A DNA stretch of 64,000 nt, taken from positions 24,131,584 through 24,195,583 of the forward strand of contig JAJEKV010000005.1 of the NCBI GenBank assembly GCA_021234155.1. The letters are read 5' to 3'. The notes beneath the pieces were generated by a model. The model was given only the letters and a program-made list of their open reading frames with translations, did not search any database and had not been told where the DNA came from. Below are positions 1-64,000 of the stretch, piece by piece (within the stretch, counting starts at the first letter, position 1; every line of letters begins with the position of its first letter). Made by a program: the position numbers and the translations under genes. The DNA comes from Isoetes taiwanensis. Taxonomy: Eukaryota > Streptophyta > Lycopodiopsida > Isoetales > Isoetaceae.

Positions 1-1542
1 AGATTTGGCAAAATACAGTCAAAACTGTTCAAATCCGAGAGCAATTTTTTTGAATTTGAGCTATACTTGGTATTTTTGAATGATTCCAACTCCCTTGGCT
101 TGCACAGGCCCTAAGAATAGATGGCAAGTGATCCAAAAGAATAGAAAAACACACTAGATTTTTTTGTAGAATATTTTGTAGCAAGAATTGTAGAAGAACA
201 TATCAGAAATGGATTTGACAACTTGGCAATCGATTTGAATTGATTTGGAGGTAAATATATCATGATAACAGAATGTAAGGATGCTTCATAGCTTTTTAAT
301 CACAGGAAAATAATCTTCTCAAGTCAATAAATAATTTTTGAAGGTAATGTCAACTAGATCTTGTAAATCCAGTTGAGGAGAGCTCAAGAACTTCAAGGAT
401 CGTCCAGATCTTGCTCAGCAATGATCAATGTAGGATCTGAATACTTTTGGGCCTTCGAAAATGTTCTGATTGTGTTTCCCCTGTATATAGTTTTTGAATT
501 TCGGTTCCAGTGATTTCGGGTGATAAATTTAGGCTTAAATTGTTGCTTAAGTTCCGGAATCCAAGAATAGATTGGTTGCAGGGAGAATGGAATCAAATTC
601 GGCGTGATTCAAGCCAGAAACTCGGATTTAGGGTTCTCGAGCGTATTTTTCGTGAAAATGGCGATGACGTCACGGTTCCCATGTTTTTTAGAGGTATATT
701 TCCAGAATATGCTGTATTTTGGCTATTTTGGATTTTTCGAGCATGGTTCTAAGGATCTCTTAGAAAAAAGGCAAGGAATGCTTGGGAATTTTGGAGACCA
801 TGGAACCTTTGCATGCTTGAGATGGAATCATAGAATATTCTGGAGCATTTTTAGGCCTTGAGTAAGTACACGCCATGAGGTGCAATGGTAGAAGAAGAAA
901 AATGAATGGTGGTCACAAAGGTGAGGGAAGATAACATGAGAAAAACTAAAACAACAAGGTCCCATAAGGGTGTGCAAAGAAAAGGAAAATATGACTAGAG
1001 ATGAGCAACTTGGCAAATATGGCAAAGAAGGAGCAAATTTGGAGAGCAATGGTGTAAAAGTGGATATGAAAAATGAATAAGATAGATAGATAGATAGATA
1101 GTATTTTAACGTCACGCCACTAGGCAGCATCCAACTGGACATGTGACCACACACCACACTACATTGCAAATAATGGAAATAAGATAGGTTAGGGATATAA
1201 AAAGGGAAAAGTGGCTAGGCAAAAAGCAAGGTGATAAGGGTGGAACCATATAGGGGAATCTTCCAAACTTCAACTTCCAAACTTCAAGCAATGTCTTCCA
1301 AACTTCATAACCCAGGATCTTCTAGAGCATATTCTTGACTAAGCATTTTGACCTCAAATAAAGTACCTCATGTGAGTTTTGAGCCTTGAGCACTTGTTGA
1401 CTTGAAAAATGAACACCCTTTGACCTCCACAACAATATTGAATGCCAAGGATCTTCCAAACTTTGACCTAGTATCCCAAGATTAGTTGACCTAGTTTTGA
1501 ATGCATGGATCACAATTAGCATGTTGCCCTTTGGGGGCAACA
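1..1542 (-). repeat. Subfamily A LTR, 3' LTR of element H1 (cut by window edge)
   Basis: On the minus strand this is the 5' part of a ~1.96-kb LTR. It starts at 1542 with TGTTGCCC, which forms a terminal hairpin with GGGCAACA, and runs down to base 1. It matches the LTR at 3922-5878 closely along its length. The sequence just inside the element (1543-1580) carries the same T-rich stretch and AGGGGA hairpin that precede other A LTRs, so this is a 3' LTR. Confidence 0.85.
1081..1101. repeat. GATA microsatellite inside the H1 LTR
   Basis: Five tandem GATA units. The same position in the other A LTRs lacks the expansion, so it is private to this copy. Confidence 0.8.
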
Positions 1543-2418
1543 TCTCGCCAAAACAAGAAAAAGGTTGGTCCCCTCAGCCATATAATGTCAAGAATGAATA
1601 ACTAGAGGGGTCTTCCACTTTGTACCAAGGTGTTTATGATAGAATAAAGGTGCAAATGTTGATGAAGTTAGTGTAAATGTGACAATGAAATGATGTGGAG
1701 GGAATATGGTGAGTGAGAAAAGGCAGAAATGAGTGTGAAAATGACAAGGTGATGATGGAATGATGGTGAATGGAATATAGTGAGTGAGAAGGGATAAAAG
1801 TGAATGTGAATATGACAAGATTATGATGAAATGGAGATGAAGTGAGTGTACAAGTGTTTGAAACTTCGCCAAAACAAGAAAATGTGTGTATCCTTCTTGA
1901 TCTTCAACAAGTGCAACTCTGCTGTGATGGTAAAGATGAATTGCAGAGTGCTTTTTTTCTTTAGGGAATGAGAACAAGAATAAGGAGTCCAAATGGAAGG
2001 TAGGGCCACTTATGACAGATGAAAAATATGGAGGAAGAGTGCACCTGTCATGGAAACACATAAACCAATTAGTCTCAAAACCTTGCAACTCTGCTATGAT
2101 GGTGAAGTTGATTTTGCAGAGTGCTGTTAAGGTATGGAAAAGCAAGAATAGAGGGTTGGATGGATGGTAGGAATGCTTAAGACAGGTGAATAAAAATGGA
2201 AGAAAGAATGCTCCTGCATATGACACTTGGTAATCATTAGTATCAACCCTGTTCTTGAGATCATCTGTACTGCTATCTGGCCAAATCAACCTAAGAACAT
2301 GAAACCAATTCTATTAGAGTAAAGTGCTCAAAGTCAGACTATTGTATCTACTGAAATAGTGTGCTTAAAAATCTAACGGATTTAACTACTTTAAACCTAC
2401 CATAAATCTCCAAGCTTT
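1543..2418 (-). other. 3' untranslated region and polypurine-tract region of H1
   Basis: This lies between the end of pol and the 3' LTR on the minus strand. It holds the AGGGGA-containing hairpin beside the LTR and two copies of a diverged ~160-bp module that each carry CTCTGC/GCAGAG inverted arms. A 233-codon sense frame (1588-2289) crosses it. The frame is pyrimidine-rich, and its homologue in F shifts frame internally, so I do not call it a gene. Confidence 0.6.
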
Positions 2419-3921
2419 TTAATGAGAGAATAGGGACAAGCAAGCATGCTGGTCCCAATACCTTTTCAGGTGCAAGATATTGATTGGATTTGGCAGTGGC
2501 ATTCCTGAAGCAACCTCTTGTAGCCAATAAGAGTTAGTACCTGCAGGTTCCAATACTACAAAGGGTCCTTCCCAAATATTGTCAAATTTGCCAGCTGAGT
2601 CTTCCTTTGACTTGTTCCATTTGAGAACAAGCTCTCCTTGCTTAAAGGTGCCTTGTATTTTGTGTGCAGCCTTGAATGCAACCAGATCTTTGGCCTTTTT
2701 CAGCAAATTAGTATTCTCAGCCTCCATCCTATATTCATCTAGGTGCAGCAAGGCATCCAATCTCTCCTGCAAGGCATGTTCAAAAGGTAAACATAATTTA
2801 TAAGCTAACCTCAGGGAGGGCAACTCGAGTTCCACTGGTAAGACTGCCTCTATGCCATAAACCAAATTGAAGGGTGTATGATTTGTAGCTGTTTTGATAG
2901 TGACTCTATAAGCCCAAAGTGCATCCACTATTTTGACATGCCAATCTCTCTTGTTGATCTCAACTGTCTTCTGCAAGATATTTTTCAACACTTTGTTAGT
3001 GGCTTCAGCTTGTCCATTACCTTGGGGATAGTATGAGGAGCTCTTGGTATGCTTGACCTTCAAGATGTCCATCAAGTTAGTAATAACTTCATTAACAAAA
3101 GGCGTGCCCCTATCAGAATGCAACTGAAAAGGAATACCAAACCTGGAGCAAACATACTCATGTAAAAATCTTGCAGTTGTGGCAGCATTAGCCTGCCTCA
3201 AAGGTATAGCTTCTGCCCATTTAGTAAAATAATCTGTGGCCACAATGATATGCTGATGTTGACCTGCAGAAGAAGGATTAATAGGGCCAATATAATCTAA
3301 CCCCCAAATTTGAAAAGGCCTTGGAGATATGATGGGATTAAGGGCAGCTGGAAGTAAAATTCTTTTGCTAAAGATTTGGCATTGATGGCAAGTCTTTATA
3401 ATATCATAACAATCTTTAAAAACAGTAGGCCAATAGTATCCAGACCTGAGAATCTTTTTTGCTGTAGTATCACCAGCAAAATGCCCTCCACAAATACCTT
3501 TGTGCATTTCTCTGATGATTAGAGCAGATTCACTTTCATCTACACACCTCAACAAGACTCCATCTCTGTTGACTTTGCACAAGACATTGTCTATCATCTT
3601 GAATTGTCTGCATTTATCCTTGAGTCTCCTTTTTTGGTTTGAAGTGAGGCTTGAAGAGATAATTCCATGTTGTAAGAAGTTTCTGATAGGTTGTTGCCAC
3701 CCACCATCAGCTTGATCTTCTGGAGTTACCTCTACATGAGCTACTGCAAGTGAAATGTCAGCAGTATCCAACTCATCTTCATGGTCAAAAAATATATAAG
3801 GCAAATAAAGACTAGGACTTCGTACCAAATGTAATTCTTTTACAGAAATATCATAACTTTGCAACTTACAAGCCCACCTTTAGATTTTTGTCTTACTGGT
3901 TGCCTTACCAAATAGTAGACC
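2419..3921 (-). pseudogene. H1 pol 3' part: dead RNase H remnant and integrase
   Basis: Reading down from 3921, this encodes the end of the degenerate gypsy RNase H and then a full integrase. The frame is broken by a stop just before the RWACKLQ motif (a CAA codon has become TAA); the long open part starts at 3864. Visible integrase features are the zinc-binding H-x6-H and CHQC pair, the catalytic Asp in IWGLDYIGP, the Asp in HSDRG, and the Glu in QGNGQAEATNK. The C-terminus has a WEGPF (GPY/F-like) segment and ends at NILHLKRYWDQH with no chromodomain. Protease, archaeal RNase H and RT are missing because LTR H2 interrupts the gene at 3921/3922. The piece cannot make a working polyprotein. 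Confidence 0.85.
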
Positions 3922-5878
3922 TGTTGACCCTAAACCTGGCTTAAAGGTCAACCACAAGGAACTAATTCAAGTTTTTCACTCAAATTGGGGTTAGAACCTC
4001 CAGATCACTTGAGGTGATCAGTCTATGCAAGGAAATCCCAAAAACAAGTTCAAAAAGTTTGAGTTCTATACCTTTCCCATTTCCAAAAAATGGTACCTTT
4101 GCCAAAACAAATGTGGAGTCGAAGTGTAGATCGATTTTTTAAGTCAGATGCAATAGACTTGGTCAAAAAAGTGGTAGTTAACCAACAGTAAAACCTCTGA
4201 CCAAGTCAGAGACTTAATCTGTGAGTTATTCGGGCTCAAAGTGGGGTCAAATTTTGGTCAATAGAGGTCAAATGTAGAAAACAGTGATCAGAAATTGAGA
4301 TTTGGAGTTGCCAATTACCTTTTTGAGAAATTCCAAAGTAGATAGGTTGCAATGGTGCTAGGGAAGAAGGGCAATCAATCAAATCTTCATTTGGATGTGT
4401 AGAAGTATTTTTTGTGACTAGATTTGGCAAAATACAGTCAAAACTGTCCAAACCCGAGAGCACTTTTTTGGAATTTGAGCTATACTTGGTATTTTTGAAT
4501 GATTCCAACTCCTTTGGCTTGCACAGGCCCTAAGAGTAGATGGCAAGTGGTCCAAAAGAATAGAGAAACACACTAGAATTTTCTGTAGAATATTTTGTAG
4601 CAAGAATTGTAGAATAACATATCAGAAATGGATTTGACACTTGGCAATCAATTTGAATTGATATGGAGGCAAATATATCATGATAACAGAATATGAGGAT
4701 GCTTCATAGCTTTTAATCACAGGAAAATAATCTTCTCAAGTCAATAAATAATTTTTGAAGGTAATGTCAACTAGATCTTGTGAATCCAATTGAGGAGGGC
4801 TCAAGAACTTCAAGGATCGTCCAGATCTTGCTCAGCAATGATCAATGTAGAATCCGAATACTTCTGGGCCTTCGAAAAATGTCGAGATTGTGTTCCCCCT
4901 GTTTATAGTTTCAAATTTCGGTTCCAGTAGTTTCGGTTGATAAATTTAGGCTTAAATTGTTGCTTAAGTTCCGGAATCCAAGAATAGATTGGTTGCAGGG
5001 AGAATGGAGCGCGGGATGGCGTGATTCGAGCTGGGTTTCCAATTTTAGGGTTCTTCAGCCGTATTTTCGCTTATTTTTTTGCGATCTGATTTATATTTGA
5101 AGGAATATGCCCCCAGATATGCCGTATTTGGCCACTTAAAAAACTTGGCTAATGGTTTTAAGGCTTTTCCCATGGAATACCTAAAAAAGGGTTATAACTT
5201 TTCAACCATGGGGAAGGATATCCACACGTGCTAAGGGATATAGAATCTTTAGAGCATCTTTTGACAAGGTCTAGGGTATACCAAAGAGAGCATGATGGGG
5301 TAGGAATGGAGATAAAAGAAATCATTAAAGGCTAGTAGGAAGATAAGAATAGGAATGCAAAAGAGGTAAATAATAACCTTGCCACAAGGGCTTGAAGTTT
5401 TTGAGTAGTGACATTTGGAGAAATTGACAAGCGATTTGAGCAAAATGGTAGGTATGGCAAGGTGAGCATGGCAAGGAAATAGTATGAAGGAGCAAATGCA
5501 AGAGTGAACAAAAGGGGGCATATAGGAAAGGAGGCTAGGAAATTTCAAGGAGCAAGTAAGAATGGCTAGAGAATGAAACAAAATACCATGGGGTCTTCCA
5601 AACTTTGAACTTCCAATCTTCAAAAAATGCCTTCCAAACTTCTTTACCCATAATCTTCTAGAGCATATTCTTGACTAAGCATTTTGGCCTTGAATAGAGT
5701 ACCTCATGTGAGTTTTGAACCTTAAGCTCTTGTTGACTTGAAGAATGAACATCCTTTGACCTCCACATCAACATTGAATGCCAAGAATCTTCCAAACTTT
5801 GACCTAGTATTCCAAGATTAGCTGACCTAGTTTTGAATGCATGGATCACAATTAGCATGTTGCCCTTTGGGGGCAACA
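3922..5878 (-). repeat. Subfamily A LTR of element H2
   Basis: A complete 1957-bp LTR, with TGTTG at one end and CAACA at the other. On the minus strand it starts at 5878 with the terminal hairpin and ends at 3922. The U5 hairpin (GATCAC...GTGATC type) lies near 4003-4019, and the primer-site look-alike (TAGAACCTCCA on the plus strand) at 3992-4002. Its outer end abuts H1 pol, so H2 inserted into H1. The five bases before it are AGACC; the matching duplication at the other end is not in the window. Confidence 0.85.
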
Positions 5879-6754
5879 TCTCGCCAAAACAAGAAAAAGG
5901 CTGGCCCCCTCAGCCATATAATGTCAAGAATAAATAACTAGAGGGGTCTTCAACTTTGTACCAATGTGTCTATGATAGGATAAGAGTGCAAATGTTGGTG
6001 GAGTGAGTGTAATTGTGATGATGAAATAATGTGAATGGAATATGGTGAGTGAGAAAGGCAGAAATGAGTGTGAAAAGGACAAGGTGATAATGGAATGATG
6101 GTGAATGGAATATAGTGAGTGAGAAGAGATAAAAGTGAATGTGAATATGACAAGATGATGATGAAATGGAGATGAAATGAGTGTACAAGTGTTTTGAAAC
6201 TTCGCCAAAACAAGAAAATGTGTGTATCCCTCCTGATCTTCAACAAGTGCAACTCTGCTGTGATGGTAAAGATGAATTGCAGAGTGCTTTTCTTCTTTAG
6301 GGAATGAGAACAAGAATAAGGAGTTCAGATGGAAGGTAGGGCCACTTATGACAGATGAAAAATGTGGAGGAAGGGTGCACCTGTCATGGAAACACATAAA
6401 CCAGTTAGTCTTAAAACCTTGCAACTCTGCTATGATGGTGAAGGTGATTTTGCAGAGTGCTGTTAAGGTATGGAAAAACAAGAATAGAGGGTTGGATGGA
6501 TGGTAGGAATGTTTAAAACAGGTGAATAAAAATGGAAGAAAGAATGCTCCTGCAAATGACACTTGGTAATCATTAGTATCAACCCTGTTCTTGAGGTCAC
6601 CTGTACTGCTACCTGATCAAATCAACCTAAGAACATGAAACCAATTCTATTATAGTAAAGTGCTCGAAGTCAGACTGTTCTATCTACTGAAATAGTGTGC
6701 TTAAAGATCTAACTGATTTAACTACTTTAAACCTACCATAAATCTCCAAACTTT
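5879..6754 (-). other. 3' untranslated region of H2
   Basis: Nearly the same as 1543-2418: AGGGGG-type polypurine hairpin next to the LTR, then the two diverged modules with CTCTGC/GCAGAG arms, then the pol stop. A 212-codon sense frame (5924-6562) is present but is not supported as coding. Confidence 0.6.
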
Positions 6755-7447
6755 TTAATGAGAGAATAGGGACAAGCAAGCATGCTGGTCCCAATACCTT
6801 TTCAGGTGCAAGATGTTGATTGGATTTGGCAGTGGCATTCCTGAGGCAACCTCTTGTAGCCAATAAGAGTTAGTACCTGCAGGTTCCAATACTACAAAGG
6901 GTCCTTCCCAAATATTGTCAAATTTGCCAGCTGAGTCTTCCTTTGACTTGTTCCATTTGAGTACAAGCTCTCCTTGCTTAAAAGTGCCTTGTATTTTGTG
7001 TGCAGCCTTGAATGCAACCAGATCCTTGGCATTTTTCAGCAAATTGGTATTCTCAGCCTCCATCCTATATTCATCTAGGTGCAGCAAGGCATCCAATCTC
7101 TCCTGCAAGGCATGTTCAAAAGGTAAACATAATTTATAAGCTAATCTCAGGGAGGGCAACTCAAGTTCCACTGGTAAGACTGCCTCTATGCCATAAACCA
7201 GGTTGAAGGGTGTATGATTTGTAGTTGTTTTGATAGTGACTCTATAAGCCCAAAGTGCATCCACTATTTTGACATGCCAATCTCTCTTGTTGATCTCAAC
7301 TATCTTCTGCAAGATATTTTTCAACACTTTGTTAGTGGCTTCAGCTTGTCCATTACCTTGGGGATAGTATGAGGAGCTCTTGGTATGCTTGACCTTCAAG
7401 ATGTCCATCAAGTTAGTAATAACTTCATTAACAAAAGGCGTGCCCCT
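6755..7447 (-). pseudogene. H2 integrase C-terminal part
   Basis: On the minus strand this begins in the integrase core just after the second catalytic Asp (GTPFVNEVITN) and continues open to the normal C-terminus (LKRYWDQH). It keeps the catalytic Glu motif QGNGQAEATNK and the WEGPF segment. It is almost the same protein as the H1 copy (T to I and A to T changes seen). It is cut at 7447/7448, where an unrelated plus-strand LTR piece begins, so everything upstream is lost. Confidence 0.85.
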
Positions 7448-7701
7448 AATCTCTTTTCTGTACAAGTCACAATCATTTGACCTCGGAAATCAATCCGCCT
7501 ATGAGAGCTACATCGATTTGAGTAAGGGCTCCATATTCTAGAATTGGGAAAGGTATGAATACTTGGTAACTGAGCTTTTCCTTTGAGAAATTCTTGTGTA
7601 GACTGATCACCTTAAGTGATCTGGAGGTTCTAACCCCAACTTGAGTGAAATCTCAAGTTGGCTTCTTGTGTTTGACTCTCTAGCCAGGTTGGGGGTCAAC
7701 A
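7448..7701 (+). repeat. 3' end of a plus-strand subfamily A LTR
   Basis: About 250 bp of U5, including the GATCACCTTAAGTGATC hairpin, the TGGAGGTTCTA look-alike and the terminal GTCAACA at 7701. It is followed directly by D1 pol, not by a primer-binding site, so it is the outer end of a 3' or solo LTR inserted in D1. Its left side is lost at the H2 junction. The same sequence occurs inverted at 12858-13100. Confidence 0.75.
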
Positions 7702-9674
7702 AGGCTTTAAAGAGGTTGGCACCTCCAAAAACCCTCAAGCAGGTAAAAAGTTTCATGGGGATGACCAGCTTCTTGAGAATGTATGTCCCTCATTTTTCCC
7801 ACACTATGAGTCCAATTTCCAACCTCACAAAGGTTGGAAAATTTTCCAAGGGTGAAAGCAAACATATTCTGATAGATTGGAATGAGCAATGCCAAGATTC
7901 CTTCGACAAAATCATTGATGCCATCTGTAAATCTATCCTACTTAAACCTCCTGATCTAGGGAAACCTTTCAAGGCTTATATCAGTGTCACAAAAAGGGCA
8001 ATTGGTTTGGCACTGCTGCAAAAGGATCATGTGATTGCTTTTGCAAGCAAGATGTGGTCTGATACTGAATTGAGATATCCTAGGTTGGAGAAAAGTGCAG
8101 CAGCCTTGATGTTCTTGATAGAAAGACAAGGACACCTGTTTCAAAACAATCAGGTTCAAGTATTTATGAGACAAAATCCTTTCTCACTTCTTTTTGCAAA
8201 AAAGCAACCAAAGGCTAAATTATGCAGGTGGGCTTGTAAGGTCCAAGCTTATGATATTACTGTAAAGGTGGTTAAGCTAATTGAGAATCCCAGCTCCTAT
8301 CTTCCATATGTGTTATTTGAGCATGAAGATCAAGATGGTTTATGCAGTGATGATAATCTAACAAACTTGGTTTCTTTTGATGCAGAAAATACTGACTGGC
8401 AACTTGACATTAGAAATTATCTTGAGAGCAATGAGTTGCCCAAAAATTTGAGTAGCAGTCAAGAGAGAAGATTTAAAGACTAGTGCAAAAAGTTCAGGCT
8501 AATTGAGGGTGTTTTATGCAAAATTGACAAGGAGGGATCTTCTTTGAGATGTGTGGATGAGGAAGAGGCCAGGATGATAATTGAAGCATGTCATGAGGGA
8601 GTGTGTGGAGGACACTTTGCAGCAGACACAACTGCAAAAAAGATTCTGAGGTCAGGATATTTTTGGCCCACTCTTTTCAAAGATTGCTATGACACTATAA
8701 AATGCTGCCATAAATGTCAAATCTTTGGTAGAAAAACTCTGCAACCAGCTGCCCTTACTGCAATAACATCTCCTGGACCTTTCCAAATATGGGGGCTGGA
8801 TTTTATAGGCCCCATAGATCCACCTTCCTTAGCTCAACACCAGTTTATATTAGTGGCCACTGACTATTTTACCAAATGGGCAGAGGCAATTCCTTTGAGA
8901 GAAGCTAATGCTCAAGCCACTGCAAGATTCCTGCATGAGAACATTTGTGCCAGATTTGGCATTCCCTTTAAAATAATCTCTGACAGAGGCAGCCAGTTCA
9001 TCAACCATGCAATTCCACTTCTGCTAGCCACCCTAAAAGTCAAACACACCAAGAGTTCGTCCTATTACCCTCAAGGCAATGGCCAAGCAGAATCAACCAA
9101 AAAGACTCTCAAATCTATTCTCAAGAAGACCATCAATGTCTCAAAAAAAGATTGGCATTTGAAGCTCCATGATGCACTTTGGGCATACAGGACTACTATC
9201 AAAACAGCTACAAAACACACTCCTTTCAGTTTGGTGTATGGGATAGAATCAGTATTACCTATTGAGTTAGAACTTCCATCTCTCAGACTGGCTTATCAAA
9301 TTAATTTAGAAATGGATGAGGATCTAAAAGAAAGGTTTGTGAGATTGATGCAGCTTGAGGAGCATAGATATGAATCAGAAAATGCTGTCATGAGAAAAAA
9401 GGCTAAGGACATTGCAGCCTTTAAAGCAGCACACAAATTGCAAGGAGTTTTGAAAACAGGAGAGTTGGTGTTGAAGTGGAACAAGGCAAGGGAAGAAATA
9501 GCATCCAAATATGAGAATCTCTGGGAAGGACCATTTGAAGTGATTGGTACAGCTGACAGAGATTCATATTGGCTGAGAGATATTGTTGATGGCAGAGAAT
9601 TGATGAACCCTATCAACATTGTGCACCTGAAAAGGTATTGGCAACAGCATGTTGCCCTTGCTCTATTCAACTAA
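7702..9674 (+). pseudogene. Subfamily D (D1) pol 3' half: RT end, dead RNase H, integrase
   Basis: The frame opens in the RT thumb/connection (ALKRLAPPKTLKQVKSF) and continues through a gypsy RNase H that has lost its acids: YISVT where YTDAS is usual, and EKSAA where EKELLA is usual. A single in-frame stop at 8481-8483 (TAG where related copies have a Lys codon) breaks it. The integrase follows, with CHEGVCGGH, CHKC, the Asp in IWGLDFIGP, the Asp in ISDRGSQF and the Glu in QGNGQAESTKK. It ends at LKRYWQQHVALALFN, stop 9672-9674. Protein sequence differs clearly from the A copies, so this is another subfamily. The 5' half was lost to the A LTR at 7701. Confidence 0.85.
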
Positions 9675-10389
9675 GTTTTCTTTGGAAAAATATAGGTAGG
9701 ATTAGTTAGTGTATCATTTGAAAAAATAAAAAACAGAAAAAGGCAAAATACAAAAAAGCTTGAACAGGAAGAAAACAAAAAAAATTAAGTTGGATTTAGT
9801 AAATTGAGTTCTGCTTTTTAGTTTATTGCTTGTGTGCTAATTAGTTTCTAGTGTTGCAAGGACAAAAGGACTGTGCATGTTGTGATCAAGTAATTTAATA
9901 CTAATCATAGCTCCATGCAGTTGCATCTGAACACGCTACTCATACATCTCTTTCATCACATTATATCATACTTCATCATCTAGAGTTGCTGCCATCACCT
10001 CCACAACAGCAACTTATCTAAACTAACAAGCTTTATTTTCACATGCAGGTGCATCCTTATATCTACTTCCATCTATCATCTAATCAAGAGTTGACCTTAT
10101 TACATCTGAAAACCCTCCACATCCTCATAAAATTTCCAAGCTGCTGTCACATTACCATCCTGCAGCTCTTCACTACTAAAGAGATTTATTTTCCATGCAG
10201 GTTCATCTGAAAAGAGCATCATTCACATACACACTCATAATGCCAGATCTATCACTTTCAAATCCATTTGCAGGTCATTGAGTTGCCAAACATATTCTCA
10301 CATTGGCAACTAGCTGGAGTCATGTCATGAAGTACAAACAGCAAGTCAAAGGGGCTGGTAGACCAGCCTTTTCTTTTAGTTTGGCATAA
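9675..10389 (+). other. D1 3' untranslated region with polypurine-tract hairpin
   Basis: AT-rich and non-coding. It holds about three diverged repeats of a ~115-bp module, each with a CATGCAG(G/T)T(G/T)CATC-like core and nearby inverted arms (for example CTGCTG...CTGCAG). Near the LTR, AAAGGGG is followed by GGCTGGTAGACCAGCC, a short hairpin, then a T-rich stretch up to the LTR start at 10390. I take AAAGGGG as the probable polypurine tract. Confidence 0.5.
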
Positions 10390-12857
10390 TGCTGCCATGC
10401 TATGGCAGCATGGAAGAGCTAAGCACATCTTTGCACTAATCCTCTCATTTTGATCTGGTTTGCAAGACAATAGGGAAGTGCTTCACTAGCATACATCAAG
10501 AATTTGAAGAACAAGGGAAGGACAATTGACTCAAGTTACTCAAGAGATACAAGAGGTCAATCAAGCAAAGGGAATGAAGAAAAGTAGAGAGAGAAGACCC
10601 CTTGAAGAACATTCCATGGTATGTAACTACTTGTGATCTTGGCATCTTTGGCATTTTGATCCCCTTCTCCATTTACTCCACCATCCTAAAGTACCATTGA
10701 ACTTTGATTCCTTGCCCATAATACCTCTCAAAGTCAAACTTGACTTTGAAAGTTCTTTCTAGTCAAAACACACCTTCATGAAACACTCACTTGCTATGCA
10801 GTTCAAAATGTCACTTGACTTGGTCATAATCTTGCTCAAAAGTCAAGATCTCATGCAACTTGGCCAAAGTTAGAAGAAAGTTGCAAAAATTCCTAAGGGA
10901 AATGCTCAAAACTCAAGTGTGCCCTAGGAGATGCTAAAAAGTTGGTCCTTAAAAAATTGGCTTGTAAAATGAGCACTTGATGGGCCAAGTCACTTTACAC
11001 CTCACTCCATGTGCCAAGTCATCATACACATCATCATTCTAGCCATGTCATGTCATACTCACATGTTCAATCAAAATCTATATCAAAGCATCAAACTATC
11101 ACCATTGTTGCCACATCATCATTGCCACCTCATCACCACACACTTATCATACACATCATCTCCACATCATCCAAAATTTTGACTAGAAAGAATTTTCAAG
11201 CTCATGTTGGCTGACACGTCATCATCCCCATCTGCCATGTCATACCCACCTAGTCTTGTCATCATTTCCATATGCCACATCACCCATTCCTTTGCTTCAT
11301 TTTAGCTGAATTCAAAAGTGCTCCATTGCAAGAAAAGATTCTAGAATCTTCTAGAATGCAAAAAAAGATTCCCATAGGAAAAAAGAAATTTGAAAAAAGG
11401 TTCTATTTTGGGCATTATAGCTGCTTCCTAGGGAATCGTGCCATAGGGCTTAGGGGTGCAAAAATTTTCCTATCTATCCCCCCCCCCAGCCTATTTTTCT
11501 TTCCCAGCCAGTCTCCCCATGCCACGTGGAACATCCGGGCGTGTGGGCCGGTTGAGGTACCGGATCCCACGTGGATATTGCACGCAATAATTATAAATAA
11601 TGGATTTTCTTTTCCTTATATACCTTGGTCGTCCAAACCTAATCGAGCCTGTGGGATATTTCGCTTGAACTCTCATGAACCCTAAAATCTGGAAACGCCA
11701 AGATCTGTTTAATTCGGCCAAACAAACCACTCAATCATGACTTAAACCGACCGGATAACCATGTTTAATGCCAAGAATACCTATTGTAAGCTAAAAGACA
11801 GAGAATCGAAGGGAAATGTTCAAGAACTCAACAGAACAGAGCATTTACAAAAGGGGCTTTTTGACAGAAGAAAAATTCGATGGCTTTGAGGCAAAGAAGA
11901 GATTCCTGGCTTTGAAGAAGGACCGGCTTGATGATCCTGAGCTTGATCCCGACCTCCAATGTTTACCTCTGATCTGGATTATTGACTTAATTCTCCGGAT
12001 TATTTGAATGTTTACCTATTTGATTTTGTGCCCAAGACCATGAACTTGGGATATTGTATCATTATCTCCTGAGTGTTTGATTCAATTGAAAATCCAACCT
12101 TTGTTGCCATCTGTTTGTTTCACATTGAGTTATATTCCCAAAAGAAAATAGTTATTAGGAGTCTTGCGTATTATTTCATCCCGATTGCCAGATATTGGTG
12201 ATATGTCAACCTAGTATGTCTTCAGAGAAAGCAAATGCTGAGTCGTTGTCAAGTCCAATGTCCAACGCTACTTTGAGCCAACATGGTTAGATCCAGTTGC
12301 GGTTGACATCGGGCACTTGAGTATAGAAGAACAACCATTTGAGCATTAGTCTTGCTAAACAAGATATGTTGAACAAGACAACATTAGACACACGTGCATT
12401 CCTCCATTAAAAAGTATCCTCTCTCAGAACTGTTCATACTTTACAGATCTTAGCAAGAAATCATCAAAAGAAAAAAATAAGGATCCCTTTTGCAAAAAGA
12501 AGACTCTGCCCTCGTTGTGCAGGTGAATCTAAGGAGAGTAGAGTTTGTAAGTTCAAAAAAATCTTTGTGAGCATCGAGTTACAAATTCTAGCTCTCTGCC
12601 AGGGATATTGACCTAAAATTGACTGGGTCAGGGATCAAAATTTGGCCTATCTAATCCCATCAGACCTGTCCGAGTTTTTGCAGTCTGTTGACAAGAAGTG
12701 TTGAGCATCTTAGGGAGTGAAAATCATGTCCAAAACTTGAATAGTGTGCATATTGCAGACCATTTTGTGAAGAGACTTTTTGGCCTTCAGGGAAACAAGT
12801 TCTTAGTGAATTTTTGAGCATTATTTCTGGAATCTTTGCACTCAGAGTGGTTGCCTC
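10390..12857 (+). repeat. Subfamily D LTR, 3' LTR of D1, last ~84 bp missing
   Basis: Starts with TGCTGCCA and its inverted partner TGGCAGCA and matches the LTR at 61408-63941 over its length. It stops at GGTTGCCTC, inside the U5 hairpin, where minus-strand LTR K begins. The continuation (AAGCAACCTGG...) is not elsewhere in the window except in the second D copy. Confidence 0.85.
11523..11622 (+). promoter_or_regulatory. D LTR core promoter region: two G-boxes and TATA box
   Basis: CACGTG occurs at 11523-11528 and 11568-11573 within a GC-rich patch, and TATATA at 11617-11622 in CCTTATATACCTTGG. All three features recur in the other D copy, except that the first G-box is CGCGTG there. Spacing fits a plant pol II promoter; function is inferred. 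Confidence 0.5.
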
Positions 12858-13449
12858 TGTTGACCCCCAACCTGGCTAGAGAGTCAAACACAAGAAGCCA
12901 ACTTGAGTTTTCACTCAAGTTGGGGTTAGAACCTCCAGATCACTTAAGGTGATCAGTCTACACAAGAATTTCTCAAAGGAAAAGCTCAGTTACCAAGTAT
13001 TCATACCTTTCCCAATTCTAGAATATGGAGCCCTTACTCAAATCGATGTAGCTCTCATAGGCGGATTGATTTCCAAGGTCAAATGATTGTGACTTGTACA
13101 GAAAAGTTATAGGCTAGCAAGGGTGAAAATCTTGACCAAGTCTGAGTTTTAATCTGCAAGATATTCGATCTCAAAGTTGGGTCAAATTTTGGGCAATATC
13201 AGTCAAAACTACAAACAGATCTCAGAGTTGTGATCTCAGAGTTGCAGATAGAATTTTGAAGAGATTCCAAAACTAAGGTGCAGTATAGGTCCCAAAGGTG
13301 AGGGGCATGTAATCAAATCATAATTTGGATCACAAAAACTATTTTTTTGGCACTGTTTTGTGAATATCAGTCTAAAATTGTATTAGACAGAATGCAAAAA
13401 ATGGTAACTTGAGTTTGGAATGGATTTCTTTCGAAATTTTTGTGCACAC
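12858..13449 (-). repeat. LTR K, subfamily A, 3' portion (split by F)
   Basis: Minus-strand LTR end (TGTTGACCC on the plus strand) inserted into the D1 LTR. It runs to 13449, where element F begins, and resumes after F at 23513. The joined reading GTGCACAC/AGGTGCAAA matches the uninterrupted G LTR near 41010, which shows that F is nested in K. Confidence 0.85.
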
Positions 13450-15380
13450 TGTTGCCCTTGGGGCAACATACTAATTGTGGTCTATGCATTTAAACTAGAT
13501 CAATTTATCTTAAAAAACTAGGTCAAAGTTTGGAAGATTCTTGGTATTCAACATTGATGTGGAGGTTGAAAGATGTTCATTCTTCAGGACAACAAGTGCT
13601 CAAGGTTCAAATTCACATGAGGTACTTTATTTGAGGTCAAAATGCTTAGTCAAGAATATGCTCTAGAAGATTCTGGGTTATGAAGTTTGGAAGACATTTT
13701 TTTGAAGATTGGAAGTCAAAAGTTTGGAAGACCCCATGGTGCTTGATTTTATCCCTTAGCCATCCTCATCCCATTATTATTCATATTCTATTTCTATTCC
13801 TTGAGATTTTCTAGCCATTTTTCCCATACCCATACCCCCTTTTGTTTACCTTTGCATACCTTATTATGCTTTGCTCAATTTTCTCTTTCTCTACTACATC
13901 CACATTCCCCCATGAATTATCCTCCCCCATTGCCTCTATATCTTCTCACTTCTTATGCCATTTGTTTTTTCTTGCAAATTTCCCTAGCCAAAACCCTTTT
14001 GCAATTCTTTATCATGATGCCATGCCACTTGTATACCTTATGGAATATTCCTGATCATTATGCCCAAGAACTTGGTATATTCCCAAAAAAATTAGGGTTG
14101 CCATTGCTAAGATGATTCACCCCTTCAAATTTTTATGAGTGACTCTTTAAAACCTTAGCCTAGCTTTGCAAAAATGGAAGAATACAGCATATTCCAGGGA
14201 TATATGGGCGAAAATACGAAATTGTATCGCGCTATTTTCAGGAAAAATACTGCCAAGAACCCTAAAATTCTGCCTCCACCTCGAATCATGCCGGATTTGG
14301 ATCCAAACCCCTCGGAAATTACCTATTTTCACCTTCCCGCTCTTTATGAACCGAATAAACCCATCAATTAAGGCTAAGATCAAGCAAACATTTGAAAACT
14401 AAAATATATACTGGGGATTCGACAAAAGAATTTTCTTGAAGGCCCAGAAGCATACAAATCTTACTGTGATCATTGCTGAGCATGACTAGAATGATTTGAG
14501 AAGACTCTGAGTACTCCCCGATCAAGTCCCAACAGATTTGGTTGGAAATTACCTATTGAAATTATTTATTGACCTGAAGTTGATTTTGAAGTACTGAAGT
14601 ATTATTATCCAACATTTTTATGATTGATCTACCTCCACATCAATGAAATTTGGTACCTACTTGAAGAAATTATCTCTGTTATGATTTTTTACAATTTCTG
14701 TCTATTCAAAATTCTACAGAAAATTTCCTTGCACTTTTGATTGCTTTTGGCCCATTTGTCATCAACCCTTGAGACATCTGGAGCCCATATGTTTTGAAAA
14801 ATCCAAAAAATTCCACTCACAACTCGAGTTAGAAATTTTTGCATTCTGTTTTGACTGTTCTTGACTGTATTTTGCCAAATTCAGCCACAAAAAATGCTTT
14901 TGCCTATTCAAATGGAAATCTGATCACTTGCCTATATTCCTCATCATCATTACAGCATATTTGCTTTGGAAATTCTCAAAAATTCGTTTGGCATCTCCAA
15001 AATCCCAATCTCTGATCACTGTTTTTCAGATTTGACTGCTATTGACCAAATTTTGACTGCACTTTGAGCTCGAATAACTCACAAACTAAGTTTCTGACTT
15101 GGTCAGAGGCTTTACTATTGGTTACCTACAACTTTTTTGACCAAGTCTACAGTGATTGACCCAAAAAAGCGATCTGCATATCAACACCACAACTGTTTTG
15201 GCAAAGGTGTCAATTTCTGGAAATGGGAAAGGTATAAAACTTCAAATTTTTGAACTTGTCTTTGAAATTATCTTGCATAGATTGATCACCTTAAGTGATC
15301 TGGAGGTTCTAACCCCAATTTGAGTGAAAACTCAAGTTGGTTCCTTGTGGTTGACCTTTAAGCCAGGTTTAGGGTCAACA
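13450..15380 (+). repeat. F 5' LTR
   Basis: Runs from TGTTG to CAACA. The terminal hairpin is TGTTGCCC/GGGCAACA with loop TTG, whereas the 3' LTR has loop CCAAA. A likely TATA box (TATATA) is at 14405-14410. The U5 hairpin GATCACCTTAAGTGATC is at 15284-15300, followed at once by the primer-site copy TGGAGGTTCTA (15301-15311). Confidence 0.92.
14405..14410 (+). promoter_or_regulatory. Candidate TATA box in F 5' LTR
   Basis: TATATA in AAAATATATACTGGGG. A similar CTATATACAGGG motif sits at the same place in E (about 51063) and other A LTRs, roughly midway in the LTR. Transcription start was not determined. Confidence 0.35.
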
Positions 15381-15383
15381 TTT

Positions 15384-15402
15384 TGGAGGTTCTACCGGGA
15401 TC
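15384..15402 (+). other. Primer-binding site, tRNA-Gln type
   Basis: TGGAGGTTCTACCGGGATC begins three bases after the LTR. Its complement ends in TAGAACCTCCA, which fits the 3' acceptor end of plant tRNA-Gln as I recall it. Minus-strand DNA synthesis would start here. Confidence 0.7.
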
Positions 15403-15422
15403 TCTACCTGGATTGAGAACTC

Positions 15423-18400
15423 ATGGCTCGAAAGCAGAAATTTCCAGCCGAGCAAGAACCAATATCAATGGAAGACCATGATACTTCAGAACCCTGCAGA
15501 GATAGATCTCTTCCCCCAAGTTTTTCAACTGGATTACTTCAAGGTTTACCTTACCAGCTTGAATTAAATGTGCCTACTCCATTGCCTACTTTTGATTCCA
15601 GTATGAGTGCTAATACTTTTCTAAGAATTTTTGAAGATTACTACAGGGATTATGGCTTCAAGAAAGGTTGCAAGTTCTCACAATTTGAAAAGTGTTTTAA
15701 AGAGGAGAGTGAAGCTGGTGCTTGGCTGACTTATGAAAAGCTTATGGGAACCATTTCTTGGGATGATCTTGTTACTAAGTTTTTAGACAGGTTTGGAAAG
15801 CTTGCTGCTCCTAAGGATCTTGTTAATGAATTGCAAAATTTCTCTATTTATGCAGGTGAAAGTGTTAGCCAGTATAAGGAAAGATTCAGCACCTTTATGA
15901 GTAGATGTCAGAAATGCCAAGTTACTGTCCCCACGCTTTTCTTGGTATCCTCTTTTATCAAAGGCCTATCTTCTAGACCAGAAATTCATAGAAAGCTTAT
16001 CAAGATACAAGCTGCTGAAGGTTTTGACTCCATCTACAAAGTTTTTGCCAAGACTACTGAATTAACCAAAATGCTCTCTATCCTACCAGAAAAACATCAT
16101 AGCTTTCAGCATGACCCCTTTTATCCTGATGCCATTGATGGCCCTTATGAACATCACCACTCTGTTCCTATCTATGCTGTGCATAAAAAAAAGAAAAAGA
16201 CCAAAGAGGAAGAGGCTGATTCTCAAATCTCAGAGGTTAAAGCTGACTTGACAAAGGTAATTGAGGCTTTAGCAGAGGTAACTAAGCAACTTGTGGAGCT
16301 CAAAGCAAGCAGAACAGGTAGAACTTATCCTGAGTGTATTCATTGTAATAGAACTTCACATCCAGCTGATATTTGTTATTGGCAAATATGTCCTAAATGT
16401 AAAAAGAAAGGTCACTTTGGAAGGGAATGTCCAGTCTGTGCTTTTTGCAAAGAAATTGGCCATACTGATCTTAGGTGTACTGTCAAAGAATATTTTGCCA
16501 AGCAGGAAAGAGAGAAGAAATCTGAGGCAACTCCTCATGTGAGATTTGTTGAACCTACTAGTTCTATAAGATTTGTGCAGGCTACAGAGATGCCTAAAAC
16601 TGAGGAAGTGATGGTGGTACAAACCAGAAGCATGGATGAGATCCATAGACCTGCTGAGCCTAATAGGTTTGCTCCAGAGCAATCCAGAAAGTCAACATTA
16701 CCATTACCTCCTGTTTCTCCTCAAGAAATAGCTCCACCTCCTCAACAAAAGTATGGTAAGAAAGATCAAGATCTGGATGAGTTGGATGTTCTACTAAAAA
16801 ATTCCAAAGTAAGTGTGGATTTATTTACCTTATTAAAAATTGCCCATGGTTATAGGAAAAAGTTATTACAACAAACTACTTTTAGTGAGGCAGTGGCTTG
16901 TGTAGGTGTTGCAAATGCTACTAATCTTATTTTAGCTCAAAATGAGGAAGACCCAGGTGCATTTATGTGTTCAGCTACCCTAGGAGGTTATTCTTTTTCC
17001 AATGTGTTGCTGGATGGAGGCTCACCTCTAAATATCATGCCTTATCATGTCATGAAAAAATGTGGGTTTGAGATAGATAAAAGGTCATCTGTTTTGTTAA
17101 AATCTTTTTCTAATGCTAAAATAGCACCAGTTGGAATTGTGACTAAAGTTCCTGTTAATACTGAAGGCATTGTTGTAGCTGCCAATTTTGTTGTTGTTGC
17201 CTTTGAAGATTTAGGAGAAGATGCAGATATATATGATCTCCTGCTAGGTAGAAGGTGGATGGCTACAGTTGATGCTAGACCAATCTGGTCTGAAGGGAGA
17301 TGCACCATTTCAAATGGCACTCAAGTAGCCACAATTTACAATCAGGATGGTTCTTATGGCTTCAGGGAAGAGGTACATTTTGTTAAAGAAATGCTTATAG
17401 AAGAGCCCCTAGGATCTTATAGTTTAGCAACCCCTAGCACAAAGGAAACAGATCTGATTCCTTTGATTAGAGAGTGTGCACTACCTTCTGAGAATGGGAA
17501 AAAAGGATGCTTGTGGTTTGATGGAGGGATTTCAAAAAAATTGAGTGTAGCTTCATCTGCAGCCATACTGAAGGATACCTCCAATAAACTTTTGGCTAAG
17601 GTAGGAAGGATTTTTCCCCAAATCACTTCTAATGTAGCAGAGTACAAAGCTTTGATTGCAGGCCTTCAAGAAGCCAAGGCTATGGATATTTCAGTCATAC
17701 ACATCTATGGAGATTCTCAGTTAGTGTGCAGACAGGTTAATGGTGAGTATCAGGCCAAGAATGCTGACAAGGAATCCTTGAGAAATCAGGTAATGGGAAT
17801 GCTTGCTTACTTTACTTCTTGGAAAATTACTCATATCCCAAGGGAACAGAATTGGGAAGCTGATGCTTTGTGCAGGGATACTTTAATGACTTATCTATCT
17901 GAGGGAGCTATCCCAGAAGAAGATCTTGATGAGGATGAGGCTAAGGAATTTTGTCCTATATTAGTTATAAATGCATCACAGGAAAAGGAAACCAATGAGG
18001 TTGTAATTAATAAAAATGGCCAGCAAAGAACTCTGTTTGTGGGAGATCTTTTTGACACACAAAACAAGGAAGAGATCAATAAATTCTTTGAAGAGAGAAG
18101 TGATGTGTTTGCCTGGGATTATTCTGAGCTTATTGGTATCAAAGAGGAGGTATGTCAATTTGAAATTAAAATTAAGGAAGGGTGTAAGCCTGTCTTCCAG
18201 AGGTTAAGAAGAATAAATGCTTCACTTTTAGATCTAATCAAAGATGAATTGCATAAGATGTTGGATGCAGGTGTCATTGTAGAAATCATTAACCCTGAAT
18301 GGGTATCCTGCATTGTTCTAGTGGAAAAAAAGAATGGAACTTTGAGAATTTGCATAGATTATCGAGATTTGAACAAAGCCACCATAAAAGATTGTTATCC

Positions 18401-20720
18401 TTTGCCCTTTTTGGAAAAAATTCTATATGCTGTTGCAGGGAAAGACATGTACTCATTTTTGGATGGTTTTTCAGGGTTCAACCAGATTAGCATCAAAGAG
18501 GAAGACCAGCCAAAGACTTCATTTATCACTCCCTGGGGTACCTATGCTATGAAAAGAATGCCATTTGGCCTAATGAATGCCCCAGCCACTTTCCAAAGAG
18601 CAATGGATGTCATTTTCAAAACCATGGCTGCTGAAGAATTTAGAGTGTATCTAGATGACCTTTGTTTGGGTTCTCATTCTAATAACCATGTGGAATTGCT
18701 TGCAAAAGTCTGCTCTTTATGCAGGATTTCAGGAGTCAATCTAGATCCAAAAAAATGCATCTTTTTTGCATCCAAAGGACAACTTTTGGGACATGAAGTA
18801 TCCAGCCAAGGTATTCAAGTTGCTCAAGATAAAATTGAAGCTCTCAAAAAATTAGTACCTCCCAAGAATTTGAAGCAGGTTAAGAGTTTTATTGGTATGA
18901 CAAGTTTCCTTAGGATGTATATTCCAAATTTTGCTCATATCTTAAGTCCTATCTCTAGGTTGACCAGGATAGGGAAGTTTTCTAAATCTGAAAGCAAGCA
19001 CATACCTATCACATGGACTCCAGAATGCCAAGAAGCTTTTGACTTTCTTATTTTATCCATATGTGAAGCTACCCTTTTAAAAAAACCAGATTTGAGCCTG
19101 CCATTTGAGGTTTATATCACTGTTACTAAAAAGGCTATAGGTTTAGCCATTTTGCAGGATAAGCACACCATAGTTTTTGCAAGCAAACAATGGTCTGCCC
19201 TTGAAGAAAGATACACCAGAATAGAAAAAAGTCTTCTTTGCTCTCATGTTCCTCATCAATAGGCAAGGGCACCTACTTCTGAAAAGCCAAGTTCAAGTTC
19301 ATATGAAGCAAAATCCAATGGGATTGCTATTTGGTAAAGCAACCAATAAACCAAAAATTCAGAGGTGGGCTTGTAAGTTGCAAAGTTATGATATCTCTGT
19401 AAAAGAGTTGCACTTGACACGAAATCCTAGCCTCTACTTGCCTTATATATTTTTTGATCATGAAGATGAATTGAATACTACTGATACCTCACTTGCAGTA
19501 GCACATCTAGAGGAAACTCAAGAAGATCAAGTCAAAGGAGGATGGCAGCAACCCATTAGAGATTTTTTACAACATGGGGTCATCTCCCCAAATCTCACTT
19601 CAAATCAAAGAAGAAGACTCAAGGACAAGTGCAGACAATTCAAGCTGATAGATAATGTTACGTGCAAAATTAATAGAGATGGGATTTTCTTTGAGATGTG
19701 TAAGTGAAGATGAATGCTTTTAATTGTTAGGGAGATGCATAAGGGTATTTGTGGGGGACATTTTTTTGGGGATACCTTTGCCAAAAAGATCCTTAGGTCT
19801 GGGTATTATTGGCCTACTATTTTTAAAGATTGCTATGAGATCATAAAGACTTGCCATAAGTGTCAGATTTTTAGCAAAAGGATTTTATTATCAGCTGCCC
19901 TGAATCCTATCATATCCCCAGGACCTTTTCAAATTTGGGGGTTAGATTATATTGGTCCTATTAATCCTTCTTCTGCATGTCAACATCAGCATATTATTGT
20001 GGCTACAGACTATTTTACTAAATGGGCAGAGGCCATACCATTGAGGCAAGCCAATGCCCTCACCACTGCAAGATTCTTACATGAATTTGTTTGCTCTAGA
20101 TTTGGTATTCCTTTCCAGATACATTCTGATAGAGGTACCCCCTTTGTTAATGAAGTCATTACTAATTTGTTGAGTATTTTGAAGGTCAAACATACCAAGA
20201 TATCAAAATAGTGGATGCACTTTGGGCTTATAGAGTCACTATCAAAACAGCCACAAATCATACACCTTTCAATTTGGTTTATGGCATAGAAGCAGTTCTA
20301 CCAGTAGAACTTGAGCTACCTTCCTTAAGATTAGCTCATAAATTGTGCTTACCTTTTGAACATGCCTTACAGGAGAGACTGGATGCCCTGTTACATTTGG
20401 ACGAGTACAGAATGGAAGGTGAGAACACAAACTTGCTGAAAAAGGCTAAAGATCTGGCTGCATTCAAGGCTGCTCACAAAATACAAGGCACTTTTAAAAA
20501 AGGAGAGCTTGTTCTCAAATGGAACAAGTCAAAGGAGGATTCAGCTGGCAAATTTGATAACATTTGGGAAGGACCCTTTGTAGTGCTGGATCCTGCAGGT
20601 ACAAATTCTTATTGGTTACAAGAAGTTGCTTCAGAGGTGCCACTGCCAAATCCTATCAACATCCTGCACCTGAAAAGGTATTGGGACCAGCATACTAGCT
20701 TGTCCCTCTTTTCACATTAA
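15423..20720 (+). pseudogene. F gag-pol: Gag, protease, archaeal-type RNase H, RT, dead RNase H, integrase
   Basis: The first frame (15423-19262, 1279 codons) starts at MARKQKF. Order by residue: Gag capsid region (~50-240), Lys/Glu-rich coiled coil (~255-300), three CCHC knuckles (~305-353), aspartic protease with LLDGGSPLN (~505-640), archaeal-type RNase H (~693-823) with D700, E740, D764 and D814, and RT with YLDD at 1076-1079. The gypsy RNase H that follows has no catalytic acids. Frame changes occur near 19250 and 19690. Integrase resumes at 19714 with its HHCC and two Asp motifs. A ~100-bp deletion near 20200 removes the segment with the catalytic Glu before the C-terminus (20211-20720). 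One Gag-Pol frame, not separate gag and pol, appears to be the ancestral state. Confidence 0.9.
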
Positions 20721-21574
20721 AAGCTTAGAAGTTTATAGCAGATTTAAAGTAGTTAGATCAGTTTGACTTTTGAGCATCTTTATTCCAGCAGGCTAGATCA
20801 ATTTGATTTTGAGCACATTACTCTAATATGATTGGTTTCATGTTTTCTAGGATGACCTGACCAGACAAAGTATGCTTGATTTCAAGAACAGGGCTGATGC
20901 TACTAATTACCAAGTGTCATATGCAGGAGCACCCTTCTTCCATTTTCTCATCTGTTTTAAATATTCCTACCATCCATTCAGCCTCCTATTCCTTTTTCAT
21001 ACCTCCACCAGCACTCTGCAAAGTCACCTTCACCATCCTAGCAGAGTTGCAAGTAATTGAGACTAATTGGTTTGTGTGTTTCCATGACAGGTGCACTCTT
21101 GTTCCATCTTTCTCATCTGTCACATTCAGTCCTACCTACCATCTAAAACCTCTCATTCTTGTTTTCATTCCCAAGCACTCTGCAATTCATCTTTACCACC
21201 ATAGCAGAGCTGCAACTTTTGAAGATCAAGAAAGGAGCATACATTTTCTTGTTTTGGCGAGGCCTCAAGCACTTGCATACTCACTTCATCTCCAGTTCAT
21301 CACCACCTCACCATATCCACACTCACTTTCTTTTCACTCACCTCATTCCATTCACAATCATTCCACCACCCTTTTGTCATACTCACACTCACTTATACCT
21401 TTTTCTATCCATATTATTCTATCACCACATTCATGCTCACTTCACCCACACTTGCACTTCACACTCTCATATCTCCACTTGGATACCTTGGCACAAAGTT
21501 GAAGACCCCTCTGGTTATTCATTTTTTGAAATCACATGGCTGAGGGGACCAGCCTTTTTCTTGTTTTGGCGAGA
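20721..21574 (+). other. F 3' untranslated region with duplicated hairpin module
   Basis: Two diverged copies of a ~163-bp spaced module (20921-21050 and 21084-21213) each hold CTCTGC and GCAGAG arms (21014/21041 and 21178/21204). A 208-codon sense frame (20876-21502) spans the region. It is low in stops because it is pyrimidine-rich, and it changes frame relative to H1, so it is not called a gene. Confidence 0.5.
21538..21554 (+). other. Probable polypurine tract in a hairpin
   Basis: GGCTGAGGGGACCAGCC forms a five-base-pair stem (GGCTG/CAGCC) with AGGGGAC in the loop. It is followed by a T-rich stretch and GGCGAGA before the LTR. The motif recurs beside A LTRs H1, H2 and G and beside B, with the purine loop always kept. 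Whether the purine run in the loop or GGCGAGA at the LTR edge primes plus-strand DNA is not settled. Confidence 0.45.
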
Positions 21575-23507
21575 TGTTGCCCCCAAAGGGCAACATACTA
21601 ATTGTGGTCTATGCATTTAAACTAGGTCAATTTATCTTAAAAAACTAGGTCAAATTTTGGAAGATTCTTGGTATTCAACATTGATCTGGAGGTTGAAAGA
21701 TGTTCATTCTTCAGGACAACAAGTGCTCAAGGTTCAAATTTACATGAGGTATTTTATTTGAGGTCAAAATGCTTAGTCAAGAATATGCTCTAGAAGATTC
21801 TGGGTTATGAAGTTTGGAAGACATTTTTTTGAAGATTGGAAGTCAAAAGTTTGGAAGACCCCATGGTGCTTGATTTTATCCCTTAGCCATCCTCATCCCA
21901 TTATTATTCATATTCTATTTCTATTCCTTGAGATTTTCTAGCCATTTTTCCCATACCCATACCCCCTTTTGTTTACCTTTGCATACCTTATTATGCTTTG
22001 CTCAATTTTCTCTTTCTCTACTACCTCCACATTCCCCCATGAATTATCCTCCCCCATTGCCTCTATATCTTCTCACTTCTTATGCCATTTGTTTTTTCTT
22101 GCAAATTTCCCTAGCCAAAACCCTTTTGCAATTCTTTATCATGATGCCATGCCACTTGTATACCTTATGGAATATTCCTGATCATTATGCCCAAGAACTT
22201 GGTATATTCCCAAAAAAATTAGGGTTGCCATTGCTAAGATGATTCACCCCTTCAAATTTTTATGAGTGACTCTTTAAAACCTTAGCCTAGCTTTGCAAAA
22301 ATGGAAGAATACAGCATATTCCAGGGATATACGGGCAAAAATACGAAATTGTATCGCGCTATTTTCAGGAAAAATACTGCCAAGAACCCTAAAATTCTGC
22401 CTCCACCTCGAATCATGCCGGATTTGGATCCAAACCCCTCGGAACTTACCTATTTTCACCTTCCCGCTCTTTATGAACCGAATAAACCCATCAATTAAGG
22501 CTAAGATCAAGCAAACATTTGAAAACTAAAATATATACAGGGGATTTGACAAAAGAATTTTCTTGAAGGCCCAGAAGCGTACAAATCTTACTGTGATCAT
22601 TGCTGAGCATGACTAGAATGATTTGAGAAGACTCTGAGTACTCCCCGATCAAGTCCCAAGAGATTTGGTTGGAAATTACCTATTGAAATTATTTATTGAC
22701 CTGAAGTTGATTTTGAAGTATTGAAGTATTATTATCCAACATTTTTATGATTGATCTACCTCCACATCAATGAAATTTGATACCTACTTGAAGAAATTAT
22801 CTCTGTTATGGTTTTTTACAATTTCTGTCTATTCAAAATTCTACAGAAAATTTCCTTGCACTTTTGATTGCTTTTGGCCCATTTGCCATCAACCCTTGAG
22901 ACATCTGGAGCCCATATGTTTTGAAAAATCCAAAAAATTCCACTCACAACTCGAGTTAGAAATTTTTGCATTCTGTTTTGACTGTTCTTGACTGTATTTT
23001 GCCAAATTCAGCCACAAAAAATGCTTTTGCCTATTCAAATGGAAATCTGATCACTTGCCTATATTCCTCATCATCATTACAGCATATTTGCTTTGGAAAT
23101 TCTCAAAAATTCGTTTGGCATCTCCAAAATCCCAATCTCTGATCACTGTTTTTCAGATTTGACTGCTATTGACCAAATTTTGACTGCACTTTGAGCTCGA
23201 ATAACTCATAAACGAAGTTTCTGACTTGGTCAGAGGCTTTACTATTGGTTACCTACAACTTTTTTGACCAAGTCTACAGTGATTGACCCAAAAAATCGAT
23301 CTGCATATCAACACCACAACTGTTTTGGCAAAGGTGTCAATTTTTGGAAATGGGAAAGGTATAAAACTTCAAATTTTTGAACTTGTCTTTGAAATTATCT
23401 TGCATAGATTGATCACCTTAAGTGATCTGGAGGTTCTAACCCCAATTTGAGTGAAAACTCAAGTTGGTTCCTTGTGGTTGACCTTTAAGCCAGGTTTAGG
23501 GTCAACA
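21575..23507 (+). repeat. F 3' LTR
   Basis: TGTTG to CAACA, same layout as the 5' LTR, with the U5 primer-site copy at 23428-23438. It is followed by the CACAC duplication and the second half of LTR K. Confidence 0.92.
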
Positions 23508-24082
23508 CACACAGGTGCAAATATGATGATACAAGAAGTGCAAATGGTCATATGCAAGAAAAAATGAAGGGATAATTCACTGTAAAAATGTTTGTGATGC
23601 AAAAATACTAAAGGATCATGACAGTCAACTTTTTAAATACTTGGCAGGCAATTTTCATTGATATGAAGGTAATACAAGGTGAATAAGAGTCTTAGGATCA
23701 TAGATCAATCATCAAGATAGCTTAGGAGGTCAATAAATAATATCAAATCAAGAATATCAGTCCAATTTTCTCAAATTGAACTGTGGAACACTCAAATACT
23801 TCATGAACGTCTTCAGATCATGCTCAACATGTATCAATATTGAGGTTTGATGCGTCTGAGCCTTCAAAAACTTCTGTCATTGTTTTCCTCGGTATATAGA
23901 TTTAGATTTAATGATTCCGGCATCTTAGGACTTGATTATAGGCTTAATGGGATGCTAATGAGCGGGAATCCAAGAATAGGTAGTTTTTATAGCTTAAGAT
24001 CCCAATTCCGGCGTGATTTGAGCAAGTTTCTAAGTTTAGGGTTCTTCAACTGTATTTTTTCAGAGTTTGCGCGATACGGTGG
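23508..24082 (-). repeat. LTR K, subfamily A, second portion (interrupted by B)
   Basis: Continues LTR K after F. It begins with the duplicated CACAC and follows the G LTR pattern (CTTGGCAGGCAATTTTCATTG, then the motif near GCGATACGG). It ends at 24082, where the B LTR starts. Together with 12858-13449 it covers the 3' ~1.16 kb of the LTR; the U3 part lies beyond B and was not found. Confidence 0.75.
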
Positions 24083-26444
24083 TGTTGATGGCAAACCTGG
24101 CTGAGCCACCAACCTCAGGTCAAAGAAGCAATAATCTTGGTCTAGGACCTCCAGATCACTTGAGGTGATCACTCTGTGCTGGAATATCTGTGCTTAAACT
24201 TCCAGAAAACAAGATTTCACTAGTTTCCCTAAAGCCAGAAAAGGTAGTCTTATTCTAACAGGCACAGAAATCAATGCATTTGACATTTTGAACCCAAACA
24301 AGCATAGCATGCAACCATGATATCTAAAAAAAAGTGTTGTAGAAAGCCTGTGCAAAGAGTCTCCACGGTTGGTGAGAAATATTGATTCTTGACTAAGTCA
24401 GAAATTGGTCAATGGACTGGACAGTGCACTAAATTTTGCCAAATGAAAATGATGATGAATTTTTGATCCAACTAAACTCAGACAGTGAACATGAGACCTG
24501 CACAATAAGAGCATGCCATTTTCAAAGTCAAAAAATTCAGTTTGTTATTTGAAAAGTGTCTCTGAGCATCTCATATTCATAAGAAAACGTGACAGACTTT
24601 AAAACATCAGGAGATTGATCTTTCACCTCCCTTTTTTATCTTTTCTTTCCTAAATGATTAACTTAATGCAACTAGAGATTTATATGCAACCAGATACAGA
24701 GATGTGGCCCCCCCTTTTTTTTATTTCTTGAATTAATTCAAATGCAAGATGCACCAAATAATATTTCCCAAGGTCAGATTTTCATTAAACTGGAATCAAA
24801 GTCATCTCATTTGACATCGTGTTAATGATCAAGACGATCAATCAACAGGACATCTATAAAACATACAAATCATGAATTTTTCGGATACAAATTGATCATA
24901 ATGTGCCTCAGGACAGATCCCTTGAGGTAGGAGGAACTCTCAGCATCAATTCCGACTTCACTCTTCAGGTACTTCGTCTTTGAATCGCACAAAAGCCCAC
25001 GAATCTTTCTATCGAATGAATCCCCTTTTAAAAAACTCTGTTTCCGGCCGGATCTTGGCAAATTCGGGATCTTGGCCATGTTTTTGGTTGGTTTAGATAT
25101 TTCTTTGGGTGTAACAGGACAGAAATGGTTAGACAATGTAATGATTGCTCAGTTCGATCGAAGAAAAACAAGTTCTTGGCAAGTTACATTTTAGGGTTCG
25201 GAGTTTTCTTGAGAGCAATTATCCCACAGGTAGGAATCAAAAAATGGGCCAAGGTATAAATAGAGAACTATTTTCCTCTCTCTTGATTACGTGGTCTCCT
25301 CCCACGCCAAGCTCGGCTCGTGTTTCGACTTGGCATGCCAGGGGGGACGCCACTTGGCAGAGGATGAGAGGGTAGATAGGTAGGGGGGTAGATGTAGGTA
25401 GGTTTTGCCATTTTTTGAATGAAGCACGTTTCCCAAGGAAGCCATTTAGAAGATCAATTCACACTCTTTTTCCAAAAATTTTTGTGCCAGGTGGCATGAT
25501 TTCATGAGGGCTACTAGGTGATATCATCAAACTCTCAAATGCAATACCTTGATTTTGTAGGAAAAAATGGATAGAGTGAGTAGGCATTAGGCATGGGACT
25601 TGGTGAGGTGGCAAGGAGGAAGAACAAGGCTAATAGGCACATTTACCAAGTATTTCAATCTTATGGTTGACCAAGCTTTTGGGTTTGGTCAAAATTTGCC
25701 TAGTCATCTTTTGATGATGCAAGGTGGTGTGATGATGTGGAATGATGTAATGATGTTGAGTGATGAAATGGTATGGAGTGATGTGATGATGTGGACACTT
25801 GTTGCTTAGGTGGCAACTTGGTGAATGACATATGGAGGTGGCAAATGATGGATGGACCAAAGTGGCTTTGTAAGTGATGACATGTGTATCTATCTAGTCA
25901 TCATGCCATGTCACTTGGAGGTGGTGACTAGGCAAACTCGTGTTTAGCTTTTCTTTTCCCCTCCTTTTTTTTTTTACTTTGGCTAGCATAAAATGCTTTT
26001 TGGCTTTAGCCACTTGGTGTGGAGTGTGTGATAATGGAGTGGTATGATGAAAAAGATGATATAAAACTTGATGCTTAGGCAATCTTTTTGGTGTAACAAC
26101 TTTGAAAATGTGCCTTAGATAGTGGTAGGTCAACTATGGAATAAAAGGCTATGTGTGAGCTGCATAATGGTATAGGGTGATGGTATGTGGGAGATGAGGT
26201 AGATGTGAGGGAGTGGAATAGAAATGACAACATGAAGGAGAAAAGATACCACTTCATAACTTGCAAACTTCATAGGGGTCTTCCAAACTTCTAGATGCTT
26301 AGATCCTCTCAATGTGTGACCTTGATTCCAGTTCAATGTCTTCACTTGGTTCTTCACTTGGTTCTTCAACATAATATCTCCCTTTTTCCTGCAACATGAA
26401 TAAGATTTGATGGCACCTTGCCATGTTGCCATAGCAGGGCAACA
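24083..26444 (-). repeat. Subfamily B LTR
   Basis: 2362 bp, TGTTG/CAACA ends. On the minus strand it starts at 26444 with TGTTGCC paired to GGCAACA (loop region CTGCTAT). A TATA-like CTATTTATACC lies at 25263-25253 on the minus strand, followed by CTTGG as in D. The U5 hairpin is at 24154-24170, and the primer-site copy at 24143-24153 is of the GGTCCTA type. The sequence differs widely from A, which makes the shared hairpins notable. Confidence 0.82.
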
Positions 26445-27438
26445 TCATGCTAAACAAGGAAAAGGAATGGCTGGTCCCCTCAGCCTTGTGAGTGCAAAAA
26501 AAAGCAAGGAATGGAATGTGACAAAAGCGTGATGATGATAGTGCAAGAGAATGGAAAAAACTAGAAAATATGGGCAGCAAAGGTGATGTAAGAAAAAATG
26601 GAAATGGTATTTGGGAAAATCTGTGCAGATGGATATAGTGATGTAAATAATGCTTGAGTGAGATGTCTTCAAGGATGTGTGTGGAGTTGGAATAGTGACT
26701 TGTCTTGAGAGTGACTTGACTAGTGGCTTGACTTGACTTGCTTGACTTCATTTGAGAGATGTATGGAGCAGGAACAGAAACTGACTTGACTTGACTTGCT
26801 TGACTTCATTTGAAAGATGTATGGAGCAGGAACAGAAACTTGATTTTGAAACTTTTGAAACTTAAGCCACCTCTATGGAAGGCTATGGAAGGTAGCAGGT
26901 TGTGTTTTCTCTTATTTGAAGATGATTTGGGAAACAAGGGTTAGATGAGAATGGGAACGGAGGCTGATGAAAATGAATGGAATGTATCAGGTGAACCTGC
27001 AGGTGTGGAAAAAATATGATGTTAGTACCACGTTCTCCCAGCTAATTGTGGTAATGTTTAGCTGTTTGGGATCCTGCATCAGTGAAGAATTCTGGCTGAT
27101 ATGAATTGGAGGGCAACTGTTTGCTCAGGTGGAGATTATTCAGACTGATGAACCTGTCATGACAAGTTCTACATATGTTAGAAAACAACTCCTCCTATGC
27201 TTTCATGACCGTGAACTCAACCTGCAACATCATAATGCACACAAGATATCAAAGTTAAACCTATTTTCTCTTTTTTCCTTTTTTCTCTTTTTTCTTTTTT
27301 TTTTTCTTTTTATTTTATGAAAGCAATTTCAAAATAACACCAAAAGAGCACAAGCATCCACATCTTTAAGGAATATGCCTATTAATTTTAAAGCTAGTGT
27401 TTCTAATAATTCAAATGGCTAACTATCCAATGACTATT
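26445..27438 (-). other. B 3' untranslated region
   Basis: Holds the same GGCTGAGGGGACCAGCC hairpin as subfamily A (minus strand, near 26480), a 58-bp tandem duplication, and a T/C-rich stretch at 27260-27316 close to the end of pol. No gene seen. Confidence 0.55.
26728..26843. repeat. 58-bp tandem duplication
   Basis: Two adjacent copies starting TTGACTTGACTTGCTTG, offset by 58 bp, with one clear difference (GAGAG versus GAAAG). It is a recent local duplication within the B 3' untranslated region. Confidence 0.85.
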
Positions 27439-30400
27439 CTATTCAAACAAACTCATACAAATATGTTGTTGCCAATACCTTTTCAGATGTAATATGTTTA
27501 TAGGGTTCATGAGCTGCTGACCTGTTGTGATATCTTCTAGGAAGTAAGAATTTGTACCTGCTTGTCCACAGATTTTGTATGGCCCTTCCCATAAGCAGTC
27601 AAATTTACCTGCTGTGTTTTCCCTTGCCTTGTCCCACTTGAGGACTAGCTCTCCCTCTTTGAAACTTCCTTGCAATTTGTGAATGGCCTTGAATGCTGCT
27701 GCATCCTTTGCTTTCTTAAGCAAGATGGCATTCTTTGCTTCAAACCTCTCTTCTTCTAGATGGAGCAACCTATCAAACCTTTCTCTGTATGCTTCCTCCA
27801 TCTGCATTTGAATCTTTAGAGCTAACCTTAATGAGGGCAACTCCAATTCCACTGGAACAACAGCCTCAACACCATAGACAAGAGCAAAAGGTGTATGATT
27901 AGTTGCACTTTTAATTGTAGTTCTATACGCCCAAAGTGCATCATGTAATTTAAGGTGCCAATCTTTTTTATACACCTCTATTGTTTTATTGAGAATAGCT
28001 TTTAGTACCTTGTTGGTGGATTCAGCCTGGCCATTGCCTTGAGGGTAGTATGCTGAGCTTTTCACATGCTTTACCTTCAAGGTCTTTAGCAGGTTGCTGA
28101 TTACATCATTCATGAACTGAGTGCCTCTGTCAGAAACTATTTTCAGAGGAATGCCAAACCTAGTGCATATGTTTTCATGAAGGAACCTAGCAGTTGTCAG
28201 AGCATTTGCTTGTCTCAATGGGACAGCCTCTGCCCACTTGGTGAAGAAATCTGTTGCCACTAGTATGTATTCATGCTGAGAGGGAGAATTTGGATTTATA
28301 GGTCCTATGAAGTCTAGTCCCCAAGTCTGGAATGGACCTGGAGACGTGATGCTAGTCAAAGCAGCAGGCTGAAGAATTCTTTTTCCATGTATCTGGCATT
28401 TATGGCATCTCCCGATGGTCTCATAACAATCTTTGAACAAGCTAGGCCAATAATATCCAGACCTGAGTATTTTCTTTGCAGTTGTGTCAGCTGCATAGTG
28501 GCCTCCACAAATTCCTTCATGACAAGCCTCCAGTATCAACTCAGCTTCTGTCCTGTCAACACACCTCAGAAAGACACCATATTGATCAATCTTACATAAT
28601 ACCTCTCCAATCATCCTGTATGTTTTTGCTTTTTCTTTGAATCTCCTCAGCTGGCTGCTTGTAAAGTTTTCTGGCACCTCCTCATGCTTGAGAAACTTGA
28701 TGATTTCATCCTGCCAATCTTCTTGCATCTTGCTAGACAGCACAAGGTTAGTAGCAATCTCACACACTTCATCAGTGCTTAAACCATTAAAATCTTCAAA
28801 CTCAAACACCTTATTGGTCAAATAATCACTGGGACTTTTAATTGTTTTGACAGTCCTAACATTTAAATTGTAATCCTGTATCTTGCAAGCCCATCTACAT
28901 AATTTAGCCTTACTTTGAGTTTTCTGGAACAGCATGGGAATTGGATTTTGATGCATCATTACTTTTACCTCATTGTGCTGAACTATATGACCTAGCCTTT
29001 GTAGGAAAAACATTATTCCAGCTGCACTTTTTTCCATTATGGGGTATCTGTTCTCAGCATCAGACCAAATTTTGCTGGCAAAAGATATTATCCCATGCTT
29101 CTGCATGAGTGCTATGCCTACAGCTTTGCTAGTGACACTGATATATGCCTGGAATGGTTGAGCAAGGTCTGGTGGTTTCAGAATCTCTGATTGGCATATG
29201 GAAGTTATCAACAGATCAAATGCAGCTTGACATTCGTCTGTCCATTCTATTGCAATAAATTTGCTCTCATTCTTATTATACTTGCCAACACGTGTCAGAG
29301 CTGCCAAAGGACTTATGATGTGTGAAAAGTTAGGCACATACATTCTAAAAAAACTTGTCAAGCCCATGAAACTCTTCACCTGTTTTAAGGTTTTAGGTGG
29401 AGCTAATTTCTTCAAGGCTTCCATTTTTCCTTCAGACACTTTAATTCCCTGAGTAGATACCTCATGACCTAGCAGTTCACCTTTAGAACAGAAAAATACA
29501 CACTTCTTTGGATTCAAACACACTCCACCCCTCCTGCACAATTCCATTGTCATTGTCAGCAATTCCATATGTTTAGTTAGAGAAGATCCTAGGCACAAAT
29601 CATCCAAGAAAACTCTAAAATTTGACATTGGCATGCTTTGAAATATTTTATCCATTGCTCTTTGAAAGGTAGCAGATGCATTCATCAAGCCAAAAGGCAT
29701 TTTCATCATGGCAAAAGTACCCCAAGGGGTTATGAAAGAGGTCTTAGCTTGATCTGCCTCTTTTATCTTGATTTGATTGAAATCTGAAAATCCATCTAAA
29801 AAAGAATATATTTCCTTGCCTGCAGTTGCATGTAATACTTCTTCTAGAAATGGTAATGGATAACAATCTTTAATAGTGGCTTTGTTTAGATCCCTGTAAT
29901 CTATGCAAATCCTAATGCTCTTATTTTTCTTTTCTACTGGAACAATGCAAGACAGCCAGTCAGGATTTGTTATCTCTTTAATGACCTCAGCTTCTTTCAT
30001 CTTCAATAATTCTTCTCTAATCAGGGTAAGCAGTGATGCATTTATTCTTCTGAGTTTTTGCATTATAGGTTTAGCATCTTCTTTTATCTTTATTTCAAAT
30101 TCACAGATGTCAGTCCTCACTCCCACTAATTCTGTATAATCCCAGGCAAACACATCTTTCCAACTCTCAAAAAAAATTTTTAAGGAGGCCTCATCTTTGC
30201 TATCAAAAAGATCCCCAAGGAAAAGTGTTCTTACCTGTCCATTTTTGTTGATAGTTAACTCTTTTACCTCTTTCTCTTGCTGTGCATCTATCACCAGAAT
30301 AGGATATAGTTGTGTTGCATCTTCCTTGTTCAATTCATCTTCATTTATAGCTCCCTCAGCCAAATAGTCAAGGAGCACGGTTCTGCAAAGTGCATCTGCC

Positions 30401-31211
30401 TCACAATTCTCCTCCCTAGGTATATGTTTGATCTCCCAAGCCTTGAACTTGCTTAGCAATTGCAATGCCCTTTCTTTGAGTTCTGACATGTCTTGGTTTT
30501 TGGTCTGATATTCTCCAGTTACCTGTCTGCATATCAGTTGAGAGTCACCAAAGATAGATATATTAGTCAAACCTAAAGCCAAAGACTCTTCTAAGCCAGC
30601 TATAAGTGCCTTATATTCAGCCATATTTGAAGTGATTCCTTCATGTACTCTACCAACTTTGGATAAGAGTTTATTGGCAGAATTTCTGATTACAGCTGCA
30701 GAAGACGCTATATTCAATTTGATTGAAATTCCACCATCAAACCACAACACACCTTTATTGAGTTTTGCTTCCATGCCAAGGTCACCTAAACAGGTAGGTA
30801 TGATTTCTATTGGTTTGCATACAGAGACAGGCATTTTTAACACACCTGGCTCATCTTCAATCAACATGTCTTGTTCTATAAAGTTGTACAGATTAGCATC
30901 ACCTGTTTTGTTGTATAGAATTACAGTTCTTGCTCCATTTGAAATAGTGCACTGCCCTTTGGACCAGACAGGTCTAGCATCTACAGTGGACAACCATCTC
31001 CTTCCCAACAACAAATCATATATGTCAGTCACATCACAATTATCTTCAAAAGCCACAACTATGAAACTTGCCTCAACAATTATACCTTCAATTTCTATTG
31101 GCACCTTTGTCACTAGTCCTATAGGTTTTATTTTAGCATTGGAGAATGACCTCAATATGACAGGTGATGGTTGAGTGACAGCAAGACCACATTTCTTCAT
31201 TACATGCTGAG
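27439..31211 (-). CDS. B pol: partial protease, archaeal-type RNase H, RT, dead RNase H, integrase (uninterrupted)
   Basis: A single frame of about 1257 codons. The open frame runs on to 31257, but its first ~16 codons come from the antisense of the C LTR and are not B. Counted from that start: protease C-terminal half (~18-110), archaeal-type RNase H with D174, E214, D238 and D288, RT with FLDD at 550-553, a gypsy RNase H without acids (~700-820), then integrase with H913/H920 and C951/C954 and catalytic D982, D1043 and E1079. The last two are separated by 35 residues, the classic D35E spacing. There is no chromodomain. No stop or frameshift was seen, so B was probably mobile recently, but its start and the protease active site are gone. 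Polyprotein processing by the element protease is expected from the family. Confidence 0.9.
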
Positions 31212-33174
31212 TGTTGCCCCCAAAGGGCAACATGCTACTTGTGATCCATGCATTCAAAACTAGGTCAACTTATCTTGGAATACTAGGTCAAAGTTTGGAA
31301 GATTCTTGGCAGTCAACATTGATATGGAGGTCAAAGGGTGTTCATTTCTCAAGCCAACAAGTGCTCAAGGTTCAAAACTCACATGAGGTACTTTATTCAA
31401 GGTCAAAGTGCTTAGTCAAGAATATGCTCTAGAAGATTCTGGGTTAAAGAAGTTTGGAAGGCATTTTTTTTTGAAGATTGGAAGTTCAAAGTTTAGAAGA
31501 TCCCATGGTATTTGGTTCCATCCCTTAGCCATTTTTTTGCCTACCCCCCCCATATCTTATTCTCACCTTCCTTTTTGAATTTCCCCTAGTCATTTTCCCT
31601 CACACTCATATTCTTCTTTGCTCACCTTTTGCAAATCATATTTTGCCTTGCCAAAAGTACCTTTCTTACCACATTTTCCCATGGATGTCCTACCCATTTC
31701 ATACCCCTTTGCCTTATTTTCATTCTTCATATTGCACCCTTACCACATACCCTTGGCCTAATCTTTTTTTTCACAAGCTTTTGTGCCTCCTTGTTCTTTA
31801 CCATTATGTGTACCTATGCCACTCAAATATGTTCCATTAATATCCCATTTTCGGTACCCATCTAGAATATTCCCCAAAGAAATTACGGTTGCCATAGACC
31901 CAAATGGGTTAAGACTCATAATTATTTTTGTGGTACCCTTATGGACCATTGCCTATCTTTCTAAAATTGATAAATACAGCATATTCTTGGGATATACCTC
32001 AAGAAATACGGTCATCGTATCGCGGATTTTCTGGAAAAATACCTTCGAAGAACCCTAATTATGGAAACCTTTCGAATCAGGAATGGAATCATTGAACTCG
32101 AAACCTATCTATTTCTGCATTTCCCGCTCTTAAGCATCTCATCAAGCCTAAATTTAAGCCCTAAAATCTTGGAACCGTTAAATCAAAAACATATATCTTA
32201 GGGAAACAATAACAGAAGATTTTTGAAGGCCCAGAAGTATTCAGATCATACATTGATCATTGCTGAGCAAGATCTGGACGATCCTTGAAGTTCTTGAGCT
32301 CTCCTCAACTGGATCTACAAGATTTAGTTGACATTACTTTCAGAAATTACCTTATGACTTTTGATGATTATTTTCTTGTACTTGAAGCTATGAAGCATCC
32401 TTATCTGTTGTTATCTTGATATATCTACCTTCATATCAATCCAAATTGTCTGTCAAGTTGTTGAATTTGTCTCTGATATTTTCCTTAGCAATTCTCACCA
32501 CAAAAAATTCTATAGAAAAATCTCTGGGTGTTTTTAGTGCCCTTGGTCTGTCTGCCACTCATTTTTGGGTGTTAAGAAAGCCAAAGGAGTTCGAATCACT
32601 CAAAAATACCAAGTGTAGCTCAAATTCAAAAAAATTGCTCTCGGGTTTTGGCAGTCTAGGCGTATTTTGCCAAATCCAGCCACAAAAATACCTATACACC
32701 TCCAAACTAGTATTTGACTGCTTGCCTACCTTCCCCAGTATCATTGCAATCTACCTACTTTGGAAATTCCCAAAAAAGTGATTGGCAACTCCAAATCTCA
32801 ATTCCTGATCACTGTTTTCTACATTTGACCTCTATTGACCAAAATTTGACCTCACTTTGAGCTCGAATAACTCACAGATTGAGTTTCTGACTTGGTCAGA
32901 GGCTTTGCTGTTGGTTACCTACAACTTTTTTGACCAAGTCTACAGCATCTGACTCAAAACATCTATCTGCTTCCCTAACACTACAATTGTTTTGGCAAAG
33001 GTACCATTTTTTGAAAATGGGAAAGATATAGAACTCAAACTTTTTGAACTTATCTTTGGAATTTTCTTGCATAGACTGATCACCTTAAGTGATCTGGAGG
33101 TCCTAACCCCAATTTGAGTGAAAACTTGAATTGGATTCTTGTGGTTGACCTATAAGCCAGGTTTAGGGTCAACA
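31212..33174 (+). repeat. C 5' LTR
   Basis: 1963 bp, TGTTG/CAACA ends, with the terminal hairpin TGTTGCCC/GGGCAACA. The U5 primer-site copy is TGGAGGTCCTA (33095-33105), a T-to-C change relative to F that is also present in its true primer-binding site. Confidence 0.9.
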
Positions 33175-33177
33175 TTT

Positions 33178-33195
33178 TGGAGGTCCTACCGAGAT
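33178..33195 (+). other. Primer-binding site of C, tRNA-Gln type, C variant
   Basis: TGGAGGTCCTACCGAGAT, three bases after the LTR. The complement ends TAGGACCTCCA, fitting a tRNA-Gln acceptor end. Confidence 0.65.
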
Positions 33196-33215
33196 CTTCC
33201 TGGATCTCAGAACTC

Positions 33216-36200
33216 ATGGCTCCAAAGCAAAAATTTCCAGCAGAAGCAGAACCATTGGAAGATGTTGATGTATCAGATCATTGCAGAGAAAGGCCATTGC
33301 CTCCAAGTTTCTCCACTAGCTTACTCCAGAACATGCCATATCAGTTTGAGTTGAATGTCCCTGTTCCTTTGCCTACCTTTGATTCCAGCATGAGTGCTAA
33401 CCATTTTTTGAGAATATTTGAAGACTATTACAGGGATTATGGTTTCAAGAAAGGGTGCAAGCTTTCAGAATTTGAAAAATGTTTCAAAGATGAGAGTGAA
33501 GCTGGTGCTTGGTTAACTTATGAGAAGTTAATGGGTACTACCTCATGGGATGAACTCGTTAAGAAATTTCTGGACAGGTTTGGTAAGTTAGCTGCTCCCA
33601 AAGATTTGGTTAATGAATTGCAAAGCTTTTCTATACATGCAGGGGAGAGTGTGAATCAGTACAAAGAAAGATTCAACACATTCATGAGCAGGTGTCAAAG
33701 AGCACAGGTCACGATTCCCACACTTTTTTTAGTAATTGCTTTCATCAATGGTCTGGAAAGAAGACCAGATATCCAAAGAAAATTGCTTAAGATCCAAGCT
33801 GCTGAAGGATTTGATTTCATATACAAAGTCTTTGCCAAAACTACTGATCTGACTCAAATGCTCTCTACTTTGCCTGATAAGCACCATATCTCCCACCATG
33901 GCCATGATCCTTTTTACCCTGATGTTACTGATGCACATTATGACCATCACCCTTCCATTCCAGTGTATGCAATACAGAAAGAAAAGAAGAAATCTAAGGA
34001 GGAGGAAGCTAGTTCTCAAGTTGCAGAGGTTAAATTAGACCTATCTAAGGTTACTGAGGCTTTAGCAGAGTTAACCAAACAACTAGTTGAGCTCAAAACT
34101 GCAAGAACAGGTAAAACTTACCCTGAATGTGTCCATTGTAATAGGAATACTCATCCATCAGAAATTTGCTATTGGCAAGTGTGTCCTAAATGCAATAGGA
34201 AAGGCCACTTTGGGAAAGAATGTCCTATTTGTTCTTTCTGCAAAGAAGTTGGTCATACTGATGTTAAATGTGCTGTTAAAGAATACTTTGCCAAGTAGGA
34301 ACAAGAAAAAAGGTCAGAACCTAAACCTTCAGTGAGGTTTACTGAACCAAGCACTTCAATAAGGTTTATTCAAACTCTGAGGCGGCTCCCAAGACTGAAG
34401 AAGTTATGATAGTGCAAACCGGAGAAGAATGAATGAAGTCAATACACATCTTTGAATCGGTAGGCATCCCACAACTAGATCTCCCTCACCTACAATGGAA
34501 GTACCTGCTCAAGTGATAGCTCCACCCCTCAAAAAAAGTTTGGTAAGAAAGACCAAGACCTTGATGAAGTGGATATCTTGCTCAAAAACTCTAAGGTAAG
34601 TGTGGATCTTTTCACATTGTTAAAGATTGCACCCAACTCTGAGGAAGAGAGTGCTTCAAACAAACTAGTGGTGAACAATTAAATGCTTGTATAAACTTTA
34701 TCGATGCCATCGATCTTGTTCTAGCACGAGAATAAAAAAGACCCCGGAGCATTTACATGTTCAAATTTTGCTTTAGGAGGTTTTACTTTTCCAATGTATT
34801 ACTTGATGGGGATCTCCCTAAACATCATGCCATATCACATTATGAAGAAGTGTGGTTTCGAGGTGGACAAGAGAGCTTCTATATTACTAAGATCTTTTTA
34901 TAATGCTAAAATCTCTCCTATTGGTGTGGTGACTAAAGTGCCTGTTACTACAGAAGGCATAACTGTAGCTGCTAACTTTATTGTGGTGGCTTTTGAAGAT
35001 ATAGGAGATGAATCTGATATCTATGACCTACTTTTAGGGAGAAGATGGCTAGCTACTGTGGATGCTAGGCCAGTCTGGTCTCAAGGGAGATGTACCATCT
35101 CCAATGGCTCCCAAACTGCTACTATTTACAACCAAGAAGGCTCCTATGACTCCAAAGAAGAGGTAAACTTTATTAAAGAAATGCTAATTGAGGAGCCTTT
35201 GGGATCTTACAGGTTAAAAACCACCAAACCAAGGAAATATGAAATGGTTCCCCTTATTATGGAGTGTGCACTTCCCAGCAAACAAGGACCAACAGGTTTT
35301 CTATGGTTTGATGGAGGTATCTCTAAAAAACTAAATGTTGCATCATCTGCTGCTATTTTGAAAGATTCTTCTCATAAACTCTTAGCTAAGGTAGGGAGAA
35401 TTTTTCCTCAAGTCACTTCTAATGTGGCAGAATACAAAGCTTTGATTGCAGGTCTTCAAGAAGCCAAAGCTATGGATATTGCCAATATCCATATTTATGG
35501 TGACTCACAATTAATTTGCAGACAAGTTTCAGGAGATTATCAAACAAAGAATGCAGATATGGAGCTTTTGAAGAATCAGGCAATGGGAGTGCTCTCAAGT
35601 TTTGCTTCATGGAGGATTACTCATATTCCAAGAGAAAAGAATTTTGAGGCTGATGCCCTGTGTAGGGAAACTCTCATGTCACATTTGGTGAGGGGGCTAT
35701 TCCTGAAGATGACCTTGATGACAATGAAGTAAAAGCACTTTGTCCTATTTTGACCATTGATGCATCGAAAAAAGAAGGAGATCAAGAGATTGTGATCACA
35801 AAAATGGTACGCCTAGAACTCTGTTTTGTTGGAGATTTGATTGAATATCAAAAGCAGGGAGAGCATACAAATGTTTTTGAAGAAAGAAAAGATGTATTTG
35901 CACGGGACTATTCAGAATTATCGGGTATCAAACCGAGGTATGCCAATTTGAAATTAAAATCAAGGAAGGTTGTAAACCTGTTTTCAAAAATTAAGGAGGA
36001 TTAATGCTTCACTTATGGGGCTAATCAAGGATGAATTAAATAAGATGTTAGATGCAGGTGTGATTATTGAAATTATTAATCCTGAATGGGTATCTTGCAT
36101 TGTTCCTGTAGAGAAGAAAAGTGGTGCTTTAAGAATTTGCATTGATTATCGAGATCTCAACAAAGCTACCATCAAGGATTGTTACCCCTTGCCTTTTCTA

Positions 36201-38398
36201 GAAGAGATCCTATATGTCAGCAGGTAAGGAAGTGTATTCATTTTGGATGGATTCTCCGGGGGTTCAACGGATCAGCATCAAAGAAGAAGACCAGCCAAAG
36301 ACTTCCTTTATCACTCCCTGGGGTACATATGCTATGAAAAGAATGCCTTTTGGTTTGATGAATGCTCCAGCCACCTTCCAAAGGGCAATGGATGTTATTT
36401 TCAAATCAATGTCTGCTGAAGAGTTTAGGGTGTACTTAGATGACCTTTGCTTGGGCTCTAATCCATCTAATCATGTGGAGCTACTTGCAAGAATTTGTTC
36501 TTTATGCAAGAGCTCGGGAGTCAATCTAAATCCAAAGAAATGCATCTTTTTTGCATCAAAAGGACAACTCTTAGGGCATGAAGTATCCAGCCAAGGCATT
36601 CAGGTTGCTCAAGACAAGATTGAAGCCCTCAAAAAATTAGCACCTCCCAAGAATCTAAAACAGGTCAAAAGTTTTGTTGGTATGACAAGTTTTCTCAGAA
36701 TGTATATTCCTAATTTTGCTCATATTTTGAGCCCTATTTCTAGATTGACAAGGGTAGGCAAGTTCTCCAAGTCTGAGAGTAAGCACATACCCATCACATG
36801 GACTTCAGAATGCCAAGAAGCTTTTGACTTTCTCATTCAATCCATATGTGAAGCCACACTTTTGAGGAAACCAGATTTGAATATACCATTTGAAGTTTAT
36901 ATTACTGTTACTAAAAAAGCTATAGGGTTAGCCATTTTGCAGGAAAAGCACACCATAGTGTTTGCAAGTAAACAATGGTCTGCTCTAGAGGAGAGATACA
37001 CTAGAATAGAAAAAAGTGCTGCTGCCCTCATGTTTCTTATCAATAGGCAGGGACACTTGCTCCTGAAAAGTCAAGTTCAAGTCTACATGAAGCAAAACCC
37101 AATGGGTCTACTATTTGGTAAGGCAACCAATAAGCCAAAAATCCAAAGGTGGGCTTGTAAGTTGCAAAGTTATGATATTTCTGTAAAAGAATTACATTTG
37201 GTACGAAGTCCTAGCCTTTATTTGCCTTATATATTTTTTGACCATGAGGATGAGTTGGATACTGCTGATACTTCACTTGTAGTAGCTCGTGTAGAGTTAA
37301 TTCCAGAAGATCAAGCTGATGGTGGGTGGCAACAACCTATCAGAGACTTCTTACAACATGGAGTTATCTCTCCAAATCTCACCTCAAACCAGAAAAGGAG
37401 ACTCAAGGATAAATGCAGACAATTCAAGATGATAGACAATGTTTTGTGCAAAGTCAACCGAGATGGAGTCTTGTTGAGATGTGTGAGTGAAAGTGAGTCT
37501 GCCCTAATCATCAGGGAAATGCACAAAGGTATTTGTGGAGGGCATTTTGCTGGTGATACTACAGCAAAAAAGATTCTCAGGTCTGGATATTATTGGCCTG
37601 CTGTTTTTAAAGATTGTTATGATATTATCAAGACTTGCCATCAATGCCAAATCTTTAGCAAAAGAATTTTACTTCCAGCTGCCCTCAATCCCATCATATC
37701 TCCAGGGCCCTTTCAAATTTGGGGATTAGATTATATTGGCCCTATTAATCCTTCTTACGCAGGTCAACATCAAAGATATCATTGTGGCCACATATTATTT
37801 TACTAAATGGGCGAAGCTATACCCTTGAGACAAAGCTAATCTTTTGCCACAACCGCAAGATTTTTACATGAGTATGTTTGTTCCAGGTTTGGTATTCCTT
37901 TTTGATTTGCATTCGATAGGGGCACGCCTTTTGTTAATGAAGTTATTACTAACCTGATGGACATCTTGAGGGTCAAGCATACCAAGAGCTCCTCATACTA
38001 TCCCCAAGGTAATGGACAAGTGAAGCCACTAACAAAGTGTTGAAAAATATCTTGCGTAAGCGGTTGAGATCAACAAGAGAGATTGGCATGTCAAAATAGT
38101 GGATGCACTTTGGGCTTATAGAGTCACTATCAAGACAGCTACAAATCATACACCCTTCAACCTGGTTTATGGCATAGAGGCAGTCTTACCAGTGGAACTT
38201 GAGTTGTCCTCCCTGAGGTTAGCTTATAAATTATGTTTACCTTTTGAACAGGCCTTGCAAGAGAGATTGGATGCTTTGCTGCACCTAGATGAGTATAGGA
38301 TGGAGGCTGAGAATACCAATTTGCTGAAAAAAGCCAAGGATCTGGTTGCATTCAAGGCTGCACACAAAATACAAGGCACTTTTAAGCAAGGAGAGCTT
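33216..38398 (+). pseudogene. C gag-pol, many frame breaks
   Basis: Starts at MAPKQKF. Gag is open to a stop at 34296-34298 (TAG where E has CAG), after the three CCHC knuckles. The stretch 34299-34793 before the protease is shifted several times. Then protease and archaeal-type RNase H are open (34794-35732; first acid at 35310-35312, and all four acids kept). RT lies in 36015-37000 with one break near 36215 and an intact YLDDL. The dead RNase H and integrase start continue to 37806. The core is shifted and loses an Ala/Glu region near 38020. The C-terminus is open from 38099 and stops at the junction. Most breaks are one- or two-base changes relative to E, consistent either with decay or with local sequence error. 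Confidence 0.85.
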
Positions 38399-39211
38399 TG
38401 TGGTGATCCGTACCTGATCCATAAGCGATAGATGTCCCAGTCCCACCTATCCCTGTCCGTTGTTGCCCTGCACTTTTCCCAGTCCCAATCCTGCTATCCT
38501 GTCTCAAAACCCCTATTCTCAATGCCATCTCATATTTTCATGTCCCTTTACCTGTTAGCTGTCATACAAGTTGCCCATGTTGGGCCTGTTTACTTATCAT
38601 TTTTATAAACCCTAATCCACTAGGCGCTCATCCATCCGCCATCCTCTACCTCAGTATCTCAGTTTTTGCAACAGAGATATGCAGGAAATTGTGAGTTCAA
38701 CATAAGAATTTCCAGTTATGGCTTGGAGAGAAAGGAATTTTAGACAAATAGTGAGGAAAGATGTCATCTACAAAAAGTAGGATTAGTTGTGCTGCCTAGA
38801 ACTCCCGGAGTTTCCCGCAACCTTGAGTTCCTGAAACTCTCCACGCACAACCGCTTACTAACCCCTAGGATTAGCTTGAAGCCTAGCTTCAACAAGTTCT
38901 ATCTGAAGAACTTAATATTGCAATAGCAGTATTGATCAATCACAAGAGCAATCACAGGAAACAATAGATGGTTTCCAATTTCACAAACAAGATTTGAAAA
39001 CAACTCCAAATAGGTCGAAATTGCCCCTGGGCAATCAAGAAGAAGATCTCAAGTTCAAACAACATAGAATTAGGGATTCTTATCAAGAAACTGAACTTCT
39101 TTAAAAAGCTCTCCAAATAGCTGTGTGCTTTTCAGAGCCACACCAATCCCTTATATAAGAGAAAAGAAACCAAGAATGGGAGAAATAAAGGCTGAAAAAA
39201 AAACTGTAACA
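38399..39211 (-). repeat. Possible chromovirus-type LTR in C
   Basis: On the minus strand it starts TGTTACAG at 39211 and ends ATCACCACA at 38399 (813 bp). Just upstream on that strand are a purine run (AGGAGAAGGGGAGGAAAC) and codons reading LEDKV, which resemble the end of a gypsy chromovirus integrase. A TATATAAGG motif lies near 39155. The right boundary is supported; the left is inferred from where C sequence stops. Confidence 0.45.
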
Positions 39212-39271
39212 GTTTCCTCCCCTTCTCCTAGGACCTTGTCCTCAAGGTAACGAGACTTAAAAGGAAAACAA

Positions 39272-39909
39272 TGTTACACAAAAGCAATACCAAGAAACAC
39301 AATGCTCAGTCCTTGTCTGTTCGACACATAGAACAGGACATGAGCTTCACATTTGCAAATACAACTTTACGAGAACTTCTTGCAATCCGAAGATCCAACA
39401 TTTATCAGAGACAAGTCCAGTTCATCTGTCTTAGCCTAGAATGCATCAAGCACTACTCGCCAACATATATTCTTTGAAAAGCTAGAACTAAATCCAAGCC
39501 AAATCCCTGATTAACCAAATTAATATGATCTGGAGCAATTTGGCATACACCCAGTGATGCAATCTCAAAGCAAGAACCCTTGCCTTTGCAAGAAACGAAT
39601 AAGTTATACTTTGCATTCATGGTATATTTACCTTTAGATTGACTTAGCCAATCATGGTTGCCATGTCAATCCATAGAAACCTAATGGTTTCAGGTCCGTT
39701 CCTAGACTCCTTGACCTTGATTTCATTACCACTTAAGCATAAAAACTATTGCCATCTCAAAATTCACTATCCGCACTTAGTAGATACAAGTCATCTACTC
39801 ATGTCAATCATATCCCAGACCACCCAGTGGTAAGATCGACACTACTCCACAACCATGGATGTCCCATAGGGTCTAATATGCGCGACATGCCCCCAAATTA
39901 CCTGTAACA
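39272..39909 (-). repeat. Second possible chromovirus-type LTR
   Basis: A 638-bp block with perfect seven-base inverted ends TGTTACA/TGTAACA. On the minus strand its start at 39909 is preceded by a purine-rich AAGGAGGGGGAGAAAATAAAG, a likely polypurine tract. It sits 60 bp from the start of the previous LTR and probably inserted next to it. Confidence 0.45.
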
Positions 39910-40416
39910 CTTTATTTTCTCCCCCTCCTTAGAACCTTGGCCTCAAAGTCTAACTAAGGATTCAATATAGGAAATATATTGCACAATTACTTATTCTCCT
40001 AATGGCCATTTAGGAATTCTCGTGTCCTTACGAGTTCATGATATTCTAAAAATATCCTTTCTGTTTCGGACAATCCCTGTCAGTTTCAAATACACAATTA
40101 ACCCCAAAGTTGTGAGGTGCATTGTACACACATATATTGGCATATGTATTTGGGGCTCCTCGCCAAGATTGCTACCACCGCACAAATATCGCCAAAAACA
40201 ACTGGGGGTCAAGAAGGGTTTAATTTAATGGTTCAATTTCTTGATATGTTTGATGCCCTTTTCAATGGTTCGATGTGCTATATTAATATATTATTATTAT
40301 TAATTAATAAGCTACATAATCTGTACGGAATAAATATAAATGTTGTACAAAATATGTGTGAATGTTGTACAAAATATGTACGGAAATTTAAAAAAAAAAA
40401 ACAAAGATGGCTCTGG
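39910..40416. other. AT-rich sequence, probable 3' end of a chromovirus-like element
   Basis: The first ~40 bp contain the purine tract described for the preceding LTR. The rest is AT-rich with a run of TTATTATTA near 40283-40298 and a short A run at 40390. I see no gene. Confidence 0.3.
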
Positions 40417-40421
40417 GGTGT

Positions 40422-42384
40422 TGTTGACCCTCAACCTGGCTCAAGAGTCAAACACAAGAAGCCAACTTGAAACTATGTTCAAGTTGGGGTTAGAACCTCC
40501 AGATCACTTAAGGTGATCAATCTGTATAAGAAATTTTCAGAGAAACAGCTCAAATATCAAATGTTCATACCTTTCCCAATTCATAAATATGGGACCTTCA
40601 CTCAAATCGATGTAGCTAGTAGAGATGGATTGATTTCTGAAGTCAGATGATTGTGACTGGTACAGAAAAGTTGTGGGCATGCAATGGTAAAACCTTGACC
40701 AAGTCTGGGCTCAAACCTGTGAGATATTCGGGTTCAAAGTCGGGTCAATTTTTGGTCAATGTGAGTCAAGACCGCCGACAGATCTCAGAATTATAGAACT
40801 CGAGTTGCAAATGGATTTTTTGAGAAATTCCAAAGCTAAGGTGATACGCATGTACTAGGGATATGAGGCAAACAATCAAATCCTTTTTTGGATCACCAAA
40901 AGTATTTTTTTGGTACCAATTTGTAAATGACAGTCAAGAATCATGTCAGACAGAATATGAAAATTTGTAACTTGAGCTTTGAGGGGGATTTTTTTGAACT
41001 TTTTGTGCACACAGGTGCAAATATATGCAAGAATGAAAGGCAACTTGTCAAATGCAAGTATGGAGTGCAGGATGTTTCATTGTAAAATATTTTGAATGGC
41101 AAAAATGCTAGAAATCATGACAGACAGGTTTTTCAATACTTGGCAGGCAATTTTCATTGATATGAAGGAAATACAAAGTGAATATAAGTCATAAGAAGAT
41201 AAATCAATCATCAGAGGATATCATATGGTCATGTAATAATATCAGGATAAAATAATCAGTCTAATTTTTGCAAATCAGACTGTGGAATGCTCAGGTACTT
41301 CAAGAGCTTCTTCAGATCATGCTCAGCATGTATCAATGTCGATGTTTGATGCGTCTGGGCCTTCAAAAAGTGTCTCAGTCGAATCCCCTGTATATAGTTC
41401 AATTTTCAAATGATTTCCAAATCTTAGCCTTAATTTACGGGTTTATTCGATTCCTAGAGGGCGGGAAGATAAAAATAGATAGGTTGCAGGGTCGTTGGAT
41501 CCAAATCCGGCGCGATTTGAGCTGAGAAACTTGGTTTAGGGTTCTTGGCCGTATTTTCTTGGAAATGGCACGATGGTCTCTGTATTTTCGAAGGTATATC
41601 CCAGAATATGCTGTATTTTGACCTTTTAAGAATCTTCGACCATGGTTTTAAAGAGTCCTCTTAAAATAATCAAAGAGCTCTTGGAGATTTTAAGACCATG
41701 GGAAATTTTCACACACTTGGGAGAGATCATGGAATATTTTAGAGCATCTTTGGTCTTATTTTTTCAAAGCAAGGATATACCATGGAGACACGTGTAAACA
41801 TGAGAGCTCGTAGGAAAATGGAAAATGGACCATGGGGAAATAGAAAAATTATGAGGCAATGGTAAAAATGAGAAGTTGGGCTAAGGATATTTGCAAAAAG
41901 GGGGTAGTGAGAAGACAAACGATGGTATCTTATGGTCATGAATAAAAGTGGGCTAGGAACAAACTCAAAGGGGTAAATATGGCAAAATAGGCATGGTAAG
42001 GTATGGTTATGAAGAAGTGGCTAGGAAAGAATGCAAAGGGGAAATATAGTAAAGTAAGAGAGGGGATATGGATGAGAAAAATAAAGGCAATGACTGAGAT
42101 TTTGGAACCATGTGAAAATAGGGGTCTTCCAAACTCTAACTTCCAAACTTCTACAAATGACTTCCAATCTTCATAACCCAGGTTCTTCTAGAGCATGTCT
42201 TTGATCATAAAGAAAGTACCTATTGTGATGTTTGACCTTGAACATTTGACTTTAGATGGAGCACCTTTGGTTCTTCACATCAATGTTGACTACCAAGCTC
42301 TTCCAAACTTTGACCTAGTCTTACAAGATGACCTAGCTTTAATGCATGGACCAACAATTAGTATGTTGCCCTTTGGGGGCAACA
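40422..42384 (-). repeat. G 3' LTR
   Basis: 1963 bp, with TGTTG/CAACA ends and a terminal hairpin at the 42384 end. It is an uninterrupted reference for LTR K. Few differences from the 5' LTR are visible. Confidence 0.9.
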
Positions 42385-42930
42385 TCTCGCCAAAACAAGA
42401 AAATGGCTGCTCCCCTCAGCCATAAAATGCCAAAACTGAATGCATAGAGGGGTCTTCAACAGATATCAAGTGTCTTTGAATGAAAGTAAGATGGAAGGAG
42501 TGCATGTGAGAGATGTGAAATGTGAATGTGATGAGATGAGTGTGTGCATGATGGAAATGTGATATGGATGAAGTGTAAGTGGTAGTATGAACATAGAATT
42601 GGTGGATATGGAGTGTGAAGTAGAATATGTAGTAGATTTGCCAAAACAAGAAAATACGTATCTTTCCTTGATCTTTAAGAAATGCTGGTGACTTTTTGGG
42701 AATGAAAACAAGGATAAGAGGCTTGAATGAATGGCAGGACCACTTAAGACAGATGAATGTAGATGGAGAAAGGGTGCACCTGTCATGGAAACATATAAAC
42801 CAGTTAACCTTAATCTTTTGCCACTCTGTTGTGATGGTGAAGCTGAATATGCAGAGGGCTATTTGGGTATGTGAGCAAGAATAGGAGGCTGAATGGATGG
42901 TAGGACCCTTCAAAACCTTGTTAGTAGCTT
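42385..42930 (-). other. G 3' untranslated region
   Basis: Contains the hairpin GGCTGAGGGGAGCAGCC next to the LTR (stem kept, loop AGGGGAG) and modules with CTCTG/CAGAG arms. The end joins the integrase core directly because ~0.6 kb of pol is deleted. Confidence 0.55.
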
Positions 42931-44631
42931 CTACTTGACCATTCCCCGAGGATAATATGAAGAACTCTTAGTATGCTTGACTTTAAGAATGACCAACAAG
43001 TTAGAAATAACTTCAATTACAAAAGGTATGCCCCTATCAGAATGTAGCTTGAAAGGAATACCAAATCTAGCACAAATATGTTCATGTAAAAACTTTGCAG
43101 TGGTAGTAGCATTGGCCTGCCTCAAAGGTATAGCCTCTGCCCATTTGGTGAAGTAATCTGTGGCCACAATGATGTGTTGATGTTGACCTGCAGAAGGAGG
43201 GTTAATGGGACCAATATAATCCAATCCCCACATTTGAAAAGGTCCTGGAGAAACAATAGGATTCAATGCAGCTGGAAGGAGAATCGTTTTGCCAAATATT
43301 TGGCACTTATGACGGGTCTTTATAGCATCATAACAATCTCTAAAGACTGTAGGCCAATAGTATCCTGACCTGAGGATCTTCTTAGCTGTAGTGTCTCCAG
43401 CAAAATGACCTCCACATATTCCCTCATGCATTTCCTTAATGATCATGGCAGATTCCTCCTCATCAACACATCTCAGCAGCACTCTATCCCTGTTGACTTT
43501 ACACAAAACTTCATTAATCATTTTGAATTGTCTACACTTTTCCTTAAACCTTCTTTGTTGGCTCGAGGTCAAGCCTGATGGCATCTCTTGATACTGTAAA
43601 AAGTTCTTGATAGGTTGCTGCCACCCTTCTGAAACTTGATCCTCATCTGTTGACTGCAAGTAGGCTATGGCATCTATAAAGTCAACAGCTTCTAAGGTAT
43701 CCTCTTGATCAAAGAAAATATAAGGCAAATAAAGGCTAGGATTCTTAACCTGATGTAGCTCCTTGACAGAAATATCAAATGTCTGCAACTTACAAGCCCA
43801 CCTTTGAATTTTGGGTTTGCTAGTTGCCTTACCAAACAGTAATCCCATTGGATTTGTTTCATGAAGACTTGCACTTGGCTTTTGAGCAGCAAATGTCCTT
43901 GTCTATTAATGAGAAACATCAAGGCTGCAGCACTTTTCTCCATTCGAGTATATCTTTCTTCAGTTGAAGACCATTGTTTGTTTGCAAAGACTATGGTATG
44001 TTTCTCCTGCAAAATACCCAATCCTATAGCTTTTTTAGTAATTGTGATGTATACTTCAAATGGCCTCTCCAGATTTGGTGTTTTGAGCAAGGTGGCTTCA
44101 CATATGGAAGCAATCAGCAAGCCAAAAGCTTCTTGGCACTCTGAGGTCCATGAAACAGTGCTCTCAGCCTTGGAAAATTTGCCTATTCTAGTTAGTTTAG
44201 AAATAGGACTAATGATATGAGCAAAATTGGGGACATACATCCTAAGAAAACTAGTCATTCCCATGAAACTTTTGACCTGTTTAAGAGTTTTGGGTGGTGT
44301 CAACCTTTTGAGTGCCTCAACTTTGTCTTGAGCTACCTGAATTCTTTGAGTAGAAACTTCATGCCCCAACAGCTGTCCTTTGGAGGCAAAGAAAATACAC
44401 TTCTTGGGATTTAAGTTGACTCTAGATGCCCTTCACAAGGAGCATATCTTTTCTAGCAAACTCAAGTGGTTAGTACAATAGGAACCTAAACATAAATCAT
44501 CCAAGAACACTCTGAACTCTTTAGTTGGCATGGGACTGAAGATAATATCCATAGCTCTTTGAAAAGTGGCTGGTGCATTCATCAGGCCAAAAGGCATTCT
44601 CTTCATAGCATAAGTACCCCAAGGGGTGATG
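42931..44631 (-). pseudogene. G pol fragment: mid-RT, dead RNase H, integrase without C-terminus
   Basis: On the minus strand it starts in RT at ITPWGTYAMKRMPFGL and passes YLDD-type coding near 44490, with a break near 44400. It continues through the acid-free RNase H, with another frame change near 43860, into the integrase zinc region and core. It ends a few codons after the catalytic Glu region, where the frame reads into the 3' untranslated region, so the integrase C-terminus is deleted. Confidence 0.8.
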
Positions 44632-45445
44632 AGATGATTATTTTCTTGTACCTGAAACTATGAAGCATCCTTATCTGTTGTTATCATGATATATTTACCT
44701 TCATATCAATTCAAATTGACTGTCAAGTTGCTGAATCCATCTCTGATATTTTTCTTAGCAATTCTTGCCACAAAATATTCTACAGAAAATCCTTGAGTGT
44801 TTTTTAGCACTTTTGGCCCACCTGCCACCTATTCTCAGGGCTCATGTGAGTCAAAGGAATTGAAATCATCCAAACATACCACACCTAGCTCAAGTTATAA
44901 AAAATTGCTCTCTGTTTTGATCAGTTTTGACTGTATTTTGCCAAATCCAGCCATAAAAAATACTTTTACATATCCAAATGGGAATCTGATCATTTGCCTC
45001 TCTTCCTTATCACCATTACAATATATTTGCTTTGAAAATCCTCAAAAATACACTTGGCAACTCTAAATCCCATTTTTTGATCACTGTTTCCCATATTTGA
45101 CTGCTATTGACCGAATTTTGACCTCACTTTGAGATTAAATAACTCCTAAACTTAGTCTCTGACTTAGTCAGAGGTTTTACCATTGGCTGCTTACAACTTT
45201 TTGGACCAGGTCTATAGTGTTTGACTCGAGAAATCAATCTATACCTCATCACCACATCTGTTTTGGTAGAGGTGCCAGTTTTTGGAAATGGGAAAGGTAT
45301 AGAACTTCAAAAATTTGAGCTTTTCTCTAAATCTATCTTGCATAGACTGATCACCTTAAGTGATCTGGAGGTTCTAACCCCAATTTGAGTGGAAACTCAG
45401 ATTGGTTCCTTGTGGTTGACCTTTAAGCCAGGTTTAGGGTCAACA
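44632..45445 (+). repeat. 3' part of a subfamily A LTR (X)
   Basis: 814 bp that match C LTR 32363-33174 and end in GGGTCAACA. No primer-binding site follows, so this was the outer end of a 3' or solo LTR. The left junction shares GATGA with G RT, a short overlap typical of joined ends. Confidence 0.8.
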
Positions 45446-46141
45446 GAGGGCTACAAAACTATTGTTGATGCATTTGAGATGAATGTGGTTGCACATTATG
45501 CCCGTGTGCTTATCGTGAACCCATTACATTCACGCCTGCCCAAGCTCGTGTTGTCCATACAATTGACATGTAATAGGTTTGACCATAAGGCCGTGAGATG
45601 CCAATGGGATGAAATAGCTTATTTCTGGAATTTGCATTTAAGAAGTGTTTTAGGTCCCCTAATTGGACACTCCTCTGATGGAGATGCACGTCGGAGGGCT
45701 TGTATGTTAGAAGACTACACTACCTTGAAAGAAACAGGAAAAAAGTTTGCCATTTCATGGGAAGGATGGGTGTTTACTGCTGCCATGAACAAAGACAGCA
45801 GCATACGTGGACTCCATGATCAAGATTTCATCCATAATGGGAAGAAGCTGATCAATCCTCTTGACAATGCATCTCGGAGGCTTTATTTGGGTAAAGAACT
45901 CGTCACACTTAATGACGTGTGGCACGTTTTCCACACTTTTCAAGGTGAACATGGTCTTCAAATCGGTGACGTGCAAAGAAAAGACAGGCAAAATTGGCGG
46001 GCTGCCCAGAGGATTGCCTCTCGAAGAGTTCAAGCGTGCTTGAAGAGGCTACGTGATCCAAAACATAGTACTCCAATGCATACATTAGGGACCGAGACTT
46101 ATCTCTACGTGATAGGACTTAGACATGCAAAAGATTGCTAG
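45446..46141 (+). CDS. Unidentified non-retroelement ORF, left end cut by LTR X
   Basis: Open from within the LTR (45389) to the stop at 46139-46141. About 231 codons lie outside the LTR, and no true start is visible. The protein is mixed in composition and does not look like Gag or Pol. Striking parts are GPLIGHSSDGDARRR (about 70 residues in), GLHDQDFIHNGKKLINPLD and DRQNWRAAQRIASRR. GC content and codon use are higher and more gene-like than in the flanking DNA. I have an impression that proteins with a GHSSDGD and an HDQDF-HNGKK segment occur in scattered eukaryotes, but cannot name a family or function. It may be the last exon of a host gene, or part of an unrecognised transposon. Confidence 0.5.
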   Translation, partial: EGYKTIVDAFEMNVVAHYARVLIVNPLHSRLPKLVLSIQLTCNRFDHKAVRCQWDEIAYFWNLHLRSVLGPLIGHSSDGDARRRACMLEDYTTLKETGKKFAISWEGWVFTAAMNKDSSIRGLHDQDFIHNGKKLINPLDNASRRLYLGKELVTLNDVWHVFHTFQGEHGLQIGDVQRKDRQNWRAAQRIASRRVQACLKRLRDPKHSTPMHTLGTETYLYVIGLRHAKDC

Positions 46142-47852
46142 CTTCCATGATTTTTTTGACGGACCTGTTGGGTTAGCCTTCCAAGTAACCCGAGATCCCA
46201 TCAAAACTTGCATGAACACTAACAAATTGATATATATGAGTTGATTAATGCAATGCAAAAGCATTCTTAAGCAAAACTCAAGGTAAAGAATTGAAATCTT
46301 TAATCCCAACCATATCCAATAACACATATGAGTTCAATTCTTAAAGGTGTTATATCATACTATATACAATGGGAATGCTTTGTGCTCTAAGAATCCATAG
46401 GGTTTTATAAAACATTAACAAGGCCTTGCTAAAGGATCACAAAGTCTCCCAAGCTTCTGTGTCAGTTGAGACTCTGAACTACACGACGATCCTTCAAGAA
46501 TCATGTATATCTGCTTACACCATGAACACGTAGGGCTAGTCACAAAGACTAAGTGGGTGTTTAAGGGCCTAAGACATCATACGAAACATCATGCATATAT
46601 AACAATACAACCATGAGGTCCATTGTCATATAAAACAACTTACTGCAAGAGTCCCACTATGCAAAACTCATATGTTTTCAGTATTCTATATTAGAAATAT
46701 ACTAGCAAGAAGACAAGATTGCATTATGCGAATACAACACCAGAGCATTACCAATGCACCAAAATAAGTTACGTCTACATGATGTCATAACCAGATAATT
46801 AGATAATCATGAGATAATCATGAGACAACTATGAAATAACTATGAAAACCTTGAGATAACCACAAGCATGTAGTGCAAACTCCGGTTCCATGAAGGCCAC
46901 CCAGCCTGATTGGGCCATGCAGCAAATAGGGGCAGGGTAAGCCTCATGTGTACACACCCTCCTAGCCTGCCTCTAGCACTAGAGGATCAATTCCAAGCCA
47001 TGTAGCGTGATGAAGCACCCCTGCTGGAGTGGCAACGCCCGATACAAGAACAATAATAATCGCGAGTCCAAGTCTGCAAATGGACTCCGGCCCGGGAGTA
47101 TATGCACGCATGAACCAACCAAGAACTCAGCACATGTCCCACATGTTAGAGTTTGAAACAATGTTTTATCATCATATGATACAAGAATCTAGATTTATAG
47201 CTCACGTGTTTCCCATGAATTTATACCAAGAACAAGATTGGGCAATGCCAACAATACCAAATCACATCCATGTGCTACCACATTCAGATGTCTAGTATTC
47301 AACAAGAGCATGATTCAACTGAGAATACATGACTGTGTCGTCCAAGAATTTAGCAAGTTTACATATATCATACAAGAGCACATTAAAAGTCTCAACATTT
47401 CCTCCCATAAAGAAAGCTCATCCTAGGATGCTATTATGCCCAATGCACTAGTTATCGTTTTACATGTCAATCATCATATACAATGTCCTATGGAACTAAT
47501 TCCCCCCATAAGGAATTCGACATTTCATATTAGTGTGCCAATTGAATCCACTAGCTATATCATTATGTTTCTCGTTAATTAACCCAATAGTCCCACGATG
47601 GCTCCATGCCATAGCCATATCCTTGAAAGCCCCCATAAGCTTCTCAAAGCCCTTCTCCCCATAGAAAAGTAGGATCGCACATGACTATGTGATATGATCT
47701 CCTTAGCTTTGATTTGTATTTATTAATTCAATGTATCCAAGATGCATCCATTCTATTTACTAACATCCAGCACGATTCATTTTCTTATGCATCCTTCATT
47801 CTTCAATCAATCGCTGTTAATATCAAGTAACTTAATCTAGATAGACACAAGC
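46142..47852. other. Low-copy AT-rich sequence, nothing recognised
   Basis: No retroelement motif, terminal repeat or convincing ORF was found. Short frames (46979-47161 and 47029-47295) overlap on opposite strands and look accidental. Confidence 0.4.
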
Positions 47853-47885
47853 AGATATAGATATATAGATATAGATATAGATATG
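47853..47885. repeat. AGATAT microsatellite
   Basis: Imperfect repeats of AGATAT/ATAGAT, just before a TRIM LTR fragment. Confidence 0.75.
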
Positions 47886-47924
47886 GTTGGGTGCCAGTAG
47901 GTGTGCGACAACTATAGTACAACA

Positions 47925-47994
47925 AGCGACTACTCATAAACGTCTAGATGCTTTTGCCTAGTTGGTTAAGGCCATGTCGATTATGAACATTACA
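47925..47994 (+). repeat. TRIM LTR fragment (3' 70 bp)
   Basis: Matches the last 70 bp of the TRIM LTRs at 60248-60706 (AGCGACTACTCATAAACGTC ... TTACA) with several substitutions. It is an older second copy of that family. The 5' part of the LTR is absent. Confidence 0.75.
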
Positions 47995-48067
47995 TTTGTG
48001 ATTGAACATGCAGTGATTATACAAAACATCGGCCATATATTAAATCCCTAAGTAAAAAGGAATTTTG

Positions 48068-49230
48068 TTAATGGTTTAAAACTACTATGCTTCTTGTGTG
48101 AGGCTCATAGCTTAATTTACTGCATATACTCCTGATATGCCACCTATCTACAGTAGGATCCACATCCAGGTTAACTAAATAGAGGGGATTGTTCAGCCAT
48201 TGATGCAAGAACTCAAGCTTTGTATGGCCTTTCCTAGTGCTATCTTGATACTGCATTGTGAGATATATCACATGGATGTCGAACAATAGTTGCATCTCCA
48301 TATCAAGCTTGCGGGTGCAGGAGGCTACTTCCTTGCGTGGCTTCGAGTTTCCAATTAAATACCATCATGGATGGACCAACTATTTCGCGAGATTCTTAGC
48401 CACTTTGGTGCACACTAGAGTAAGGATTTTCTATCCGTCGTTGCTTGTAGGCAAGCTCCTATGATAGAGAGACATAAGACAAAAGAGTTATATTAAATTT
48501 CTAAGGAAAAAAGGATTACACAATTGGTATACAAAGGTTACACTTGCATATGAAGTTCAAGTTTACAACATTTGTTATGCTTTTTAAATGAAGCTTGAGT
48601 TTATTTTACAAGGTTTTCTTGTGGTTCCATGCTGGACATGCAAGCCCATCTCTTCCTCTAACTCCCTCTTAAGGTTCCTCACTGATCTCGCATATCTCTT
48701 CTCAGGTGACGTTCGTATAGACCAATGTCTGGACTTTATTGAAGTTGTCAACGACTTCATTGTGGACTTAGCCAGGACTTTCTACCCTATGTTGCTCGTG
48801 GAAGCTTCCAAGTTATCAGTGCTATAACGGTCAAAAAGTTCCTATATGAGAGAGATTACAATAAAGTACCACACTTTATCTAATATATCAGTTCAACTCA
48901 AAAAGTTGGAGATGTTAATCCATATATCAATGTGTGTAATATGACACAAAGTAGTACAATCAATGTCCCTTTAGTCTCCTCAGAAGGAACTCATATATCT
49001 TTGCTTCCTCTTCATTGTCTGAGATCCTCTTTAATGACAAGATCAGAGCCAATGAAGATGTGACAGCCTCAAATGCTAGAGGTTGTTCATTCCTTACTTC
49101 TGTTGCTGCTATGAGAACTTTTGTTGATCGGATTTTTGGCAAATCTCGGTCAACATAGAAGAATTGCACTCTAAAGGTGAAGTGTACTTTAAAGATGAGG
49201 GGGGTTAATTATAAAGCCCAAATATTGTAA
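48068..49230 (-). pseudogene. Three gene-like minus-strand reading frames, identity unknown
   Basis: Minus-strand frames at about 49225-48960 (ends FLLRRLKGH), 48781-48584 (contains RNLKRELEEEMGLHVQ) and 48330-48068 (contains HTKLEFLHQWLNNPLYLVN) have balanced amino-acid composition unlike the shadow frames nearby. They could be exons of one decayed host gene separated by introns. None has a clear start and each is under 100 codons, so chance is possible. No family recognised. Confidence 0.25.
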
Positions 49231-49562
49231 AGGTCTAAAGCACCAAAAAAATAAAGGGCCTAGATATAGTTGTAAAAAATTAAGGGGTTAGATTTGAGGA
49301 CAAAGGTGGTTGCAACAAAAAATTCAAAAAGGGCGCAAGGATCAATGATATGGCACTATCAAGGGTGGAGATTTTCATCAAATCAAAGGTCAAGATTTAT
49401 CAATTATAAATATTTCGAGGAGCAAGATGCTCCTCCTATCTCCCTGATGCATGATTCTTGAGAGGGTTCAAAAACCTCTTCCTGCTCGTGGGCTCAGAGG
49501 CCCTCCATATCTCAGAGGCATGGAGGGCAAATTGCATTGTATTTCTTCTTTTATTCTTATTA

Positions 49563-49589
49563 CTAGAAAATTGCCCACCGTTGGTGGGC
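49563..49589 (-). mobile_element. Probable Helitron 3' terminus
   Basis: On the minus strand: hairpin GCCCACC-AAC-GGTGGGC, then AATTTT, then CTAG followed by T. This fits the Helitron 3' signature (a short GC-rich hairpin about ten bases before CTRR, insertion between A and T). The 5' TC end would lie at higher coordinates. The rolling-circle replicase gene is not seen, so this would be a non-autonomous or truncated copy. Confidence 0.5.
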
Positions 49590-50088
49590 TTTCGATGTGA
49601 TTGTATATGAAGATTCGAACACTAATGTGTTGTCTATGAGTAAGTGACGTTAAATTGAGTTTTTAATGTTTGGTAAGATGTAGTTGTGTCCTCTAATTTG
49701 GCAAACCTAGTTTGAGTAGTGCTTTCATCTGTTTTCTTATTGCAAAAGTCCTCCTTGTTGTAAAAATGTAAAGCGCTTTCTTTACCAAATCACAAAAAGG
49801 ATTGTTAACCATTGTTAACAAAAAGGAAAATTATGGACAAAAGATTGCCTTAGGCAGAACGTCGCGACCTAAGGAAAGGGCCAATTTGGCCGAATGGATC
49901 AGGAAAAAAGGGTGATGGTTCTAATAATAGTGCAAGGAAAAAGGATCTAGGCAAATCGGGGAGAACGATGGGCATCACAGAACCAGCCTTTAGATTATCG
50001 GCCGTTTTTACTTGGAATTTCGGAGGGGGCAGAGCATCGCTAAGTACTGCGGGCTGCAATGGATCGGGCTGGAATTGATGGAGGCCAT
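49590..50088. other. Sequence between Helitron end and element E
   Basis: Would be the Helitron body if the terminus call is right. A minus-strand frame (50088-49850, about 79 codons outside the LTR) is proline-rich (LPPPKFQVK, PIVLPDLPRSFF). It is not recognised and may be a captured gene scrap or chance. Confidence 0.25.
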
Positions 50089-52049
50089 TGTTGCCCCCAA
50101 AGGGCAACATGCTAATTGTGATCCATGCATTTAAAACTAGGTCAACTAATCTTGGGATGCTAGGTCAAAGTTTGGAAGATCCTTGGCATTCAATATTGTT
50201 GTGGAGGTCAAAAGGGTGTTCATTTTTCAAGTCAACAAGTGCTTAAGGCTCAAAACTACTTTAATTGAGGTCAAAATGCTTAGTCGAGAATATGCTCTAG
50301 AAGATTCGGGTTATGAAGTTTGGAAGACATTGCTTGAAGTTTGGAAGTTGAAGTTTGGAAGATTCCCCTATATGGTTCCATCCTTATCACCTTGCTTTTT
50401 GCCTAGCCACTTTTCCCTTCTTATATCCCTAACCTATCTTATTACCATTATTTGCTAATTTCCCCATGACATCTTCCTTATTCATTTTTCATGTCTACTT
50501 TTACACCATTGCTCTCCAAAATTGCCCCTTCTTTGCCATATTTGCCAAGTTTGCTCATCTCTAGTCATATTTTCCTTTTCTTTGCACACCTTTATGGGAT
50601 CTTGTTGTTTTAGTTTTTCTCATGCTATCTTCCCTCACCTTTGTGTCCACCATTCATTTTTCTTCTTCTACCATTGCACCTTATGGCGTGTACTTACTCA
50701 AGGCCTAAAAATGCCCCAGAATATTCTATGATTCCATCTCAAGCATGCAAAGGTTCCATGGTCTCCAAAATTCTCAAGTATTCCTTGCCTTTTTTCTAAG
50801 AGATCCTTAGAACCATGCTCGAAAAATCCAAAATAACCAAAATACAGCATATTCTGGAAATATACCCCTAAGAATACGGAACCGTATCGCGCCCTTTTCA
50901 CGAAAAATATGCTCGAGAACCCTAAATCCGAGTTTCTGGCTCGAATCACGCCGGATTTGATTCCATTCTCCCTGCAACCAATCTATTCTTGGATTCCGGA
51001 ACTTAAGCAACAATTTAAGCCTAAATTTATCACCCGAAATCACTGGAACCAAAATTCAAAAACTATATACAGGGAAAACACAATCAGGACATTTTCGAAG
51101 GCCCAGAAGTATTCAGATCATACGTTGATCATTGCTGAGCAAGATCTGGATGATCCTTGAAGTTCTTGAGCTCTCCTCAACTGGATCTACAAGATTTAGT
51201 TGACATTACTTTCAGAAATTACCTTATGACTTTTGATGATTATTTTCTTGTACTTGAAGCTATGAAGCATCCTTATCTGTTGTTATCTTGATATATTTAC
51301 CTTCATATCAATTCAAATTGACTGTCAAGTTGTTGAATTTGTCTCTGATATTTTCCTTAGCAATTCTTGCCACAAAAAATTCTATAGAAAAACCCCTGAG
51401 TGTTTCTTAGCGCCCTTGGCCTGTCTGCCACCTATCCTTGGGTGTTAAGAAAGCCAAAGGAGTTGGAATCATTCAAAAATACCAAGTGTAGCTCAAATTC
51501 AAAAAAATTGCTCTCGGTTTTGAACAGTTTTGACTGTATTTTGCCAAATCCAGTCACAAAAAATACCTATACACCTCCAAACTAAGATTTGACTGCTTGC
51601 CTCTCTTCCCCAACACCATTGCAACCTATCTGCTTTGGAAATTCTCAAAAAAAGTGATTGGCAACTCCAAATCTCAATTCCTGATCACTGTTTTCTACAT
51701 TTGACCTCTATTGACCAAAATTTGACCTCATTTTGAGCTCGAATAACTCACAGATTAAATCTCTGACTTGGTCAGAGGCTTTACTGTTGGTTACCTACAA
51801 CTTTTTTGACCAAGTCTACAGCATCTGACTCAAAAAATCGATCTGCATCCCAACACCACAATTGTTTTGGCAAAGGTAGCATTTTTTGAAAATGGGAAAG
51901 GTATAGAACTCAAACTTTTTGAACTGATCTTTGAAATTTTCTTGCATAGACTGATCACCTTAAGTGATCTGGAGGTCCTAACCCCAATTTGAGTGAAAAC
52001 TTGAATTGGATTCTTGTGGTTGACCTATAAGCCAGGTTTAGGGTCAACA
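50089..52049 (+). repeat. E 5' LTR
   Basis: 1961 bp, TGTTG/CAACA ends. TATA-like CTATATAC is near 51063, the U5 hairpin is upstream of 51970, and the primer-site copy TGGAGGTCCTA (C variant) is at 51970-51980. Confidence 0.9.
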
Positions 52050-52052
52050 TTT

Positions 52053-52070
52053 TGGAGGTCCTACCGAGAT
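52053..52070 (+). other. Primer-binding site of E, tRNA-Gln type, C variant
   Basis: TGGAGGTCCTACCGAGAT, three bases after the LTR, identical to C. Confidence 0.65.
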
Positions 52071-52090
52071 TTTCCTGGATCTCAGAACTC

Positions 52091-55000
52091 ATGGCTCCAA
52101 AGCAAAAATTTCCAGCAGAATCAGAACCATTGGAAGATGTTGATGTATCAAATCATTGCAGAGAGAGGCCATTGCCTTCTAGTTTCTCAGCCAGCTTACT
52201 TCAAAACATGCCATACCAGTTTGAGTTGAATGTCCCTGTTCCTTTGCCTACCTTTGATTCCAGCATGAGTGCTAACAGCTTTTTGAGAATATTTGAAGAC
52301 TATTACAGGGATTATGGTTTCAAGAAAGGATGCAAGCTTTCAGAATTTGAAAAATGTTTCAAAGATGAGAGTGAAGCTGGTGCTTGGTTAACTTATGAGA
52401 AGTTAATGGGTACCACCTCATGGGATGAACTCGTCAAGAAATTCCTGGATAGGTTTGGTAAGTTAGCTGCTCCCAACGATTTGGTTAATGAATTGCAAAG
52501 TTTTTCTATACATGCAGGAGAGAGTGTGAATCAGTACAAAGAAAGATTTAGCACATTTATGAGCAGGTGTCAAAGAGCACAAGTTACAATCCCCACTCTT
52601 TTCCTAGTTACTGCTTTCATCAATGGCTTGGAAAGAAGACCAGATATCCAAGGGAAATTGCTTAAGATCCAAGCTGCTGAAGGATTTGACTCTATATACA
52701 AAGTTTTTGCCAAGACCACTGACCTAACTCAGATGCTCTCTACTTTGCCTGACAAGCATCATGTTCCTCACCATAGCCATGATCCTTTCTACCCTGAAGC
52801 TTCTGATATCCATTATGATCATCACCCTTCTATTCCAGTTTATGCCATACAAAAAGAGAAAAAGAAATCTAAAGAGGAGGAAGCCAATTCTCAAGTTGCA
52901 GAGGTCAAGTCAGACCTATCCAAAGTTACTGAAGCCTTGGCAGAAATAACCAAACAGTTGGTTGAACTCAAGGCTGCAAGAACAGGTAAAACTTACCCTG
53001 AATGTGTTTATTGTAATAGGAATTCCCATCCATCAGAAATTTGCTATTGGCGGGTGTGTCCCAAGTGCAATAAAAAAGGTCATTTTGGAAAGGAATGCCC
53101 TGTTTGTTCTTTTTGTAAAGAAGTTGGCCATACTGATGCTAGGTGTGCTCTTAAAGAATATTTTGCTAAACAGGAAAAGGAAAAGAAGCCAGAGCCAAAA
53201 CCTCCAGTCAGATTTGCTGAACCAAGCACCTCTATAAGATTTATTCAAGCTACTGAAGTTCCTAAGTCAGAAGAAGTTATGGTGGTGCAAACCAGAAGTA
53301 TGAATGAAACTCACGTGCATGCTGAACCAAGTAGGCATTCTATTGCCAGGTCTTCTCCTCCTATGGTGGAAGCACCTGCTCAAATCATAGCCCCACCCCC
53401 TCAACAAAAATATGGTAAGAAGGATCAAGACTTTGATGAGGTTGATGTTCTGCTTAAAAATTCCAAAGTAAGTGTGGACCTTTTCACATTGCTAAAAATT
53501 GCACCTAGCTATAGAAAAAGAGTACTGCAACAAACTGGTAGTGAGGCATTGAATGCTTGTGTGAATTTTACTGATGCTACTGACCTTATTCTAGCACAGA
53601 ATGAAGAAGACCCTGGAGCATTCACATGTTCAGCTGCTTTAGGAGGGTATACCTTTTCAAATGTGTTACTTGATGGGGGTTCCCCTCTAAATATCATGCC
53701 ATATCATATTATGAAGAAATGTGGTTTCGAGGTGGATAAGAAAGCTTCTATGTTATTAAAATCTTTTTATAATGCCAAGATTTCTCCTATTGGTGTGGTG
53801 ACTAAGGTGCCTGTTAATACAGAGGGCATAACTGTAGCTGCTAACTTTATTGTGGTGGCTTTTGAAGATATAGGAGATGAATCTGATATCTATGACTTAC
53901 TTTTAGGGAGGAGATGGTTAGCCACTGTGGATGCCAGGCCAGTCTGGTCTCAAGGGAGATGTACCATCTCCAATGGCTCTCAAACTGCTACAATTTATAA
54001 CCAAGAGGGCTCTTATGACTCCAAAGAAGAGGTAAACTTTATTAAAGAAATGCTAATTGAAGAACCTTTGGGATCTTACAGGGTAAAAAATATAAAACCA
54101 AGAAAATATGAAATGGTTCCTCTTATTATGGAAAGTGCACCTCCCAGCATACAAGGACCAACATGGTACTTATGGTTTGATGGAGGTAATTCTAAAAAAC
54201 TAAATGTTGCATCATCTGCTGCCATTTTGAAAGACTCTTCTCACAAACTCTTAGCTAAAGTAGGAAGGATCTTTCCTCAAGTCACCTCTAATGTGGCATA
54301 ATATAAGGCTTTGATTGCAGGTCTCCAGGAAGCTAAATCTATGGATATTGCCAATATTCACATTTATGGTGATTCACAATTAATATGCAGACAAGTTTCA
54401 GGGGAGTATCAAACAAAAAATGCAGATATGGAGCTCTTGAAGAATCAAGCAATGGGAGTACTCTCGAGTTTTGCTTCATGGAAAATCACTCATATCCCCA
54501 GGGAACAGAATTTTGAAGCTGATGCTTTGTGTAGGGAGACTCTCATGTCACATTTAACTGAGGGAGCCATTCCTGAAGATGATCTTGATGACAATGAAGT
54601 AAAAGCACTCTGTCCTATTTTGACCATTGATGCATCAGAAAAGAAGGATATTGAGGAGATTGGGTACACCTAGAACTCTGTTTGTTGGAGATCTGATTGA
54701 ATATCAAAACAGGGAGAGTATACAAATGTTTTTTGAAGAAAGAAAGGATGTATTTGCCTCGGACTATTCAGAACTATCAGGTATCAAAACTGAGGTATGC
54801 CAATTTGAAATTAAAATCAAGGAAGGTTGTAAACCTGTTTTTCAAAAATTAAGGAGGATTAATGCTTCACTTATGGGGCTAATCAAGGATGAATTGAATA
54901 AGATGTTAGATGCAGGTGTGATTATTGAAATCATTATTCCTGAATGGGTATCTTGCATTGTTCCTGTAGAGAAGAAAAGTGGTGCTTTAAGAATTTGCAT

Positions 55001-57118
55001 TGATTATCGAGATCTCAACAAAGCTACCATCAAGGATTGTTACCCTTGGCCTTTTTTAGAAGAGATACTATATGCTGTAGCAGGTAAGGAGGTGTATTCA
55101 TTTTTGGATGGATTCTCAGGATTCAACCAGATCAGCATCAAAGAAGAAGACCAGCCAAAAACTTCCTTTATCACTCCCTGGGGTACATATGCTATGAAAA
55201 GAATGCCTTTTGGTTTGATGAATGCTCCAGCCACCTTCCAAAGGGCAATGGATGTTATTTTCAAATCAATGTCTGCTGAAGAGTTCAGGGTGTACTTAGA
55301 TGACCTTTGCTTAGGCTCTAATCCATCTAGTCATGTGGAGCCACTTGCAAAAATTTGTTCTTTGTGCAGGAGCTCAGGAGTCAATCTAAATCCAAAGAAA
55401 TGCATCTTTTTTGCATCAAAAGGACAACTCTTAGGGCATGAAGTATCCAGCCAAGGCATTCAGGTTGCTCAAGACAAGATTGAAGCCCTCAAAAAATTAG
55501 CACCTCCCAAGAATCTAAAACAGGTCAAAAGTTTTGTTGGTATGACAAGTTTTCTCAGGATGTATATTCCTAATTTTGCTCATATTTTGAGCCCTATTTC
55601 TAGATTGACAAGGGTAGGCAAGTTCTCCAAGTCTGAAAGTAAGCATATACCTATCACATGGACTTCAGAATGCCAAGAGGCTTTTGACTTTCTCATTCAA
55701 TCCATATGTGAAGCCACACTTTTGAGGAAACCAGATTTGAATATGCCATTTGAAGTTTATATTACTGTTACTAAAAAAGGTATAGGATTAGCCATTTTGC
55801 AGGAAAAGCACACCATAGTGTTTGCAAGTAAACAATGGTCTGCTCTAGAGGAGAGGTATACCAGAATAGAAAAAAGTGCTGCTGCCCTCATGTTTCTTAT
55901 CAATAGGCAAGGACACTTGCTCCTGAAAAGTCAAGTTCAAGTCTACATGAAGCAAAATCCAATGGGTCTACTATTTGGTAAGGCAACCAGTAAGCCAAAA
56001 ATCCAAAGGTGGGCTTGTAAGTTGCAAAGTTATGATATTTCTGTAAAAGAATTACATTTGGTACGAAGTCCTAGTCTTTATTTGCCTTATATATTTTTTG
56101 ACCATGAGGATGAGTTGGATACTGCTGATATTTCACTTGTAGTAGCTCATGTAGAAGTAACTCCAGAAGATCAAGCTGATGGTGGGTGGCAACAACCTAT
56201 CAGAGACTTCTTACAACATGGAATTATCTCTTCAAGCCTCACTTCAAACCAAAAAAGGAGACTCAAGGATAAATGCAAACAATTCAAGATGATAGACAAT
56301 GTCTTGTGCAAAGTCAACCGAGATGGAGTCTTGTTGAGATGTGTGAATGAAAGTGAGTCTGCTCTAATCATCAGAGAAATGCACAAAGGTATTTGTGGAG
56401 GGCATTTTGCTGGTGATACTACAGCAAAAAAGATTCTCAGGTCTGGATACTATTGGCCTACTGTTTTTAAAGATTGTTATGATATTATAAAGACTTGCCA
56501 TCAATGCCAAATCTTTAGCAAAAGAATTTTACTTCCAGCTGCCCTTAATCCCATCATATCTCCAGGGCCTTTTCAAATTTGGGGGTTGGATTATATTGGC
56601 CTTATTAATCCTTCTTCTGCAGGTCAACATCAGCATATCATTGTGGCCACAGATTATTTTACTAAATGGGCAGAAGCTATACCTTTGAAGCAGGCTAATG
56701 CTGCCACAACTGCAAGATTTTTACATGAGTATGTTTGCTCCAGGTTTGGTATTCCTTTTCAGTTGCATTCTGATAGGGGCACACCTTTTGTTAATGAAGT
56801 TATTGCTAACTTGATGGACATCATGAAAGTCAAGCATACCAAGAGCTCCTCATACTATCCCCAAGGTAATGGACAAGCTGAAGCCACTAACAAAGTGTTG
56901 AAAAATATCTTGCAGAAGACAGTTGAGATCAACAAGAGAGATTGGCATGTCAAAATAGTGGATGCACTTTGGGCTTATAGAGTCACTATCAAAACAGCTA
57001 CAAATCATACACCCTTCAATTTGGTTTATGGCATAGAGGCAGTCTTACCAGTGGAACTTGAGTTGCCCTCCCTGAGGTTAGCTTATAAATTATGTTTACC
57101 TTTTGAACATGCCTTGCA
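52091..57118 (+). pseudogene. E gag-pol with one stop and one frameshift
   Basis: I place the start at 52091 (MAPKQKF), matching F, although the frame is open from 52052. Gag, coiled coil, three CCHC knuckles, protease (LLDGGSPLN) and the first half of the archaeal-type RNase H are open. The TAA at 54299-54301 falls on the codon for that enzyme's catalytic Glu (NVAEYKAL in other copies). The same frame then continues through the third and fourth acids to 54673. A short deletion near 54650 shifts the frame. From there, RT (YLDDL near 55295), the acid-free RNase H and the integrase with both Asp motifs and QGNGQAEATNK are open to the junction. Two small lesions separate it from a full frame up to the point of truncation. 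Confidence 0.9.
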
Positions 57119-57728
57119 GGCATTTTTGTGAGTTCAGTAGTCTTGGCAAAGACTTTATAAATGGAGTCAAATCCTTCAGCAGCTTGAATCTTGATTAGAT
57201 AAAGGATGAAACAAGGAAGAGTGTGGGAGTAGTGACTTGGCACTTTTGGCATCTGTTCATGAAAGCACTGAATCTCTCTTTATATTGACTCACACTTTCA
57301 TCTGCATAGATAGAGAAGCTCTGCAATTCATTAACAAGATCTTTAGGAGCAGCAAGCTTACCAAATCGATCCAAAAACCTTGTGACTAGATCATCCCATG
57401 AGGTGGTTCCCATTATCTTTTCATAAGTAAGCCAAGCTCCAGCCCCAATTTCTTCCTTGAAACATTTCCAGAATTCTGATAGTTTGCAGCCTTTTTTGAA
57501 ACCATAGTCCCTGTAATAATCTTCAAATGTTCTCAAGAAAGTATTAGCACTCATATTAGAATCAAACATAGGCAAAAGAGTAGGAATATTTAGTTCAAAC
57601 TGATATGGCATGCTTTGGAGCAGACTTGTTGAGAAAGTAAGAGGCAAGGGCCTCTCCCTTATGTGTTCAGATGCTTCAACATCATCCTGTGGTTCTTGTT
57701 CAGCTGGAAACTTTTGTTTTGGAGCCAT
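57119..57728 (-). pseudogene. G gag, 5' part
   Basis: On the minus strand, starts MAPKQKF at 57728-57726 and follows the Gag capsid region (DYYRDYGFKKGCKLSEF, GAWLTYEK, FLDRFGKLAAPKDLVNEL). A deletion near 57200 removes about a dozen codons and shifts the frame. The IQAAEGFDSIYKVFAKTTEL segment resumes in another frame and is cut at 57119. Knuckles and pol are absent. Confidence 0.85.
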
Positions 57729-57750
57729 GAGTTCTCGAGTTCCAGGAAAA

Positions 57751-57767
57751 TCTCGGTAGAACCTCCA
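57751..57767 (-). other. Primer-binding site of G, tRNA-Gln type
   Basis: On the minus strand TGGAGGTTCTACCGAGA begins at 57767, four bases from the LTR. It is the T variant, the same as its U5 copy at 57841-57851. Confidence 0.65.
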
Positions 57768-57771
57768 AAAA

Positions 57772-59742
57772 TGTTGACCCTCAACCTGGCTCAAGAGTCA
57801 AACACAAGAAGCCAACTTGAAACTATGTTCAAGTTGGGGTTAGAACCTCCAGATCACTTAAGGTGATCAATCTGTACAAGAAATATTCAGAGAAACAGCT
57901 CAAATATCAAATGTTCATACCTTTCCCAATTCAGAAATATGGGACCTTCACTCAAATCGATGTAGCTGGTAGAGATGGATTGATTTCTGAAGTCAGATGA
58001 TTGTGACTGGTACAGAAAAGTTGTGGGCATGCAATGTTAAAAACCTTGACCAAGCCTGGGCTCAAACCTGTGAGATATTCGGGTTCAAAGTCGGGTCAAT
58101 TTTTGGTCAATGTGAGTCAAGACCGCCGACAGATCTCAGAATTATAGAACTCGAGTTGCAAATGGATTTTTTGAGAAATTCCAAAGCTAAGGTGATGCAC
58201 ATATACTAGGGATATGAGGCAAACAATCAAATCCTTTTTTGGATCATCAAAAGTATTTTTTTTGGTACCGATTTGTAAATGACAGTCAAGAATCATGTCA
58301 GACAGAATATGAAAATTTGTAACTTGAGCTTTGAAGGCGATTTTTTTGAACTTTTTGTGCACACAGGTGCAAATATATGCAAGAATGAAAGGCAACTTGT
58401 CAAATGCAAGTATGGAGTGCATGATGTTTCACTGTAAAATATTTGGAATGGCAAAAATGCTAGAAATCATCACAGACAGGTTTTTCAATACTTGGCAGGC
58501 AATTTTCATTGATATGAAGGAAATACAAAGTGAATATAAGTCATAAGAAGATAAATCAATCATCAGAGGATATCATATGGTCATGTAATAATATCAGGAT
58601 AAAATAATCAGTCTAATTTTTGCAAATCAGACTGTGGAATGCTCAGGACTTCAAGAACTTCTTCAGATCATGCTCAACATGTATCAATGTCGATGTTTGA
58701 TGCGTCTTGGCCTTCAAAAAGTGTCTCAGTCGAATCCCCTGTATATAGTTCAATTTTCAAATGATTTCCAAATCTTAGCCTCAATTTACGGGTTTATTCA
58801 ATTCCTAGAGGGTGGGAAGATAAAAATAGATAGGTTGCAGGGTCGTTGGATCCAAATCCGCCGTGATTTGGGCTGAGAAACTTGGTTTAGGGTTCTTGGC
58901 CGTATTTTTGTGGAAATGGCGCGATACGGACTCTATATTTTCGAAGGTATATCTCGGAATATGCTGTATTTTGACCTTTTAAGAACCTTCGACCATGGTT
59001 TTAAAGAGTCCTCTTAAAATAATCAAAGAGCTCTTGGACATTTTAAGACCATGGGAAATTTTCACACACTTGGGAGAGATCATGGAATATTTTAGAGCAT
59101 CTTTGGTCTTATTTTTTCAAAGCAAGGATATACCATGGAGACACGTGTAAACATGAGAGCTCATAGGAAATTGGAAAATGAACCATGGAGAAATAGAAAA
59201 ATTATGAGGCAATGGTAAAAATGAGAAGTTGGGCTAAGGATATTTGCAAAAAGGGGGTAGTGAGAAGACAAACAATGGTATCTTATGGTCATGAATAAAA
59301 GTGGGCTAGGAACAAACTCAAAGGGGTAAATATGACAAAATAGGCATGGTAAGGTATGGTTATGAAGAAGTGACTAGGAAAGAATGCAAAGGGGAAATAT
59401 AGTAAAGTAAGAGAGGGGATATGGATGAGAAAAATAAAGGCAATGACTGAGATTTTGGAACCATGTGAAAATAGGGGTCTTCCAAACTCTAACTTCCAAA
59501 CTTCTACAAATTACTTCCAATCTTCATAACCCAGGTTCTTCTAGAGCATGTCTTTGATCATAAAGAAAGTACCTCTTGTGATGTTTGACCTTGAACATTT
59601 GACTTTAGATGGAGCACCTTTGGTTCTTCACATCAATGTTGACTACCAAGCTCTTCCAAACTTTGACCTAGTCTTACAAGATAACTTGACCTAGCTTTAA
59701 TGCATAGACCAACAATTAGTATGTTGCCCTTTGGGGGCAACA
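57772..59742 (-). repeat. G 5' LTR
   Basis: 1971 bp, near-identical to 40422-42384, with the terminal hairpin at the 59742 end. It is followed by the duplicated GGTGT and then unrelated sequence. Confidence 0.9.
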
Positions 59743-59748
59743 GGTGTG

Positions 59749-59992
59749 TAGCTTGAGGGTGTGGTCCTGAATGTTAGTCTTGTTGGACTAGCATGGATGT
59801 ATAAGATTGGCGAGTTATTGGCAAGGCAAGGCAACCGAATGGCAAAGGATAACCGTAGCTACGGTTTAAATAATAATTGTCAAGGCCAGTTATTATCATG
59901 GTCAAGGGGCTTATAGCACAATTTAAATCTTATAAATGTCTAAGGTTTTAGAATAGCTAAAATATTGTAGCTATACATTAAAAAGGCATTCA
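59749..59992 (+). repeat. Direct repeat R, copy 1
   Basis: About 240 bp (GTAGCTTGAGGG ... AAAAAGGCAT) repeated with ~15% visible difference at 60931-61168. G inserted at its left edge. It could be the LTR of another small element, but TG/CA ends and a primer site were not found. Confidence 0.7.
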
Positions 59993-60242
59993 CTGGTGCA
60001 AAAAGTATTTGGCAATAATGGATGAAATTGAAAATTTTAGATTGGTGTCTAAAATTTTGAGCAGTAGTTGGTGCTACTGGTTGAGGTTGGTGCTTCAAAA
60101 AAAACCATTATTCTTTTCTAAGCCTTACCCATTCTTTGAGTTAAAAAAAAAAAAAAAAAAACCTTTTTAATTATTACAAATTAGGACTTTGCTAATCGTA
60201 CTCTAACTCCATAGATCAATTCAATCCTTTCAGTACCTCAAA
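59993..60242. other. Spacer with poly-A run
   Basis: No gene. It contains a 19-base A run at 60143-60161 and GGTTGGTGCT-like motifs. Confidence 0.5.
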
Positions 60243-60247
60243 TTTAA

Positions 60248-60706
60248 TGTAACGGGCCCATGGTAGACCGCTCGAGTATTCGATCCTTGAATGTGCCTGT
60301 GGGGCGTTCCCGAGACACCGGCATAAATGGGTAGAAGCGACTACTCATAAACGTCTAGACGTTTTTGCCCAGTTGATTAAGGGCATGTCGGTTAGGAACG
60401 TTACAGTTGGTATCAGAGCAGGTCTCAAGTTTGAGTCTCCATGGGTGCCTATATGCATGGGTAATTTGCAAAGACTTGGTAATCATTGTGACATGGTGTG
60501 ACATAGCTTTGGATGCTCGAGGACGAGCATAATTCTAGTGGGAGAGACTGTAACGGGCCCATGGTAGACCGCTCGAGTATTCGATCCTTGAATGTGCCTG
60601 TGGGGCGTTCCCGAGACACCGGCATAAATGGGTAGTAGCGACTACTCATAAACGTCTAGACGTTTTTGCCCAGTTGGTTAAGGCCATGTCGGTTAGGAAC
60701 GTTACA
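60248..60706 (+). mobile_element. TRIM (miniature LTR retrotransposon)
   Basis: 459 bp. Two 158-bp LTRs (60248-60405 and 60549-60706) differ at about three positions and have inverted ends TGTAACG/CGTTACA. The target duplication is TTTAA (60243-60247 and 60707-60711). The 143-bp internal part has a primer-binding site for initiator tRNA-Met and a purine run AGTGGGAGAGAC at the 3' LTR. It encodes nothing and must use enzymes from another element. The LTRs lack a recognisable 5S rRNA gene, so it is not an evident Cassandra TRIM. Confidence 0.92.
60408..60420 (+). other. TRIM primer-binding site, tRNA-iMet
   Basis: TGGTATCAGAGCA, two bases after the first LTR. This is the standard complement of plant initiator tRNA-Met, as used by many copia elements, chromoviruses and TRIMs. 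Confidence 0.85.
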
Positions 60707-60794
60707 TTTAATCCTTAGCCACAATAGTTGTGATCGTAATGAATAGTTATTGCTTTCTATGATATGATAATCCTAGCCTTTAGACCTTGAAACG

Positions 60795-60863
60795 GATTGA
60801 GTTGGTGCTCAAGTATACATAGATTGAGTTGGTGCTCATGTACACAAATTGCGTTGGTGCTCA
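60795..60863. repeat. Three short tandem repeats (25-27 bp)
   Basis: Units begin GATTGAGTTGGTGCTC at 60795 and 60822, and AATTGCGTTGGTGCTC at about 60847. Confidence 0.7.
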
Positions 60864-60930
60864 ACTTGTGGTTTACGGGTACAATTGAGGTCAGTTTCTT
60901 CCCAGAAATGGAGCAATTGATACGAATATG

Positions 60931-61168
60931 GTAGCTGGGGGATGAGGTCTTGAATGTTATTCTCGGTGGACTAGCATGGGTGCGTAAGATTGATGAGTTA
61001 TTAGCATGCAAGGCAATCGAATAGCAAAGGATAGCCGTAGCTATGAATTTAATAATAATTGTCAAGGCTAGTTATTATCATGGTCAAGGGGCTTATGGCA
61101 CAATTTAAATCTTATAAATGTCTAAGGTTTAAGAATAGCTAAAATATTATAGCTATAAACTAAAAAGG
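60931..61168 (+). repeat. Direct repeat R, copy 2
   Basis: Second copy of the repeat at 59749-59992, same orientation. The TRIM and its flanks lie between the two. Confidence 0.7.
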
Positions 61169-61217
61169 CATCATCCTTTTACGAAGGGGAAGATTGGGCT
61201 ATTATAAAAAAGGTTGT

Positions 61218-61407
61218 TGTTGCCCCCAAAGAGAAACATGCTAACTATTTGATCTATGCTAGATCAATTTCCTTAAGGGACTAGGTCAAAGTTTGGAGGA
61301 GCTTAATAGTCAACATGGATATGAAGGTCAAAAAGGCTTACATTCAAGGTCAACTCAAGGCATTCAAAGTCAAACTCATAAGAGGTACTATATTTGTGGT
61401 CAAACAT
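61218..61407 (+). repeat. Degenerate start of a subfamily A-like LTR
   Basis: Begins TGTTGCCCCCAAAGAGAAACA (written here only as the start motif), where the right arm of the terminal hairpin has decayed from GGGCAACA. It keeps the A pattern (CTAGGTCAAAGTTTGGA, GAGGTACT, GTGGTCAAA) for 190 bp, until the D2 LTR interrupts it. Confidence 0.7.
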
Positions 61408-63941
61408 TGCTGCCATGCCATGGCAGCATGGAAGAGCCAAGCACGTGTTTGCACTAATCCTCTCAGCTTGATTTGGTTTGCAAGACAATAGGGAAATGCT
61501 TCACTAGGATACATCAAAGTTTGAAGAGCAAAGGAAGGACAATTGACTCAAGTCACTCAAGAGATACAAAAGGTCAAACAAGCAAAGGAAGTGAAGGGAA
61601 GAGGAGAAAGAAGACCCCTTGAAGAACATTCCATGGTATGTAGCTATTTGTGATCTTGGCATCTTTGGCATTTTGATTTCCTTCCTCATTTACTCCACCA
61701 TCCCAAGATACCATTGAACTTTGACCCCTTGCTCATACACCTCCCAAAGTCAAGCTTGACCTTGAAGATTCTTTCTAGTCAAAATACACTTTCATGGAAC
61801 ACCTACTTGCTTCATCATCCACTAGTTCAAAAGTGACTTGACTTGGGCATAATCCTGCTCATGAAGTCAACATCCCATGCAACTTGAGCAAAGAAAAAAG
61901 TTTACAAAAATTCCTAAGGGAAGTGCTCAAATTTCGAATGTGCCCAAAGAGGTACTTAAAAGTTGCACCATGAAATCTTTGGCTCCTAAATGAGCACTTG
62001 ATGTGCCAAGTCACTTCACACCTCACTTCACACGCCAAGTCATCACACCCACCTTCACTCTAGCCATTTCATGTCAAACTCTCACATTCAAATCAAAATT
62101 CATATCAAAGTTAAACTAGCATCATTGTTGCCACATCACCATTGACACCTCATCACTCACACACATCATCTCCATATCATTCAAAAATTTTGACTAGAAA
62201 GAATTTTCAAATTCAAGATGGCTAACACGTCATCATTTCTATTTGCCACATCATACCACCTAGCCTTGTCATCATTTCCAAATCCCACTTCATCCACTCC
62301 TTAGCTCATTTTTTGCCAAAATCCAAAGAGCTCCTTTGTGAGAAGAGATTCCAGAATCTTATAGGGTATGAAAAAAGATTCCCCTAGGAAAAAAAGAATT
62401 TTGAAAAAAGGCTTTGTTTTGGGCATTATATGTGCTTCCTAGGGAATCGTGCCATAGGGTTTAGGGGGTGCAAAAATTTTTCCTATCTACCCCCCAGCCT
62501 AACTTCTCTTTCCAGCCAATCTCCCCATGCCGCGTGGAACATCCGGGCGTGTGGGGCGGTGGAGGTACCGGATCCCACGTGGATATTGCACGCAATAATC
62601 AGAAATATTGAATTTTCTTCTCGTTATATACCTTGGCCGCCAAATCCATTTAAGCCTGTGGGATATTTCGTCTGAACCCGTATGAACCTTAAATTTGGAA
62701 AACGCCAAGATCCAGTTAATTCGGCCCAACAAACTAATAAATAATGACCTAAACTGGCCGAATCACCATGTTTAATGCCAAGAATGATAATTGCGAGCTA
62801 AAAGACAGAGGATTGAGGGGGAATGATCAAGATCCCAACGGAACAGAGCATTTACAAAAGGGGTTTTTTGGCACAGAAGAAGATCGAGGGCTTTGAGGCA
62901 AAGAAGCGATTTCTGGCTTTGAAGAAGGATCGGCTTGATGATCCTGAGCTTGATTCTGACCTCCAATGTTTACCTATGATCTAGATCATTGACTCAATTT
63001 TCTGGATTTGTTGAATGTGTACCTATTTGATCCTGTGCCCAAGACCTCGAGCTTGGGATATTACTTTGTATCTTTTGAGTGTTTGATTAAATTGAAAATC
63101 CGACCTTTGTGGCAATCTGTTTGAGTTGCATTGAAACTCTTTCCCAAAAGCAAACAATTGTTAGAGGCTAGGCGTCTTGTGCCTGTACAGACTGTTAGAT
63201 ATGTGTGGTCTGCCTATGTTGCAACTCATTAGAGAGTATAAAAGCCAAATTCCTGTCAAAGCAAATTTACAATACCAATTCAAGCCAACATTTTTAGATC
63301 CAATGGTATTGCACTTGGGCATGGTGCATAGGAGAGCAATTGTTTGAGCATCAATCTTGCCAAACTAAATATGTTGAACAAGGCAATGCTAGACACGCGT
63401 GCAATCCTTCATTAGAAAATATTTTCTTTCCAGATTATTCATTTCTTATAGTCTTAGGCAAAAAAATTGTCTAAAAAGAAGAATAGGTTCCTTTTTGTCA
63501 AAAAGAAAACTTGGCCCCTGTTGTGCAGACAAATCTGAGCAAAATAGAGTTGGTAGCTCAAAAAAATTCCTTGCCAATGTCGAGTTTCAAATTTTAGCTT
63601 TCTGCCAGGGATATTGACCAAAAATTGACTGGGTCAGTGATCTAATTTTGGCCAGTGATCTAATTTTGGCCTATCTAACCTATTCAGACCTCGCTGAGTT
63701 TTTGCAGTCTGTTGGTGTCAAGTGTTAAGCATCTTGAGGAGAGATATCCATATCCATAGCTTGATAGATCATACTCTGCAGGGTATTTAGTGAAGCAGAC
63801 TTTTTTGCCTTCAGGGAAACATACTCATAGTGAACTTTTGTGCATTTTTTCTGGAATCTTTGCACTCAGAGTGGTTGCCTCAAGCAACCTGGAGGTTCTA
63901 AACCACTGAGGTTGAAGGTTTTGCCAGGAACACCTTCAACA
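61408..63941 (+). repeat. Subfamily D LTR, 5' LTR of D2
   Basis: 2534 bp, starts TGCTGCCA paired with TGGCAGCA and ends TTCAACA. It has the U5 hairpin GGTTGCCTCAAGCAACC (63873-63889) followed directly by the primer-site copy TGGAGGTTCTA (63890-63900). Confidence 0.88.
62576..62630 (+). promoter_or_regulatory. D2 LTR G-box and TATA box
   Basis: CACGTG at 62576-62581 and TATATA at 62625-62630 in CGTTATATACCTTGG, as in the other D copy. The upstream G-box is altered to CGCGTG. Confidence 0.5.
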
Positions 63942-63944
63942 TTT

Positions 63945-63962
63945 TGGAGGTTCTACCGAGAT
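63945..63962 (+). other. Primer-binding site of D2, tRNA-Gln type
   Basis: TGGAGGTTCTACCGAGAT, three bases after the LTR. Confidence 0.65.
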
Positions 63963-63984
63963 CATCTTCCTGGAATCTGAACTC

Positions 63985-64000
63985 ATGGCACCCAGAAGAA
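63985..64000 (+). CDS. Start of D2 gag (cut by window end)
   Basis: ATG at 63985 reads MAPRR and then leaves the window. It sits about 40 bp after the LTR in the context GAACTCATGGC, the same context and spacing as the MAPKQKF and MARKQKF starts of A elements, which is why this ATG is taken as the gag start. Confidence 0.7.

Follow-up and report, generated by a model that had tools for sequence, protein, structure and literature searches.

Tat-type Ty3/gypsy retrotransposons with a predicted archaeal-type RNase H between protease and reverse transcriptase and a native RNase H lacking its catalytic acids

Tat elements are plant retrotransposons that, in the manner of retroviruses, acquired an additional RNase H and whose original one lost its catalytic activity. 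In the available part of the text of Neumann et al. (2019, PMC6317226), an archaeal-type RNase H (aRH) between protease (PROT) and reverse transcriptase (RT) is characteristic of TatI from clubmosses and TatII from gymnosperms. Biryukov and Ustyantsev (2023, PMC10508981) described an aRH upstream of RT as structure #2, which comprises the clusters Tat E, F, G and J and was found in three clubmoss species (Tat F and G) and in all studied gymnosperms (Tat E and J). In ferns, structure #1 alone was detected, and three fern species were without any aRH-bearing element; structures #3 and #4 have their aRH in a separate ORF. In every aRH-bearing Tat structure the native RNase H (RH) is degraded, regardless of the position of the aRH (PMC10508981). 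TatII from Picea is included in a 2022 review, as far as its accessible text goes (PMC9033089), and the accessible portions of the Cryptomeria (PMC11539532) and Taxus (PMC8367818) genome papers contain nothing on aRH order.

The stretch of DNA analysed here, 64,000 nucleotides in full and hereafter the window, consists largely of nested Ty3/gypsy LTR retrotransposons that belong to one broad group and lie on both strands. Copies are designated by letters, and the native gypsy RNase H is abbreviated gRH, as distinct from the archaeal-type aRH. The features used throughout are as follows.

13450..15380, plus strand: 5' LTR of F, TGTTGCC...GTCAACA, with a CACAC 5-bp duplication at 13445-13449 (self-blastn; ends and duplication read from the sequence)
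15417..19262, plus strand: gag-pol open frame of F, covering gag, protease region, aRH, RT and the start of gRH, and stopping at a frame break within gRH (ORF list, Pfam, tblastn)
16917..17336, plus strand: presumed protease region of F, DGGSPLNIMP (identified by motif and position; tblastn query)
17493..17885, plus strand: aRH of F, predicted RNase HI domain of archaeal type, D10, E50, D74, R117 and D124 present (Pfam, NCBIfam, PDB)
17886..18296, plus strand: spacer and N-terminal RT part of F, from aRH to RT core (tblastn)
18297..18821, plus strand: reverse transcriptase core of F (Pfam, tblastn)
19014..19404, plus strand: gRH of F, acids lost, in two pieces with a frame break near 19232-19240 (Pfam, tblastn)
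19720..20306, plus strand: integrase of F, frames fragmented (tblastn)
21575..23507, plus strand: 3' LTR of F, with the CACAC duplication at 23508-23512 (self-blastn, sequence ends)
30370..30765, minus strand: aRH of B, D-E-D-R-D present (tblastn, NCBIfam, Pfam)
29440..29961, minus strand: reverse transcriptase core of B (Pfam, tblastn)
28855..29244, minus strand: gRH of B, acids replaced by Ser, Ser, Asn (alignment, Pfam)
27850..28569, minus strand: integrase of B (Pfam, tblastn)
35286..35675, plus strand: aRH of C, D-E-D-R-D present (tblastn, NCBIfam, Pfam)
36799..37188, plus strand: gRH of C, acids replaced by Thr, Ser, Asn (tblastn, alignment, Pfam)
54155..54544, plus strand: aRH of E, broken by a stop at the catalytic Glu codon (sequence)
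54942..55466, plus strand: reverse transcriptase core of E (Pfam, tblastn)
55659..56048, plus strand: gRH of E, acids replaced by Thr, Ser, Asn (Ty3 alignment, Pfam)
43854..44150, minus strand: gRH of D1, partial, first two acids replaced, RT truncated upstream (tblastn, alignment, Pfam)
7878..8267, plus strand: gRH of A, acids replaced by Ser, Ser, Asn, element truncated downstream of the RT core (tblastn, alignment, Pfam)

All four window copies that extend beyond RT on its 5' side (F, B, C and E) have the order protease, aRH, RT, gRH, integrase by Pfam and tblastn, which is the PROT - aRH - RT - RH - INT order of Tat structure #2 (TatI/TatII). Within the F open frame, Pfam placed RVT_3 (the aRH) at residues 701-820 (E = 4e-21), RVT_1 at 969-1128 and RT_RNaseH_2 at 1200-1275. 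The B frame (27439-31269, minus strand) matched RVT_3 at 177-296, RVT_1 at 445-604, RT_RNaseH_2 at 676-770 and RT_RNaseH at 701-800, followed by Integrase_H2C2 at 904-962 and then rve at 978-1076. Each of the four aRH domains placed by tblastn, at the coordinates listed, sits between the protease region and RT, and in F and B it shares one open frame with both; the first-pass annotation had put the F domain at 17500-17890, which is right to within a few bases. The region that we take to be protease was named by its DGGSPLNIMP motif and its place; the scanned long frames gave no Pfam protease match, and the F region was used as the tblastn query that located the protease region in C and E.

The order of structure #1, with an aRH between native RH and INT, was not encountered: the single RVT_3 match of B is upstream of RT, and Pfam found no second RVT_3 between gRH and integrase in the B frame or in the E pol frame, where the gap between tblastn matches is 95 codons. 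A chromodomain C-terminal to integrase, the mark of chromoviruses, had no Pfam match in the B frame, which extends beyond integrase, nor in the E pol frame, which is perhaps cut short. The copies A, D1 and one on the minus strand at 2863-3921 are truncated inside RT or downstream of it and do not bear on the position of the aRH. Lone integrase and gag pieces are also present in the window (tblastn). Judged by order, domain types and the published descriptions, the copies are very probably Ty3/gypsy LTR retrotransposons of the Tat lineage with structure #2.

Profile scans of the aRH were made on the open copies F, B and C, E being left out because of its stop codon. RVT_3 matched the three domains with E-values of 7e-23 (F) to 1e-24, and RNase_H with 1e-5 to 7e-5 (Pfam). 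The NCBIfam halobacterial and Thermoproteota RNase HI models matched at 1e-22 to 5e-25 (3e-23 and 6e-23 for F), with all scores well short of the curated cut-offs (F scored 82.6 bits where 300 is required and 81.4 where 140 is), as expected of a distant relative; for C, the best-scoring NCBIfam model was that of a bifunctional RNase H/acid phosphatase from bacteria (3e-24). Six PDB RNase HI sequences were matched by the F domain, namely 4e19 (the best, 9e-16), which we take to be archaeal in origin, 3hst (Rv2228c), 3u3g, 3aly, 2ehg and 4h8k. The aligned catalytic set in F consists of Asp10, Glu50, Asp74, Arg117 and Asp124 of 17493-17885, and D-E-D-R-D is intact in F, B and C. In E the codon of the catalytic Glu is a stop, and thus its aRH is not a complete RNase H. 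A complete D-E-D-D RNase H had been claimed for all four copies on first pass; the position between protease and RT held in all four and the acids in F, B and C. For B, the acids had been numbered 174/214/238/288, with the correct spacing but four lower than 178/218/242/292. With the aRH alignment as query, three loci in bacterial MAGs were retrieved at 31-33% identity, and a scan of viral contigs by two to six short peptide patterns found no relative of the B aRH. The Arg is a mark of archaeal-type RNH, as opposed to His in the fungal/metazoan type, according to the available text of PMC5348765. Typed by profile scores and by the published tree as described in PMC10508981, the upstream domain is predicted to be of archaeal type, with a full catalytic set in F, B and C.

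The downstream domain matched the gypsy RNase H models. Four whole gRH copies (B, E, C and A) and the partial one of D1 all matched RT_RNaseH_2 and RT_RNaseH and not RVT_3 in Pfam (5/5), with E-values of 4e-19 to 5e-17 for the four full copies; given these values and those of RVT_3 for the aRH, chance is excluded for both domain identities. None of the four gRH copies was given an RNase H model by NCBIfam, which returned one weak unrelated match only. The RT-gRH of E aligned to the Ty3 RT-RNase H chains 4ol8 (3e-49) and 7q5b (1e-47), and at the three alignable positions that we take to be catalytic acids of Ty3 (the Asp of TTDAS, the Glu of GELELL and the Asp of RTDH) the downstream domain has no acid. 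The first Asp is replaced in six of six copies, by Thr (YITVT) in E, C, F and D1 and by Ser in B and A. The catalytic Glu, the second of the GELELL stretch, is replaced by the Ser of EKSAA in all six, a match which for E rests on the 7q5b alignment, the 4ol8 alignment being gapped at that spot. The next Asp is Asn (KQNP) in the five readable copies (E, C, B, A and F), and in D1 a frame break falls right at this position; the deposited 4ol8 chain itself has Asn there, and 7q5b has Asp. The fourth gypsy acid presumably lies within the ADALSR motif, and no such motif was seen in the gRH tails of E, B, A and F. A seventh copy, at 2863-3921 on the minus strand, retains the gRH end only.

The earlier claim that the gypsy RNase H after RT had lost its acids, and that this loss was common to the copies, is thus borne out (Thr/Ser and Ser in 6/6 at the first two Ty3-aligned positions, Asn in 5/5 at the third); its extension to D1 holds for the first two. 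From the alignment, the native downstream RNase H is predicted to be catalytically dead. An AlphaFold model of the E gRH, from six window sequences, has an RNase H-like helix, three strands and helix, at a mean pLDDT of 43, a confidence that carries no weight; the B aRH-RT-gRH model, likewise from six window sequences, had a mean pLDDT of 37. Scans by two to six short peptide patterns each found no relatives of the E RT-gRH or of the RT-gRH alignment in viral contigs, and none of the B RT-gRH in prokaryote genomes.

Selection on the domains was estimated as dN/dS by the Nei-Gojobori method, with bootstrap limits from 200 rounds. For F against C and E, dN/dS was 0.05-0.06 in RT, 0.06 in the first piece of gRH, 0.01-0.02 in its second piece and 0.06 in aRH, where dS was about 2.0, near saturation, and 149-154 of the 200 bootstrap rounds were usable. 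The highest upper limits in these pairs were 0.12 for aRH, 0.11 for RT, and 0.15 and 0.05 for the first and second pieces of gRH. The gRH of F is 90-98% identical to those of C and E at synonymous distances of 0.6-1.2. In the C-E pair, dN/dS was 0.04 for aRH, 0.21 for RT with wide limits (0.03-0.95) and 0.10 for gRH (0.02-0.40); the other estimable gRH values were 0.07 (C-D1 and E-D1), 0.13 (F-A), 0.15 (F-D1) and 0.24 (F-B). For many pairs with B or A, the value was left out as not estimable, dS being saturated. Between F, C and E, which are close to one another, purifying selection on the dead gRH is strong and as tight as that on the neighbouring domains. Over longer times the gRH drifted faster and, of the pol domains under comparison, it is conserved least: identity to the distant copy B is 44-58% for gRH, 60-64% for aRH, 67-74% for RT and 64-78% for integrase. 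A domain well below neutrality and yet drifting faster in the long term argues for a retained non-catalytic role under looser constraint.

How the two domains came to be as they are can be read in several ways. The two share the RNase H fold, and related elements seem to exchange sequence (C and E, below), which would suit an upstream domain that arose from the gypsy RNase H by displacement or duplication and is not of archaeal type. That identity was refuted by the profile scores and has practically no probability left: three of three aRH domains matched RVT_3 and the archaeal RNase HI models and not RT_RNaseH, five of five gRH domains did the reverse, and BLASTP of the B aRH against the gRH of the same element gave nothing meaningful (E = 6.7). 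The archaeal typing of the F domain proposed on first pass agrees with this outcome. The dead gRH, in turn, might be decaying junk rather than a working part, as the loss of its alignable catalytic residues, the frame breaks within it in F and D1 and its low identity to B would suggest. The F pairs with C and E disfavour this: the constraint at the distances given above is no weaker in gRH than in aRH or RT, and we regard junk as very improbable. A retained role is what we prefer. Here, the aRH would perform the RNA cleavage of reverse transcription, and the gRH acids would have been lost because another active RNase H rendered them dispensable. The dead gRH may then persist in the role of the retroviral tether, keeping hold of the RNA:DNA hybrid and of the RT fold, a mechanism which we hold to be somewhat more probable than not. 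Located N-terminal to RT beyond a spacer, the aRH probably reaches the hybrid by one of two routes: it may form the N-terminal part of a product that comprises aRH and RT, or it may be supplied by the partner subunit in an RT dimer. It might instead be released by the protease and act as a free RNase H outside the RT complex; the spacer in the window copies and the separate-ORF aRH of structures #3 and #4 (PMC10508981), by which a one-chain link to RT is not always kept, are in line with release, and against it stands the open frame shared with the protease region and RT in F and B, which has no bearing on later cleavage. Release strikes us as rather unlikely, if well within reach.

The tether reading itself comes from the retroviral and Ty3 literature cited by PMC10508981 and by PMC5348765 in its available text. 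For this reading, an upstream aRH is a useful test of whether the active domain must adjoin the tether in the chain, a question already framed in PMC10508981. A wider proposal, made on first pass, was that the copies form a clade of their own, so far undescribed, whose RNase H function passed to a relocated archaeal domain. The arrangement itself was confirmed, as was the absence of the acids from the native domain where the copies could be read; however, the order and the loss are already published for TatI/TatII (PMC6317226, as far as its available text goes) and for structure #2 (PMC10508981). The premise that the added domain of known Tat elements follows the gypsy RNase H fails on the same record, and, with the order known at the level of Tat structure #2, we see hardly any room for a new clade. 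The finding is a rediscovery, since both the order and the loss of the native RH were in print. What is new here are further copies, a selection estimate for the dead gRH and one apparently mosaic pair.

This pair consists of C and E. Over 5014 aligned sites between C 33207-38380 and E 52082-57110, divergence is 12.8% before the best break and 4.3% after it, and the break statistic was reached by none of 1000 block permutations. The best break, at C 35787 / E 54657, falls within the aRH-RT spacer, as template switching between related elements would lead one to expect, and agrees with a published view in which recombination between elements gave rise to the Tat structures. On the 5' side, the two gag blocks give C-E synonymous distances of 0.32 and 0.85 and aRH one of 0.61, and the synonymous fraction in and after the protease region is 0.23-0.26. 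On the 3' side, RT (104 codons), connection, gRH and the interval before integrase lie at distances of 0.08-0.11, and integrase at 0.18-0.24. C and E are apparently mosaic elements; they are one pair, the 5' side is uneven, and differences in rate along the element may be part of the cause. It is improbable that the host belongs to a plant group from which structure #2 is unreported, such as ferns, and that the 5' half, which carries the aRH, is swapped as one module relative to the 3' half with RT, the junctions falling in the spacer that separates the two domains. If true, module exchange would be a direct route for reshuffling aRH positions in Tat.

The copies differ in integrity. F (13450-23507) looks like a recent insertion, given its CACAC duplication and LTRs that are 98.9% identical over 1920 nt (13461-15380 against 21588-23507, self-blastn); it is nested in the LTR of a related family in opposite orientation, with the empty site seen against 40990-41060. 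Its 5' LTR is followed by TTTTGGAGGTTCTACCGGGATC, which we take to resemble the complement of the 3' end of tRNA-Gln. The gRH of F is interrupted near 19232-19240, C has frame breaks between aRH and RT, and B is truncated at its 5' end, we infer where the C LTR starts at 31212. Between the F integrase and 3' LTR lies a 213-codon open frame with no Pfam match (20861-21502), a possible extra ORF of F. Elsewhere in the window, two LTR-like stretches at 40422-42384 and 57772-59742 are 97% identical and in reverse orientation relative to F; they are possibly the two ends of one large element enclosing E and D1. Outside the pol-bearing elements as assigned, a 2.5 kb stretch occurs twice at 80% identity (10390-12857 and 61408-63881). 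At 60408 there is TGGTATCAGAGC, presumably a tRNA-Met-type primer binding site motif and perhaps of another element type, and 45389-46141 is a 250-codon open frame with no Pfam match. Of the 40 window frames of at least 110 codons, ten outside the main pol frames were scanned and none scored above a curated Pfam cut-off; the window gave no tRNA, no Rfam family and no gene recognisable as one of the host.

Compared with known systems, the window copies share their arrangement with TatI/TatII, which, in the available text of PMC6317226, likewise have Ty3/gypsy domains with an aRH between protease and RT and, behind RT, a degenerate native RH. Features in common with the structure #2 of PMC10508981 (clusters Tat E, F, G and J) are an aRH upstream of RT within pol and a degraded native RH. 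Tat structure #1 (Ogre/Retand of angiosperms, and hornwort, fern and other elements) also has an archaeal-type aRH and a dead native RH, but its aRH lies between native RH and integrase, where B has no RNase H domain. The oomycete elements Archon and Chronos, as described in the available text of PMC5348765, share an archaeal-type RNH and a native RNH without acids; in contrast to the window copies, their added domain adjoins the native one in a 'dual' RNH, and they are distant relatives on the RT phylogeny. Retroviral RT shares a native RNase H turned non-catalytic tether beside a second RNase H, whereas its added domain is of the Fungi/Metazoa type and lies downstream of the tether (PMC10508981).
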